Positions 1-64,000 of a stretch of DNA of 64,000 bases are shown here, piece after piece. Positions within the stretch are counted from its first letter, which is position 1. Each line of letters opens with the position of its first letter. Where the stretch lies: NCBI GenBank assembly GCA_030710605.1, contig CP092880.1, positions 17,833,649 to 17,897,648 of the forward strand. Reading direction: 5' to 3'. The notes beneath the pieces were generated by a model, which was not told the DNA's origin, searched no databases, and saw only the letters and a list, made by a program, of their open reading frames with translations. Origin of the DNA: Cordylochernes scorpioides. Lineage: Eukaryota; Arthropoda; Arachnida; Pseudoscorpiones; Chernetidae. Position numbers and translations under genes: made by a program.

Positions 1-35
1 TGGAGAGGTGTCCTCTAAAGAGAGGTTCAACTGTA
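1..35. mobile_element. Right end of a CAGTAGAACCTCC-type MITE (cut by window edge)
   Basis: TGGAGAGGTGTCCTCTAAAG followed by AGAGGTTCAACTG/TA, the terminal sequence of the family. Confidence 0.7.
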
Positions 36-56
36 ATACATAATACAATTACAATA

Positions 57-233
57 CAGTAGAACCTACCTGTAAAGGACAACACCTAATTGCAGAGTCA
101 AAGTATTCTTTAGGGAAAGATGTCCTCTTACCGGAGAGTTGTAAATTGCAAAAATGGCAATTTTGCATATGAAAACTGTCTTTTGTGGAGAGGTGTCCGC
201 TAGTGGGGTGTCTGCTAAAGGGAGGTTCTACTG
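57..233. mobile_element. CAGTAGAACCTCC-type MITE (Tc1/mariner-pogo group)
   Basis: 177 bp with inverted ends CAGTAGAACCTACCTG and the complement of CAGTAGAACCTCCCTT, flanked by TA on both sides. Family copies share internal GGACA/TGTCC blocks. TA targets and CAGTNGAACCTC ends point to pogo/Tigger-type transposases; no coding copy is present here. It sits inside a remnant whose right end (ACGAACTTTTGGGACAACCT, about 305-330) matches the mariner-like element at 25171-25731. Confidence 0.85.
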
Positions 234-360
234 TACAAAGACCTTATACATAACAGCGAATAATATTATGGTGAATAATATTGGTAATTCAGTTTTTTGC
301 AAGTGTTTACGAACTTTTGGGACAACCTTGTAAAAGACAGCATATGTAAGAGTGGAGACA

Positions 361-575
361 TCAGTTAGGGGTGGTACAGCCAAGTAGAGCCGACACCATC
401 TCTGGGTCACACTCTCTCCAGCTGTCCTCGCTGCTGTCCGCCGCCATGCGCAGGTCGCTGTCAGCAGCACGGGCCATAGAACTGCTCACACTACGGCTGG
501 CCGAGCCGTGGAGACCACCTAGCTGGGGCAGATCATGGGCCAGTCTGAATGCCACGGACAATGTCAGCCCACCTC
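361..575 (-). CDS. cutc: CutC last coding exon
   Basis: Opens after a GCAG acceptor with GA, completing the Gly codon begun by exon 3851-3884, so the join reads ILA-GGGLTLSVAF. It ends at a TGA whose complement occupies 361-363. It encodes about 70 residues with the family HGSAS block and a C-terminal helix (EMVSALLG). The middle is rich in Ser, Ala and Asp and less conserved. No AATAAA was seen between 361 and the window edge. Confidence 0.9.
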
Positions 576-3500
576 CTGCCATCATCCCGTTTATCTGAGT
601 CAGGCAAAGTCACCAGAGAAATATCAACCAATTTTTTTATTTAGTACAGTTCTTCTTCTTCTTCTTCTTTCTTGCTTATCCCTAGTACACGTGGTACAGG
701 CCATGATAATTATGGTGGATAGAAGTAGGCGACTACTTTTATTGTAAGTGCACCACATGTCTACACATGTGAAGAGCAGTTCGACTTTACACTTACAAAT
801 GTGCCATAGCCCCGTTTGGTTACTTGCATTCGCTGGTTGGGTTGGACTTTTACAAGAATCGAGGACCATTGGGGCATTTTTTTTTTGTAAATCAGAAAAA
901 AAGTGCCCAATGCGGGAATCGAACCGGGTCATAGTGGTAGAAAACCAACAGTTTAGACCATCCTTCCACAGACCCCCATTTTAGTACAGTAGAACCTCCA
1001 AGTGATAACACCAAATCCAAATAAATAAACACACTATTTATTTAATAATGCATTAGCACACCATCTGTTATGAAAATTCGAAACTATTATAGACACGTAT
1101 GATTCTTTTAAAATTCTTTTAAGGGCAGTAGAAATTATTTTATTTTTAAAAGAATCATTTGCGTCTATAATAGTTTCGAATTTACACTATTTATTTATTT
1201 GGATTTGGTCTTATTGCTTTGTGTTTATAATCTATAACCCAACTTGTGCCTTATCAGTAGAACCTCCCTATAAAGGACACCTAATTGCAGAGCTAAAGTG
1301 TCCTTTATAGAGAGGTGTCCTCTTACCGGAGAGTTGCTAAATAGTCTTCTTCTTCTTCTTTCTTATCTCCACTCAATCATATTAGAGTATCAAGCTTGTA
1401 GAGCTTGAGACTTGACAACCATCATGACTGGGTTAAGTAGAATGCATCTACCTTTGTCATTAAGACTGGGAGCACTACTCAGTGGCAGGCCGACTTAGCT
1501 GCAAAAGAAATGACCGCCTCTGACATGAGGAACAGATGCCATGTACAGTCACTCTTAACATGTAGTACAAACGCTGCTCATCTTGTATCCCTGGATCAAG
1601 AGCCCTTACAGGGTACTATCAGCCGGGTCAGCTGAGCCCAGGTTTTTTACTGAGCTTGTTACTGCTCCCCCTCCTCCTTTTTCATCTGGGCTCGGGACCA
1701 GCAAAGGCGGAGTTGCTAAATAGTAAAAATGGTAAATTTGCAAATGAAAATTGTCCTTTATAGAGAGGTGTCTTCTAGCACAAGTGCCGTCTCATGGAGG
1801 TTCTACTGTACTCAATGACTCGCTATCACTCACCTCAAGGCAATGATAATTTTGAATCCTATTTTCTACTGTATATATAGAATGTGTGTGTGTGTGTATA
1901 AACAGGTGGCCCATAAGTCCCGAATATCCTTCTATTTTTTTATTCAAAATTAAAAGACGAACTAGAGAATAACGTACAGTTAAACCTGTCTATAGCGCCC
2001 CTCTAAATAGCACCTTCCTCTCTATAGCGCCCTATTTTAAATATGTAGTACGATGCGATTTACATTAAAAGTGACCTGTCTATAGCTTCCCCTCTAAATA
2101 GCACCTTCCTCTCTATAGCGCCCTATTTTAAATATGTAGTACGATGCAATTTACATTAAAAGTGACCTGTCTATAGCTTCCCCTCTAAATAGCGCCTTCC
2201 CCTCTATAGTGCCCGATTTTAAATATGTAGTACGATGCAATTTACATTAAAAGTGACCTGTCTATAGCGCCCCCTCTAAATAGCACCTTCCTCTCTATAG
2301 CACCCGATTTTAAATACGTAGTATGATGCAATTTACATTAAAAGTGACCTGTCTATAGCTCCCCCTCTAAATAGCACCTCCCTCTCTATAGCACCCGATT
2401 TTAAATACGTAGTATGATGCAATTTACATTAAAAGTGACCTGTCTATAGCGCCCCCTCTAAATAGCACCTTCCTCTCTATAGCACCCGATTTTAAATACG
2501 TAGTATGATGCAATTTACATTAAGTGACCTGTCTATAGCTCCCCCTCTAAATAGCACCTCCCTCTCTAGAGTGCCCGATTTTTAATACATAGTACAAAGC
2601 GATTTACATTAAAAATGACCTGTCTATAGCTTCCCCTCTAAATATCACCTACCTCTCTATAGCGCCCGATTTTAAATACATAGTACCATGCGATTTACAT
2701 TAAAAGTGACCTGTCTATAGCGCCCCCTCTAAATAGCACCTTCCTCTCTATAGCGCCCGATTTTAAATACATAGTACAATGCGATTTACATTAATAATGA
2801 CCTGTCTATAGCACCCCTTCTCTATAGCATCCTATTTTGGTGAGTCCCAAGAGGGGGCGCTATAGACAACAGGTTTAACTGTATTTATATATTTTTTATT
2901 CTAGATGGCTTTTTAATTTTTATTAAAAATATAAAAGTTTTCAGGAATTATATCCAGGAGATTTGAATCAATTAATATAATACTTGGATAATAGTTTAAA
3001 TATAGGAATTAAAAACAATCAATTTTTTTTATTATTATCCCCTAGTAGATGTGATACAAGGCCATGATAATCATGGTGGGTAGAAGTAGGCAAAGGCTCT
3101 TACTGTAAGTGCATTTCATGTCTACACATGTGAAAAGCAGTTTGACTTTTGCACTTACCAAATGTGCCAGAGTCCCATTTTGTTACTTGCATTCACTGGT
3201 AGGGTTGGACTTTTGCAAGAATCAAAGGCCATGGAGCCTTTTTTTTTTTTTTTTCAATCAGAAAAAGTGCCCAATTCGTAATTTGATTTCAGGTCGTAGT
3301 ATTCAAAAACTAATGGTTTAGATCACTTTCTCACACCCAATTTAAAATAAAAAGGTTAAGCCGTTAAATATATAAAGCTATAGAGAGAGAGAATTACAAT
3401 TACAGTAGAACTACCTCCCTGTAAAGGACAACCCCTAATTGCAGAGCCAAAGTGTTCTTTTAGAGAGAGGTGTCCTCTTACTGTAGAGTCTACGTATTCT

Positions 3501-6500
3501 TCGTAGATCTTGAAATACGTGGTGTCACTGGAGACCCGCTGGCGATTCTCCACTAAACTCTGCAGCGCTGGCAGAGGCGCCATATTCATTGTACATAGTG
3601 TATATAATCCATATTATCTTTTTTTTAAATAGTGCAGACTGTGCACTTTGTATGTATTGACAAGATGTCAATAAAATTATTTTAATTGTCAATTGTCTTA
3701 CTGGAGAGTTGCTAAATTGTGAAAATGGTAATTTTACAAATGAAAACTGTCCTTTGTGGAGAGGTGTCCACTAAAGAGAGGTTCTACTGTGATATTTTTG
3801 GCATCTGTGCACTTGTAACTGGTGTGGTAGCATGTGGGTCATTCACTCACCAGCTAGGATAGAGATCTTGTCACCAAACTTGTCCTGCAGCACAAGTATG
3901 TATCAGTAACCTCAGGTAACCTGGATGTACAAACAAGTTTGTAATAGTGTTGAAGGATGAACAAGTTAGTTGGCCTGAGAACAAATCCCAAATTTACAAG
4001 TTTTAAGACAGTAGGCAAAGGTTATTGTAGGTGGCTTTAATTTAGGACCTACTCACTATCTATCACAACTTATCAAAAATTACAGCCGGAAAAAGCAAAA
4101 ACACACTTTGTTTATTTTTTGAAAAGTTTAGAACAAAAAGCAAGCGCTGCCTTCTCACGTGCCTGCCAGCAAGCTCTAACGTGCCTGCCAGCGAGCTTCT
4201 CATGCACCTGCCAGCGAGCTTCTCATGCACCTGCCAGCGAGCTTCTCATGCACCTGCCAGCGAGCTTCTCATGCACCTGCTAGCGAGTTCCTCATGCACC
4301 TGCCAGCGAGCTTCTCATGCACCTGCCAGCGAGCTTCTCATGCACCTGCCAGCGAGCTCTAACGTGCCTGCCAGCGAGCTTCTCATGCACCTGCCAGCGA
4401 GCTTCTCATGCACCTGCCAGCGAGCTTCTCATGCACCTGCCAGCGAGCTTCTCATGCACCTGCCAGCGAGCTTCTCATGCACCTGCCAGCGAGCTTCTCA
4501 TGCACCTGCCAGCGAGCTTCTCATGCACCTGCCAGCGAGCTTCTCATGCACCTGCCAGCGAGCTCTAACGTGCCTGCCAGCGAGCTTCTCATGCACCTGC
4601 CAGCGAGCTTCTCATGCGCCTGCCAGCGAGCTTCTCATGCACCTGCCAGCGAGCTCTAACGTGCCTGCCAGCGAGCTTCTCATGCACCTGCCAGCGAGCT
4701 CTAACGTGCCTGCCAGCGAGCTTCTCATGCACCTGCCAGCGAGCTTCTCATGCGCCTGCCAGCGAGCTTCTCATGCACCTGCCAGCGAGCTTCTCATGCG
4801 CCCGCCAGCGAGCTTCTCATGCGCCCGCCAGCGAGCTTCTCATGCACCTGCCAGCAAGCTTCTCATGCGCCTGCCAGCGAGCTTCTCATGCACCTGCCAG
4901 CAAGCTTCTCATGCACCTGCTAGCGAGTTTCTCATGCACCTGCCAGCAAGCTTCTCATGCACCTGCTAGCGAGTTCCTCATGCACCTGCCAGCGTGCTTC
5001 TCATGCACCTGCCAGCAAGCTTCTCATGCACCTGCCAGCAAGCTTCTCATGCACCTGCTAGCGAGTTTCTCATGCACCTGCCAGCAAGCTTCTCATGCAC
5101 CTGCTAGCGAGTTTCTCATGCACCTGCCAGCAAGCTTCTCATGCACCTGCTAGCGAGTTTCTCATGCACCTGTCAGCGTGCTTCTCATGCACCTGTCAGC
5201 GTGCTTCTCATGCGCCTGCCAGCGAGCTTCTCATGTGCCTGCCAGCAAGCTTCTCATGCACCTGTCAGCGTGCTTCTCATGCGCCTGCCAGCGTGCTTCT
5301 CATGTGCCTGCCAGCGAGCTTCTCACGTGCCTGCCAGCGAGCTAGCTTCTCACACGCCTGTCAGCGAGCTATCTTTCTAATTCCATTCTCCAGCCAACAA
5401 TGCAAATATATATACATAACTATAAAATTCTGCATATGTCCATATCTAAAATGAAATAATTATAAATAAGACTTGAAAATATGCACATGAGTCTATGCCC
5501 ACTGTGACAATTATTTTTCAACAACATTCAGATTTTTATTTTCAACATTCATTGAAAAATTGTATCATCAGCAAGAATTAGGGGCTTAGTTGGGAAATAC
5601 TAATTTGACTCATCCGACTACATTGGATAGAGTTGTTGTTTCTGATCCCTTTGTGCAAAGATTACACGAATTCCATGGGTCCATACTCCTCAAGCTATTT
5701 TATCAGGCTTTGTGGACCAATTAAAGGAACTCACTGACTTGACGGTCACCAAGATTATACATCAAGCTCAAGACAGGGATGGTTGGTGTTGCATCATGTT
5801 TGGGATGCAATATGTACAGTGGGCCACAATGTTCGATTGCTCGAGGAGCATGAACTCATGGAATTCGTGTAATCTTTACACAAGGGGATAAGAAACAACA
5901 ACATTCAATCGCGAATAAAAGGATTTAATCAACCTTCTAAGAATCCTAACAACATCCAAGCAAACTTCCCTCAGTACTCACCAACAGTTGAGCCAAGAGT
6001 TCCGGTCCGGTGGGTCGCTGGAAGATCCCGGTCAGCAGGTTTGAGAACCCCAGGGAACAGACAGTTGAGAGACTGCTGATAGGATCCTCCACCAGATCAA
6101 AGGCTGCAGTACTGGTGAGTGGAAGTCTGTAGGGTATGTGGTTTGTTACCTCTGTGGAAGGTACAGGGGAGAGGGTGGGCCAGTTCTGCACAAGCCACCA
6201 GTACTGTAAAGTACATCCTGGGTGGTACAACTAGAGCAGTAATAAGCTCATAGAGGAAGCAGTATAGGCATAAGGTATAGGGAACAGCATAAGGTACAGG
6301 AGAGAGAATGGGCCAGTTCTGCACCAATCACCAGTACTGTAAAAGTACATCCTGGGTGGGACAACTAAGGCAGTAACAACTTCATAAGAGAGGCAGCATA
6401 AGCAAACACTCCTGGACCACTCACTGTAGTTTGGTCTAGTTTATTTTACAAAGATTAGCAGATAGGATCGTGGAACTGTCTGTAACAGGGGAAGATTGTG

Positions 6501-9500
6501 CTCAGTCTCACCAAAGAAGTTTTACCGAGGTGATCCTAGTAGATAGAATTATTTTATCTTGAAGTAAGTATCGCCCTTGTCTTTGTCAAATTCTAGTATT
6601 TACCAATGATGAGACACAATTTGGATTATAGTTTAGAACTACAAGGCAACAAGACCAAATCCAAATAAATAAATAGTGTGTGACATTTCAGTAAAACAAC
6701 ATTTTTACCATCAAAATAAAAAAAAAAAAAGTCTAAACATCTTTTAATTATATTTATATAATTTTAAAATAGTCTTTTGTCTGATGATGGTAACAACGCT
6801 GTAACCGAAACGTTACACACTCTTAATATATTTGGACTGGCCCGGCTGATAGTACCCTGTAAGGGCTCCTTAATCCAGGGATACAAGATGAGCAGCATTT
6901 GTACTCCATGTTAGGAATGGCTGCACATGGTGTCTGTTCTTCATGTCAGAGGTGGCCATTTCTTCTTCTTTCTTATCTCCACTCAATCATATTAGGGTAT
7001 CAAGCTTTGACAACCATCATGACTGGGTGAAGTAGAATGCGTCTTCCTTTGTCATTAAGACTGGGAGCACTACTCAGTGGCAGGCCGACTTAGCTCCGAA
7101 AGAAATGGCCGCCTCTGACATGAGGAACAGATGCCATGTGAAGCTGCTCCTAACATGGAGTACAAATACTGCTCATCCTGTATACCTGGATCAGGAGCCA
7201 TTACAGGGTACTATCAGCCTGGCCAGCTGAGCCCAGGTTTTTTAGCAAGCTTGTTACTGCTCCCCCTCCTCCTTTTTCATCCGGGCTTGGGACTGGCAAA
7301 GGCGGAGTTCGGCCATTTCTTTTGGAGCTAAGTCGGCCTGCTACTAAGTAGTGCTCCCAGTCTTAATGACGAAGGCAGACGCAATCTACTTCACCCAGTC
7401 ATGATGGTTATCAAGTCTCAAGCTCTACAAGCTTGATACCCTAATATGATTGAGTGGAGATAAGAAAGAAGAAGAGAATTTATTTGGATTTGGTCTTATT
7501 GCCTTGTAGTTCTAATTTATAATCCAAATTGTGCCTTATCACACACATGTACTTGGGATAATAAAAATAATTTTAAAACAAGATAGCTAATAATTGAGAC
7601 CTTCCAGCCAGTCCCAATTACTGGGAGTTGATCCTACTCACCCATGAGTTTCTTGCAGAGGTCTTCATCCACCGTCCTGTTCCTGTGAAAGCAGGGGTTC
7701 AGTCATCTTTGATTTGAAAGGTAGGAAAAACATGGCTTCGCTTCAACCCTTTCCACTCAGTTGAATACTAAGCTCCTCTATATTCGGACTAAAGATTCTC
7801 CCAAATATGAAGTAAAAGTTAATTTAAAATATACACTCATAGACAAAACTTAAGGAAGCTGTACCTTTTAGCATGTACAGTAGAACCTACCTGTAAAGGA
7901 CATCTAATTGCAGAGCCAAAGTGCCTTTTAGGGAGAGGTGTCCTCTTACCGGAGAGTTGCTAAATTGCAAAAATGGTAACTTTGGAAATGAAAACTGTCC
8001 TTTATAGAGAGGTGTCCTCTAGCGCCAGTGTCCTCTCATGGAGGTTCTACTGTATATCAGGATACAGACAATAACTCTGAATGATATTTGATACACATTG
8101 ACCTTTATTGAAAACACATGAGATAACCAAGTGTGAACAAAATTGCCTTTATCTCTAAAATAAAAATAGATGACCGGCGGCAACAAAGACATTCCACTTT
8201 CTTAAGTTTTGTCCATTAGTGTATATTGTGAAAGATGCTTATTTTTATTATAAAATGGAGCGATATCTTCATCTCAGGTCTACTGGACCTGATATCAATA
8301 TTAATCAAGTCAAGCCTGAGGAAGGAACTAACCAATTTTATAACAAAAAGAAAAAAACTTACATAAATCATATTTCACTTTTACTACAGTAGAACATCTC
8401 TGTAATGGACAACACCTAGTTGCAGAGCCAAAGTGCCCTTCAGGGAGAGGTGTCCTCTTACTGGAGTGTTGCTCAATAGTAAAAATGGTAATTTTGGGTA
8501 TAAAAACTGTCCTTTGTAGAGAGATGTCCTCTAGCGGGAGTGTCATCTCGTGGGGATTCTACTGTATCAAGTTTTATGGCCCCAAATGCCAAATGCCAAA
8601 AATACATGGCCCCAAATTATATTTAAAAAAAAAAACACATAAAATATCACAATTACATAAATATAAATGCAAGGTAATAGGACCAACTTCAAATAGATAA
8701 ATAGTGTGTGACGTTTCAGTAACAGCATTGTTATCATCAGTCAAAAGTACTGACAGGATTTGGTCTTAATACCTTGTTTTTCTAATCTATAATCCAAATT
8801 GTACCTTATCAAGAACAATGTGGTTAGAACGTCATAGTTCTAAAGTTCCCAAGTGCCAAGTCCCGATTGTTTTAACCATGTTTAACAGCGATATGATTAT
8901 GACACAACATAAAACCTTAGTTCCAAGTAATGTTGGTATAATGAGGTCCAACTATAATTTATATATATTTTTAATAAAAATAATTTCTTACTGCGCTCCT
9001 GCTGTACAATGATAAAAATATTCCTTCAGTGGGATGAACCCCTTCAGCAGTTTGATCCTCACTTTTAAGCTGGGCTCGAATTGCAGGATAAATTTGCTTA
9101 AAATCATTAAATTGTGTTGTTATTGTTTCTAATCCCCTTGTGTAAAGATTACACCAATTCCATGAGTTCATTCTCCTCGAGCTGTTTTATGATAATCAGC
9201 AGCCTCTCCCAAAGGTCCTATTTAGTACATATAATACAAGCCAAAATGTGTTCTGGAGCTGCAGGTGCCGAGCTACATTTTGGGTGAGTGGGGTAGATTT
9301 TGTTATTATTTTCTATCTTCAATGGCTATTAAATTGTACTTGTGCTCAGAGTGGTGGTGCACTAGCATCTACACCAGGAATAACCCCCTTCAAGCCTCAA
9401 AGCAGTCTGGTAGATTAAGCTAGTGAAACCATTGAGAGGGTTCCACACTGATAAAACAATTTCCCCCCTTATACATTTAATTTTCTTCTATTAAAGAGTA

Positions 9501-10914
9501 ATTATAAACATTTTTTTTAATGCAAGTTTTCTTCTAAGATACAGTAAAACCTCCATGAGAGGACACTCCCGCTAGAGAACACCTCTTACAAAGTACATTT
9601 TAATCCTCAAAATTACCATTTTTACTATTTAGTAATTCTCCGGTAAGAGGACACCCTTCCCTAAAGGACACTTTGGCTCTGCAACTAGATGTCCTTTAAA
9701 GAGAGGTTCTACTATAAAATTTAGTTCTGCAGCGTTTCGAAAAAAAAAATGTTTATAATTTTCAGCAATTGCAATAATTTAATGAGGATATTTTAAAGGG
9801 TAGTTGTAGAATGATAAGGCACACACACACACAATTTGGAGTATAGATTAGAAACACAAGATAATAAGACAAAATCTTATTTATTTGTTTGGATTTGGTT
9901 TTATTACCTTGTGGTAATTGTGGAAAAAGTTGAAGACATTTCTTCTATCAATCCATCATTATGATCTGTACCACAACAGCCAATGTTGCTCACTTCCTGA
10001 GGGCTCCCAGCACAAGTCCGTCTGCTCCGTTCTCCTTGAAGACTCGAATGTCCTCCATCATCACTTCCACCTCCTGTGGAGTGTAGATGAAGTCCCCAGC
10101 TCTGGGCCGGATCAGGACAAACACTGGCACTCCCAGCTGCTTCACTTGACGGAATAAACCTGTGTGGACCCCATTTCTCTGGTTAGTTGTATGTTTCACT
10201 GCACTTGTCTATACATGTGTTTCCAGGAGCCACCTTCCCTGGGAGTGAAGTTGTGAGTGAAATTTTTTTGTTACAAGGGCTTCCAGAATTAGACTAATTC
10301 TTGAAAAAGTCCAACCCCACCAGTGAGTGCAAGTAACCCAACGAAGCACTGGTACACACTTGTAAGTCCAAAAGTCAAACTGCTTTTCACATGTGTAGAT
10401 ATGTGGTGCACTTACAGTAAAAGCAGTTGCCAACTTCTACCAACCATGATTATCATGGCTTGTACCATGTGTACTAGGGATAATTAAAAAATAAATAAAT
10501 GGACATTTGAGGGAACTGAGGGCCTTTGCACCATCTCCCTCAGGGGTCAATGTTTTGTCCCACTCTCAGAAGAGTCTAAAATTCTCTGGTATTGATGATC
10601 TGGGGGCAGATCTCTGTCCACACCAGTTCTTCCTTTGGATTTTCTATTTCCTCTCTGACCGACTCTTTGTAAAATTTTGCTCCTGGATCCTGCCTCCTGT
10701 GTATGTCCTTACCACCTGATACTGCATTGCCAATTACCTCATATACATATGCAAATGTGTTTTAAAACACTATAACTACTTATACAGATATCATCACTTC
10801 AAAGGTTTCCATATAAGAAATAGAGAATATATATGTGCTTTGGGGAGAGACTACCTAGACTGGGGGTGAGACCGCCTTCACGCAAGGCCTGGCAGAGTTC
10901 AAGTCTGGTGGCAC
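361..10914 (-). CDS. cutc: CutC family copper homeostasis protein (7 exons seen, first exon missing)
   Basis: A split gene whose exons, read on the minus strand, give a CutC TIM-barrel protein. In order the conserved blocks are GATRLELCQALREGG (N-terminal strand), VFVLIRPRAGDFIYT (the IRPRxGDF signature), NGADGLVLGAL, LPCTFHRAFD (TFHRAFD signature), ISILAGGGLT (PGGGI-like block) and LHGSAS (the H-S block near the C terminus). Exons lie at 10855-10914, 9994-10159, 7642-7682, 6150-6185, 5982-6103, 3851-3884 and 361-575, and every junction keeps frame (intron phases 1, 2, 1, 1, 0, 1). About 223 residues are covered. Known family members are about 250-270 residues, so roughly 15-30 N-terminal residues on an upstream exon are missing; I could not place it between 10915 and 20000. 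CutC proteins are cytosolic and linked to copper handling; the biochemical role is not settled. Introns are full of repeats. Confidence 0.93.
668..980 (-). mobile_element. tRNA-derived SINE (SINE-A)
   Basis: Read on the minus strand: a tRNA-like head with GGTTCGATTCCCGC (B box), a central part with CCAACC and GAGTGCAAGTAA-like blocks, and a tail region CACCATAATTATCATGGCCT ending in TAGGGATAAGCAAG and simple sequence. Pol III driven by type. Confidence 0.85.
1255..1808. mobile_element. CAGTAGAACCTCC-type MITE split by a SINE-B insertion
   Basis: The outer parts 1255-1345 and 1710-1808 form one MITE. The interruption 1346-1709 is flanked by a 15-bp duplication GAGTTGCTAAATAGT. Confidence 0.9.
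1346..1709 (-). mobile_element. SINE-B insertion, 364 bp
   Basis: Minus-oriented copy with its GAA tail at the left and a 15-bp target duplication. It is the cleanest boundary evidence for this family, including TTCATCTGGGCTCGGGACC at the 5' end. Confidence 0.88.
1977..2881. mobile_element. MITE with about ten 91-bp internal tandem repeats
   Basis: The ends are inverted (CAGTTAAACCTGTCTATAGC at left; complement at right, ending AACAGGTTTAACTG) and flanked by TA on both sides (1975-1976, 2882-2883). Inside, a unit of about 91 bp (AAAAGTGACCTGTCTATAGC...CAATTTACATT) repeats about 10 times. The unit itself contains the terminal motif, so the array grew from the element's end. Confidence 0.88.
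3025..3340 (-). mobile_element. SINE-A copy, diverged
   Basis: Same order of blocks on the minus strand; the B-box region is degraded (GAAATCAAATTACG). Confidence 0.8.
3403..3789. mobile_element. CAGTAGAACCTCC-type MITE split by a LINE fragment
   Basis: Starts CAGTAGAACTACCTCCCTG after TA and ends GGTTCTACTG; the interior is interrupted at 3483-3700. Confidence 0.8.
3483..3700 (+). mobile_element. Short LINE 3'-end insertion inside a MITE
   Basis: A segment ending TGACAAGATGTCAATAAAAT plus an AATTGTCAATTGTC tail splits the MITE at 3403-3789, with TCTTACTG repeated at both ends. A related piece in reverse orientation lies at 59085-59255 and a tail alone at 20345-20425. Confidence 0.65.
3851..3884 (-). 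CDS. cutc: CutC exon, 34 nt
   Basis: Encodes DKFGDKISILAG up to a phase-1 donor (GCTG/gtgagt), after a CTGCAG acceptor. It supplies the strand before the conserved triple-glycine loop. Too short to appear as an independent ORF; supported by homology and matching phases on both sides. Confidence 0.85.
4160..5365. repeat. 23-bp minisatellite, about 50 copies
   Basis: Unit CTGCCAGCGAGCTTCTCATG plus CAC. A shorter variant with GCTCTAACGTG recurs, and HindIII-containing (CAAGCTT) and TAGCGAGTT variants cluster toward the right. Because 23 is not a multiple of 3 and the unit lacks stops, all plus frames stay open and encode the same 23-residue cycle (MHLPASFSCTCQRASHAPAS...). These ORFs are therefore repeat artefacts. 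Confidence 0.97.
5637..5906. mobile_element. LINE remnant in inverted-end configuration
   Basis: Begins GTTGTTGTTTCTGATCCCTT and ends with its approximate complement AAGGGGATAAGAAACAACAA; the interior encodes the LINE ORF2 fragment [13 protein letters not shown]. Related single ends lie at 9110-9200 and 13150-13240. Confidence 0.55.
5982..6103 (-). CDS. cutc: CutC exon, 122 nt
   Basis: Encodes AFDLVEDPISSLSTVCSLGF and the following NLLTGIFQRPTGPELLAQLL. Acceptor ACTGCAG in phase 1; donor TTG/gtgagt in phase 0. It corresponds to the family stretch after TFHR. The usual LTSG motif is reduced to LLTG, a lineage variation or short deletion. Confidence 0.9.
6150..6185 (-). CDS. cutc: CutC micro-exon, 36 nt
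   Basis: Encodes ELAHPLPCTFHR when joined to the G left by exon 7642-7682 (ATG/G). It carries the family TFHR signature. Acceptor TTGTGCAG, donor AGAG/gtaaca, both phase 1. It is only 46 bp from the next exon (6103). A decayed tandem copy of this exon's 5' part and its acceptor lies at about 6288-6410. Confidence 0.85.
6160..6410. repeat. cutc: Tandem duplication overlapping a CutC exon
   Basis: About 128-bp unit: GGTACAGGGGAGAGGGTGGG at 6160 and GGTACAGGAGAGAGAATGGG at 6289. Both contain GGGCCAGTTCTGCAC and CACCAGTACTGTAAA. The first contains most of the 36-nt exon; the second is a decayed pseudo-exon. Confidence 0.8.
6778..6817 (+). ncRNA. Hammerhead ribozyme motif, family delta
   Basis: Stem I TGT/ACA; core CTGATGA 6781-6787; stem II GGTAACA against TGTAACC (one A-A mismatch) with ACGC loop; GAAA 6807-6810; ACGT stem III; cleavage expected after T6814. 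An inverted, decayed copy is at about 6668-6712. Family members downstream read ACACACTATTTATTTATTTG and end near TACCTTATC. Confidence 0.7.
6838..7476 (+). mobile_element. SINE-B copy interrupted by another SINE-B, all inside a delta repeat
   Basis: Plus copy 6838-6960 plus 7309-7476; a minus copy fills 6961-7309 with GGCCATTTCT repeated at both borders. The plus copy itself splits the delta-family repeat (6778-6837 and 7477-7545) at a TATTTGGA-like site. Confidence 0.78.
7642..7682 (-). CDS. cutc: CutC exon, 41 nt
   Basis: Encodes KNRTVDEDLCKKLM between a TTTCACAG acceptor and an ATGG/gtgagt donor. It corresponds to the family segment following GAL(T)EDG, usually containing D-x-x-x-C. Phase 2 in, phase 1 out. 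Confidence 0.85.
7843..8222. mobile_element. Tc1/mariner-type MITE (ACACTCATAGACAAAAC ends) carrying a nested MITE
   Basis: Inverted ends ACACTCATAGACAAAACTTA and TAAGTTTTGTCCATTAGTGT enclose about 200 bp plus the nested MITE 7878-8052. Relatives are at 54338-54546 (complete), 53100-53275 and 46119-46200 (partial). Confidence 0.8.
7878..8052. mobile_element. CAGTAGAACCTCC-type MITE
   Basis: 175 bp, TA on both sides, inserted into the MITE 7843-8222. Confidence 0.88.
8390..8564. mobile_element. CAGTAGAACCTCC-type MITE
   Basis: 175 bp with TA at both flanks; ends CAGTAGAACATCTCTG and GGATTCTACTG. Confidence 0.87.
8704..8746 (-). ncRNA. Hammerhead-like motif, family delta
   Basis: Minus strand: core CTGATGA, stem II TAACA/TGTTA with ATGC loop, GAAA, ACGTC. 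Stem I is weakened by one change next to the core. It lies in a delta palindrome remnant at 8665-8812. Confidence 0.55.
9542..9714. mobile_element. CAGTAGAACCTCC-type MITE
   Basis: Opposite orientation to its neighbours: CAGTAAAACCTCCATGAG at the left end, GAGAGGTTCTACTATA at the right. Confidence 0.83.
9813..9913. mobile_element. Delta-family repeat ends without ribozyme
   Basis: The two outer boxes (GATAAGGCACAC..AATTTGG and TTTGGATTTGGTTTTATTAC) face each other directly; the hammerhead centre is deleted. Confidence 0.5.
9994..10159 (-). CDS. cutc: CutC main conserved exon, 166 nt
   Basis: Encodes LFRQVKQLGVPVFVLIRPRA, then GDFIYTPQEVEVMMEDIR and FKENGADGLVLGALRK. IRPRxGDFxY and GADGxVxGAL are the strongest CutC signatures in the window. 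Acceptor CACACAG, donor AGGAA/gtgagc. Confidence 0.95.
10296..10484 (+). mobile_element. SINE-A copy, head truncated
   Basis: Starts inside the body (AAAGTCCAACCCCACCAG) and ends TAGGGATAATTAAAAAATAA. It lies in the CutC intron next to exon 9994-10159. Confidence 0.85.
10855..10914 (-). CDS. cutc: CutC exon, 60 nt
   Basis: Encodes GATRLELCQALREGGLTPSL between a TTGTGCAG acceptor and a CTAG/gtagtc donor, matching the N-terminal GADRIELC..L.EGG.TPS block of the family. It needs one preceding base (G) from an unseen first exon. Confidence 0.88.
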   Translation of the reverse strand: MPPDLNSARPCVKAVSPPV

Positions 10915-11036
10915 CTGCACAAACCACACACACTGCTCAAAGAAGGATCTATGGCAGAGGAAACACTCAAAATTGGTATTTAAGTTGATGCTTTTTTTAG
11001 ACTCTAAAGAGTTATTGAAAAGGATAAGCAAATATC

Positions 11037-11217
11037 ATAAGGTACAATTTGTATTATAGATTAGAAAAATAAGGTAATAAGACCAAATCCAAATAAATAA
11101 ATTGTGTGTGACGTTTAGGTAACAGCATTGTTACCATTCAGTGATTCAGTACTTTTGTTTACTGACACATCACACACTATTTATTTATTTGGAAATTTGG
11201 TCTTATTTTTACCTTGT
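11037..11217. mobile_element. Delta-family palindrome remnant
   Basis: Begins ATAAGGTACAATTTG and ends with the inverted TTTGGTCTTAT...ACCTTGTG box. The central hammerhead has lost core and GAAA bases (CTGAATG, TAAA). Confidence 0.6.
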
Positions 11218-11417
11218 GAAATTAACTATCTTGACATCTTGTGGTCAACAAGAATCATCAAGATCAAATGAACAGAATGAACAGAGACAAAGAATTTTTA
11301 ACGCATAATCTCCAAGGATGATCAGGAGCTAGTTCATTGACCATATTGGAGGGATACATTTCGTAGAAGCCCACTCAAAGTACTGCTGGAGAAGGCGAAA
11401 CACCTTACTATAAGGTT

Positions 11418-11655
11418 CCATAAACACAAGGTAATAAGACCAAATAAATAAATAGTGTGTGATGTTTGTGTAACAGCATCGTTACCATCATCAGACAAAA
11501 GTACTGGATGGACTTTATTCACTATATCATATACAGTACTTTTGTCTGATGATTGTAACAATGCTGTTACCTGAAACATCACACACTATTTATTTATTTG
11601 GATTTGATCTTATTACCTTGTGTTTATAATCTATAATCCAAATTTTTTTCCTCTC
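11418..11655. mobile_element. Delta-family palindrome with two decayed hammerhead motifs
   Basis: Inverted pair. The left arm (minus) has CTGATGA but CAAA in place of GAAA (11456-11499). The right arm (plus, 11543-11583) has CTGATGA, GTAACA/TGTTAC and GAAA but ACATC in place of ACGTC. Outer parts carry the TTTGGATTTGGTCTTATTAC box. Confidence 0.7.
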
Positions 11656-11871
11656 TCTCTCTCATATCATATAAGGTTCCACCATCTAGGAAGGGAACAT
11701 CCCTGTATGGTAAGTCCACACGGAAGAAGATGGAAAATGCCCTAGAGCGGCTAAGCCAGAAGGGGGCCAGGCAGACTGCAAGTGAAGCTGAGACTTTCAT
11801 TCCAATAAGGAAGAAGGCCCTCATTTGCTCTTGAATTTGGAAACAAAACTTAAAAAGACGGTGAACCTACT

Positions 11872-12017
11872 ATAGTAGAACCTCCATGAGAGGACACTTG
11901 CGCTAGATGACACCTCTCTACAAAGGACAGTTTTACTAAATTACCATTTTTACTATTTAGCAATTCTCCGGTAAGAGGACATCTCTCCTGAAAGGTCACT
12001 TTGGCTTTATAGAGTGC
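11872..12017. mobile_element. CAGTAGAACCTCC-type MITE, right end lost
   Basis: Starts TAGTAGAACCTCCATGAG; family sequence stops near CTTTGGCTTTATAGAG. Confidence 0.75.
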
Positions 12018-12137
12018 CGCTGAGAAACAGTCGGTATCTGCCAGCGACTAAAGGATTAGGGAAGATGAACAGGCAGCCATATTTTTTCTTGTTATCTTTC
12101 AGATTTTATCTGTTATCAACACCTGGCGTCAACAATG

Positions 12138-12298
12138 ATAAGGTACAATTTGGATTATAGATTAGAACTACAAGGTAATAACACCACAAATCCAAATAAA
12201 TCAATAGTGTGTGATGTTTCTTTTGTCTGAAGATGGTAACAATGTAATGAAACATCACACAATATTGATTTATTTGGATTTGGTCTTATTACCTTGTA
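12138..12298. mobile_element. Delta-family palindrome remnant
   Basis: Inverted pair with the arms meeting near 12222. The apex reads CTGAAGATGG...GAAACATCACAC, a shortened hammerhead with a damaged stem II. Confidence 0.6.
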
Positions 12299-12365
12299 GA
12301 CCAGGCATCAACATTCTAGAATTTTCTTCTGTTATCAACAACAGACATCAACAAACCATTAGTAG

Positions 12366-12771
12366 CTTCTTCTTCTTCTTTCTTATCTCCACTCAATCAT
12401 ATTAGGGTGTCAAGCTTGTAAAGCTTGTTGATGGTGTCTGCTGGGAATGAGTAGAGCACATCAATGGGGATTTGACAACCATCATGATTGGATAAAGTAT
12501 AATGTGTCTGCCTTTGTCATTAAGACTGGGAGCACTACTCAGTGGCAGGCCGACTTAGCTCCAAAAGAAATGGCCGCCTCTGACATGAGGAACAGATGCC
12601 ATGTGCAGCCGCTCCTAACATGGAGTACAAACGCTGCTCATCCTGTATCCCTGGATTAGGAGCCCTTACAGGGTACTATCAGCCAGGCCAGCTGAGCCCA
12701 GGTTTTTTAGTGAGCTTGTTACTGCTCCCCCTCCTCCTTTTTCATTCGGGCTTGGGAACCGGCAAAGGCGA
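12366..12771 (-). mobile_element. SINE-B copy
   Basis: Minus-oriented, CTTCTTCTTCTTTCTTATCT tail at 12366, head GCCGGTTCCCAAGCCCGAATG at 12771. An extra 45 bp near 12430 matches the LINE end at 22220. Confidence 0.8.
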
Positions 12772-13607
12772 AGTTTATATCAGTATCTTATGATCTCTAA
12801 CGGTGTCAACAGCCTGTATGTTTGTCGATCATTTTGTATTGTAAACATCTGCTTTTAATAAAACATTTTTATTTGAAAGAGATTGTTCTCATAATCCCTT
12901 TAGACAACACCATGTTCAACAGCAGTTTTGTTCATTAACAAATAGCCTAAATCAACTTGGAAGATATTTTCCCACAAAGTCCAACCTTCTAAATAAGATT
13001 CATTGGCTATATTTCAATCCAAATGGATTCCTTCATGGAAAAATCCAAAGTAACATTACATTGCAACTGGACTTTTGAGTCCATTTGTGAAAGAAGTAGA
13101 GACATTTTAGCTTACATTAAATGTACTAAACAAGACTTTTGGGAGAGGCTGCTGCTTATCATAAAACAGCTCGAGGAGAATGAACTCATGGAATTTGTGT
13201 AATATTTACACAAGGGGATAAGAAACCACAACAACAAGAAGTAAAGAATCTCTAGAATCCTGCACAGGAAGGAAGGAACTTCTAGGTTGATAAGGAGCAA
13301 ATTGGAGGTCGATCTCCAATAATTTGCAGCTAAACTGTCAAAACTTAATGTATTTGAATGTCCATAAGATATTGGTCCGCACGAATTTAAATGTAGAATT
13401 TGAACATTAAGAGAGGTATCAAGACTGGCTCCCATGTGTTTACTACACTTTATCTATCATAAAGTGTTTATAAGCCATAATGAGGTTAGGTTAAGTTCAA
13501 TTTGGATTAGGAGGGTTCACCACTGATGAGCCAGACCCTCCCATTATTTTATCATTGTAGTAAGGGCAGTAGAAAATTGATTTATTTTTACGTGTCAAAA
13601 ATAGTTC

Positions 13608-13930
13608 AGATTTTTTTTTTTTTTTTGCTTATCCCTAGTACACGTGGTACAGGCCATGATAATCATGGTGGGTAGTTAGCAACTGATTTTACTGTAAGTG
13701 CATAACATGTCTACACATGTGAAAAGCAGTTAGACTTTACACTTACAAATATGCCAGAGCACCATTTGGTTACTTGCACTCGCTGGTGGGGTTGGACTTT
13801 TGCAAGAATAGGGGGACATTGGAGCATTTTTTTTTTTAAACATAAAAAAGTGCCCAATGCGGGAATCGAACCCAGGGTCGTTGCGGTCGAAAACCAACAG
13901 TTTAGACCATCCTTCCACCGACCCCCGATT
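13608..13930 (-). mobile_element. SINE-A copy
   Basis: Complete on the minus strand, from the GGGGGTCGGTGGAAGG head at 13930 to a T-run (A tail) at 13608; B box GGGTTCGATTCCCGC intact. Confidence 0.88.
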
Positions 13931-14289
13931 TATATTATAACAGTAGCATATTGGTAATTCAGTCTCCATAGGCATATCTGCATTATAAGAATCTGATACA
14001 CTTGATTTTGTAAGAGTATATTTTAACAGCGAGAGAATAGGTAGATTTTGTTACATTGACATTTTTAGATTTAATTATTTTTGGAATATTTGGTCTAGTG
14101 CTCTAATTCAATAGGCTTAATAAAACTTTTAATGTGGTATTATGCTTCAAGGCCAATTGCCATCGGATATTAGAAGTTAGAGCAAACGTAAAAGATTTTT
14201 AATTTTAACATGAATCATGAAAATTTCTCTTATAGAATTGTAAATAGTTATAAAACAAAGAGAACAATTTTTTTAATATACATGGGCTA

Positions 14290-14330
14290 CAAGCTTTCGG
14301 GCTTCACGCCCTTCGACGGGTACAACATAT
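14290..14330 (-). ncRNA. Hammerhead-like motif 3' of Penelope RT/endonuclease (U6 variant)
   Basis: On the minus strand: TAC/GTA stem I, core CCGTCGA, stem II GGGC/GCCC with GTGAA loop, GAAA box and AGCT stem III. Same relative position and strand as in the second Penelope copy, about 0.45 kb beyond the endonuclease. Confidence 0.5.
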
Positions 14331-14779
14331 TGAGAGAGAGAAAATAACGCTATATATAGTATCGATATTTGAGGAATCTGCATACATAACCATATACGAG
14401 TTAACAATATCAGATTAAGTTATGGAAATAAGGCTTTTTTATAGAAATATTTGACGAAAGTAGGATGTGATGCTAATTAAAAATTAAAAAATGAAAACTA
14501 AAAAATTTTGACAGATTTAACATAACTAAGACTATTGCAATTTATAGAAGAACATATGATCATCTATGGATGTCAATCAACTTAAACCAATGTGATGTTA
14601 TATTAAAAAACCAACAACAGTGAGGAACTATGGCATGGCCCGCCATCAGCGCGATCATCGGACAAAGGAAAAAATTATATAGGGGTAGGTGTCTGGGTGG
14701 GGGGGTGGTTTGTTTGCGGTGGGATTAACAGTAAGATCAGGGAAAGAAGTGAACGGCCTATAGGTTATTACAAATATCT

Positions 14780-15295
14780 AAATACTGCGATGGTATGTCG
14801 ATGTGTCTGTTAATGCTATGGTTATTGATGGATAAAATAGCTTCAATGATCAACCTTTGGTGCTTGGTATATTGACATTAGAGTACAGGGTGGTAGGGGA
14901 GGAAAGGTTGAATGAATGGCCGGTGGTGTTAATATGGTTGAAAATGAGCGACCTGTTGTCTCTGTTGGCAATGCATCTACCGTGTTCGGTCATCCTGATG
15001 GCCACGGACCTACCAGTCTCGCCTATGTAAGATGCACTGCAATCGTTACAAGAGACTGAGTAGACCGAGCCACCAGAGGACCGAGCAACGGTAGATCTAG
15101 GTAATCTGGTGATAGGGTGTCTGAGGATGGCGCCGATACTATTGCTATTAGTAAAATGGGTGTTAATTCCGTGCGTTCTGAGGATGCGGGAGATGGCGAC
15201 TGATTGGGTGGAGAAGGGAAGTAAAGAACTGTTTCTGGTAATTGCAGGAGGTCTAACGGAAGAAGGGTCAAATTTATACTTATGTATGAAATGGG
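14780..15295 (-). pseudogene. GIY-YIG endonuclease domain of the Penelope-like element
   Basis: In the frame shifted relative to the RT: HKYKFDPSSVRPPAI, RILRTHGINTHF, SVYSVSCNDCSASYIGETGR (GIY-YIG core with the CxxC pair typical of Penelope-like elements), RMTEHGRCI (catalytic Arg and Glu/His region), FNHINTTGHSFN. After a further shift near 14885 it continues LIIEAILSINNHS. A short in-frame ORF at 15023-15271 is a shadow of this region. Confidence 0.85.
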
Positions 15296-16215
15296 GGGGG
15301 GTATTGGGACCGGGCCAACTGTTTAATGATTAGGGAAAATTCAATGGTTCTAAACAGTGGAAGGGAGCAGTGGGTGAACAATCTCTTGGTAAGAGTACGG
15401 ACAGTATTTATTTTATGCGATAGGGGACATGAAGATTTGAAGTCTGTATAGAATGTGGGATTGTTAACCTTGTGGTATACGGTGGTGTGGTAATGAGAGG
15501 CAGTACGTATGACCAGTATATCAAGATACGGCAATACGGACCTGTTTTCCAATTCTAAGGTGAAAGAGATCTCGGGATGATAGGAGTTTAGAGAATCTAA
15601 AATATTGATTTCTTGTCCGGTATCACATATGCAGAAGATATCATCAATATATCTCCGCCACATGTGAATGCCCGGTGCTATTTGCTGTTGGACCCAGTGG
15701 TCTATGTTGGCCATGACTATTTCTGCAAGTGGGGAGGATAGTGGGCTGTCCATGGGCGAGCCTCTGATTTGTTTGAACAACTGGTTGTTAAATGTGAAAG
15801 TAGTAAAGTCCAAACACAGGGAGGATAGTGCGACTATGGATTCTGCGGTACGGGGATCTACCTGGTTATCCTGTAAGAAATTAGTCAAGTGCCTAATAAT
15901 AAGCTGATGGGGGAGGGAAAGATACATGGCAACTACATCATACGACACCATAACGGTGTTGGGGACAGGGCAGAGAGAGTTAACGGATTGCACAAATGAA
16001 GGGATATCCCTAATGGCAGAGGATTGTGGACTGGCTTTCACCCAAGGTGTGAGAAAGCCAGTCAGATATTTGGACAGCTTATAGGCGGGTGAAAGATGGT
16101 AGGCTATGATGGGGCGTAGGGGGATGCCAGGCTTATGGGTCTTAGGAAGACCATAGATATAGGGGGTATTATTAAGGTCGGAGATGAAAGTATTTGAATA
16201 ACCATGATTTCTGGA
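15280..16215 (-). pseudogene. Penelope-like reverse transcriptase domain (partial)
   Basis: Open from about 16215 without a true ATG. Blocks in order: PYIYGLPKTHKPGIPLRPII (RT motif 1), SYDVVAMYLSLP (motif A, with the catalytic Asp), GSPMDSPLSSPLAEIVMANI (motif B, characteristic of Penelope-like RTs), RRYIDDIFCI (motif C, YIDD-type catalytic pair), LPYLDILV and a C-terminal thumb. The frame terminates just after the C-run at 15293-15301, beyond which the reading continues in another frame into the endonuclease. Confidence 0.9.
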
Positions 16216-16229
16216 GTGTACTTAAATCG

Positions 16230-17335
16230 CCAACTCTACCTAGTATATATTGGTATTTCTGTTTAAGATTTTTTTTAAAAAGCTGTGTCAGCTAGATCAT
16301 TTTGATCCAAAAGATTATGTTATACACAAAACTTAAGGCAGGTAGCAAAACGACAATTACCTCCATTAATTGCATTTTGGGCCGATACGATTGAATCACA
16401 GCAAATTTCTAGGATCATCTTCTACTTATATGAATGAAAAGAACTGATTTTTAAAATAAATATTTTTTAAATATTAATAACTAAATTTATAAAAGTTTAG
16501 AGAATTTAACAAAATAAAAATTAGAAACAAAAAGAAGGTAAAATAAAAATGCTACACGTCAACTAAAATAAAAATTATTGTTGATAAATAAATTCAACCA
16601 GGGTACTAAAGTGTGTTGTTCTTTATAAATTTATAAATTTTATGCTATGACTTTTCGAATATTTTTATTTCTTTTGCATATATTTTGATTATATATGGAC
16701 TAAGAACCTGGTTTAAATAAAATCTGAAGGTTTTAAATATTTTATTCTTTTTAAAATTTTGTGAATATTTCAAATATATAAGGCAAATCTAGAGTGAATG
16801 TCGATTCTTTATATAAGAATAGAAAAGTAGAAAAAGGTTAACTGAAATTAAAGAAAATAGATTTTAAAATATTTCAGTAACAGTCGAAATTTTCAACCTT
16901 TATAATGTGAAGTGATCTTAACAAAATTAAGTTGCGATCAATATAAAATTATTATAAGAATTTTAAGTCACACTTTTTGAATTTATTGAACATCTTTTCA
17001 ATTCAAAAAGAGCAATTTTCATCTCAATTATAATATTTTTTATCAATAGGGCATTTTTGAACTTCATTATGGACAGCTTTAATTTCTTTTTTTTTTTTTC
17101 AGTTAAATAATTTCAAAATAATTTACCCTTTAACAATAACACCTTAGTGCTTTTGATAACTATATTTGAAAGTTTTAAAACTTTTTATGTTTGTAAGCAA
17201 TATTTTGATATTAAATCAAAAATTGGTATTTCTCATCTTCTACCTCTCCTTAACAAATATTAACACTTCAATAAAGAGCACACATTTAACTGTTAACATT
17301 TAGTACAGATGATTAAAAAATTATTCAAAGTAATA
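16230..17335. other. AT-rich stretch, nothing recognised
   Basis: Very AT-rich, no long frame and no clear repeat boundary apart from a MITE-like ACACAAAACTTAAGGCAG scrap at 16323. Confidence 0.6.
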
Positions 17336-17339
17336 TATT

Positions 17340-18300
17340 ATTCTGATTTGAAATTGTAGGGCGTGGTCCTCAAGATCAACTGGAAAGAACCAGGACCGCA
17401 GGTCCAGCGGCCGGCCGATGATGGAGAACTCCTCTCAGATGACAGGGCGAACGGCGCTGCTAGACCAGTAGCGGTGTGCCAACGATAGGTCGATGGAGCC
17501 GCAGGCGATACAGACAGGCAGACTCGACGCCAGGTGCTCCTTAAGGGGAAGGGGCAGGGCGTGCAGGGCCAGCCGCATTGCGATATCTGCCACATGGCCC
17601 CCGACGGAGAGATGAGAAGGGCACACCTGAGAAGGGCACGTCGACCACAGGCGCCCAGCGCCAGAGATGCTGTGAGGTGGGAACGCCGGCCAGGCGGGGA
17701 TGCTCCAGCATGCGTCGCGCCGTGCGTGTGCATATGCGCAGGAACAGAGTAGCCGTCCCGCGCAGCACCACGGCTTCCTCCAAGGACCTCTCCTGGTAAT
17801 CGCTCCTAGCATTCTCGGTCAGCAGCCACTGGCAGAATGATCCAAGGGCAGCTGCGTCCTCGTGGATACTCCTTGTCGTCCTGTTGTTGAGCGGCGGATC
17901 AAGGCCCGTCATGTCTTTGGACTCGCACTCCGACCCACCTTGAGGGAGCTCGAAGCGATGGAGTCGCCAGGAACCTTCAGGCCCCGACGAGGGGCAGGTT
18001 CAGTAGGGTGAGAGTGGGCACCACCGGTGGTTCAGGCCCAGGATGGAAGAGGCCTGTTTCCAGAGTTCCAGCAGCCGACGACGATGGGGAATCACCCAGG
18101 AACTCGAAGGATCCAGGGTCCAGCGTCTGCCAGCCATGAGTAAGCGTTCTTACCTCCCACTGTTCGTGCAGCCTGAACCCCCTTGAAGCAGGCGAGCTGA
18201 AGTTGGGTTCCAATAACCCCACGGCACCAACGGACACAATTTGAACAGACGAATTGAAAATTTTGAATAGATGCATTGCGTGAATCTGAATTGGCAACAC
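17340..18300 (-). pseudogene. GC-rich coding-like block, broken frames, product not identified
   Basis: About 960 bp of GC- and CpG-rich sequence in strongly AT-rich surroundings. On the minus strand protein-like runs alternate between frames: LDPGSFEFLGDSP..., then (shifted at the GGGGCCTGAAGG around 17960) SIHEDAAALGSFCQWLLTEN, ERSLEEAVVLRGTATLFLRI, RRMLEHPRLAGVPTSQHLWR, then (shifted after a 15-bp tandem duplication near 17605-17640) VADIAMRLALHALPLPLKEH, VCIACGSIDLSLAHRYWSSS, a TGA at about 17435 and, in the same frame, EEFSIIGRPLDLRSWFFPVD. Leu-rich amphipathic runs suggest an alpha-helical protein. I do not recognise the family. It could be a decayed gene, a processed copy, or a real exon with assembly indels; splice-like GTAAG and GTGGG sites occur inside. 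It lies between NAGLU and CutC on their strand. Confidence 0.5.
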
Positions 18301-18477
18301 CAAGAACTACTGGTCAAAAAAATATGCAAATATCTGGGTGAAGTTAGCTCACCGAGTTATGTGAATGATGGAAATTGCTCAGCTATCCCGCGTATGTTGA
18401 TTGAGATATAAGAAAAGGAATGTGTGAATTTGCCAATATATAATTGTATATTATAATTATAATATATAATTAGTTTG

Positions 18478-18518
18478 CTCCACGTTGACGAGGGCCAACT
18501 GCACGAAACGTCTTCGTG
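18478..18518 (+). ncRNA. Decayed hammerhead motif, family beta
   Basis: CTCCACG and TTCGTGG stem I strands and a GAAACGTC box survive, but core C3 has become T and stem II is broken. Part of the beta repeat at 18480-18670. Confidence 0.4.
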
Positions 18519-18718
18519 GATAGCTTTTCTTGATTTATCAAGAAAATGGGTTGGCCAAATATCACTGAACAGGCTAAATCAATATTTAGTTGATTTCTAT
18601 TCCCCTAGATGGCGCTCTACGATCTAAAAAGCTCATGTGCTCGTGGTTAGGATATGCCTTTTTTATTTCAATTATATATATATATATATTTAAAAATAAG
18701 GCATTCCAAAATAACTTT

Positions 18719-18885
18719 ACTAGGTGCCGCTCAAAAAGAGCAACCTAGCTTATGATATTTACAATGAATATGTGAAGGTTATTCACATATTGAAACAAAG
18801 TGTCCAATGCGGAATTCAATACCTGTTTATGGCTGTCGGGAATCGACGGTTTTAACCACTCTTCCATCCACTTATTTTAAATAAG
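18719..18885 (-). mobile_element. Second tRNA-derived SINE family (SINE-D)
   Basis: Minus-strand head with GTGGTTAAAACCGTCGATTC; body with paired GGTTGCTCTTTTTGAGCGGC hairpin end. A sister copy lies at 45697-45852. Confidence 0.7.
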
Positions 18886-19096
18886 GCATATCCTGACCAC
18901 TAACATGAACTTTTTTTTTTTACAAAATACAAATATGGTATGCGACATTTTAAATTCAGAGGCAATTGTGGGTTATAATTAGATTATAAAAGTTATTTAT
19001 ATTATCAAAATCTCTCTTACATGAAATAAATATTGGGTGTTTAAAAAAATAGTCGTGAAAAACTAGAAATAATCTTAGTTACCTAGGAGTAGTGTC

Positions 19097-19196
19097 NNNN
19101 NNNNNNNNNNNNNNNNNNNNNNNNNNNNNNNNNNNNNNNNNNNNNNNNNNNNNNNNNNNNNNNNNNNNNNNNNNNNNNNNNNNNNNNNNNNNNNNN
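19097..19196. other. Assembly gap (100 N)
   Basis: Exactly 100 undetermined bases, the usual placeholder for a scaffold gap of unknown size. It lies 0.9 kb beyond the last visible NAGLU exon in the direction of transcription. Confidence 0.99.
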
Positions 19197-19650
19197 GATA
19201 TCCGCAATCCGTTTACCATGAACACTCATTATGGTATATTAAATTGGTGAAACCGCTGAGAATATACCACTGATGAGCCAAGCCCTCTCAATAATTTATC
19301 ATCGCAGTGAGAAAAAAAAGTAGAAGTTTGTTTTATATTTAAAATAAACATTTGTGCTTTAATTCTTTCACATTTCTTATAAACTTATTATTATTAGATA
19401 CTTTTCAAGAAAACACAGAAAGGAAATTTAATAAATTAAGGGCATACGTGATTAAAGAAATTCACAAATTTTGCTGCATTTAAAAATGCATTAAAATCAA
19501 AGTTCAACATGACACCCTGGATATGGCGATATCGTATCCAATGAGGATCTTCTGAGGCGCGATTATTGCTAGTTGAAAACTTTACCCAAACTTTACCCTG
19601 GATTATAAATTCCATTGAAATATATATCTTGTAAGAATGAAAGACATTTT

Positions 19651-19955
19651 ATCGGTGGTCGAGTGATCTAAACCGTTGGGTTTCGACCGCTATGACCCGG
19701 GATCGAATCCCGCATTGGGCACTTTTTTTCTTATCTAAAAAAATGACCCAATGGTCCCCGATTCTTACAAAAGTTCAACCCCACCAGCGAGTGCAAGTAA
19801 ACAAACGTGGCACTGGCACATTTGTAAGTGCAAAAGTCGAACTGCTTTTCACATGTGTATATATGTGGTGTACTTACAGTAAAAGCAGTTACCTACTTCT
19901 ACCCACCATGATTATCATGGCCTGTACTACGTGAACTAGGGATAAGCAAAAAAAA
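19651..19955 (+). mobile_element. SINE-A copy
   Basis: Plus-oriented, CGGTGGTCGAGTGATCTAAA head, GGGATCGAATCCCGC B box, A-rich tail at 19945. Confidence 0.88.
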
Positions 19956-20054
19956 GTTTTAGATTATATTTTATCGCGAAGAGAGATTTTGATGTGTCAA
20001 TGAACCACAATGATAATCATTACCTGTCCCTACATAATATCTTTGAATACTCAC

Positions 20055-20123
20055 CAGCAGAACGGAGGCTCAAAGTGTCCCCATCGTTTTGTGGGGATGG
20101 TGACGTTGGCGTCGGGGTAGAGT
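20055..20123 (-). CDS. NAGLU: NAGLU exon: LYPDANVT...RWGHF block
   Basis: Encodes [20 protein letters not shown] then FC, with acceptor GTTTCAG and donor TGCTG/gtgagt. It corresponds to the family stretch following AVTR (FPxxNVTxxxxWGHF). It is the last NAGLU exon recognisable in the window. Confidence 0.88.
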
Positions 20124-21020
20124 CTGAAACATGGAAGGTAAGTATTTGTCCAAGTGGTAAGTCTCACATTTAGCAATGCACCACTCACCTTACTCTGGGT
20201 GAAAAATAGCGCATATGGATAATTTATATATTTTAAAAAATTAATAAAATAGACATTTATTGAAGTTTAAACGGCCAAAATGATTTCTTATTTGTTGTTT
20301 TTCACGCATATATTGTGAAATACAGCACACACACATATATATATAATTTTCATTTTAAACTAGTGCAGATTATGCTCTTTTACATGTGTTAACAAGATGT
20401 CAATAAAATTATTTCAATTGTCAATGTATGTATTCACCTGGTGACAGCTGGAGGTACATGGCCGGAGAACCCAGGGACGACTGGCTTCATGCCGAGACTC
20501 CTCATGCGGGCCAGGATCCGGCGCTGTAGAGCGGCCTGGGTGACAAACCATCTCTGTGGCAGCGGACCTCCCCATCCCTGGAGGTTGCCCATTCTGTTCC
20601 TGAACAGACATATATAGTATGTATTAACCCAAAGCAATAAAGCGCCATCTATATATATAAAATGAAAGGATTTAAAAGCACGAATGTTTATTTTTATACA
20701 CAATACAAACTTCTACTGTCCTTTGCGGAAGAGCATTACTCGATACAAATATTTAAATATAATTATATTGTCCTATAAGTTTATGTCCATAGTTTTCTTG
20801 AAAACCATTTCTGAGATTCCATCCCCCAGTGCTGCGTATATAAGCAGAATTGTCCAATACAGTATTAGAGCTCTGAGAAGCGGTCTGGTGGATTAAATTG
20901 GCGAAACCGCTGGGAGGGTTCACCACTGATGAGCCAAGCCCTCCCAATATATTTTTTCATCGTAGTAAGGGCAGTAGAAGTTTGTATTATGTATAAAAGA
21001 AACATTCGTACTATTTAAAT

Positions 21021-21082
<62 letters not shown>

Positions 21083-24000
21083 AATGTTATAGAAAAATAT
21101 TATTTCATTTTGGAATTAAAATTTATAGAAAAAAAAATACTCTGTTGGATCGACCGCCAGAGGTCACGCTTCCCCTATAAAAACTCATTGTTGTTGTTTC
21201 CCGATGGCTCGAGGCGAGAGCCTCAAGCTGCCCCATCCTGAAGTCTAGGGCCCTCAAGTTCTAGGCTTCAAGGACCTTCTGCCTCCATTTCCATCTGCCA
21301 CTTCTCCTGGATTCCTGGCCTATTCAACGCACCCGCCTCACTGCACCCTGGCGCTATTCCCCTGCTTGCCCAACGTTTCCACCACCCCTGCGAGACATCT
21401 CCTGCTTCCACATCCTAGGGTCCCTTGCCACCTGACATCGATTTTGGGCTCAAAAATCATAACTTTTGGTTAGTAGCCCGTAAATAAAGATATTTTCTCT
21501 TTCCCGATGGCTGGCTAAAACCTTTGTAATTATGTAAATAATCTTTTGTTTTCCTTGTTCTACTCACCTTGAGACAGGCAATGTTTTTTTTATCAAATGA
21601 TGCTTTTTTTTTATATATATTTCTTTAGTTCAATTGAAGCAATTACTGATCAAAACTATTTTTATTGTGATACTTTCAAGATTTTAACCACGACTGCATT
21701 ACCATACCATAATCCTCAAGATAATCGATAATCATCCGAAAATATTTTTATTTATATAGCATATATATATATATAGTATTTGGAAATACAGATTACTCTA
21801 TATGTTAAGATTTGAGGCATCTCTGCCATTCCACTGGAGAACATATATAAAAGAATAAAACACCACCTGATGCCAGCTTTTTATTCTTTTATTTATGTTC
21901 TCCTGTAGAAGGGCAGATATGCCTGAACGCTTGAGACTACTTGAATAAAATTTTTGGGAAAAATTATAGATTCGTTGAAGAAGAGAAAGATACCTAATTA
22001 CTTAAAGATATAAAACAATAAAAGAAGGACAAATTATATGTACATCAGCAGCTCACGCCGGTCTGTCCTATCCAATAACCACTAGCCAACTTACAATCCA
22101 ACATGGCTGTGATATATAGACAGAGATGTCAATTACCATAGATAATACTGAAATGCTATGTCTTCTTCTTCTTTCTTATCTCCACTCAATCATATTAAGG
22201 TATCAAGCTTGAAAAGCTTGAGACTTTTGATGGTGTCTGCCGGGTAAGAGTAGAGCTCATCAATGGATGAGTCAATACAGTCAATAATGTGTTTTGGGGT
22301 TGCAGGTTGAGAATTGCACTTAGTACATAGTGGGAAAACGGAATGTTATGTAAATCACAAGAGTATTCTCGGAGATACTCGAACAACTGAACGATGAAAC
22401 TTTCCTGAGCCTCCTATATGAGGAAGGGTTAATCAGGGAACATATCATGTTCGCGGTTCTATACCGCAGTGATAGGAAGTATCTCTCTGACTGGTACAGA
22501 GCAGGAGGGATAAGCACCGTTTCTGTCCTCCCAAGAGAACAAGTCTTTGATTTCCAGACTTGAGTCTGGTCATCTACAGACAATGACTTTCCAGAATGGT
22601 TGCAGGGTTTTCCCACTATGTACTAAGTGCAATTCTCAGCCTGCAACCCCAAGACATATTATTGACTGTATTGACTCATCCCTTGATGAGCTCTACTCTT
22701 CCCCGGCAGACACCATCAAAAGTCTCAAGCTTTTCAAGCTTGATACCTTAATGTGATTGAGTGGAGATAAGAAAGAAGTAGAAGAAGGAATTATCTCCTC
22801 GAGGAACTCTCGCCTGTGTGAACACAAGATTATTCTTGTCAAATTCCTCAATACTTTCATAGAGCATGTTAGGGACAAGGATTCCAGAATTGGCAAGGGA
22901 CTGTCCAAACTCAAGGAGGTTTTAAGCTCCTGATAGGATCCAGACGTCCCTTCGGAGATGGCTCCGTCTCTTGTGAATATTTCTCTTTATTTTGAACCTA
23001 ATTGTAAACTCTAATTCTGCTGTGTTGACTAGATGTCAATAAACTATTTTTTAATTGTCAATTGTCACAAGAGTATTCTATCGTAGAAATATCTGGTATT
23101 GTTACTTTCAACAAAATAAAAAGAAACTCTTCTTCAGAAACTTTTTAATTATTTAATTAATGTTCAAGATAATTGAATCAATTGATATGAAAGTTATCTA
23201 TATGTACACTACGGTTTACCTGACCCGAGATATTTCGCTCTTGCTCCCCCTGTTTTATTTATCAACCTCATCCCACCACAATTTTACTTATGTATTTTTT
23301 TATATGGAATTATAATTTATATAATGATTATCTATATATTATTTCTTTTAGTATAGTAGAATCTGCCTGTAAAGGACACTTAATTGCAGAGCCAAAGTTT
23401 CCTTTAGGGAGAGGTGTCCTCTTACTGGAGAATTGCTAAATAGTACAAGGGTAATTTTGCAAATAAAAAATCTCCTTTATAGAGAGGTGTTCTCTAGAGC
23501 GAGTGTCCTCTCATGGAGGTTGTTCTACTGTATTGGTGATGAAAACTGTCCTTTATAGAGATGTGTTCTCTAGCGCGAGTGTCCTCTCGTGAAGGTTCTA
23601 CTGTATTGGTGATGAAAATTGTTCTTTATAGAGAGGTGTTTTCTAGCGCGAGTGTCCTCTCGTAGAGGTTGTTCTACTGCAGTGGTGATGAAAACTGTCC
23701 TTTATAGAGAGGTGTTCTTTAGAGCGAGTGTCCTCTCGTGGAGATTCTACTGTATTGGTGATGAAAACAGTCTTTTATAGAGAGATGTTCTCTAGCGCGA
23801 GTGTCCTCTCGCGGAGGTTCTACTGTAAAGCTTATTATAAAAATACTCGGGTTCAGAATTCGATAATCTATATATATAAAATTGAATGTCTGTCTGTCTG
23901 TACTCTATAGATTCAAAAACCATACATCCAATCGCCGTGAAATTTTGGGATATTATTAGGTATATCACCGGGAAGGTTTTTGAAAAATAATTTCATGAAT

Positions 24001-27000
24001 ATCTTGAATATCCTTAGAGTTATTTGCAGATTTGTAGATTTAACTCGCAAGCAGCGCCCCCATTGTGACGATGATAACAAGTTTTCTTATCACTAAGTTT
24101 GTTATCTTAAATATTATTTATCAAAAGTAAGATTATCTCAGGATGACACGGCAATTTATTTGAGACAAGAATAATGATACAATTCCAAGGCAAAGATACT
24201 ATTCCTTTAACTTCAAATTACCGAGGGAACCAATTAATATTGATTTATTCAACTTATCGAGTATTTTTAATGGGACCGGGAAAAAATGTTCACTTTATCG
24301 AGAGATTCAAATTTACGAGTTTCAAATGATCAAAATATATCTATTATTTTTTACATATGTTATATTCAAATGACATTTATGTGAGGATAATTTTATTGTT
24401 AATTTTCATTTTGATGTATTGTATACATTTGATCATTAATAAATTATTATTTAGGTATTAAAACTGCCTTTTTGTTCAAAGACAGCAACGTTTGAACGGG
24501 TACAGCTAGGTGGAGCAGATAATCAAACATAAAGTTATCTTGCCAAGTATAGATTCAGTAGGGATTGGATGTTTTCTAGAATTGTTTTAACTAATGTTCG
24601 TTAGGTAAACTTCCACCAGGGTAAAACCCGGGCGAAGCCGGGTACATCCGCTAATTTCAAATATAAGAAGTAGTGCATGAGGCAGGTTTTGTATTTAAAA
24701 CTGGAGTTAGTGATTATACATAATTGAGGAGTTAAATATTTTCAAAATATTATTTGAAGTGATAAGCAGTATGGGGATTAGATCAATTATATTTCTTACA
24801 GATAAACAACACCTTTAAAATAATAATTATTGTGTTCAAGGTCTCTAAGTTTCAAAAATTTTGAAATTTTCTATTTTTGAGAGAGAGAGATTTGAAACCA
24901 GTAATATTACTTACCAGGCGAGGAAGGCTGGTCCGGTGAGGAATTTAAGAACATCGGTATCACTAAAGTTGAAAGCTCTCAAAGTCTGAAATACACACAG
25001 AGACAACCTGTAAGAAAGAAAAACTGGTTACCAACATGGCAGTACATTTAAGATATAGGAGAAGTACCAGGTGATCGAGTACAGAGTTTAAAACACAAAC
25101 TCCGACAGTCAATAAGCCGGTATGGAATCATTTCAGAGGCAAACTAAGACCTATCTATTAGATAAATATGAGGTTGTCCCAAAAGGTTCGTGTTTTTCTT
25201 AAAAAATGTCTTCTTTTTACTCGGCGAATACTATTGTATCAAAGTATTTATTATTTTATTAACAGAGTATTATTTCTTATGTTTATATTTTGTTACTCTG
25301 TAAACTTCCCTGGTTGCTTATCTTTTGTTTATCCTTCATAGTTTGTTCTTGTTTTAAATAGATTGTTGTTTCATCCTGAAGTTTGTTTTCCCTAATATTT
25401 TCACGTGGCAATATCATTACGGTAAATACATAATACAGTAGAACCTCCCTGTAAAGGACAACACCTAATTACAGAGTCAAAGTGTCCTTTAGAGAGAGGT
25501 GTCCTCTTACTGGAGAGTTGCTAAATAGTAAAAATGGTAATTTTGGCAATGAAAACTGCCCTTTATAGAGAGGTGTCCTCTAACTGGAGTGTTCTCTCAT
25601 GGAGGTTCTACTGAAATACATAATAATACAATTACTTTATACACAATACAAAGACATTATACATAACGGCAAATAATATTGGTATTTCAATTTTTGAAAG
25701 TGTTTACGAACTTTTAAGACAACCTTGTATAATAACGAAAAAAAAAAGTAAATGTCATCAGAATTTTTAATCCATTACTTTCAAGAAATTATTAAAACCC
25801 GAGAGCGGATAAGTAGGGATATGCTTTGAATATAAAAAATCTTGTTGAAGTAGAAGAAGAAATTAATGTGGGATAGCCTTATACCATGAGCTGAATTAGA
25901 ATCTGAAATAATTTCTCTTTAAACTATCTCGAGACATCAATGTACTATGGGCTGAATCAGAATGTGAATTAATTCCCTTTAAACACTATCTGGAGACATT
26001 AAATAAGTCTCTTGCTGAGCATCGAGTCGATTCTCTTTATAGGAGGAGGCTATGTGGCGAAGAAATAATTTATTATTTAATATAATATTATTCATTGAGA
26101 ATATTCAACTGATTATAAAAATATATATTACTCTGTAAAACGACATTTAAAGAATATCCCGCATGAGTTTCTTTTCAACGAAAAATCAAAATTTATTTTA
26201 AGGAGAAATAATCGATATTTCTCCTTAAAATAAATTTTGATTTTTCGTTGAAAAGAAACTCATGCGGGATAATCTTTAAATGTCGTTTTACAATCACAAT
26301 CACAAGCCGCATTATATTGTATTATATATTACTCTGTAAGAATGAAATACTTTATGAGGAAAGAGTTTCTTTATTACACAAAATTAAATCACAAGCTTTC
26401 GGGCATAATCACCCTTCTACTGGTGTAAAACGAGACAAAATATTAGTGGCATTCAGCTATATATATATATATACAAAAGGTAAGAAAATAAGACAGATAT
26501 GTAAAATTGTGCCAGAGAAAATTAACATAATATTGGAGGATCATTCACAAAAGTTAAGCAAGGCAAGTAAATAAACGCATAATACATTCAATACATGGCC
26601 ACCACAGAAACTAAGTACGAACAACGACTGTTAAACGAAATAAAACAAAATAAAATAGAAATAAAATAAAATAACCAAAACTGTCATTGACGTGTAAAAG
26701 TATAAGTATGTTATGAAACCTAATCTTTCAGGTAGGAGGTTCCAGTACTAAATTATCATATATTTCAGGAAGGTCTATTGCTCTATTGAACAAATCGGCG
26801 GCCATAGCACGAATTTTGAATAGAAATGGTGTAAACACATATTTCTCCAACACACTCAGTCTGGCAACCAAACTAAAACAGACAATAGCAAGAAGTAGTG
26901 TAACCATTGATTCCCTTAACACCCACAATGCCATTTACTCCATATCATGTGAGCAATGTGATGCCAAGTATGTCGGAGAGACTGGGAGAATGGTGAAGAC

Positions 27001-30000
27001 CAGAATGGTGGAGCATGATAGATCGGTAAAAAGGAAAGATCCCCGCTCTCTAGTTTACCAACACATACGGGACACAGGCCACACATTCAATATCTATAAC
27101 CCCTCGGCCCATTATCATGAGATTAAGAACAAACACCAGCGATTGGTCCTGGAAGCTATACTCACCAAAAAATTTAAAAGCATCAATAGAGCAATAGACC
27201 TTCCTGAAATATATGATAATTTAGTACTGGAACCTCCTACCTGAAAGATTAGGTTTCATAACATACTTATACTTTTACACGTCAATGACAGTTTTGGTTA
27301 TTTTATTTTATTTCTATTTTATTTTGTTTTATTTCGTTTAACAGTCGTTGTTCGTACTTAGTTTCTGTGGTGGCCATGTATTGAATGTATTATGCGTTTA
27401 TTTACTTGCCTTGCTTAACTTTTGTGAATGATCCTCCAATATTATGTTAATTTTCTCTGGCACAATTTTACATATCTGTCTTATTTTCTTACCTTTTGTA
27501 TATATATATATATAGCTGAATGCCACTAATATTTTGTCTCGTTTTACACCAGTAGAAGGGTGATTATGCCCGAAAGCTTGTGATTTAATTTTGTGTAATA
27601 AAGAAACTCTTTCCTCATAAAGTATTTCATTCTTAAAGTTTGGTGAAGGAATTATTACTTCAATATTACTCTGTATTCGTGAAATAACCTAAAAAATATT
27701 TTTTTGCTTTCTTGTTCAAGATACCCTAGCTGTAGATAGTTTGGTTAATAATTGTCGACTGGTCGTGGTGACGTCATCAATAAATACTTTTACATCTTCA
27801 GATATACAAAGACTTGATTTCTACGCTACAATATCTATATATATATATAAATCAATGTTTGTATGTTTGTTTGTTTGTTTGTTTGTATGTATGTCCGGTA
27901 TACAAATTCGCAATTATTAAAACTATATATTCAAATTATTCTACTTAGCTCACGAACAGCGCCCTCTATCAAAGAATATATTAAATTATGCTGATGCAAA
28001 CAAATAGATAATGCTAATAACAAACATTTATTAAAAAATCTTATCTAAATATATATCACTCGGGTAGATATGCACACGGGTCAATCCCGGGGCGAAGCCC
28101 GGGTCACCCGTCTAGTATATTATATAATCTAAAAAATGCAAATATTTTATTTTTTTAAAAGCATGTATTTTATTTTCATCATTGGCTATTCTTTTATTTT
28201 TGACCATAGATTTAGAACATACCACTTTGAATATTTTTTGTAAATATATGATATATGATGATATGATATGTATAGTTAACCTACCTAGTTTTTTTTCAAA
28301 TTTACGAATATAGAATTCATTTTATAAATTCTATATTACCGTGAAAAATAATTTTATGTGTAATTTGCTTCAAGTAATTCAAAATAAAAACTACTTGATA
28401 AGTAAATAATTATCTTTACTATTTTCACGACTGCACCTTCAATTCTCTATCTTTTTCAACAACAAAACAAAACATTCATAACATATTGTTGCACCGGGCT
28501 GCGGTTTGGATCATTCAGTCTTGATTCTCTCCTCAGACCCGTCTTGCATCTTTCCAGAACGTGTCTCAACCATCCTACAAGGTTAAACCAGTCAATAATA
28601 AGACAACTATATTTTTAGGTAACACCTAGAATCTCTCTTTATTTAACACTAGACGGGTGACCCGGGCTTCGCCCCGGGATTGACCCGTGTGCATATCTAC
28701 CCGAGTGATATATATTTAGATAAGATTTTTTAATAATTGTTTGTTATTAGCATTATCTATTTGTTTGTATCAGCATAATTTAATCTAATCTTTGATAGAG
28801 GGCGCTGTTTGTGAGCTAAGTAGAATAATTTGAATATATAGTTTTAATAATTGATTTATATATATTTTTAAAATAGCCTATCGTCTTCCCCGTATTTTTT
28901 ACCTATGTATGGAAATTTTGGTTTGAATTAGTGAACTACTGCGAATTTGTATACCGGACATACAAACAAACGAACATACAAACAAACAAACAAACATTGA
29001 TTTATATATATATAGATATCAAAGTTTAAGGCAGGTGGTGTATTTAGTGTATCAAAATACAGATGTTTTATAGTACATAATATTTTATAGTAATAATCTG
29101 TTTTTTTATAAAATAATATGTAATCTTTGTGATTATTATCATTATATTAATTTATTTTGATCATGATTTTGTTATTATATACACCTATCCCCCGATTTAC
29201 ACGGTACTTGTTTTACACGTTTTCGCTTTTACACGGTTTTCCAAATAAGTTTTTTTTTTGTTTTTATCGCACTATATACTAAATGCTACTGTGATTGAAC
29301 ACATGCGCTGTGTACACATCTCACGAGGAATCCCGAGCTTATATGTGCTGACTACATATTTTAACCTGCCAATGCATTTTATTTTTATTTCTGTGTACAC
29401 CTATCCCCCGATTTACACGTTTTTCTCAGGAACGTATCTACCGTGTAAATCGGGGGATAGGTGTATTTATTTATTTCTCTCTCTCTCTCTCTCTGATTTT
29501 CAGGCCTAGCTCTTCGGTGTCGGCCTCCATCCCGAGGCAGTGAAACTAACAAGTGTGGCGAAGGCTACCATCTACAAATACCATATTGGTCTTGAGTTGG
29601 GTAATGCCAGCCATAGCATAGACCTGCCCACTCTGTGGGAAAGAACTCTCGCAGTCCACCGGTGGCGGAGTCTTTCCCGCGGTGGGCCCCACCAATGAAG
29701 ACTGTATATATTTTATATATATGTATATTTATCAATTATTTTTATCTATTTATATCTATTTATTCATATTTTTATCATTATATAATCATATTTATTCATA
29801 TTTATAATTATTCTGTATATAACCTTATATAATCTTATATGTACTTTGAAATAAAAAGTAGTTTCAATCTCAATATCTCTCTCTCTCCAAGATCATAGTC
29901 TTTGACGAGTTTAATATTTGTTTTTGACTCGTGCTTTAGATGTACTAAATTCGAAAACTCACGTGAGAACGCCCTTGCAATCTCAGAACAATTTTTAACG

Positions 30001-33000
30001 TCTTGCAAAATGCTTTATTTTTATTTACTTCTCCTGACGAAGACAAAAGAATTTTGTCGAAACGTTGAGAAAATAAAAAACTCTAACTGGCCGAAGTGTC
30101 TATTTTTCATATAAATATATATTACTTATTAAATGTTACTAAGAAAAAAACCAATAATTTAACAGTAATATTTTTTTAAAATTCGCTCTTATCGAGAAAC
30201 AAAGAATTCTGCGATCGCTCTACTTGGCCGCCTAGGTGGAAAATCTTTCTCACAAAGAGCTATCAGGAATATCTATTATTAGGTACATTGTAAAGATATA
30301 TCTATATGTTTAGGAGTTTAACAACTCCTTCTTTGCCGGTCCCAAGCCCGGATGAAAAAGGAGGAGGGGGAGCAGTAACAAGCTCACTAAAAAACCTGGG
30401 TTCAGCTGCCCCGGCTGATAATACCTTGTAAGGGCTCCTAATCCAGGGATACAGGATGAGCAGTGTTTGTACTCCATGTTAGGAGCAGCTGCGCATGGAG
30501 TCTGTCCTCATGTCAGAGGCGGCCATTTCTTTTGGAGCTAAGTCGGCCTGCCACTGAATAGTGCTCCCAGTCTTAAAATTTGGGCTTGAAAATTTGCAAC
30601 CGCCTTTAAAAAGCGGAAAATTGTCGCTGGAAGCAACAGTTGAAAAATATGCAAATTCGCCGGCTGGCGGTAAAGATGCAAATTCAGCAACGTCGGCTGA
30701 CTTTGCGATTAAGTCGCCTTTTAACGGCGTTATCGGGCCCAAAGAAACTGGGCAAATTCATCAGAGGATGTGAATCCTGTATCTGAGGACGGCTTCACGG
30801 TCGTCCAAGGTAAAAAGAGACGCCGCGGCTCGGCGGAATCGCCTGCAGCAGCCGCACATTCCAGCAACGCCCGACGCCCTGGAACCAATCGCCGTCAACG
30901 ATCATCGACGGAAAGGGTGCCTCGGGCACAAGAAATCAAGACCACGAGAACACACATTGTGGAGGCCAGGGCGCGGCAGGCGTCTTCTACTGAGGAGCAG
31001 TGTCTCTATGTTGAGCACTGCCCTGAACTCGAGCCTTACCATTATCTCAAGGCGATCGATGAAATGGTCGGAGGGACCAGTGACGTCGTCCAGATCGCGA
31101 AAGTGAATGGGCACTTGCTGTTGGGACTTTCCAACAAGGCCCTGGCGGACCGCCTGATCAATGAAGGCCTCGAGGTTGAGGGCATGTCCCTCAAGACCTT
31201 CCCCTTCTATAGAAGAGCGGCAAGAATAACCATAGGCAACCTCCCCTTCTTTGTGAAGGATGCTTCAGTCATCGACGCCCTTTTGCCTTATGGGCGGGTA
31301 ACTTCCATCGTCCCTAAACAGCTAAAAGCTGGTAAATACGTCTACACCGACGGCCGCCGAGAGGCGTTTATTGTTCCGCATGACGGCATGACCATCGAGT
31401 CCATCCCTGCCCGCCTCGATATAAGAATAAAAGGCGAGTCCTGGCCTATGTACCTGACCTCCGGGATCAGGTGCTCTAGATGCCGCGGCCAGGGACACAG
31501 AAGAGCAATCTGCCCCTTGCTCACTGGGCAGTCCACCGGCCCCAGACGGACTTCACCACACTCCACCACCAATGTCTCTCAAGTGACCGCGCCTGAGCTG
31601 CCTCGACAGGCATCAGCCGCGTATCCTGCGCCATCGCCTCCAGATCCAGCCATGGAGGTTTCCGGCGCTCTTCCTACGGCCCCAGCCGCGCCTCATCAGC
31701 CTGCTGTACCTGGTCAATCGTATGGGCCGACAACACCCTCTCCCCATGGGCAAGAGACGACACCAGCCATGGCCACACCTCCGCCTCCACCATCTGTCCG
31801 AATGGAGGATGATCCGGAGCCGGACTATTGGACGGACATGGTGGATCCAATAGATGAATTGATGCGAAGTCCTGGTTCGGAGCCCATTCTCCGAACGATC
31901 GACGTGTTCGAATTCGTGGACGCGGCCCGGGACCCTGAGGTGAGGGAGTGCGTGGTCGCGGATCTTTCGCCGCGGCAGAAAAAGATTGTCGCCCAATTCC
32001 TGGATAAGCTCATCGAGCGCACTCGGGACTCGGTTCCCTTGATCCGTAGGGGACTATCTGAGTTCAGGGCCGCCTTGCCTTCCTATGTTCCAGACCCCTC
32101 CCTGAGGACACCCCCTGTTGACTCCTGACAGAGTCAGGATAATTGTAAATAATTGTAAATCTTTCCCATTGACTCTTTGAGAGGGATCATTGACTGAATG
32201 GTCAATAAAGTGTGTTTTCATTGTCATTGTCAGTCTTAATGACAAAGGCAGACGCATTCTACTTCACCCAATCATGATGGTTGTCAATTTCAAGCTTTAC
32301 AAGCTTGACACCCTAATATGATTGAGTGGAGATAAGAAAGAAGAAGAAGAAGGAGTTTAACTTCAAGAGACCTATTATTTTCTTTTGTATATGTGTGAAA
32401 GAGGTAAAACCAAGATTCCATAACTGTATCTGACCTATCTAAGCAACCTAAACTTCATATTGCAGAAAACAACACGAGAATTCAAACTAAGGATCCGACA
32501 CTACAAAAAAAAAGCAAACAGTTTTAGCTAGAGTAAATAAAAAAAACTCATCTATCAGAGACAAAATCAAGAAACGTCGAAATAATGGGGCCAAACAGGG
32601 GTTTCAACTACAAGAGTCCCAAGTGAGATTCTCAACAAGAAGGGAGAGGTACCTTGTTGAGCACAGTCTCCCAGGCCACGGGCGCTAGCACCATGTTGAA
32701 GCCGTGTAACGCCGCCCAGTCCAGCTCCTGTTCCCATCGGCTCCAGTTCCACCAAGCCATGCTGTAGCTAGCAGTGCACACGTTCTGGTAGAACCTAATC
32801 CTGCATCCACAAACAGCTATATGGTCAAATGACAGGATTCCTCTCTGTCTCAATATATGCTGTAATAGAATCTCAGCCTCCGTTCACAGACAGCTATTTG
32901 ACAGGATTCCTCTCTGCTTCAATATTGTAGCGAAGTTTTTTTAAAAATTTATTAACAGAGTATTATTTTTTTGTGTTTATATTTTGCTACTTTGTAATCT

Positions 33001-36000
33001 TCCAACATTGATTATCATTTGTTTACCACTGATAGTTTGTTCTTGCCTTAAATAAATTGCAGTGTCATCCTGAAGTTTTGTCTTCCCTAATTTTCCACGT
33101 GGCAATATTTACTGTGATAGAACCTCAGCCTGCGTCCACACACAGCTACATTGTCATATGACAGGATTCCTCTTTGCTTCAATATATACTGTAATAGCAT
33201 CCTTCATACATCTATCGCCGTCGGTTGGGATCGGAATGCAGACGACCGGCCCCTACCAAGGGCTCAACCCCTTCTCCCCTTTTATAGATATGAATATGAA
33301 GAACTCTAAATAAACAATGTGAAAAATAGTACAAATGCGATATTGTACTGGGATAAGGTTCATAAATTGATGAAAGAAAGAAAAAAAGGCATCTCCTTAT
33401 CGTGCAACTGAGAGATATGCCTTTTTTCTTTCCTATATAAACAGTTCGGCTTATTACCAGAGGTTATGTTATACTCTAGGCCAGGTGTCGTCAAACTTCT
33501 ATGTCGGAAGATTCAAAAATTACAATTTACAAAATTCAAAGTTTTTAAAGAGCCACCAATTTTTTTCTTCATAATACGTACAATATAATGCGGCCTATGA
33601 TTGTAGAACAACATTTGAAAATATCCCGCATGTATTTCTTTTGAACGAAAAATCGAAATTTATTTTAAGGAGAAATAACGATTATTCCTAACCTTAGGGA
33701 TGAAGTATGAAAGGATGAATTGTCAAGATTAATGATATTTTATTTTACCGTTTATCATTACCCTTCACAATTCATCCTTTCATACTTCATGCCTAAGGTT
33801 GGAAATAATCGTTGTTTCTCCTTAAAAATAAATTTTGATTTTTAGTTCAAAAGAAACACATGCGGGATATTTTTGTTCTACAATTATTTTTGCCAACAAT
33901 AAATAATAATCGCATAATTAATATTTACGTACGGAACTATATTAAGAGCCGCAGCTTCACATCCAAAGAACCGCATTTGGCTCGCAAACGCAGTTTACCG
34001 ACCCCTTCTCTAGTCGTAACCCTGTTCTTACAAGGATATTCTAGACTATAACATTGAGGACGAGGATTGCAGAAGTTTTGACCATGGAAAAAAAAAACAC
34101 ATCCATTGCCTTTGAAAACAGAAGTTAATCTTTATACATCAATCCTTTTTAAACTTAGAATCCGACAGATATCCATTATTAACTTATCTTAGGATGAAGA
34201 AAGCAGGGAATTAACCGCTTTCATTATACACAAAGCTCTTTTTAAAAATACATGAAATTGGTTTTCGGTCTGACTTCAGTAATTAATTTTTTAGAGATAT
34301 CTTTCAGATTTTCTACAAGATATACGGGGATACCTTGTACATAATGGATATTATTTGTCCTGGATCTACATTGATGGAACATAAATAAAGAATTTGAAAG
34401 GTTTGGAATGAGAGAATTAAAAGGAACTTCTTCTATGTCGTCTACGACAATGTCGTACGAATGCTAACGAAATAAACATGTTTTTATAGAAGAAGTTCCT
34501 TTTAAGTTTATAATCTTAGAATATAGTTATGATAATCGAAATTTGATGTCTAAATACAATTAAAAATGTATCAAATCTTTAAACTCGCGCTTCTTTATGG
34601 AAATCTCAATTGTTTAGAAAATGACGGCGTTGATGAAACAGGTATCGTATGTTTGCAAAATGTTTATAATGTAAGGTTAAAATGTGAAGAAGGAATGTTA
34701 TATATGGATTTGGAGATGTTCACCTTCCATGTTGACTTTGTTTTAAAATTTGGATATCTTCGATGGCACAATTGGGAATAGAGATGGTTCTAAATGGTAC
34801 AGAAAATTGCATAACACAATTACAGTAGCACATCGATTGGTTGTGTGCGCACATAAGGCCGCGCATAATGTGGAGGAAGAACGTACGTTCTTATTTGAAT
34901 ACTAACGGCTTTTCTTGTAGAAAGACGTTGTTGCATATTTGTTCATGTGTCCAAGATGTCACTATTGGAGCCGTTGTTACATCTTTGTTTGTGTGTTTAG
35001 AATGTCACTATTGGAGCCGTTGTTACATCTTTGTTCATGTTTTCAGGGTGTCTTCATATAGGTCAAGATATTTCTATTTAAAAGTTTTGAGCAACGCCTT
35101 TACTCCAAATGGAGTAAAGAAATGAGCATACCTAATCATGAAGGATTTTCTTCTAAATAATAATAAAAAACTCTTTATATTATAAAAAAATAGTTTTCAA
35201 CTCTAAATTATGCCTGATATGATGTGTGTGTGCCAGATTGAAATTGAAACGTCCAAGAACAGTTTTTTCAGTAATCAATCGTGTTTTGATAATAATCACA
35301 GGTCTCACACAAGACAATACCTTTATTCAAACTTTTAATAAGCTACCGCAGTGTGAGTAGTCGACCCCTTTGATTATTATAATCTGTACTTTCTTACATT
35401 TTAAGTATTGCAGAGAAATTACGAGCAATTTTGACGTGGAAATATTCCATTAAAGGGGATTAATATTTCAAATTGAAGAAAAAATATGAAACGTAATAAT
35501 AATACTACAATGAAAGATATTGTTATATCTATAAAGTAAATTATATAAAATTTATATTTTAGATAATTACAGTAAACGTCTAAGGACTTAAATGAAGTCG
35601 TTGTGGCCTTCATGTTCAGAGTGGTTTCAGGCGTGAATGTATTGCACCAAAGAACGAGACATGTTGGATGTCACCACAGAGATGGCGAGAGAGTGAGTCT
35701 AGCCGACACCGGTCAAGGCAGGTCTGTGTAGAGGGGTATGTCAATCATCGTGTCTCAAAGCGAACTGATCTGTTTTGAGCCAAAAGGACACACCTGGTAC
35801 CCCGGCATGTTTTTCGTAGACCTTCCTACTGACTGGTGCCGACTGTCACTCAATCGAATTTTATTATGTCGTTTTGTTAATTATACTATACCTAAACGTT
35901 TAATAAAATATATTCATCCTTAGAAGTTCAATTTATTATCTAAAATTGCTAGTAAAGGATTAAATTTTAAAGAAAATTTATATGTTACAAAGCTCTCCCT

Positions 36001-39000
36001 TCTTCTTGTAGCATGCACGGCATCTTCTTAAAGAATCCTTTCAACCTGTCAGGTCTTATGGGGCTTGTGGTAATTGCCTACAACGTAGATTTGGCTTTGA
36101 CATAGTAATCTACTTTTGTAAGTGATTCAGCAAGATATGAACAAGAACTGTTTAACCTTTATCATTTCTTCGGCGTGTTATAATTGGCTAGAAGTGGTGA
36201 TTCTGGGTCTCCGTGTTGAAGAGTATGTTGGCCTGAAAGTTCGAGAAATAAAGGAATTGTCAAAAGAAACTAAAACCTAGATTCCTTATTGATTCTATCG
36301 AAACAACTAGATTTGAATAAGATTTCAGAGTCGGATAGCTCGAAGGTTCACGTTATTTCACGGTATATATACTCTATAACAAAAAAATCGACGCACCAAG
36401 AAGGAGTTGTCAGATTAGGACAAAAATTGGTGTATGTAAAGAGCATGTATAGGGGAAAAAACGATTAAAATTTCAGAACAATTAATTGTTTTATTTCAGA
36501 GTTTGATCAATCAGTTGCATGTTTGGTCGAAACCTTTTTGTATACGTATTTTCATATAAATCGGACAACTGCTTCTTGGTGCGCCGATATTTTGTTATAC
36601 AGTGTATTTGGATAAGTATAAACAGACAACTATCGATTTCAGAAGATGACCAACTTCTGCGACGTGTACAACGGAATTGTTTGAGATTCTTCGGTCACAT
36701 CGCGCGACACAGGGGAATGGAGTACACCATACTGACTGGAAAGACGTCTGGGCGATGTATACCTGGACGCTCGACGACACGCTTCGTGGACCAATTAAAG
36801 GAACTTACTGGTTTAACGGTCGTCTAGATGGTACATCGAGCTCAAGACAGAGATGGCTGGCGTCGCATCGTATTTGGGATGTAATACGTACAATGGACCA
36901 CAACGTTCGATCGTGAATAGAATGATATTACTACTTGGATAAGAAATGTTGCTGTACATATTATACGTTTTAACAATCCCAGTATTTTTCAGCCAGGGTA
37001 AGATAAGTGGTGTATTGCTAACTGTGACACTTGGATAAAAACTTACTTAGTGTAAAAGCAAGTATATTTTAGCGTATATTTTAAAGTGTTAGTATCTATT
37101 AGATAAATTACTAAGTATACTAGGGGCTAGCAATAAGAAAATTTAGGACCTTGGCACTGAATTTACACAAGAACTGTTTAAACCATTTTCACTTCTTCAA
37201 ATGTTTGATTGACTATTCTGCCCGGCATTTCCATCAAAGTATAGCGTACAAATCCAAGAAAGTACTAATGTCAGGACGACAAGGCTACTAAACCATTGCT
37301 ATATTATATATTATAAAAGTTTGTTATTTATGTGGGTAAAATACTAAGTACAGTGAAACCTCCATGAGGGGACACTCACGCTAGATTACACCTCTCTACA
37401 AAGGACAGTTTTCATTTGCAAAATTATCATTTTTACTATTTAGTAACTCTCCGGTAAGAGGACACCTCTCTTTAAAGGACACTTTGGCTCTGCAATTAGG
37501 TGTTGTCCTTTATAGGGAGGTTCAACTGTATTTTTGAGGCGAGCAATAAGGAGGTTTATAACCTCGCCCCTGAATATCCACATAATAGACATACAGCACG
37601 TATTTCGAATTAAAAATGTTATTTTATATTTTAAAACGTTCAGTTAAAGACTTAATTATTGTTGTTTTTATTACAATATAAAAAGTTAACGTATAGTTCT
37701 TTTTAAAATAATCCAATACTTAATATTTATAATACATTTTGTTTTCTATTTTAGTGTCAAAATGGATGTAGCCTCACCGAGTCTCCACACATACACTCCT
37801 ATAGCTGGTATTGACCCGAAGTAACTATGCGACGCTCTTCGCCTAGCATTGATCCGAGCTGCTTCCAATTAAACTTGTGTTAAAACCCTCTCTCTCTCTG
37901 TGTAATCCTATTTCACGCTGAGCTCCTTTCCTAACTGGCGACTTTACTAAACATCGCTTTTCTTTTAACTCTTTAAAAAAAATATGGAGTTGGTTGATAT
38001 TTTTCATGAATGTCATTGCTTGTATTCTCATCATAGGATAGATTTGGTTAGTAGATTTTGGTATAAACTTAAAATATGATTATTGTCTTATATCGACATG
38101 GAAAGATCGCTAAATTTGCGCCTATACTGTAAGGGCAGCTGGCATATCTACAGTATATTATTCTTGTATATTGTTGAATTATCGTTTATCAGTGAGCATA
38201 CTATTATCTGTTGGATCGTTTTTGAAGACAACTCTCAGGTTTAACAAATTAATTTTATAAATCTCAGAGTTGTCTTCAAAAACGATCTATTAACTCGTTT
38301 CTCTCTATATAACTAAAAATCTTAAATATTTATTTTTGACTCGTGCTTTTGATGTTGTACAAAATTTCGAATATCGCGTGAGAACGCCCTTAGAGCCTTA
38401 GAATAATTTTTAACGCCTTGCTATATGTTTTAATTTTTGTTTGCTCCTGACGAGGACAAAGGCTTTTGTCGAAACGTCGAGGTAATAAAAATATTTATAC
38501 TGGCCGAAGTATCTATTTTCAAGAAATAACTAAATATGTTTAAAGTTTAATAAAATAATTTTATAAATATCAGAGTTGTAACATGAATCATGAAAATTTC
38601 TCTTATAGAATTGTAAATAGTTATAAAACGAAGAGAAATTTTTTTTTTAACATGAATCATGAAAATTTCTCTTATAGAATTGTAAATAGCTATAAAACGA
38701 AGAGAAAATTTTTTTTTTATTAGAATGCATGAAATTAGAAAAAAATTTTCTCTTCGTTTTATAACTATTTATATCAGAGTTGTCTTTAAAAACGATATAC
38801 TAATCTATTAAACGATATATTAACTCGTTTCTCTCTCTATATCTAAAAATGTTTAAAGTTTAAAAAATAATTTTATAAACCTGAGAGTTGTCTTCAAAAA
38901 TGATTCAACATTATCACTGATTGTACTCTGTGGACTCGCAGTACATAAACATACGCGTAAGCCATCAGAAACTTTCAGTTGCACGATAAGGAAATGCCTT

Positions 39001-42000
39001 TTTCATAATTTATGAACCTTATACCAGTACAAAATCACATTTGTACTATTATTTTCATATTGTGTCGTGGTCTCACGCAATTCTGGCCTTAACTACCCGT
39101 TTCATGATTTTTCAGGATGCCTGAATGACCAGTTTTTTGGTCGTTGAGGTACAGCTTGCCTCACGCTGATGGGAGCCAACAGCCCGAAACGCGTAGGTGG
39201 TTAGTTTTTCTTGATTAATCAAGAATGGGTATTTGGCCAATTCTGGAATAATTAAAAATCAACGAGAATAGTTGATATTTATTCCTATAGATGGCAAAAG
39301 CCATCAGCAACTTTTCAATTGCACGATAAGGAGATGTCCTTTTTCATAATATAAACATACGTTGATTGTCTTACCTTAACAAAGAAATAAATACTTTATT
39401 TTAAAACTACCCAATTACTTCTTGCTGGTTAACATCAAACAAACACAAGGACATTACAGATACCAATAATAAAGAATCTGTTGTAGAATAGTGTGAAGAT
39501 ATATAAGTGATGTGAAGAGAGAAGAAGAATTGACATCAACAATATATTTCTCCCGCGTGCATCATTTGCTTTATGTGAATTCTACAGGTCACGCCTCACT
39601 CAAACTACACTGCGTAACATTGAAAATGGAACACCAAGAAATAGTGGCCAGAAAGTGATGAAACTCGGCAGACAGAGAGAGACAGGGACGAACAATAAGT
39701 GATCTTTATTTCAAAATGATAGTCATAATACAGAGCGAGAACGGCGTCGGCTTAGTAGCAAGTAGGACCACCGCGGACGGCGATGCACGCAGCAACACGT
39801 CTAGGTAGAGAGTCAATCAGAGTACGGATGGCGTCCTGAGGGATGGCTCTCCATTCCCTCTCAACCATTTGCCACAGTTCGTCTTCTGAACGCGGCTGTG
39901 GCAAGGCATGCAAACGGCGTCCAATGATGTCCCAGACGTGCTCGATTGGTGAGAGATCAGGAGAGTACGGTGGCCAGGGAAGCATCTGTACATCTTGCAG
40001 AGCTTGTTGGCTAATGCAAGCAGTGTGCGGTCGGGCGTTATCCTGCTGATAAAGGGCATTGGGTACCCCCTGAAGGTAGGGGAGTGTCACCGGTCGCAGA
40101 ACATCATCAACGTATCGTTGGGCCGTCATAGTGCCCTGAATACGAAGTAAAGGTGACCTGGAATCATACGCGATTGCGCCCCAAACCATGATTCCACGTT
40201 GTCGCACGGTGGGGCGTTCCACAATTGCTGCCGGATTGGACCTTTCTCCACGTCGACGCCACACGCATACACGGCGACTATCACTGGACAAGCAGAAACG
40301 CGACTCATCTGAGAACACGACCCTGTGCCATTCCGTCATCCACGTCGATCTAGCCCGGCACCATTCCAAACGTTGACGCCTATTCGGTGGGGTCAATGGC
40401 AGTCTTCTTAGCGGACGGCATGAGTGCAAGCCATTAGCAACCAATCGACGGGAAATGGTTCTGGTCGAGATGGAATGATCTAGGGTGTCTTGCACATGTT
40501 GCAGGATGGCGGTACAAGTGGCTTGTGGGGCCGCCACTGCTTGTCGAAGGATACGCCGATCCACACGTGCTGACGTCACTCTGGTTGCACCGACATTCCT
40601 ATAAATTGCCACATTTCCTTGTTCCAACCATCTTCTCCACAGTCGGTGCACCGTGGACGCACCAAGGTGTGTATCAGCTGCGATTTGACGTATGGACCAA
40701 CCTGCCCTTTTCAGTCCGATCACCATGCCCCTCGTAAAAGCGTCTGTCTGCTTGAACTGCCTCCGTTTACGATGACCTGGCATTCTCTGTTATTACACGT
40801 GTCTTTTGACACAAGAACAAAATTTATACAATGATTTTCCTTGAAGAAATAACGACACGAATACTGTCCTTTCTGCAAGTTCCTTCCCTTATATCTTACT
40901 CCATGTGCGCACGAGAGCTGCGCATTTTACATCATTTGCATAACTCGGTTAGGCGCGTCTACCCTGAAATTTGCATAATTTTCTGGCCACTATTTCTTGG
41001 TGTTCCATTTTCAATGTCACGCAGTGTATCTACAAAGGGTTATGTTACAAGGTTATATATGAAAAAAAAAAAAACAATAGAAAAAATAAAAGATAAGTGG
41101 GTCAGGTGTTGATATTAAAAATAAAGAAGGCATTTCCTGAACACGAGCACATGTGCTTTTTAGATGGCAGAGTGCCATCTAGTGGAGCAAAAATAAACTA
41201 AATGTTATTTAGCTTGCTCCATGATATTTGGCCAACCCAATTTCTTGATAATTTAAAAAAAGCCATCCACGAAATTTTTGGTCACAGTGGTTACAGCTTA
41301 CTCCACGCTGACGAGCGCCAACAGCGCGAAACGCGTTCGTGGATGGCTTTTCTTGATTTATCAAGAAATTGGGTTGGTCAAATATCACGGAGCAAGCTAA
41401 ATAAACGTTTATTTTATTTTTGCTCCACTAGATGGCGCTCTGTCATCTAAAAAGCACATGTGCTCGTGGTCAGGAAATGCCTTCTTTATTTTTAAGGTTA
41501 TATATGTTACATGGTTTTGTCTATGGTGTAAGATAAACAAGTGATGGATAGAATCTTATTAAATGGGACACGAGTGGTAGCTAGGTTTCAAGTTGGGTAA
41601 AATTAGAACTTTCTTACTTTTTTATTCTAAGGCTAGGATTTATGGTGGAAAACTCTCAAGACCTCGTTAAAAAGATTCCTTATATGAATTTAGTACATAA
41701 TTAGTAAAGATATATATATAGGAATTGTAACCAAAGTAGGATACGATAGAATGTCTTCTAGTCTACTATAAGATTTTTAGGAATGTTAATAACTTTTAGT
41801 TAAAACTAGTCAGTAGAGGGCGAGCTTTGGTTGCATCATAGCCACAAGAATTTGCTGATGAAAGCTGGCAAAGTAGCTAGGTCAATTCTAAGGCCAAAAT
41901 ATAGATAAGAATTTTGCCGGAAAGAAATTATCTGAAAATATACTTCTTATATTCCAAAATCAGCCCAGAAACTATGTGTAGCTTGTTATGGGGATTGCGT

Positions 42001-45000
42001 AGAGATGGCGAGGGTTCCACCATTAATGTAGACGGAAATGTGTTCGAAGAGTAGAATGACTGCAAATGTGAAGAACACCTGTACATATTATCCATTGTAG
42101 ATATCATAAGCTAGGTTGATCTTTTTGAGCAGTGTGTGTACTAATATAGTTATTTTAAACATGTACTGGAGGGTAGAATGCATCGACTATTTACTGCCTC
42201 TCCTAAAGGTGGTCTCAAATTGGAGGTTGGCCTTTCATCATGGATTTCTCTCAATGGAAGGTTTTCAGTATTAGAGTGGAACTATAAATGAATCTACCTC
42301 TTCAATCTAAACGTCAAAACCTCACAAATGACACTCATCAGAGAATCTACTGGAATATAAACAGATTGATTCTAACGATCATTTTAACAGGTGGGGGTCG
42401 GTGGAAGGATGGTCTAAACCCCACGGGTCGGCAAACTTTTGAATTGGAAGAGTCAAAAATTACAATTCACAAAATTTCAAAGTTTTTAAAGAGCCACAAT
42501 TTTTTTCTTGCTTACAATAGATAGTACTCGCATAAATAATATTTACGTATGGAACTATATAAAGAGCCGCAGCTTCACATCCAAAGAGCCGCATGTGGCT
42601 CGTGAGCCGCAGTTTGCCGACCCCTGATCTAAACCGTTGGTTTTCGACCGCTACAACCAGGGTTCGATTCCCGCATTGGGTATTTTTTTTTCTGATAAAA
42701 AAATGCTTCAATGTCCCTCGATTCTTGCCAAAGTCCAACTCCACCAGCGAGTGCAAGTAAACAAACGGGGTTCTGGCATATTTGTAGGTGCAAAGTCGAA
42801 CTGCTTTTCACATGTGTAGACATATGGTGTACTTACAGTGAAAGCAGTCATCTACTTCTACCCACCATGATTATAATGGCCTGTACCATGTGTACTAGGG
42901 ATAAGATAACAGGTTGTTGTAGCAGAGAAATGTACATACCTGAAGCGTGGCTGATCCTCCAGGGGAACTCCCACGGGAGGCAGAGCCCCGGGGGGTAGTC
43001 TGAGGTTTCGGGCCCCCCAAGTCACCTGTCCCCCACACCACTGGCGCAGATAGCGGTACAGTCCAGCGGCCACGTTCACCCCGCTCGATCCTTGCACGGC
43101 GATCTTGCCATCGTCAGGATGGTCGTAGATCTGGACAGCCAGTCTACATCCAGTATCTGGGAAACTTGTCATGTTCAAGCTAGCTGAAGAACAGAGGCCC
43201 GGAGTGATAACCATTGTAAAATCAAAATTGACTTAATCGACATAAACTCACCCTCCCAGAAGAGACCAAAGAGCGTTTAACGGTCTCTCTTATTAGAATT
43301 TCTACTGTACCTGTCTATATCATACAATTGCCAAATTGTCCATATCATATCATTATCAAATTGATCAAATCATACAATGGTTATCCCATAAATTTGCTTT
43401 TACAGAATAAGGAGATCAAGGGTTAGAGCCATAAACATTTATATCAATGTGAAAAAATAATGTAAAAAAAAAATTAAATAAAGGTCAAGTGTTGGTATCA
43501 AAATAAAAAAAGGCATATCCTGACCACGAGCACATGAGCTTTTTAGATGGCAGAGCGCCATCTAGTGGAACAGAAATCAACTAAACGTTGATTTAGCCTG
43601 TTCCATGATATTTGGTCAACCCATTTTCTTGATGGCTTTTCTTGATAGGGACTAATAGGGACACTTGCACTGTCATACATGTATGCCTTTACATTTGTCT
43701 ATACATATTTATTTACAATAATTTTAGGTCGTAAAGAGAATATTCATATGATATTAACAAGGAGAAAGGGAAAGAAAAAACGAGAACATAGAACTCTGTA
43801 CAAAAGAAAGAAGTTCCTGGCAATATGTACAATCAACATAATATAAATTATCAGTTTCTTAAAATATATTTGTTGCTATATAATTTAAAATATATCTACA
43901 AAAGGTATTGAATTTAATATACATTTCTTTACTGGAAATAAAATACTTGGATCTGTTACTATTAAATATTGTTAATTCTATAGACTTGAAAACAGGACAA
44001 TCCAGTAAAAGATGTATTGAGGTTTGTTCCTCATGTCCATTCTACTCTATATTTGAGTTGATGTCACTTTCTAAACGTGAAGAAATCTGATGACAAATTG
44101 TATCTCGTATTTGATGCATTATTCTTGAGGGGATGCTATTTCTGTGAAAAATAGACATTTCGGTGAGTTAGAGTTTTCATTTTCTCAACGTTTCGACAAA
44201 AATCTTTTGTCTTCGTCAGGAGAAATAAATTAAAGTAAAGCATTTGGAAAGGCGTTAAATTTGTTATTTGGTAAACAAATATTGTTGAATCGAATTAAAA
44301 ATTGAATGTTTAATTATTTAGTAAATCAATATATAAATATCGTAGAGGCTGATTGGCCGGCATTCATATTTTTCATAGAAATGCTTTATTTTTATTTACA
44401 TCTCCTGACGAAGACAAAATATTTTTGTCGAAACGTTGAGAAAATAAAAAAAACTCTAACTGGCCGAAGTGTCTATTTTTCACAAAAAAAAAAAGTATAT
44501 ATTTGTATATAGTAACAAAAAACAGAAATAAACAATCAATAAAATGGAAATTCGACACTATTATAGAGGCGTATGATTCTTTTAAAATTAAACAATTTCT
44601 ACTGCCTTTACTGCCCTAAATCCATTGCAGTAAGGGAAGTATTGTTTTGTCTAATAATTGTCTAATTTTTAAAAGAATAATACGCGACTATAATAGTTTC
44701 GAATTTTCATAACAGATGGCGCGCTAATGCATCATGAACAAATATTATACAATAAAACTATTATTTTAATTTGAATGACTCTTCTCAAACTTCAAGGCCA
44801 AATCGAACAATGATCCAACTATAGAGGTCTCACAAGGGTTGGTTCAGAACCTAAACAAACAAGGCCATGATCAACTAACGATAGTGGTCACGAAGGTATA
44901 AAAAGTCGATTTTCCATAGAGACCCACCCACTCTCAATTCTAAAACGTTTAACAAAGGCCTACGTTTAGTTGGACAAAAAAAAACGAATTTGAAACTACT

Positions 45001-48000
45001 CTTTCTTAGAACGAAATAAACGGTATTTTTCCAATTTACTAAAAGATGAAAACTACTTACTATCCATTCGTAAAATATATCTAATTTATTATTAACTGTA
45101 AATTGATTTTAAAAGGTTTTCTAACCAAAAAGAAATAACACAATCACTTATCCTTTGTCCCCCTTAGACCGAATTCGAGTGAACGAGATCTTTAAGAGTA
45201 ATTTCTTCAGTTCCTTTTATATACTTATCAATCCAAATACATTTAGGTATATGCTGAGGAATTTAATTTTGTATATTCACATAAGGCTTTTGTTCCTTCT
45301 CTATAGATCATTGAGCGTAGGTGATCTGGTTTCCATCTGGCCAATTGTGTTTATTAAAATACAAATAGAGCTGAAAAAATCTCCTAAAAGTGAACTATAA
45401 TGACAATACCAATGATATTGCCAAAATTCCATCTATATAGTTGTAATTATTTTTAAAAATATATAGTCATTATTTATATATTGTCAAGTATCTCTGCAAC
45501 CCCGGCCACAGGAAGCTCCATGGGACACCTGTCAATCATCACTGGACTCCGGGGGGGACCACAGGTATGAGGGGTTCTCGGAATCTTATCGGCAAATAAG
45601 GAAAACGGGACGGTGGCTGACCACTCTCATTATTATTACCTTGGGATAAGTTGTTATCTCTCTCCCTATAAATATCTCTGGTTCAAAATCGCATTAATAG
45701 GTACCGCTCAACAAGAGCAACCTAGTTCATGATAATTGAAACAGTGAATAATATATGAAGGTTATTCACATATTAAACAAAATGTTAACGCGGGATTCAA
45801 TCCCCGTTCATGACTGTCGGGAATCGAGGGTGTTACCCACTCGTCCCCTTAAATATCTCTTGTATATAATTTTATTGGAGAACTAAAAGGTAAATATCCA
45901 CCTTTATATTAAATTAATTATTCCCAAATTTGCCCTTTCTCTATTTATCTCCGCGACAATATTTATGTTCCTCCACAACTGAGCTTCCTCTACCAGCTCT
46001 ATAAGATTTTAATAATACGGTAAAACCAACGTAAGTAACCTATACAATATTAAATCAAAATAGATTGATTAATTCAACTTCTAATAATCAAACACATCCA
46101 GGAAAGACAAGTTATATCCACTCATAGACAAAACTTAAGGAATGTGTACCTTTAAGAATGTATATCGGGATTCAGACAATAACTCTGAAAGATAAACACA
46201 TAGGTAATAAGATCAAATCCAAATAAATAATTAATGTGTGACGTTTCGGTAACAACGCTGTTGAGAGCCAGGAGCGGCCTACGTAAATGGACATACTGTA
46301 TCACACTCTGATCTGACACTGCTGATTTGACCCTGGGGGCGGTCACCTATAAAATGTCGGCTATGTCCCCTGAATCTTTGCCTCGTAGCTCCCCCCAGAC
46401 CAACTCTTTTGCTGTTTTTTTTTTTTGACGTTATCATTTTGAGTTTGAATAAAAATAAGGATGATACAGGTTACACTAATAAAGATATAGCATATCATAC
46501 AGAATATGGGGGTAGTAGCAAATAGGGACAGTGTACATTTTAATAGGAGGGTATATGATCTTAAACTATTGACTCTAACTTAGCCAATTAGAAGATGTGT
46601 GAAGTATACAAACAGTGTTATTATACTTGTATTATAATTTAAAATATACTACATATATATATTCTAAAAATATAAAGTGAGATTTGAAAATAGCAAAAAC
46701 CAAAATATGAAGAAGTAAAATAGAATCGGACGTTTATTTAAAAAAATAAACTTTTGCCAAACGCGCCGACCAAGATTGTCAAGGAATAATGGCCATCCAG
46801 TTTCTGTGGGAATTTATTGATCCAAAATGGCTGCATCGATCCGAAGAAAAACTAAGGTAACATTAAATTTTATTTGTCGGAAATAAATATCTTTATTCTG
46901 CTATCTTAGAGCTCTCAGCTTTTTTTCTTCTTGTTTCTTTTAACGAATTTAATAGTTGAGTTATTGAGAGGGCAGGAAAACTTTGTAAAATATTTTAGCT
47001 ACCTACATCAAACACATATAGAAAGAAGATTGAATTTGTTCGATATATGTCTGTATGAGAGGTTAAAATTGGGTTGATTTCATTGGCTGATGAGAGGATA
47101 GTGTGCGATGAGTTCTTTAGTTCAACGTAAATTTTGAGAATATCGTTAAAAATGAGAAAGATGACCTGAAGATACTCAGTGTTTGTAATTTCTTGCCATT
47201 AGGACTTCCTGCTAAGCTGAATACTTATTATTGATATTCTTATCTCTCATCGATTTTTTACAATATCAAAAAGCTTTATTAAGACCTTTCAGTCTTATGC
47301 AGATTCTCCGAGTAGAAATGTAGAGTACATGCAGGAGAGTAACTGCAATGGCGTAATAGTTTTGAGGCGCTCTATGCTTCTATGAATCAATTTCCTCCAG
47401 ACAAATTTTCCATCTATATTTTGCCATAGGTTTGGCCCAGCCACTTTGCCATCTAAACACCTCTTTGGCAGATTGTGAAGATTCCATTAGATTCCGTTTA
47501 GATCTCATGGAATAAAGTCCGCCCTAGACTGTCGAGGGCCATTAGCCCGAAACCATGGTCTCTAGGTGGACGCTTGTCATTTTTCCAAAGCTGGTGTTGT
47601 GGCTTTGTTACCAACCCGAGGCCGCTAATTTGCGTCGACGGTCAATAGATGGCGTCTAGTTTTGACTTTGACGTTTATTTTGACGGGAGAAGCGTCTTAA
47701 GCTTCTATGGATCAATTTCCTCCCGGAAATATTCCATCCATAGTGATAGTACCAGAAATAAGCATTATTATTATTATTATTATTATTAAAGATAATCAAA
47801 TAAAGGTAATATGGAATTTATATACAGGAAATCTCTTAATAAAGACAATCAAGCTAATAGATTAATCCGGGTGATTTGGAGGAAAATAAATTTCTTATAC
47901 CTGGATTTACTCCGGAGTCTCTGTGAGTGAACAAAGAGTAAAATCTATAATAATATATTTAATATTTTCATAGTTCTTAAAATAAAAGATACCTCGGCCA

Positions 48001-51000
48001 GTAAATTTTTTTAAAAAGATTTACTGGCCGAAGTATATTTTATTTGAAGAACTATGAATGCCCGCAGAGCAGCCTCTATCTTTACGATAATATTTTCATT
48101 GTATTATTTTACCAAAATTACCATTATCTTATGTATTTTAAATATCAAAATTTACTTACTCGACTTAATCAGCATATTTCTATTTAAATACAGCTTATTA
48201 ACATAATATTATTACTATTTTCATAAAAGAAATATCTATATTTTTAAAATATAACAGAAAATCCTCCTTTCCATTTGTTTCTTTTCTTTGTTGATGTTTT
48301 CATCTTCTGATTTTTTTTAGATGATGATAAGTTCTTTTTTTTTCACTGATGACTCGTGACAATATTCATAGTGAAATTAATATAACGAATGAAGACATTA
48401 AGACGCGAATGTTTCTTTTCACAAATAAATCAAACTTCTACTGTTCTTACTGCGATGAAAAAATATAGGGAGAGCTTGGCTTATCAGTGGTGAACCCTCC
48501 CAACGGTTTCGCCAATTTTTTTTTTTTTAATCTACCAGACCGCTTCTTTAGAGATCCAATACTTTATTGGATCATTCTGATTTTATATGGATGCACTGAA
48601 GGGTTGAATCTTAGAAATGGTATTTAAGCAAACTATGTACATAAGCTTTTAGGATAATAGAAATACATTCAACATTTGTGAAAAGAAACATTCGTGTCTT
48701 AATGTCTTCATTCGTTATATAAAGATGGCGCGTTATTGCTTTGTATTAGTGAAATTAATAGTTAAATATTAAAAGTGAAATGTAAAAACACAAGAAAAAC
48801 TCTTAATATTGATTAGGTTTTACTTCTTGACCTCCTTGATGATCAGACGATAATCCCTGATGAGATGTAAGACTTAATCCATAAGACTTAGTGGAAAGGT
48901 TTCTTTCATTCAGCTGTCAAACATCACATGACCTGTCTGACCATCACAATAGGTGATTATACCATGATAAAAGTCTTCATATGTTAAATTGATATAATTT
49001 GGGTGCACATAACTATAGTTTGTAAAAATATATTTAAATTTAAATAAAATAAAACTATTTTTTAGAAAAATATTTGTGGTGCTTATCTCCATGGTTAAAC
49101 CAATTCCTGAAGTCCACTTCTCTCCAATTTTGCGATGGTATTTATAGGCCTGGAAAATAGGTCCTCTATTGTCAGTTCTGAGCATGATATGTTCCGGAGA
49201 AGCATCTGCACTATTACATTTCAAGCAGTTATTGAAGGTTTTTTTTGTATATTTTAAAATTTTAAGGTTTTTATATGGCCACTTTTTAGTCTTGCTAAAG
49301 CTGTTTGTTGATTTCTATTGAGTTTTTGAAGTTCTTCTAATTGTTTCAATGGTTTGTACCAGTGATGATTTGGATATGTAACCGATTCAACTAAAAAAGG
49401 TACAGACGTATCATTGAAGCATTATCCTGATAAAAAATGCATTCGTTTATATCTAATTCTAAAAACCTTGTGAAATAAAGATATGTTCCGAAGACTTGTG
49501 ACATTTGACAGCTAAATAAAAGAAACATTTTCCCTTTATCTTTTCTCGATTTAGCGGTACGTTATATCTATCTAAATGTCTTTTTTCATTGGTGTTCAAG
49601 TGCTCTCAACAGAAACAAAGATAGAATGGTTATTCTGATTTATCTTATACCATTTCATAGAAGACTGTTATTCACACACCAATGTTATTCTCTATGACCG
49701 GTAAAATTCTTATTGAGAGAGATGTGGGAGTCCTCTTGTTCCGTGAAGGTGAAATCATGGTACAACACAGTTGTCCCTTCAAGTCTAATATACAGTAAAC
49801 TCCTCGCTAAAATGAACCGAGAGTTTTAAAGCGTTTCATTCCTCTTACAACGAACTCAACTTTGGAGAATCCTTATAGTGAACCATGGCTACAGTGAACC
49901 ATGTTTATAGTGAACCATGGCTATAGAGAACCATGGTTATAGTGAACCATGGTTATAGCGAATCATGGCTATAGATTCTGTGCCATTGGACTTCGCTTAG
50001 TGTAGTTTCACTGTACCTTTGACAAGGTTTGATCTGGTAGATTAAATTGGCGAAACCGCTGGAAGGCTTCACCACTGATGAGCCAAACCCTCCCGATATT
50101 TTTTCATCGCAGTAAGGACAGTAGAAGTTTGTATTGTATATAAAAGAATCATTTGTGCTTAAATCCTTTCATTGGCGCGTTATTGCGTTATGTTAATTTT
50201 AATTTTGCTTTGCTGAAAATGTAACAAAAATCTTTTCCAAACTTAAATCTAATTTCTGTTAAAATTCAAGCCTGATTAAATATGTATTGAGTACGTGCAT
50301 AACCAACATATATATAATCTAAATTGTATCTCCTTATATTCACTGCTAGTATATAATTTTGTTGACCACCTTTGAGGGATGTTGAATTAAAGTCTGTGTG
50401 TTTAATTATAGCTAATTAATCCAGACACTGATGAAAATTTTGACATACAATCTAGCCTCTTTAATTCAACATATAAAGGGATCAGTTGAACTAGAGTCTG
50501 TGCTGAATTAGTCGATTAGATGATTTGCTTATCATAAACTCATTAAAATGATGTGTTTAAAAGTTTTTTTTGTAATATTAATCAATATATATATATGAAT
50601 TGAAACTATATTAGCCCTTTTTAAATTTCATTTAAAGTATAACTTCTTCAACCTATAAGTCGCAATGGGTAAATATTACCCAGTAGGAACTTTTAGAAAA
50701 TATTTCTATATATATATATATAAAGAAATATTTATTTAAAAATCATCCACATTTCCTCTCACTAAATCTATCTAAAAGTTTTTTATTGTGGTTTATAATT
50801 TTAAATTTATTAGATATTTTATTAGTATGTCTGTGTGTGTGGCTCAAATTTACCCAGTGCGACTTTTTGAGTGTGTATTGTGTATATTGGACTGCTATAA
50901 GCAAGCATTGATATTTATATAAATTAATTGTGTATTTGGTTCTTTTGAATATAAATTCTCAAAATGAATATTCAGCAACTGGTTAATTTTCGATTAAATT

Positions 51001-54000
51001 TGAAAAGTTGAATTTATATTGATGTTAGAAAAAAACTTTTGAATAATGAAGAAAAAGAGGTAAAGAAAGGATGAGATAAGGAATGAATGGTATAACGATG
51101 CACTCAGTCATATTTCCTATGTATTGAACGTCCTTGTTTTATGTTCTAAGGTTTGTTTATATATATTTTTAATCCACAGGTCAATCATCTATCAAAAACA
51201 TAGAATCAATTTATGGATATAATATGAACAATTCTTATGAAATTTCCATCTTCTATTAATACCTCTCAAGTTAGTTTCATAAAAATAAAAATGTATTCCA
51301 CAAATTGAATTTATTATTATATCAATAAATAATTAGTTAAAAATTTAATTTGGTTTCCTGGGTCACATCGCTTCAACAATGGGTACTTTAGAAAATAATT
51401 TTACTCTAGGTAGGATGTCTAGGAGCCTGGCAGGGCTGATTTAATCGGACTCGGCCGAGTAATGCCTAAATTGGTGGAGGCTGACTCGAGCGAACCGATG
51501 TTGGAGCTCTGTTAGAAGAGTGGTATAGGCCTACTGGGGAACCCGCCACTATAAACAAAGGGTAACGCGCCAACGGCAGTACCTCCTGGGTGGTGTGGAA
51601 ATTATGCCAAAAATAAAAGAAATAATAAATGAATAAACACACACAAATAAATATAATTCAATAAAATTAAAACGAATACTTCTATATGATCAAATATTTA
51701 TGTCCTATTTATAAAATATGTTACTTGACATTAAACATTACCATTGTGAAATAAAACCTTTCAGACCATTGACCAACACTTTCGGTATTTGATATAAAAA
51801 CCTGCTCTACAATCCGTTTTTCCAAGTTAAGAGATGTCCGAGCAGAGTGAGATAGTCAACTCTCTTCATATTTCACGTCTTGAGAGAGCATACCCTAGAA
51901 CAGGATTGTGAATATAGAGAAAACATTTGCCAAACCCAACAGCTGGGTTCTCAATTTGGAAGGGCATAGTAATGGCTCGAAAATAAAACAATGTGTTTAC
52001 AATAAACAGTCAGAAAGTCAACGTTAAGTATTGGAGTCTGAATAGAACATCTGGCTTGGCTGTTTCTTACTCTGTCCTCACAATCATTTGATATTTTATT
52101 TGAAACTCTACAAAATCCCAGTTGAATGGCTTTTTAGAATATTATATAAAAGGGCGTACCTGGATCTGTAAAGAAAAAAAAACAAGAATATTGTTTACCG
52201 GACACATGCAGAAATATTTAAACAGCATTTCTCAAAAGAATATTCTAACAATTATTGAATTTCAAGGAACAAAGATAATTTAGAAAATTTCTTTGAACAA
52301 AATTGGAAATTTCTTCATTTTAAAGGGATTATTTCAAAAACGAACGTTTTAACCGGGTCGCTCGAACGGACAAAATCCACCAATATTTCACAGTTTGAAT
52401 TATTTATGAAACCTTAACACCCTCTCTTTTTCCGCTCCATTAACCCTTGTTTATTTCCCACACTAAAATTCCAAGAATTCGAAGCCAAATATGGGAGAAG
52501 GTCCAGTGGGGATATTTGCTCTTACAAAAAGAACTAAAATGATTCGGTTGCAAGTTATTTTTATAAAATGTAGAATTTTTTAAAGTCGCTATACTAGATA
52601 TTTGAGGTAACAAAGCCAGTTATATCAGTTTTAAATTTTGAAGACCATCATCTTCTAACGCTATTAGAGACTGTGGAGTTGATTATATTGAAGACCTATT
52701 AGGTTTTTTATATTTCGCGAGAAATATAAAAATAATATGAAAAAATAAGAAATATTGAAAACAATAATGACCTATCCTGACCTCTCATATGAGCATTATA
52801 GATAATTGAGCATCATCTAGTGGAACAAAAATAAACTAAACGTTGATTTAACTTGTTCCATGATATTTATCCAACCCAATTTCTTGATAAATCAAGAAAA
52901 ATTAACCACGAACACGTTTCTGGCTGTTGTTCCTCGTCAGTGTGGAAGACTGTACCTATTAAAAATAATATATGGAAAATCGAATAAAAGAGAAAACATA
53001 TAGAATAGATAGTAAAATAGATTTTTTTAAAATCTGATAGCTCAACTGGATTTGCTGATGCCATTAATCGGAATGAAATAATTGATTTTTAAATCCCTAA
53101 TATTGGAAAACTATTCTTTTTTTGATATCAAGAACTTTTTTGCACTTGGTTATCTCGTGTGTCTTCAAAAAAGGTTACTATTTTTCAAATATCCTTCAGA
53201 GTTATTCGTCTGAATCCCGATATACAATCTAAAAGGTACAACTTCCTTAAATTTTGTCCATGAGTGTAACTTCCAAGTTCCCTATAAAAAGGTCAGAGAT
53301 TTGATAGAAGTAGGGATTCGGAAAAAGAAAGTAGGTAATGATAAAACTACATAATATTTCTGTAAAAAATAGACACTTCGGCCAGTTAGAGTTTTTTATT
53401 TTCTCAACGTTTCAACAAAAATCTTTTGTCTTCGTCAGGAGAAATAAATAAAAATAGAGCATTTGGCAAAGCGTTAACAATTCTAATTTTAACGCTTTGC
53501 CAAATGCTGTATTTTTATTTCTCCAAACGAAGACAAAAGTTTTTGTTGAAACGTTGAGAAAAAAAAAACTCTAACTGGCCGAAGTGTCTATTTTTACAGA
53601 AATATGAATACCGGTCATGCAACCTCTATCTTCGAGATATATAATTCTTATTCAGCGCCACACTGTGGCTGCTGCTATATGCAAATAGGTCAAGCTGTTA
53701 CCCCTGGAAGCCAGATGGTGGCCATTTGTCGAGACTGAATATTCTGGAAAATCCTTTCTATGTCCTTGTGATGCCTCCCATCACTTGTCTCCCTGTGGAG
53801 AGAAATTCCGCTATGAAATACCATTTTAAGTGATATATTTGATTGCTATATATCTATAAAATTTGTAACAAGTAAATTTACTGGTAATGTGTTTCTCTTT
53901 TCAATAATATCATCAAATATATTATCTCTACAGACCCTACTGCAATGATTGCAATCATATTGTAACAAAGTATTTATTAATTTATTATTTTTATTAACAG

Positions 54001-57000
54001 AGTGGTTATTTTTATGTTTATATTTTGCTACTCTATAAATTTACCTCGTGACTTATCTTTTGTTTACCATTCATAGTTTGTCCTTGCCTGAAAAAAAATT
54101 GTTGTCTCCTCCTGAAGTTTTTATCTTCCCTAATTTTCCACGTGTCAATATATACGTCTTGCCTACTTTAAATGTACTTTAGCCTACATCTTTATACTTA
54201 TTTTTCTAAACTTTTATGATTCTTATCTGCTTTTGGCTACTTCTTGAAAAAAAGACCACGTTTTACTGTTTAATTGCTGGTTTTATTAGCGTAACGTATT
54301 TTGGTGGCATTTTTTCGTGCATATTTACACTTTATTGACAAAACTTAAGGAAGAGAAAAGTCTTCGATATCGCCTGTCGTTTTTTTTTTGAAGAAGAAGA
54401 AGACAGAAGCGATTTTGTTCACATTTGGTTATTTCGTGTGTCTCAATAAAGGTCACTGTGTATCAAATATCTTCAAGGTTTATTGTCTGAATCCCTAATA
54501 TAAATGCTAAAAGATACAACTTCCTTGAGTTTTGTTCATGAGTGTATATGTTACATAACCTGTTTTTGAAATTTTGAAATTTGCAAAGTTTTGAAATTCG
54601 TCCAAAGAATGAAATCGAAGTTTTGAAATTCGTCCAAAGAATGAAATCCAAGTTTTGAAATTCGTCCAAAGAATTAAATGCAAGTTTTGAAATTCGTCCA
54701 AAGAATGAAATACAAGTTTTGAAATTCATCCAAAGAATGAAATCAAAGTTTTGAAATTCGTCCAAAGAATGAAATCCAAGTTTTGAAATTCGTCCAAAGA
54801 ATGAAATAAAAGTTTTGAAATTCGTTCAAAGAATGAAATCCAAGTTTTTAAATTCGTCCAAAGAATGAAATCAAAGTTTTGAATCTTCCAAATGATATAA
54901 TTCACAACTCTCCAATAAATATCAATCGGAACAAAATATCGTATGTACAATGAACAGATGATACTTCTTTCTCACAAATGGAAATGTGAATTCTTCCAAA
55001 TGACAAGATTCTCGGTGTCAATTGATTTCAAATATAAATGAGAGAGCGCTTGGGAAGAGCATTGATAATTCCATTAATTGGTCAATACTTCTCCTAAATT
55101 GCTACAAGTTGGGTGTGTGTGTGTGTGTACTACGATATTTAATTACTAACACAAACAATTAGATTGTCATCAACGTAGGTCGGGCATGCTTCCTAGTAGT
55201 AGCTTTGTTGGATTTCCTGAGAATTCCTGCCACATGTGAAAATCAGTTCGATTTTGCACCTATAAATGTACCAGAGCTCCATTTAGTTATTTGCACACAT
55301 TGGTATGGTTGGACCTTTACAAGAATCGGGGGCCATTGGAGCATTTTTTTAAATAGGAAAAAGTGCCCAATGTGGGAATCGAACCAGGGTCATAGCGGTC
55401 GAAAACCAACGGTTTAGATCATCCTTCCACCGACCCCCGTATTAGAGTGTAGTTTGTATGTGTCTATAGAATCTAGGATAGGATATTCACTATGTGAGTT
55501 AGACCATAAATTCAAGTCGATATAAGTATTAGACATTATTAACAGCTGATTCCTCCCGAAGAGAAATGTGAATTCTTCCAAATGACAAGATTCTCGGTGT
55601 TAATTGATTTCAAATATAAATGTGAGCGCTGGAGGGAGAGCATTGATAATTCAATTAATTAGTCAGAACTTCTCCCAAATTGTTACAAGTCGGGGTTCTG
55701 AGATATTTAATTACTAAAACAAACAATTAGATTGTCATCAACGTAGGTCGGGCATGCTACCTGATGGTAGCTTTGTTGGACTTCTATAGAATTCCTGTCA
55801 CGTATTCTTTCCCGATAATTTGAAAAAATGACGCTTATATCTAGAAAAGAGGTCTGTACACGAGTGATTAAAATCCTCGATTCCAGACAGCCATGAACCA
55901 GGAACGAATTCCGTATTATACACTTTTTTTCTGTGAAGAATCTGTTCATATTTTTCATTATAAATGAAATAAGTTAGGATACATTAGCCAACCATCTGTT
56001 ATCAAAATTAGAAACTATTATAGATACTTATGATTCTTTTTTCTTTTAATAAACAATTTCTACTGCCCTTATTGCAATGGAAAAATTAATAGGAGGGCCT
56101 GGCTTATTAGTGGTGAACCCTCCAATTAATTTTTCCATTGCAGTAAGGGCAGTAGAAATTGTTTAATAATAATAAAAAAATAATCATACGTGTCTATAAT
56201 AGTTTCTAATTTTGATAACATAAGTTAGGTTGCTTTTTTTTTGAGCGGTACCTAATAAAGTTATTTTGTAACAGGATCTAGAAAATGTTAAGCGAGTACC
56301 TCTTTGTGAGATAATAGTAAAAAAGTGATAGTGTACTGGGATCAGGTGAATAAATTAAGAAAAAAGTTATCTTCTGATCGTGTGATTAAAAGTTTCTGAT
56401 GGCTTGCGCCATCTGTTGATCTATAATTATTCCAGAATTGGTCAAATACCTATTCTTGATTAATCAAGAATGTTTATTTAGCCAATTCTGAAATGATTAA
56501 GAATCAACGAATAGTTGGTATTTATTCCAAAATATCCAATTTTTCTGTGACCCCCCCATAACCATCACATCTTAACCGGTAAAAATTAACTGTGTGTGTG
56601 TGAATAATTTGTATATATTAATTCATTAAATACAATAATTCTCTGTGCTTCACTTCCATCAATAATTGACAATATGACCCAGAATAAGTATATTGCTACG
56701 GCGTTTTATGGTTTCCACAAGTCCATATCTCAGAAGAAGGCCAAGTGACACTCACTCCTCACTTTCTTACTGCTACTCTTTTTGTGTTGTTTTTCTTGCT
56801 TCTCTCTTTCTCTTTCTTGTTTTTTTTTCTTTTTCTTCTGTCTATATCGTTGTTTCCTTTGTCTCACTGCTTTGTTCTTATGCATACCTCTGGTGAATCC
56901 TGTATAGGGTCAGTGGCCCTAAATAAAGGCTTTTTATTGTTGTTGTAAATACAATAATTCAGGGAGTTGGAGACTTCTATACTTCTATACTATGTGCCTT

Positions 57001-57620
57001 AGCGTGTGGGGGATAGACGTGGATAGTGTCCTGTATACGACCCTATACCCCAATCTTGAGGATTTCCTTGAGGACCTCTCGCCTGAACACAAGATTATTC
57101 TTGTTGAATACCTCAACACTGTCATAGAGCATGCTGGGGACATGGATTCCATAATCCACAACGGCCTGTCCGAAATCAAGGCGACTTTAAGCTCCTGATA
57201 GGATCCAGCCGTCCCTTCAGTGAGAGCCTCGTCTGGTGTACATATTCCTTATACTATTCTAAACTTTGCAAACTCTCTTTTGACTGTTGACTAGATGTCA
57301 TTAAACTGTTTTTAATTGTCATTCGCTTTATGTGAACTTTACACATACCACCCCTTACTATCTACAAAGGTTTATGATACAAGATGACAACGCGACATCG
57401 TCATAAGAGTTCAGATGAAGAGAAGTGAGCGAGAAATAAGCTTTGTCTTACTTTATAGTACTCCTGGTTGTCGGATCTAGGACGGACCTCGAAGTGGAAG
57501 TCCGTGTAGCGGTCAGGCAACAGACGTTTGGTTAGGAGACGGACTGCGTTCTCCTCACGTCTTCTCCAGTTCCTACCCTCCGTTGACACTGCGCACCAAC
57601 ATCGCTTGGAGTTGGCAATA
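20055..57620 (-). CDS. NAGLU: NAGLU, alpha-N-acetylglucosaminidase (N-terminal half, 6 exons; remaining exons absent)
   Basis: Minus-strand exons at 57452-57620, 42940-43183, 32653-32800, 24915-24985, 20438-20599 and 20055-20123 give the order of NAGLU, the lysosomal GH89 enzyme that removes terminal N-acetylglucosamine from heparan sulfate. Landmarks: [62 protein letters not shown] and [12 protein letters not shown]. From the second exon on, all splice phases match. The first-to-second junction does not (phase 0 donor, phase 1 acceptor), so a small exon in the 14-kb intron is probably missed. The signal-peptide exon is also unseen. The sequence stops about 320 residues in, before the region that carries the catalytic glutamates in the human enzyme. 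The 100-N gap at 19097-19196 lies in the next intron. Either exons are lost in the gap or the scaffold is misjoined. Confidence 0.93.
20438..20599 (-). CDS. NAGLU: NAGLU exon: [12 protein letters not shown] block
   Basis: 162 nt encoding [20 protein letters not shown] and then [20 protein letters not shown] up to AVTR. The G(R)MGN-W-GPLP and GM-PV-P-F-GHVP strings are diagnostic of NAGLU. Acceptor TGTTCAG; donor ACCAG/gtgaat. Confidence 0.93.
20655..21012. mobile_element. TIR repeat (family FB2) with CTGATGAGCC / GGCGAAACC boxes
   Basis: About 65-bp inverted ends (AAAGCACGAATGTTTATTTT; complement at 21012). The inner right part holds ATTGGCGAAACCGCTGGGAG and CACCACTGATGAGCCAAG. Related copies: 48385-48730 (complete), 19225-19400, 50030-50195, 13515-13615, 55990-56225, 60440-60570, 44548-44712 and 1066-1188. 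Confidence 0.7.
21029..21085. repeat. AT dinucleotide microsatellite
   Basis: More than 20 TA units in a row, within the FB2 neighbourhood. Other microsatellites: GT at 1885, CA at 9822, ATT at 47766, TC at 29477, TTTG at 27867. Confidence 0.95.
21899..21936 (+). ncRNA. Degenerate hammerhead-like motif (Penelope-type end)
   Basis: Stem I TCTC/GAGA; core CTGTAGA (21903-21909); stem II GGGC/GCCT; GAAC instead of GAAA; GCTT before the 3' stem I strand. No protein fragment is recognisable nearby. Upstream sequence at 21790-21900 is an imperfect inverted repeat. Confidence 0.4.
22157..22785. mobile_element. LINE 3' end in inverted repeat (about 185-bp arms)
   Basis: The right arm (plus) encodes the end of a LINE ORF2, [38 protein letters not shown] (cysteine/histidine cluster) and [11 protein letters not shown], then a GATTGAGTGGAGATAAGAAA tail. 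The left arm 22157-22340 is its reverse complement. Single-copy LINE sequence of about 260 bp lies between. Confidence 0.75.
22786..23075 (+). pseudogene. LINE ORF1 C-terminal fragment with 3' tail
   Basis: Encodes [15 protein letters not shown] and [11 protein letters not shown] followed by a stop, a GACTAGATGTCAATAAACTA sequence and an AATTGTCAATTGTCA tail. Same family as 57001-57198. Confidence 0.7.
23354..23828. mobile_element. CAGTAGAACCTCC-type MITE with amplified right half
   Basis: The left end is a single copy, but the right-end segment (TGGTGATGAAAACTGTCCTT...GAGGTTCTACTG) of about 70-75 bp is repeated five times to 23828. Confidence 0.82.
23867..24654 (+). mobile_element. Non-autonomous Helitron
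   Basis: 5' end TCTATATATATAAAATTGAA after A. The 3' end has a CCCGGGCGAAGCCGGG hairpin, then TACATCCGCTAA before T, a Helitron-like CTRR terminus. No Rep/helicase coding. Confidence 0.78.
24915..24985 (-). CDS. NAGLU: NAGLU exon: [10 protein letters not shown] block, 71 nt
   Basis: Encodes [20 protein letters not shown] then FLAW, the TGPAFLAW motif of the family. Acceptor TATTTCAG in phase 0; donor CCTG/gtaagt splits the Trp codon that the next exon completes. Confidence 0.9.
25171..25731. mobile_element. Mariner-like element remnant with nested MITE
   Basis: Ends GAGGTTGTCCCAAAAGGTTC and GAACTTTTAAGACAACCTTG are inverted and typical of mariner elements. Interior 25230-25420 matches sequences at 32930-33115 and 53960-54155. 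A MITE is nested at 25436-25613. Confidence 0.65.
25436..25613. mobile_element. CAGTAGAACCTCC-type MITE
   Basis: 178 bp with ends CAGTAGAACCTCCCTG and GGTTCTACTG; TA on the left side only. Confidence 0.85.
26139..26292. mobile_element. Short SINE-C palindrome
   Basis: About 75-bp arms (CGACATTTAAAGAATATCCC and complement) meet at 26215 with almost no loop. Confidence 0.8.
26389..26427 (-). ncRNA. Inverted copy of the Penelope hammerhead-like motif
   Basis: Reverse complement of the motif at 27546-27583 in the left arm of the inverted repeat; same core, stem II and AGCT box. Confidence 0.5.
26786..27244 (+). pseudogene. Penelope-like GIY-YIG endonuclease fragment, 152 codons open
   Basis: Residues 50-68 read [19 protein letters not shown] (GIY-YIG core with CxxC at 55/58), Arg73 and EH at 76-77, TGHTFN at 98-103, LVLEAIL around 120-126. 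This is the C-terminal endonuclease of a second Penelope-like family, distinct from the 15-kb copy. No RT is attached: the fragment lies between two inverted arms of about 450 bp that copy its own C terminus and 3' region. Confidence 0.9.
27546..27583 (+). ncRNA. Hammerhead-like motif 3' of Penelope endonuclease (U6 variant)
   Basis: Stem I CAC/GTG; core CAGTAGA (27550-27556); stem II GGGT/GCCC closed by GATTAT; GAAA box 27572-27575; self-complementary AGCT stem III; cleavage expected after T27579. The core departs from CUGANGA at positions 4 and 6. An inverted copy lies at about 26390-26427. Confidence 0.55.
27834..28115 (+). mobile_element. Short non-autonomous Helitron
   Basis: Starts TCTATATATATATATAAATC; ends GGGGCGAAGCCCGGGTCACC then CGTCTAG before T. 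Hairpin CCCGG/CCGGG near the 3' end. Confidence 0.8.
28649..29016 (-). mobile_element. Non-autonomous Helitron, opposite strand
   Basis: Reverse orientation of the 27834-28115 family: CTAGACGGGTGACCCGGG at its 3' end (low coordinate) and ATATATATAGA at its 5' end. Confidence 0.8.
29160..29470. mobile_element. TIR repeat with CACCTATCCCCCGATTTACA ends
   Basis: Starts ACACCTATCCCCCGATTTAC at 29181; that block recurs at 29398, followed by its complement GTAAATCGGGGGATAGGTGT at 29445. TIR-like ends suggest a DNA transposon remnant. Confidence 0.6.
29510..29880 (+). other. Possible LINE coding remnant with 3' tail
   Basis: A GC-rich stretch encoding [12 protein letters not shown] (a Cys pair of zinc-finger type) is followed by AT-rich sequence and AAATAAAAAGTAGTTTCAAT. 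Looks like an arthropod LINE end; family not certain. Confidence 0.35.
30029..30071 (+). ncRNA. Hammerhead ribozyme motif, family alpha
   Basis: Stem I TTCTC (30029-30033) with GAGAA (30067-30071); core CTGACGA 30034-30040; stem II GACAAAA/TTTTGTC (30042-30048, 30052-30058), 7 bp; GAAA 30059-30062; ACGT stem III; cleavage expected after T30066. Part of a repeat running from about 29915 to 30110 and ending GGCCGAAGTGTCTATTTTTC. Confidence 0.8.
30561..30773 (+). pseudogene. Possible upstream part of the LINE ORF1, other frame
   Basis: Open frame reading [20 protein letters not shown] and [20 protein letters not shown]. It ends at a TGA overlapping the start region of the 452-residue ORF. It may be the real N terminus separated by a one-base shift. 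Confidence 0.4.
30576..32230 (+). mobile_element. Non-LTR retrotransposon (ORF1 segment) inserted into SINE-B
   Basis: 1655 bp flanked by an 8-bp target duplication CAGTCTTA (30568-30575 and 32231-32238). It ends in AATAAAG followed by a short CATTGT repeat tail, as in other members of the family (57300, 23040, 3680, 20400). Confidence 0.85.
30770..32128 (+). CDS. LINE ORF1 / gag-like protein with CCHC zinc knuckle
   Basis: About 452 residues, open throughout. A basic, low-complexity N terminus ([13 protein letters not shown]) is followed by a globular part with an RRM-like strand pattern ([20 protein letters not shown] around 153-172). A zinc knuckle C235-x2-C238-x4-H243-x4-C248 follows, then a Pro-rich linker and a C-terminal helical module ([20 protein letters not shown]). 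The same C-terminal module recurs in fragments at 57001-57198 and 22790-22935. The likely role is binding the element's RNA. Upstream, 30583-30773 is open in another frame ([15 protein letters not shown]...), so the true start may be further 5' with a frame break. No ORF2 follows. Confidence 0.85.
   Translation: MNPVSEDGFTVVQGKKRRRGSAESPAAAAHSSNARRPGTNRRQRSSTERVPRAQEIKTTRTHIVEARARQASSTEEQCLYVEHCPELEPYHYLKAIDEMVGGTSDVVQIAKVNGHLLLGLSNKALADRLINEGLEVEGMSLKTFPFYRRAARITIGNLPFFVKDASVIDALLPYGRVTSIVPKQLKAGKYVYTDGRREAFIVPHDGMTIESIPARLDIRIKGESWPMYLTSGIRCSRCRGQGHRRAICPLLTGQSTGPRRTSPHSTTNVSQVTAPELPRQASAAYPAPSPPDPAMEVSGALPTAPAAPHQPAVPGQSYGPTTPSPHGQETTPAMATPPPPPSVRMEDDPEPDYWTDMVDPIDELMRSPGSEPILRTIDVFEFVDAARDPEVRECVVADLSPRQKKIVAQFLDKLIERTRDSVPLIRRGLSEFRAALPSYVPDPSLRTPPVDS
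32653..32800 (-). CDS. NAGLU: NAGLU exon: YYQNVCT..WWxWxRWE block
   Basis: 148 nt encoding [20 protein letters not shown], then [20 protein letters not shown] and [10 protein letters not shown]. The family is nearly invariant at YQNVCTxSYSxxWWxWxRWExExDWxALxGxN. The ALA(W/F)xGQE segment is APVAWE here. Donor AAG/gtacct in phase 0. Confidence 0.95.
33482..34007. mobile_element. hAT-like MITE carrying a palindromic SINE-C insertion
   Basis: Same family as 42421-42627: CAGGTGTCGTCAAACTT at left, AGTTTACCGACCCC at right, near-identical 8-bp flanks CTCTAGGC and CTCTAGTC. 33590-33892 is a nested palindrome. Confidence 0.83.
33590..33892. mobile_element. SINE-C inverted pair nested in a hAT-like MITE
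   Basis: Arms with CCCGCATGTATTTCTTTTGA and its complement; centre AT-rich with no tRNA-like head. Confidence 0.8.
34020..36360. other. Mostly unrecognised intron sequence
   Basis: Contains a short inverted repeat (AAAGGAACTTCTTCTAT at 34430 with its complement near 34485) and a 57-bp tandem repeat (34925-35055); no gene recognised. Confidence 0.5.
34925..35055. repeat. Short tandem repeat, about 57-bp unit
   Basis: GTCACTATTGGAGCCGTTGT occurs twice and the flanking TACATCTTTGTT segment three times. Confidence 0.6.
36370..36604. mobile_element. Tc1/mariner-type MITE, 235 bp
   Basis: Inverted ends of about 40 bp including ATCGACGCACCAAGAAG and CTTCTTGGTGCGCCGAT; TA on each side. Confidence 0.82.
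36560..36920 (+). pseudogene. LINE ORF2 C-terminal remnant
   Basis: [20 protein letters not shown], a ThrGly-Lys segment ([10 protein letters not shown]), [13 protein letters not shown], then in another frame AQDRDGW-like sequence to 36916. These are the hallmarks of the region C-terminal to many LINE reverse transcriptases. Frameshifted. A second, shorter copy ([20 protein letters not shown]) lies at 5700-5850. Confidence 0.65.
37351..37528. mobile_element. CAGTAGAACCTCC-type MITE
   Basis: 178 bp with TA on both sides (37349-37350, 37529-37530); ends CAGTGAAACCTCCATG and GGAGGTTCAACTG. Confidence 0.87.
38210..38910. repeat. Cluster of inverted repeats around an alpha element
   Basis: A GAGTTGTCTTCAAAAACGAT box and its complement recur at about 38225, 38270, 38775 and 38885. 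Two and a half copies of an ATGAATCATGAAAATTTCTC unit lie at 38580-38765 (another copy at 14206-14270). The alpha ribozyme repeat is at 38325-38525. Confidence 0.65.
38444..38481 (+). ncRNA. Hammerhead ribozyme motif, family alpha (canonical core, GUC site)
   Basis: CTC stem I strand (38444-38446), core CTGACGA (38447-38453), stem II GACAAA (38455-38460) with TTTGTC (38465-38470) and a 4-nt loop, GAAA (38471-38474), ACGT short stem III, C38478 as the cleavage base, then GAG (38479-38481) pairing back to CTC. Every invariant hammerhead position is present. It sits near the 3' end of a roughly 200-bp repeat (38325-38525). Confidence 0.8.
39160..39200 (+). ncRNA. Decayed hammerhead motif, family beta
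   Basis: CTGATGG followed by GAGCCAACAGCCC, GAAAC and GCGT: one core position (A9) is lost. It lies in the beta repeat at 39115-39340. Confidence 0.4.
39608..41026 (-). mobile_element. Nearly intact Tc1-like transposon
   Basis: 1419 bp bounded by about 47-bp inverted repeats starting CACTGCGTAACATTG on the left and the complement of CACTGCGTGACATTG on the right, one mismatch in the first 47. A TA dinucleotide flanks each end (39606-39607, 41027-41028), the Tc1/mariner target duplication. It holds one open transposase on the minus strand. High arm identity and an open frame imply a recent insertion. It sits in a NAGLU intron. Confidence 0.96.
39752..40783 (-). CDS. Tc1-like transposase, 343 aa
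   Basis: Full-length ORF. Residues about 15-55 form the first paired-type helix-turn-helix ([20 protein letters not shown]); about 75-120 form the second DNA-binding part. The DDE catalytic core has D159 in [10 protein letters not shown]248 in [11 protein letters not shown] and E281 in LSPIEHVWD. Only 32 residues separate the second Asp from Glu, against 34 in the reference Tc1 group. A GIMVWG motif lies near 197-202. It cuts and pastes the flanking inverted repeats. Length matches active Tc1 enzymes, no stop or frameshift is present, so the copy may be competent. Confidence 0.95.
   Translation of the reverse strand: MPGHRKRRQFKQTDAFTRGMVIGLKRAGWSIRQIAADTHLGASTVHRLWRRWLEQGNVAIYRNVGATRVTSARVDRRILRQAVAAPQATCTAILQHVQDTLDHSISTRTISRRLVANGLHSCRPLRRLPLTPPNRRQRLEWCRARSTWMTEWHRVVFSDESRFCLSSDSRRVCVWRRRGERSNPAAIVERPTVRQRGIMVWGAIAYDSRSPLLRIQGTMTAQRYVDDVLRPVTLPYLQGVPNALYQQDNARPHTACISQQALQDVQMLPWPPYSPDLSPIEHVWDIIGRRLHALPQPRSEDELWQMVEREWRAIPQDAIRTLIDSLPRRVAACIAVRGGPTCY
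41121..41489. mobile_element. Palindromic repeat with hammerhead ribozyme near its apex (family beta)
   Basis: About 165-bp arms in inverted orientation, starting AAGAAGGCATTTCCTGA and ending with its complement, meet around 41285-41300. Each arm carries the sequences CACGAGCACATGTGC, GCCATCTAGTGG and the TTGATTTATCAAGAAA box. The central part of the right arm contains the ribozyme. Single-arm or decayed relatives occur at 18480-18670, 39115-39340, 43480-43650, 52790-52950 and 56320-56530. Confidence 0.85.
41303..41342 (+). ncRNA. Hammerhead ribozyme motif, family beta
   Basis: Stem I CCACG (41303-41307) with CGTGG (41338-41342), 5 bp; core CTGACGA 41308-41314; stem II GCGC/GCGC (41315-41318, 41324-41327) closed by CAACA; GAAA 41328-41331; ACGCGT palindromic stem III; cleavage expected after T41337. 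All core positions are canonical. Confidence 0.8.
42393..42908 (+). mobile_element. SINE-A copy split by a hAT-like MITE
   Basis: Head GGGGGTCGGTGGAAGGATGG at 42395, B box GGGTTCGATTCCCGC at 42660, tail TAGGGATAAG at 42905. The MITE 42421-42627 is inserted in the head. Confidence 0.9.
42421..42627. mobile_element. hAT-like MITE inside a SINE
   Basis: Ends ACGGGTCGGCAAACT and AGTTTGCCGACCCCTG, the hAT-type GGGTCGGCAAAC terminus. An 8-bp target duplication TCTAAACC lies on both sides (42413-42420, 42628-42635). It interrupts the tRNA-like head of the SINE at 42393-42908. Confidence 0.88.
42940..43183 (-). CDS. NAGLU: NAGLU exon: [14 protein letters not shown] block
   Basis: 244 nt. It encodes [20 protein letters not shown], the conserved [19 protein letters not shown] and [11 protein letters not shown] up to QPRF. 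Acceptor GTTCTTCAG in phase 1; donor TTCAG/gtatgt in phase 2. A SINE lies directly 3' in the intron (to 42908). Confidence 0.93.
44182..44224 (-). ncRNA. Hammerhead ribozyme motif, family alpha (left arm)
   Basis: Minus strand: TTCTC/GAGAA stem I, CTGACGA core, GACAAAA stem II strand closed against TTTTGTC, GAAA, ACGT. Inverted partner of 44401-44441. Confidence 0.78.
44401..44441 (+). ncRNA. Hammerhead ribozyme motif, family alpha (right arm)
   Basis: Stem I TCTC/GAGA; core CTGACGA 44405-44411; stem II GACAAAA/TTTTGTC; GAAA 44430-44433; ACGT; cleavage expected after T44437. An inverted partner occupies 44182-44224, so each arm of this 340-bp element holds one motif. Confidence 0.8.
45697..45852 (-). 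mobile_element. SINE-D copy
   Basis: Same blocks as 18719-18885 (TAGGTACCGCTCAACAAGAG, GGTTATTCACATATT, GGGATTCAATCCCCG). Confidence 0.7.
46197..46265 (-). mobile_element. Truncated delta-family repeat
   Basis: Minus-strand half ending in ACGTC, GAAA and a GGTAACAACGCTGTT stem II segment; the core side is cut off at 46265. It interrupts a TA-flanked MITE remnant starting at 46119. Confidence 0.6.
46270..47380. other. No gene recognised
   Basis: AT-rich intronic sequence of NAGLU; only short frames and no repeat that I could delimit. Confidence 0.5.
47517..47571 (+). ncRNA. Hammerhead-like ribozyme fold with long stem I (U6 variant, GUC site)
   Basis: Stem I is CCTAGA (47523-47528) with TCTAGG (47561-47566), extended across a small internal loop by GTCC (47517-47520) with GGAC (47568-47571). 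Core CTGTCGA 47529-47535; stem II GGGC/GCCC with CATTA loop; GAAA 47549-47552; stem III ACC/GGT; C60 of GGTC is the expected cleavage base. The only departure from consensus is U at core position 6. It sits in a moderately GC-rich block (47380-47760) with no recognised protein. Confidence 0.6.
48385..48730. mobile_element. FB2 TIR repeat, complete copy
   Basis: Ends AATGAAGACATTAAGACGCG and its near complement at 48730 (more than 40 bp); it contains the TCATCAGTGGTGAACC and CGGTTTCGCCAAT boxes in minus orientation. Confidence 0.75.
48735..49790. other. No gene recognised; one unexplained minus frame
   Basis: A 104-codon minus-strand frame at 48910-49224 ([20 protein letters not shown]) has protein-like composition in its middle, but no homology that I recognise and no neighbouring exon. 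AT-rich elsewhere. Confidence 0.35.
49793..50013. mobile_element. Pogo-like MITE with internal short repeats
   Basis: Ends CAGTAAACTCCTCGCT and GTGTAGTTTCACTG, TA on both sides. 49866-49970 holds about six copies of a 16-20-bp GAACCATGGCTATAGT unit. Confidence 0.75.
50030..50195. mobile_element. FB2 partial copy
   Basis: Carries AATTGGCGAAACCGCTGG, CACCACTGATGAGCCAAAC and the AGTAAGGACAGTAGAAG end. Confidence 0.65.
50645..50875. mobile_element. Possible MITE
   Basis: ACCTATAAGTCGCAATGGGT at left and ACCCAGTGCGACTTTTTGAG at right are inverted. Confidence 0.45.
51405..51605. other. GC-rich island of unknown origin
   Basis: About 200 bp (GACTCGGCCGAGTAATGCC, GAACCCGCCACTATAAAC) far richer in GC than the flanks. 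No open frame, splice site or known repeat recognised. Confidence 0.3.
52906..52945 (-). ncRNA. Hammerhead-like motif, family beta (diverged)
   Basis: Minus strand: CCACA/CGTGG stem I with one mismatch, intact CTGACGA core, weak stem II, GAAA box and ACGTGT stem III. It belongs to a beta repeat at about 52790-52950. Confidence 0.5.
53366..53602. mobile_element. Alpha-family inverted pair
   Basis: Outer ends GTAAAAAATAGACACTTCGG and complement; the centre is a GGCAAAGCGTTAAC palindrome. One ribozyme is intact (minus), one decayed. Confidence 0.8.
53401..53443 (-). ncRNA. Hammerhead ribozyme motif, family alpha (left arm)
   Basis: Minus strand: TTCTC/GAGAA stem I, CTGACGA core, stem II with one G-U wobble (TTTTGTT), GAAA, ACGT. 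Its partner at 53519-53562 (plus) has lost the core (CAAACGA), so one arm has decayed. Confidence 0.7.
54338..54546. mobile_element. Tc1/mariner-type MITE
   Basis: Ends ACTTTATTGACAAAACTTAA and TTGAGTTTTGTTCATGAGTG in inverted orientation; same family as 7843-8222. Confidence 0.72.
54579..54890. repeat. 32-bp tandem repeat, about 10 copies
   Basis: Unit GTTTTGAAATTCGTCCAAAG plus AATGAAATCCAA. Minus-strand frames are open over the array ([20 protein letters not shown] cycle) because the unit has no stop and 32 is not a multiple of 3. It starts just beyond the right end of the TA-flanked MITE at 54338-54546. Confidence 0.95.
55228..55438 (-). mobile_element. SINE-A copy, tail truncated
   Basis: Minus strand, intact head (GGGGGTCGGTGGAAGG) and B box; ends in the body near CACATGTGAAAATC. 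Confidence 0.85.
55990..56225. mobile_element. FB2-related palindrome
   Basis: Inverted arms AGAAACTATTATAGATACTT and complement, each with TACTGCCCTTA/TAAGGGCAGTA; central TTATTAGTGGTGAACCCTCC. Relatives at 44548-44712 and 1066-1188. Confidence 0.65.
56985..57320 (+). pseudogene. LINE ORF1 C-terminal fragment with 3' tail
   Basis: 57001-57198 encodes [20 protein letters not shown] and [11 protein letters not shown], clearly related to the end of the ORF1 at 30770-32128. It is followed by GACTAGATGTCATTAAACTG and an AATTGTCATT tail. Confidence 0.75.
57452..57620 (-). CDS. NAGLU: NAGLU N-terminal exon
   Basis: 169 nt. It encodes [20 protein letters not shown] and [16 protein letters not shown], the start of the mature enzyme (xAVxxLxxRLL..xxxFxxxV). 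Acceptor CATTCAG in phase 2; donor AAA/gtaaga in phase 0. No signal peptide is encoded here, so the start exon lies further upstream. Confidence 0.75.
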
Positions 57621-58509
57621 CTGAATGAGGAGCAGTGTGTGGACATAACAATGTGATTACAGCATCATATTTGACTCCTTCACCTAAGAAAAATGTTCAA
57701 TACAACAACAAAAAAGCCTTTATTAAGGACATTTGGATAACACACTATTAATCGCTGTTTTCTTAGCTATGCTAATATAGTTTTGTGTATATGTGAATTT
57801 TTTTTTTTGCTTGGAGAATCAGAGAAAATAACTCTTGAGTGACTTATCCTTGTCTCAATCCGATAGTCAGCAAATATATAACTGGATGAATACAATGATG
57901 TTTGATCAAGGTCTTCTAATTGGTTTATATAAATTCTATAAGACCGCAGTCACCGTTCGGAGGAGATTAATAGAATCGCCGAATGTCGTGGTCCATTTGG
58001 ATGAGGAAAGCGAAGACTAAAACATGGCTGATTCCATACTCGGTTTTTCAGTGATACGCTAGCCTATTCCCGAAGGATTCTGTGGCCACTGGACATGCGT
58101 CGGACTTGGAGGCTGTTGGGTTCTGCGCTGCCTGGATTATAGGAGCTCCATCTATGCCTCATTCCTGTGGTGAATCTGTAAAGGAACGGTGGTCTTAATA
58201 AAGCTGTATGGGTGTGTGTTTGATTAAGGACACTCATCCCATACAGGATTCTCCCAGATAAGTAAACAGAAGTAAACATACCAGTTATCTACAGAAAGTG
58301 GAGATTAACATCGACCTTTCTTCAAGTTGGATCCATTATCTGTGTTTCGCCTATTGTCTTTGCTGTTTCCAGAATTAGTGAAAAGCTGATGCATTGGGTT
58401 TAATTTTTCACTACCTTTGCCATTAGAACATATGGCGAATTGTTTTCATAACCAATCTTTTGACGGAGAATTTCTCTCACTCTCCAGTGAAATGTTTAAT
58501 ATAAGTTAC

Positions 58510-58573
58510 TTTCATCAACATTTAAATGTTTTCTTTTCCGACGTTTCGAATGTGTTTTTACTCATCCCAGGTT
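58510..58573 (-). ncRNA. Decayed hammerhead-like motif
   Basis: Minus strand CTGGGATGAG, then AAAAACACATTC, GAAA, ACGTCGG. GAAA and ACGTC are intact but the core has a 2-nt insertion. The motif abuts a truncated SINE (58575-58770). Confidence 0.35.
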
Positions 58574-58574
58574 T

Positions 58575-58770
58575 CCACGTGGTTAATGGAATGATAATCA
58601 TGGTGGGTAGCTAGCAAACGTTTTACCGTGGGTACACCACATGTTTACAGATGTAGAAAGAGTTCGTCCTTTGCACTTACAAGTTACCGGATCCCAGTTT
58701 GGTTACTTGCGCTCACAGTTGGATTGGACTTTCGCATGATTGCAAGAGGCTATTGAATCAACTTTTCGGA
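58575..58770 (-). mobile_element. SINE-A copy, 5' part missing
   Basis: Tail block (ATGATAATCATGGTGGGTAG) and body with GGTTACTTGCGCTCAC are present; the head is lost. It abuts a hammerhead-like remnant. Confidence 0.65.
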
Positions 58771-59084
58771 TCAAATTAACAATTTTGGTAAGGTTGGAAT
58801 ATAGGTCCTGTCTTGAGGCTCCCATACATTCCAAGAAGTGATTTGGTGAGGCCTCTATTCATAACCAAATAAAAGAAACCCCTTTTACCTGATACTTCTA
58901 CCTATCTTTTAAAATTCATAGCCGTACATTAAAAATCTGGGCAAGTTTGGAAATTCTACCAGAAGACTATAAAATACTCCCTTAGTTCATTGTGTAGCAG
59001 AATTTGAACGGAACGCATAAATCTTCAAATTGGCCTGAGATGTTCTGATTCAGGAGCTCATTAACAGTTAGACAATGACAATTA

Positions 59085-59255
59085 ACATAATTTTATTGAC
59101 ATATTGTCAATACATGCAAAATTGTACAGTCTGTACTATTGTTTTAAAATGATAATTAGAATTATACAAGTCGCTATGTACATTGAATATGGCGCCTCTG
59201 CAACCGCTTAAGAGTTTGGTGGAGAATCGCCAGCGGGTCTCCAGCGACATTAACA
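59085..59255 (-). mobile_element. LINE 3'-end fragment, minus strand
   Basis: Reverse complement of the 3500-3700 sequence: GAGACCCGCTGGCGATTCTC at one end, and a GACAATATGTCAATAAAATT tail at the other. Confidence 0.6.
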
Positions 59256-59361
59256 GTTATAAATATAAATCCCTCACAGAGTTCTCAAGATATTAACAGA
59301 AATATCAGCCAATTTATAATATTCTGAATATAGAGCAATCCATAGTATATGTATATTTTAA

Positions 59362-59632
59362 AAATAAGGCTTATTTTGGATTGTAATAAGATTATTTATT
59401 AATCCAATATTTCGATGGACCAATATTCCATCTTTTTCGAGGTATTTTGCCGTGAAACACGTAGCAGGTCGCATGCCCCAGGAAGACGTCTGGTGGCTCA
59501 CCTGGGGCAAGCGACCTGCTACGTGCTTCACGGCAAAATATCTCAAAAAGATGGAATATTGGTCTATTGAAATATCGAATTAATAAATAATCTTATTACA
59601 AACCAAAATAAGCCTTATTTAAAAAAAATAAT
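59362..59632. repeat. Near-perfect long palindrome, about 120-bp arms
   Basis: AAAATAAGGCTTATTTTGGA at left and its complement at right. Arms include GTAGCAGGTCGC and CACGGCAAAATA; the loop is a short GAAGACGTCTGGTGG segment. A single arm relative may be 62635-62740. Confidence 0.8.
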
Positions 59633-60071
59633 ATATATTGACTACAAAAAATAGCAAATCCCTTTTAAAAAATTAAATATTTTTGTTTAAAAAAACCGTA
59701 GAATATCTATTCAAGCAAACAAACAAAGAAAAATCTCTTAGTACCACCATTCGATAGCGACAACCCTTGTATAATTTGTTAGGTGACTAATTGAAATGCA
59801 AATTTGTTGAGTGGAAGATTTGCATTTGAGATCCAATTTAAAGATTCTGTTAAAGTCGACTCTATGAAATCCTTTTGGATTTTTTCATCTAGATATCATT
59901 ACAATAGGTTTGTATTAGCAATAATCTAATGCTACATTAGAATACACATTAATCAACTGAATTATCATCGGAACATGAATTGTTCATAGACAGATTGTTG
60001 CCTTCTAGAATAATTACTCTGTTAGTCTTAATTCTACCTAAGTCAATGTTTAAATCAACAATTTTGTTTTA

Positions 60072-60372
60072 GAACGACATTTGAAAATTATCCCGCATGT
60101 GTTTCTTTTGAACGAAAAATCGAAATTTATTTTAAGGAGAAATAACGATTATTTCTAACCATAGGGATGAAGTATGAAAGGATAAATTGTGAAGGGTAAT
60201 GATAAACGGAAAAATAAAAGTGTCCAGGGATGGGAATCATTACTCTTCACAATTCATCCTTTCATACTTCATCCCTAAGGTTAGAAATAATCATTATTTC
60301 TCCTTAAAATAAATGTTGATTTTTCGTTCAAAAGAAATACATGCGGGATAATTTTCAAATGTCGTTCTACAA
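60072..60372. mobile_element. SINE-C inverted pair (palindrome, about 140-bp arms)
   Basis: Arms AACGACATTTGAAAATTATC... face each other. The centre keeps AAAAGTGTCCAGGGATGGGA, a stub of the tRNA-like head seen whole at 63521-63596. Confidence 0.8.
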
Positions 60373-60837
60373 TCACAAGCCGCATTATATTATAATGTTG
60401 TTTTAGCAAATTTATTTGTAAGAAATAAAACCATTAGGCACAAATGTTTTTTTTTAAAATAAAACAAACACTATTGTCTGTACTGCGATAAAAAAACTAT
60501 TCGAAGGCTTGACTCATCAGTGGGAAATTCTCCTAGCGATTTCGCTAATTTAAACAAAGATTTCAACGATATTTCTATAGAATGAGAACAAACCAATTAT
60601 TTCTAATACATTGATGCAAAATTATTGGATTTACAATTAAACAGAGATGATGTATTAACCCTCGTTTCTATAGAATCTAAAAAATATTGGAGGAAGTTAA
60701 TTGCTAGGATATTTTTATCTTTGAATTAGTTGGTATGACAGTCTTATTGTGATATTGCTGACAGTGTTGGAGAGAAAGCTGCAGAGAAAGAGATCAAGGT
60801 GAAGAAGATGACAGGGATACACAGATGATCTAAAATA

Positions 60838-61480
60838 ATGGACTGGACGACACACCTACGAGGAGATGAAGAGGATGGCGGAGGAAGTATGGAGAGACCA
60901 TGTGGCCCACCCTCAGTAGAGGAAGGCATTGAAGGAGGAGATATGGAGAGGCCATGTGGCCCACCCTCAGTAGATGAAGGCACTGAAGGAGGGATATATG
61001 GAGAGACCATGTGGCTTACCCTCAGTAGAGGAGGGCATTGAAGGAGGGAGATATGGAGAAACCATGTGGCCCACCCTCAGTAGAGGAAGACATTGAAGGA
61101 GGGAGATATGGAGAGACCATGTGGTCTACCCTCAGTAGAGGAAATTATTGAAGGAGGGAGATATGGAGAGACCATGTGGTCTACCCTCAGTAGAGGAAAT
61201 TATTGAAGGAGGGAGATATGGAGAGACCATGTGGCCCACCCTCAGTAGAGGAAGGCATTGAAGGAGGAGATATGGAGAGACCATGTGGCCCACCCTCAGT
61301 AGAGGAAGGCATTGAAGGAGGAGATATGGAGAGACCATGTGGCCTACCCTCAGTAGAGGAAGACACTGAAGGAGGAGATATGGAGAGACCATGTGGCCCA
61401 CCCTCAGTAGAGGAAGACATTGAAGGAGGGAGATATGGAGAGACCATGTGGTCTACCCTCAGTAGAGGAAGGCATTGAAG
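60838..61480 (+). repeat. 54/55-bp minisatellite derived from a LINE ORF2 end, about 11 copies
   Basis: Unit CCATGTGGCCCACCCTCAGT plus AGAGGAAGGCATTGAAGGAGGAGATATGG... repeated about 11 times. Just upstream, 60840-60925 reads TYEEMKRMAEEVWRDHVAHP in one frame, the typical end of a LINE ORF2, and the repeat unit starts inside that coding end. The 54-bp units are in frame (PCGPPSVEEGIEGG repeated); a 55-bp variant breaks frame. ORFs over the array are not independent genes. Confidence 0.85.
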
Positions 61481-61792
61481 GAAGTCTTATTGTGGTATAC
61501 CAATGAATACTTTGTAAAATGAACTCAGTATTCTGATATCTCTTATCCTCCACCTTGATGTCTAGCATGTTAGACAATGTTAAAACATCCTTGTAATCTG
61601 GAATGTAAATAATTACACCCATTATATTATTGTGTGTGATTGGTTTGCTTAATTGTATAAGATACTACACTTATGAGAATGGATAGAATATCTCCTATTT
61701 AGACGACAATTACACGGATGTTTTGCACAATATTTTGAACTGATTCTATCCCGACACTTCAGTATACAGATGTTTTATTCACATTTGTGTGA

Positions 61793-62020
61793 GGGGTCGG
61801 TGGAAAGATGGTCTAAACCGTTGGTTTTCGATCGCTACGAACGGTTTCGATTCCCGCATTGGGCACTTTTTTATGATAAAAAAAATGCTCCAAAGGCCCC
61901 CGATTCTTGTAAAAGTCAAACCCCGCCAGCGAGTGCAAAAGTCAAACCCGACTTACAGTAAAAGCAGTCGCCTACTTATACCCACCATGATGTATGTGTA
62001 CTAAGGATAACAAAAAAAAA
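61793..62020 (+). mobile_element. SINE-A copy with internal deletion
   Basis: GGGGTCGGTGGAAAGATGG head, GGTTTCGATTCCCGC B box, shortened body, tail CTAAGGATAACAAAAAAAA. Confidence 0.85.
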
Positions 62021-63374
62021 ACATTAGTGTGAGGTATGATTGATGAGTACATCCATTAAAATTTATTTAAGTACATTCACTCAAGTATGCACAAATTATG
62101 GAAACAAGCAGTGAGGATATGGAGAATCATACCGACTTTTCGCAAAAATATTTACTTTTCAAAGAGCTTGATATTTTTGTGGTTAATATATTGGGAACTC
62201 GCTGAGATTTGTCATTATTTTAGTATCCTCAGGGATTTATATATCGAACTTTTAATGTCGCTGGAGGCCCGTGTTGATTCTGTATATAAATAACTGTAAA
62301 CACCCAAAGCATTTTATTTGATTTTAACTCAATATATTGGCGATTTAATGTAAACTATTTTCACATGTAGAAAGGCTTTTTGCCCGATATCTTGAGAGAT
62401 TTGTAAAAAAAAACCTTTCCAAAGAAACTTTCCACTAGAGGCCTAATGTTTTTATTTTAATATTTATCTATCTGTTCCCCGATACTATACATATTACTAC
62501 AACCGATTTACTATTACAAAACCTTGGTTAGAATATTAGTGTTCCATCAATTATTGACCCAGGTAGAACCTTGGCAATGCCGAGTACCAACATATTGTTA
62601 ATCTGTTGATTATTGTTTTGAAAATAGAGCAATCCATAAATACATCTTTAAATAAAAAGGTTTATATTGGATCAAAATATCATTTATTTTAGTAATAATT
62701 CATTTGGCTGAACGCCAACCTTTATCAAGGTATTATACGATTTTAATCATTAATCATTAAATTTTAATATTTTAATCACATTAATAATGTTGATTATCTA
62801 CAGTACTTTTTATTTAATTGAACAATATGTATATAAAATTATTACTACTCTCCTGCTGGATAAAACATTTGTTTATAAATATTTCAAATTTTTCAAGGCG
62901 ATTGATAAAATGAGGGAAGAAGTGCTCAACTCCACAGACAACGGCTGATTGCTCCCTCTTCCCTCTAAATTGCTTTTCCTCCTCACTCATGTACATATAT
63001 AACCTTTTAGGAGAATCCCCTTGTAAGACACTAGTGTCTTAATAAAGGTTTTTGTTGTTATTGTTACTTTTTATTTAATAATCAATCGCTACACACGTCT
63101 ATTGTTCAAAGGTGTATTGTGAAACTTATGAAAGTTGTCATTTACGATACTGTTAGAAACAGAATAACAACTTTAGTGAGATGACGACAGTTTGGATTTA
63201 TAGATGTCTAAACTACAGTAACCTACCCACTGTAATGTCAACTTTGGAAAAACAACATAAGAATAAATTTGATTAAATATACCTCACGAATTGAAATTCT
63301 ATTGTCATTATACATAAAACAGTTATTTATGATTGAAATTCTTTTTGGAGAGAGGATATTAATCTATAAAAAAC

Positions 63375-63830
63375 GACGTTTGACAAATTTTACCGCAAAT
63401 GTTTCTTTTGAACGAAAAACCGTAATTTATTCTAAGGAGAAATAACGATTATTTCTATCCTTAGGAATGAAGTATAAAAGGGTGAATTTTGAAGAGTAAT
63501 GATGAACGGAAACATAAAAGTGTCCAGTGATGGGACTCGAACCCACAGTGTTCCGCTTACCGGGCTGATGTCATGTCCACTAGGCTACCCTGGACATATT
63601 TTTCCGCGTTTGTAAATATTATATAAAATAAATTTATAATATACAATATAATGCGGCTTATGATTGTAAAACGACATTTGACAAGTTTTACCGCAAATGT
63701 TTCTTTTGAACGAAAAATCGTAATTTATTTTAAGGAGAAATAACGATTATTTCTAACCTTAGGGATGAAGTATGAAAGGATGAATTGTGAAGAGTAATTA
63801 TGAACGGAAATTAATCTATATAAATAATGT
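63375..63830 (-). mobile_element. SINE-C with tRNA-like head, followed by a second body copy
   Basis: The tRNA-like unit 63521-63596 (minus) is followed by a body (63375-63520) with TTCTCCTTAGAATAAATTAC and TCTTTTGAACGAAAAA-type blocks. A second body copy in the same orientation lies at 63655-63810. Palindromes at 26139-26292, 33590-33892 and 60072-60372 are inverted pairs of this body. Confidence 0.7.
63521..63596 (-). other. tRNA-like sequence (head of SINE-C)
   Basis: 76 nt with a perfect 7-bp acceptor stem TGTCCAG/CTGGACA, an A-box-like TAGCCTAGTGGACATG and a T arm GTGGG-TTCGAGT-CCCAT. Two extra bases between T arm and acceptor and a poor anticodon stem argue against a working tRNA. Confidence 0.6.
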
Positions 63831-64000
63831 CTACCTCTTCAGTTAAACTAGACGCTAAACCTATAAAACTAAAACTATGCACTACTACTCTGATCAAAAT
63901 ATTTCGGCACCCTTGAATCCGTTTTTCACACAGAACTTGATGCAAATTCGTTGATCCCCCATTTCAGTGACTAACGAAATCGAAGCACGGGCAAAATGGC

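Follow-up and report, generated by a model that had tools for sequence, protein, structure and literature searches.

A hammerhead-like motif in a Penelope-like element of Cordylochernes scorpioides and a possible insertion mode shared with a retrozyme-like repeat

The window, a stretch of 64,000 nucleotides from the pseudoscorpion Cordylochernes scorpioides, contains several copies of a short motif that a first-pass annotation had called a textbook hammerhead ribozyme in a dispersed repeat. This raises the question of whether the motif, named alpha, is such a ribozyme, which element carries it, and what it may do there.

The alpha motif and its copies in the window

The alpha motif at 38447..38478 (+) reads CTGACGA-G-GACAAA-GGCT-TTTGTC-GAAA-CGTC and is composed of CTGACGA, an extra G, a 6-bp stem II, GAAA and ACGT, with C17 at 38478 and the predicted cut after it. 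We scanned both strands of the window for CTGANGA, a stem II with a minimum of 4 Watson-Crick pairs and GAAA, allowing 0-2 skipped bases. The results showed 6 sites, whereas 20 first-order Markov windows had 0.15 on average. One of them, at 41308, belongs to a different family, beta; the others are the five alpha copies, located where the annotation had placed them. Besides 38447..38478, these lie at 30034..30066 (+), 44187..44219 (-), 44405..44437 (+) and 53406..53438 (-).

Type I hammerheads have the invariant bases C3, U4, G5, A6, G8 and A9, then G12, A13, A14 and A15.1, and U16.1 and H17, and we found that the core bases were present, as annotated, in all five reported copies. In a canonical hammerhead, stem II stacks directly on A9 and G12 with no insertion, whereas an extra base (A or G) was found between CTGACGA and stem II in 5/5 copies. 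The 6-bp stem II and the GUC cleavage site ascribed to the motif hold at 38447..38478 only: the other four copies have 7 pairs, with one G-U in the copy at 53406..53438, and read GTT, and GUU is a poorer cleavage triplet. The proposed ACGU stem III is indeed self-complementary but is a mere loopless palindrome; three helices do not form within one strand, and this stem III is possible only between two alpha copies. It is reasonable to infer that the motif would act as a dimer, as the literature suggests for such elements. In a search with the Rfam hammerhead models, which the annotation had proposed as its check, nothing was found at the alpha sites at the gathering threshold, nor at E<=10 over the window, and a short-stretch rescan of 38400-38520, the sole alpha site rescanned, gave no hammerhead. 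The only hammerhead hint in the window was a match to the HH9 model at 41292-41357 (26.1 bits, gathering 52), which belongs to beta and not to alpha. Minimal variants already known from Penelope-like elements (PLEs) may likewise miss the covariance models. Taken together, the alpha motif is a genuine one that exceeds chance by far, yet it is not a textbook hammerhead, because it has an extra base between A9 and stem II, no real stem III, mostly GUU and no covariance-model match.

Three alpha sites were folded, and the predicted monomer was an imperfect hairpin with z scores of -3.1 to -3.5. Since the lowest-energy monomer pairs the core GACG with CGUC or CGUU, exposing the core is predicted to cost 4.0 and 7.3 kcal/mol in two alpha copies. 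The best predicted dimer was a long duplex, with no double hammerhead.

The annotation had also read the copies as a selected RNA fold whose flanks vary. The flanks of the window copies in fact align over ~110-250 bp, since all of these copies are pieces of a single retroelement, and decaying copies with conserved flanks do not by themselves demonstrate a selected fold. The list of copies was right for the five given and missed a sixth, degenerate one at 53524..53555 (+). In this copy the core start is mutated to CAAACGA, unlike the five reported copies, and it stands head-to-head with the copy listed from 53401. Also missing from the list was a pair at 47972..48089, truncated beyond the motif.

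Several other features were observed in the window. Sub-threshold matches to the Rfam twister-P1 family were found at 7260-7314 (-), 1665-1719 (-), 30318-30372 (+) and 12725-12780 (-), with 39.5, 36.2, 35.6 and 27.7 bits against a gathering threshold of 67.2 (E 3.9e-5 to 0.093). The four sites are copies of one dispersed ~256-bp repeat and may represent a twister ribozyme carried by a retroelement. A match to U4 spliceosomal RNA lies at 19514-19648 (+; 64.1 bits), and a tRNA-like gene at 63520-63595 (-) was called tRNA-Thr (GGT) by ARAGORN, with 36 bits for the Rfam tRNA model. A Tc1/mariner-type transposase frame of 343 aa with HTH_Tnp_Tc3_2 and DDE_3 domains occupies 39755-40783 (-), and tandem arrays occupy 4151-5343 (23 bp units), 1984-2829 (91 bp) and 60880-61482 (55 bp).

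The Penelope-like element and the insertion of its copies

The genome comprises 2.62 Gb in 24 contigs. An exact search for the alpha core gave 10,530 matches genome-wide (5,242 + 5,288), and the reversed control gave 0. A search of the genome for GIY-YIG gave 146 matches, 30 of which were cut out as loci. The motif was found inside the 3.1-3.3 kb stretch at 11 of these 30 loci (12 places); the stretches of the other 19 contained no motif. At L013, L025, L026, L028, L032, L035 and L036 it lies ~330-440 bases downstream of GIY-YIG on the same strand, and at the remaining four motif-bearing loci it is placed elsewhere. Of seven frames from motif-bearing loci analyzed with Pfam, 4 showed a single RT or GIY-YIG domain and 3 showed none. 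RVT_1 scored 35.6 bits in the ORF of L091 and 35 bits in L023, and in the L091 ORF a C-terminal GIY-YIG domain (residues 691-730 of 797) shares the frame with RVT_1.

Locus L091 is a natural tandem array with motif spacings of 2755 and 2755 bp, and its two complete units are identical at 2,754 of 2,755 bases. Each unit consists of the motif, a 796-aa ORF (RT + GIY-YIG) whose ATG lies 50 nt beyond the predicted cut, and a further 281 nt between its stop and the following motif. These results indicate that alpha is an endonuclease-bearing Penelope-like element, and the link to such elements drawn in the annotation is borne out by the RT and GIY-YIG proteins beside the motif. A DNA transposon had been considered as the identity of alpha; this idea was dropped in view of the RT and GIY-YIG domains that the element carries.

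The window fragments align to L091 or L080 over ~70-250 bp, and the five reported copies and the sixth are 5'-truncated fragments of one PLE, without ORF. The fragment at 38322..38525 (+) is a pseudo-LTR (pLTR) with the motif and no tail, and has 95.7% identity to L080 over 208 aligned positions. A candidate duplication of 9 bp, ATAACTAAA, flanks it (38309-38317 and 38526-38534), the left copy being separated from the fragment by a few extra bases. The fragment around the 30034 motif, at 29873..30118 (+), has 90% identity to the L091 tandem unit and no clear flanking duplication. Two coding remnants, each of a PLE family other than alpha, were also found: an RT remnant at 14856..16167 (-), which aligns with the alpha ORF in two pieces of 29% and 26% identity, and a GIY-YIG remnant at 26786..27244 (+), with 32% identity and 20.7 Pfam bits against a cut-off of 22.6.

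To describe how alpha inserts, we compared the ends of 42 alpha copies from the loci. Most of them end at TTTCAAGAA or similar, or ~36 nt beyond, after ATATGAATGCCGGCCAGGCAGCCTCTATCTTTACGATA; this longer form, the tail, was found in 16/42 and is the start of the ORF (MNAGQ...). Among the first 100 sites listed, neighbours within 1,000 bp were arranged head-to-head ('-+') in 12 cases, direct ('++') in 1 and tail-to-tail ('+-') in 0. All 12 '-+' pairs together with L047 made up a sample of 13 genome pairs, and the tail pattern was present on exactly one arm in 12 of the 13; independent tails at a frequency of 16/42 would give exactly one tail in ~47% of pairs. In the thirteenth, L072, the pattern was found on neither arm; by eye, one arm is tailed but has lost an inner part of the tail, and no more than the first eight or so tail bases are present on the other. 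In 10/13 pairs the flanks share a string of 10 nt or more, compared to 0/210 mismatched comparisons; in L047, L062 and L077 the shared string has only 6-7 nt. Duplications of 10-13 bp accompany most pairs. Since the shared strings lie on either side of the entire pair, a head-to-head pair represents one insertion event.

Two pairs in the window follow the one-tail rule. In the pair at 53354..53632, formed by the motifs at 53406 and 53524, the right arm alone carries a tail, from 53604; no clear duplication was found, the longest shared flank string being 5 nt. The very short pair at 47972..48089 also has its tail on the right arm only, and a 12-nt flank, TAATATTTTCAT, is shared between 47960-47971 and 48088-48099. 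The rule is broken by the complex pair at 44137..44488, whose left and right arms hold the motifs at 44187 and 44405. Both of its outer ends lack a tail, a duplication was looked for and none was found, and a tail-like piece lies between the arms at ~44343-44371 (-).

We also analyzed where truncated arms begin relative to the predicted cut. The first listed places supplied 40 stretches, with four others left out. These gave 50 arms, or 48 after the duplicate rows L130 and L131 were dropped, of which 25 are truncated inside -60..+17; 4 of them begin at -2..+1 and 6 at +6..+8. This signal is weak, and the 5' junctions are not claimed as a mark of cutting in vivo. Most sampled truncated ends lie off the cut site, which suggests that insertion probably does not depend on cutting.

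A second motif family and the retrozyme-like beta repeat

When a wider core pattern was used, a one-base offset gave the best stem II at 91 of the first 100 listed places; among the rest, 1 had no offset, 1 was tied and 7 lacked a 4-pair stem. Exact counts gave 10,530 alpha matches with the extra base and 7 without it, even though the pattern without the base is the less strict of the two. A second abundant family, of the form CTGAAGATGGTAACA...TGTTACCGAAACG, gave 15,444 exact matches for one form with the extra base and 2 without it. Because these counts are of copies of master elements, they show the extra base to be present in the masters of both families and do not show selection on each copy. 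The stem II letters of the second family differ from those of alpha yet pair. No alpha-like PLE protein was found within 1.5 kb of the second-family motifs at L001-L008, and we therefore do not call this family a PLE. At these loci (G000:C1 and elsewhere; L001-L008), second-family copies also stand head-to-head in places.

The candidate beta hammerhead in the window, at 41308..41337 (+), has a canonical core with no extra base: stem II, GCGC/GCGC, pairs directly 3' of CTGACGA. It has a short ACGCGU stem III and U17 and is bordered by CCACG/CGTGG. The HH9 score mentioned above was obtained for this site on a short stretch, with an E value of 5.7e-5, and is under the gathering threshold; the folding of the stretch was no better than that of shuffles (z -1.04). 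The beta pattern had 22,116 exact matches genome-wide, and its reversed control had 0. Among 100 places listed, one stem II pair was G-C in 55, C-G in 34, of the G-U type in 4 and unpaired in 7. By blastn with 150-bp flanks, six second-family loci and one beta stretch had no match to three alpha stretches. The second family and beta, the third, are better evidence for a selected fold than the window copies.

Beta forms tandem units of ~338-352 bp, with same-strand spacings of 338, 347, 349 and 350 bp, and resembles metazoan retrozymes by this sequence layout. Neighbours within 600 bp were '-+' in 7 cases, on the same strand in 8 and '+-' in 1, among 100 places listed. Five beta pairs were judged, with tails called by eye from printed ends: the window pair and L093-L096, with L097 left out since its ends are unclear. 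The results showed one tail in each of the five. The window pair, at 41062..41495, has a 53-base tail (41062-41114) on its left arm only and is flanked by an 11-bp duplication, GGTTATATATG, at 41051-41061 and 41496-41506. At L055 and L021 the tail region runs on to the next hammerhead, indicating that the beta tail is internal to the unit, as in the PLE. In AT repeats, the 10-15 nt strings shared by beta flanks carry little weight, as 5/20 mismatched comparisons reached at least 10 and one reached 16; the convincing duplications are those of the window pair and of L095 (ATATACGTGTAT). For the beta footprint, 20 stretches from the first listed places and the window left arm were used, and nine in arrays or another pair were omitted. 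Here 4/21 arms begin at -2..+2 of the cut, which is suggestive only, because AT flanks can extend matches.

Beta units were also observed as head-to-head multimers, at G000:C1:5646912-5649305 and 4055450-4056909, for example two units facing five, as if both arms had been copied from circular or multimeric RNA. At L055 (reverse complement, ~1279-1450), the end of a beta repeat lies close to an alpha PLE fragment, in a nested insertion or a chimera.

Possible roles of the motif and comparison with known systems

From its letters and position, the alpha motif is probably a minimal type I hammerhead of an endonuclease-bearing PLE, located in the pseudo-LTR just 5' of the ORF. Its most likely role would be to process tandem transcripts into unit RNAs through ACGU pairing of two motifs, as suggested by the core letters, the position between units and the dimer action suggested for PLE motifs in the available text of PMC7761336. 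In transcripts of tandem units, two motifs would pair through ACGU and be cut after GUC or GUU, and unit RNAs of 2,755 nt that start with a short 5' leader would be set free; for folding, the protein of the element may be needed, by the precedent of the anole element described below. RT would then start on two RNA copies, one per target strand, at sites ~36 nt apart, which would leave a head-to-head pair with one tail. The buried core, the 4/25 arms at the cut and the insertion of the anole element without hammerhead activity indicate that the cycle includes cutting as one step at most.

The same facts leave some room for a motif kept as an RNA hairpin, for protein or RT binding or for template choice, that is rarely or no longer a ribozyme. 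The predicted imperfect hairpin, the extra base at the junction of A9 and stem II, the few junctions at the cut site and the insertion without hammerhead activity reported in the consulted part of PMC11167929 would all fit it. This hairpin needs C at N7 to form GACG/CGUC, however, and the listed places of the second family mostly have A or U there, N7 being A in all 15,444 exact matches; the other core letters stay, but the search pattern fixed them. We consider the hairpin improbable, if worth bearing in mind. Still less probable is a resemblance with no function, in which ancestral sequences gave rise to thousands of copies and the core owes its conservation only to the young age of these copies. 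The window copies, which come from one element and are decayed with conserved flanks, are as expected under it, but the core is common to three families with no blastn flank match among the 10 stretches compared, stem II letters differ between families and still pair, and PLEs in general are reported with such motifs (PMC6155905 and PMC7761336, as far as their available text goes). Inverted pairs with duplications do look like MITEs, and the repeats could in principle be DNA transposon or MITE ends with the head-to-head pairs as terminal inverted repeats; this we find hardly credible, since the outer 3' ends are fixed and the inner ends variable, the tail is on one arm only, and the element carries RT and GIY-YIG.

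With the motif read as a minimal PLE hammerhead, it is conceivable, with the chances slightly against it, that alpha and beta are inserted by one PLE machine, in which two template RNAs are primed from each side of a break, one per nearby start site. Retrozymes would then be parasites of PLEs, and the extra base would make the alpha hammerhead slow or protein-dependent. If so, the shared machine would leave head-to-head arms, one tail and a ~10-13 bp duplication, and a slow or protein-dependent hammerhead would keep the template intact until the enzyme is bound. None of the titles and abstract openings listed in a literature search reports this shared insertion pattern. As to what moves animal retrozymes, a peculiar insertion pattern that alpha and beta have in common in one genome is a more mechanistic sort of evidence. 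The one-tail rule also has a bearing on the way in which the two RT start sites of a PLE are used. The link of alpha to a retrozyme-like repeat is the part that deserves specialist attention, and the alpha hammerhead itself would, from its sequence, be one more abundant PLE family in a class already described.

Lunse et al. in 2017 and Cervera and de la Pena in 2014 are said to have described minimal PLE hammerheads that cleave as dimers. Such hammerheads have a palindromic ACGU and, like alpha, a core without proper stem III and an association with PLEs. In the available sections of PMC11167929, the element Poseidon of Anolis carolinensis (PAc) is similar to alpha in its single ORF with RT and C-terminal GIY-YIG, its tandem units, its hammerhead at the junction of pLTR and ORF, its optional tail of 30-40 nt, and the cutting and extension of both target strands. 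The same sections place the start of the PAc ORF at hammerhead stem II, whereas the alpha ATG is 50 nt past the cut; two RT start sites bound the PAc tail and are used alike between strands, whereas the sampled alpha pairs have a tail on one arm only. The PAc hammerhead cuts only with protein present, and PAc inserts in vitro without hammerhead activity and with no reads ending at the cut site (PMC11167929). We infer that the extra base may cause such protein dependence of cleavage in alpha; the accessible part of PMC3088659 treats other hammerhead insertions and does not mention an extra base after A9.

In the part of PMC3846280 available, Penelope of Adineta vaga resembles alpha in its inverted pLTRs, with head-to-head the commonest arrangement and a tail optionally on one of them, its 8-10 bp duplications, and a pLTR and tail that reach into the ORF start. 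Its copy number is low, whereas alpha has over ten thousand exact motif matches, and the word hammerhead is absent from that source. The metazoan non-LTR retrozymes, as presented in the accessible text of PMC7229834, are similar to beta only, with a type I hammerhead of canonical core, a candidate one in beta, tandem units of ~340-350 bp and duplications exceeding 4 bp; neither the word inverted nor the word tail occurs in its main text. That text names PLEs as strong candidate movers of retrozymes, based on shared type I hammerheads, tandem copies and co-existence (PMC7229834), and the one-tail layout of beta, in five pairs, supports this published and as yet unproven idea.
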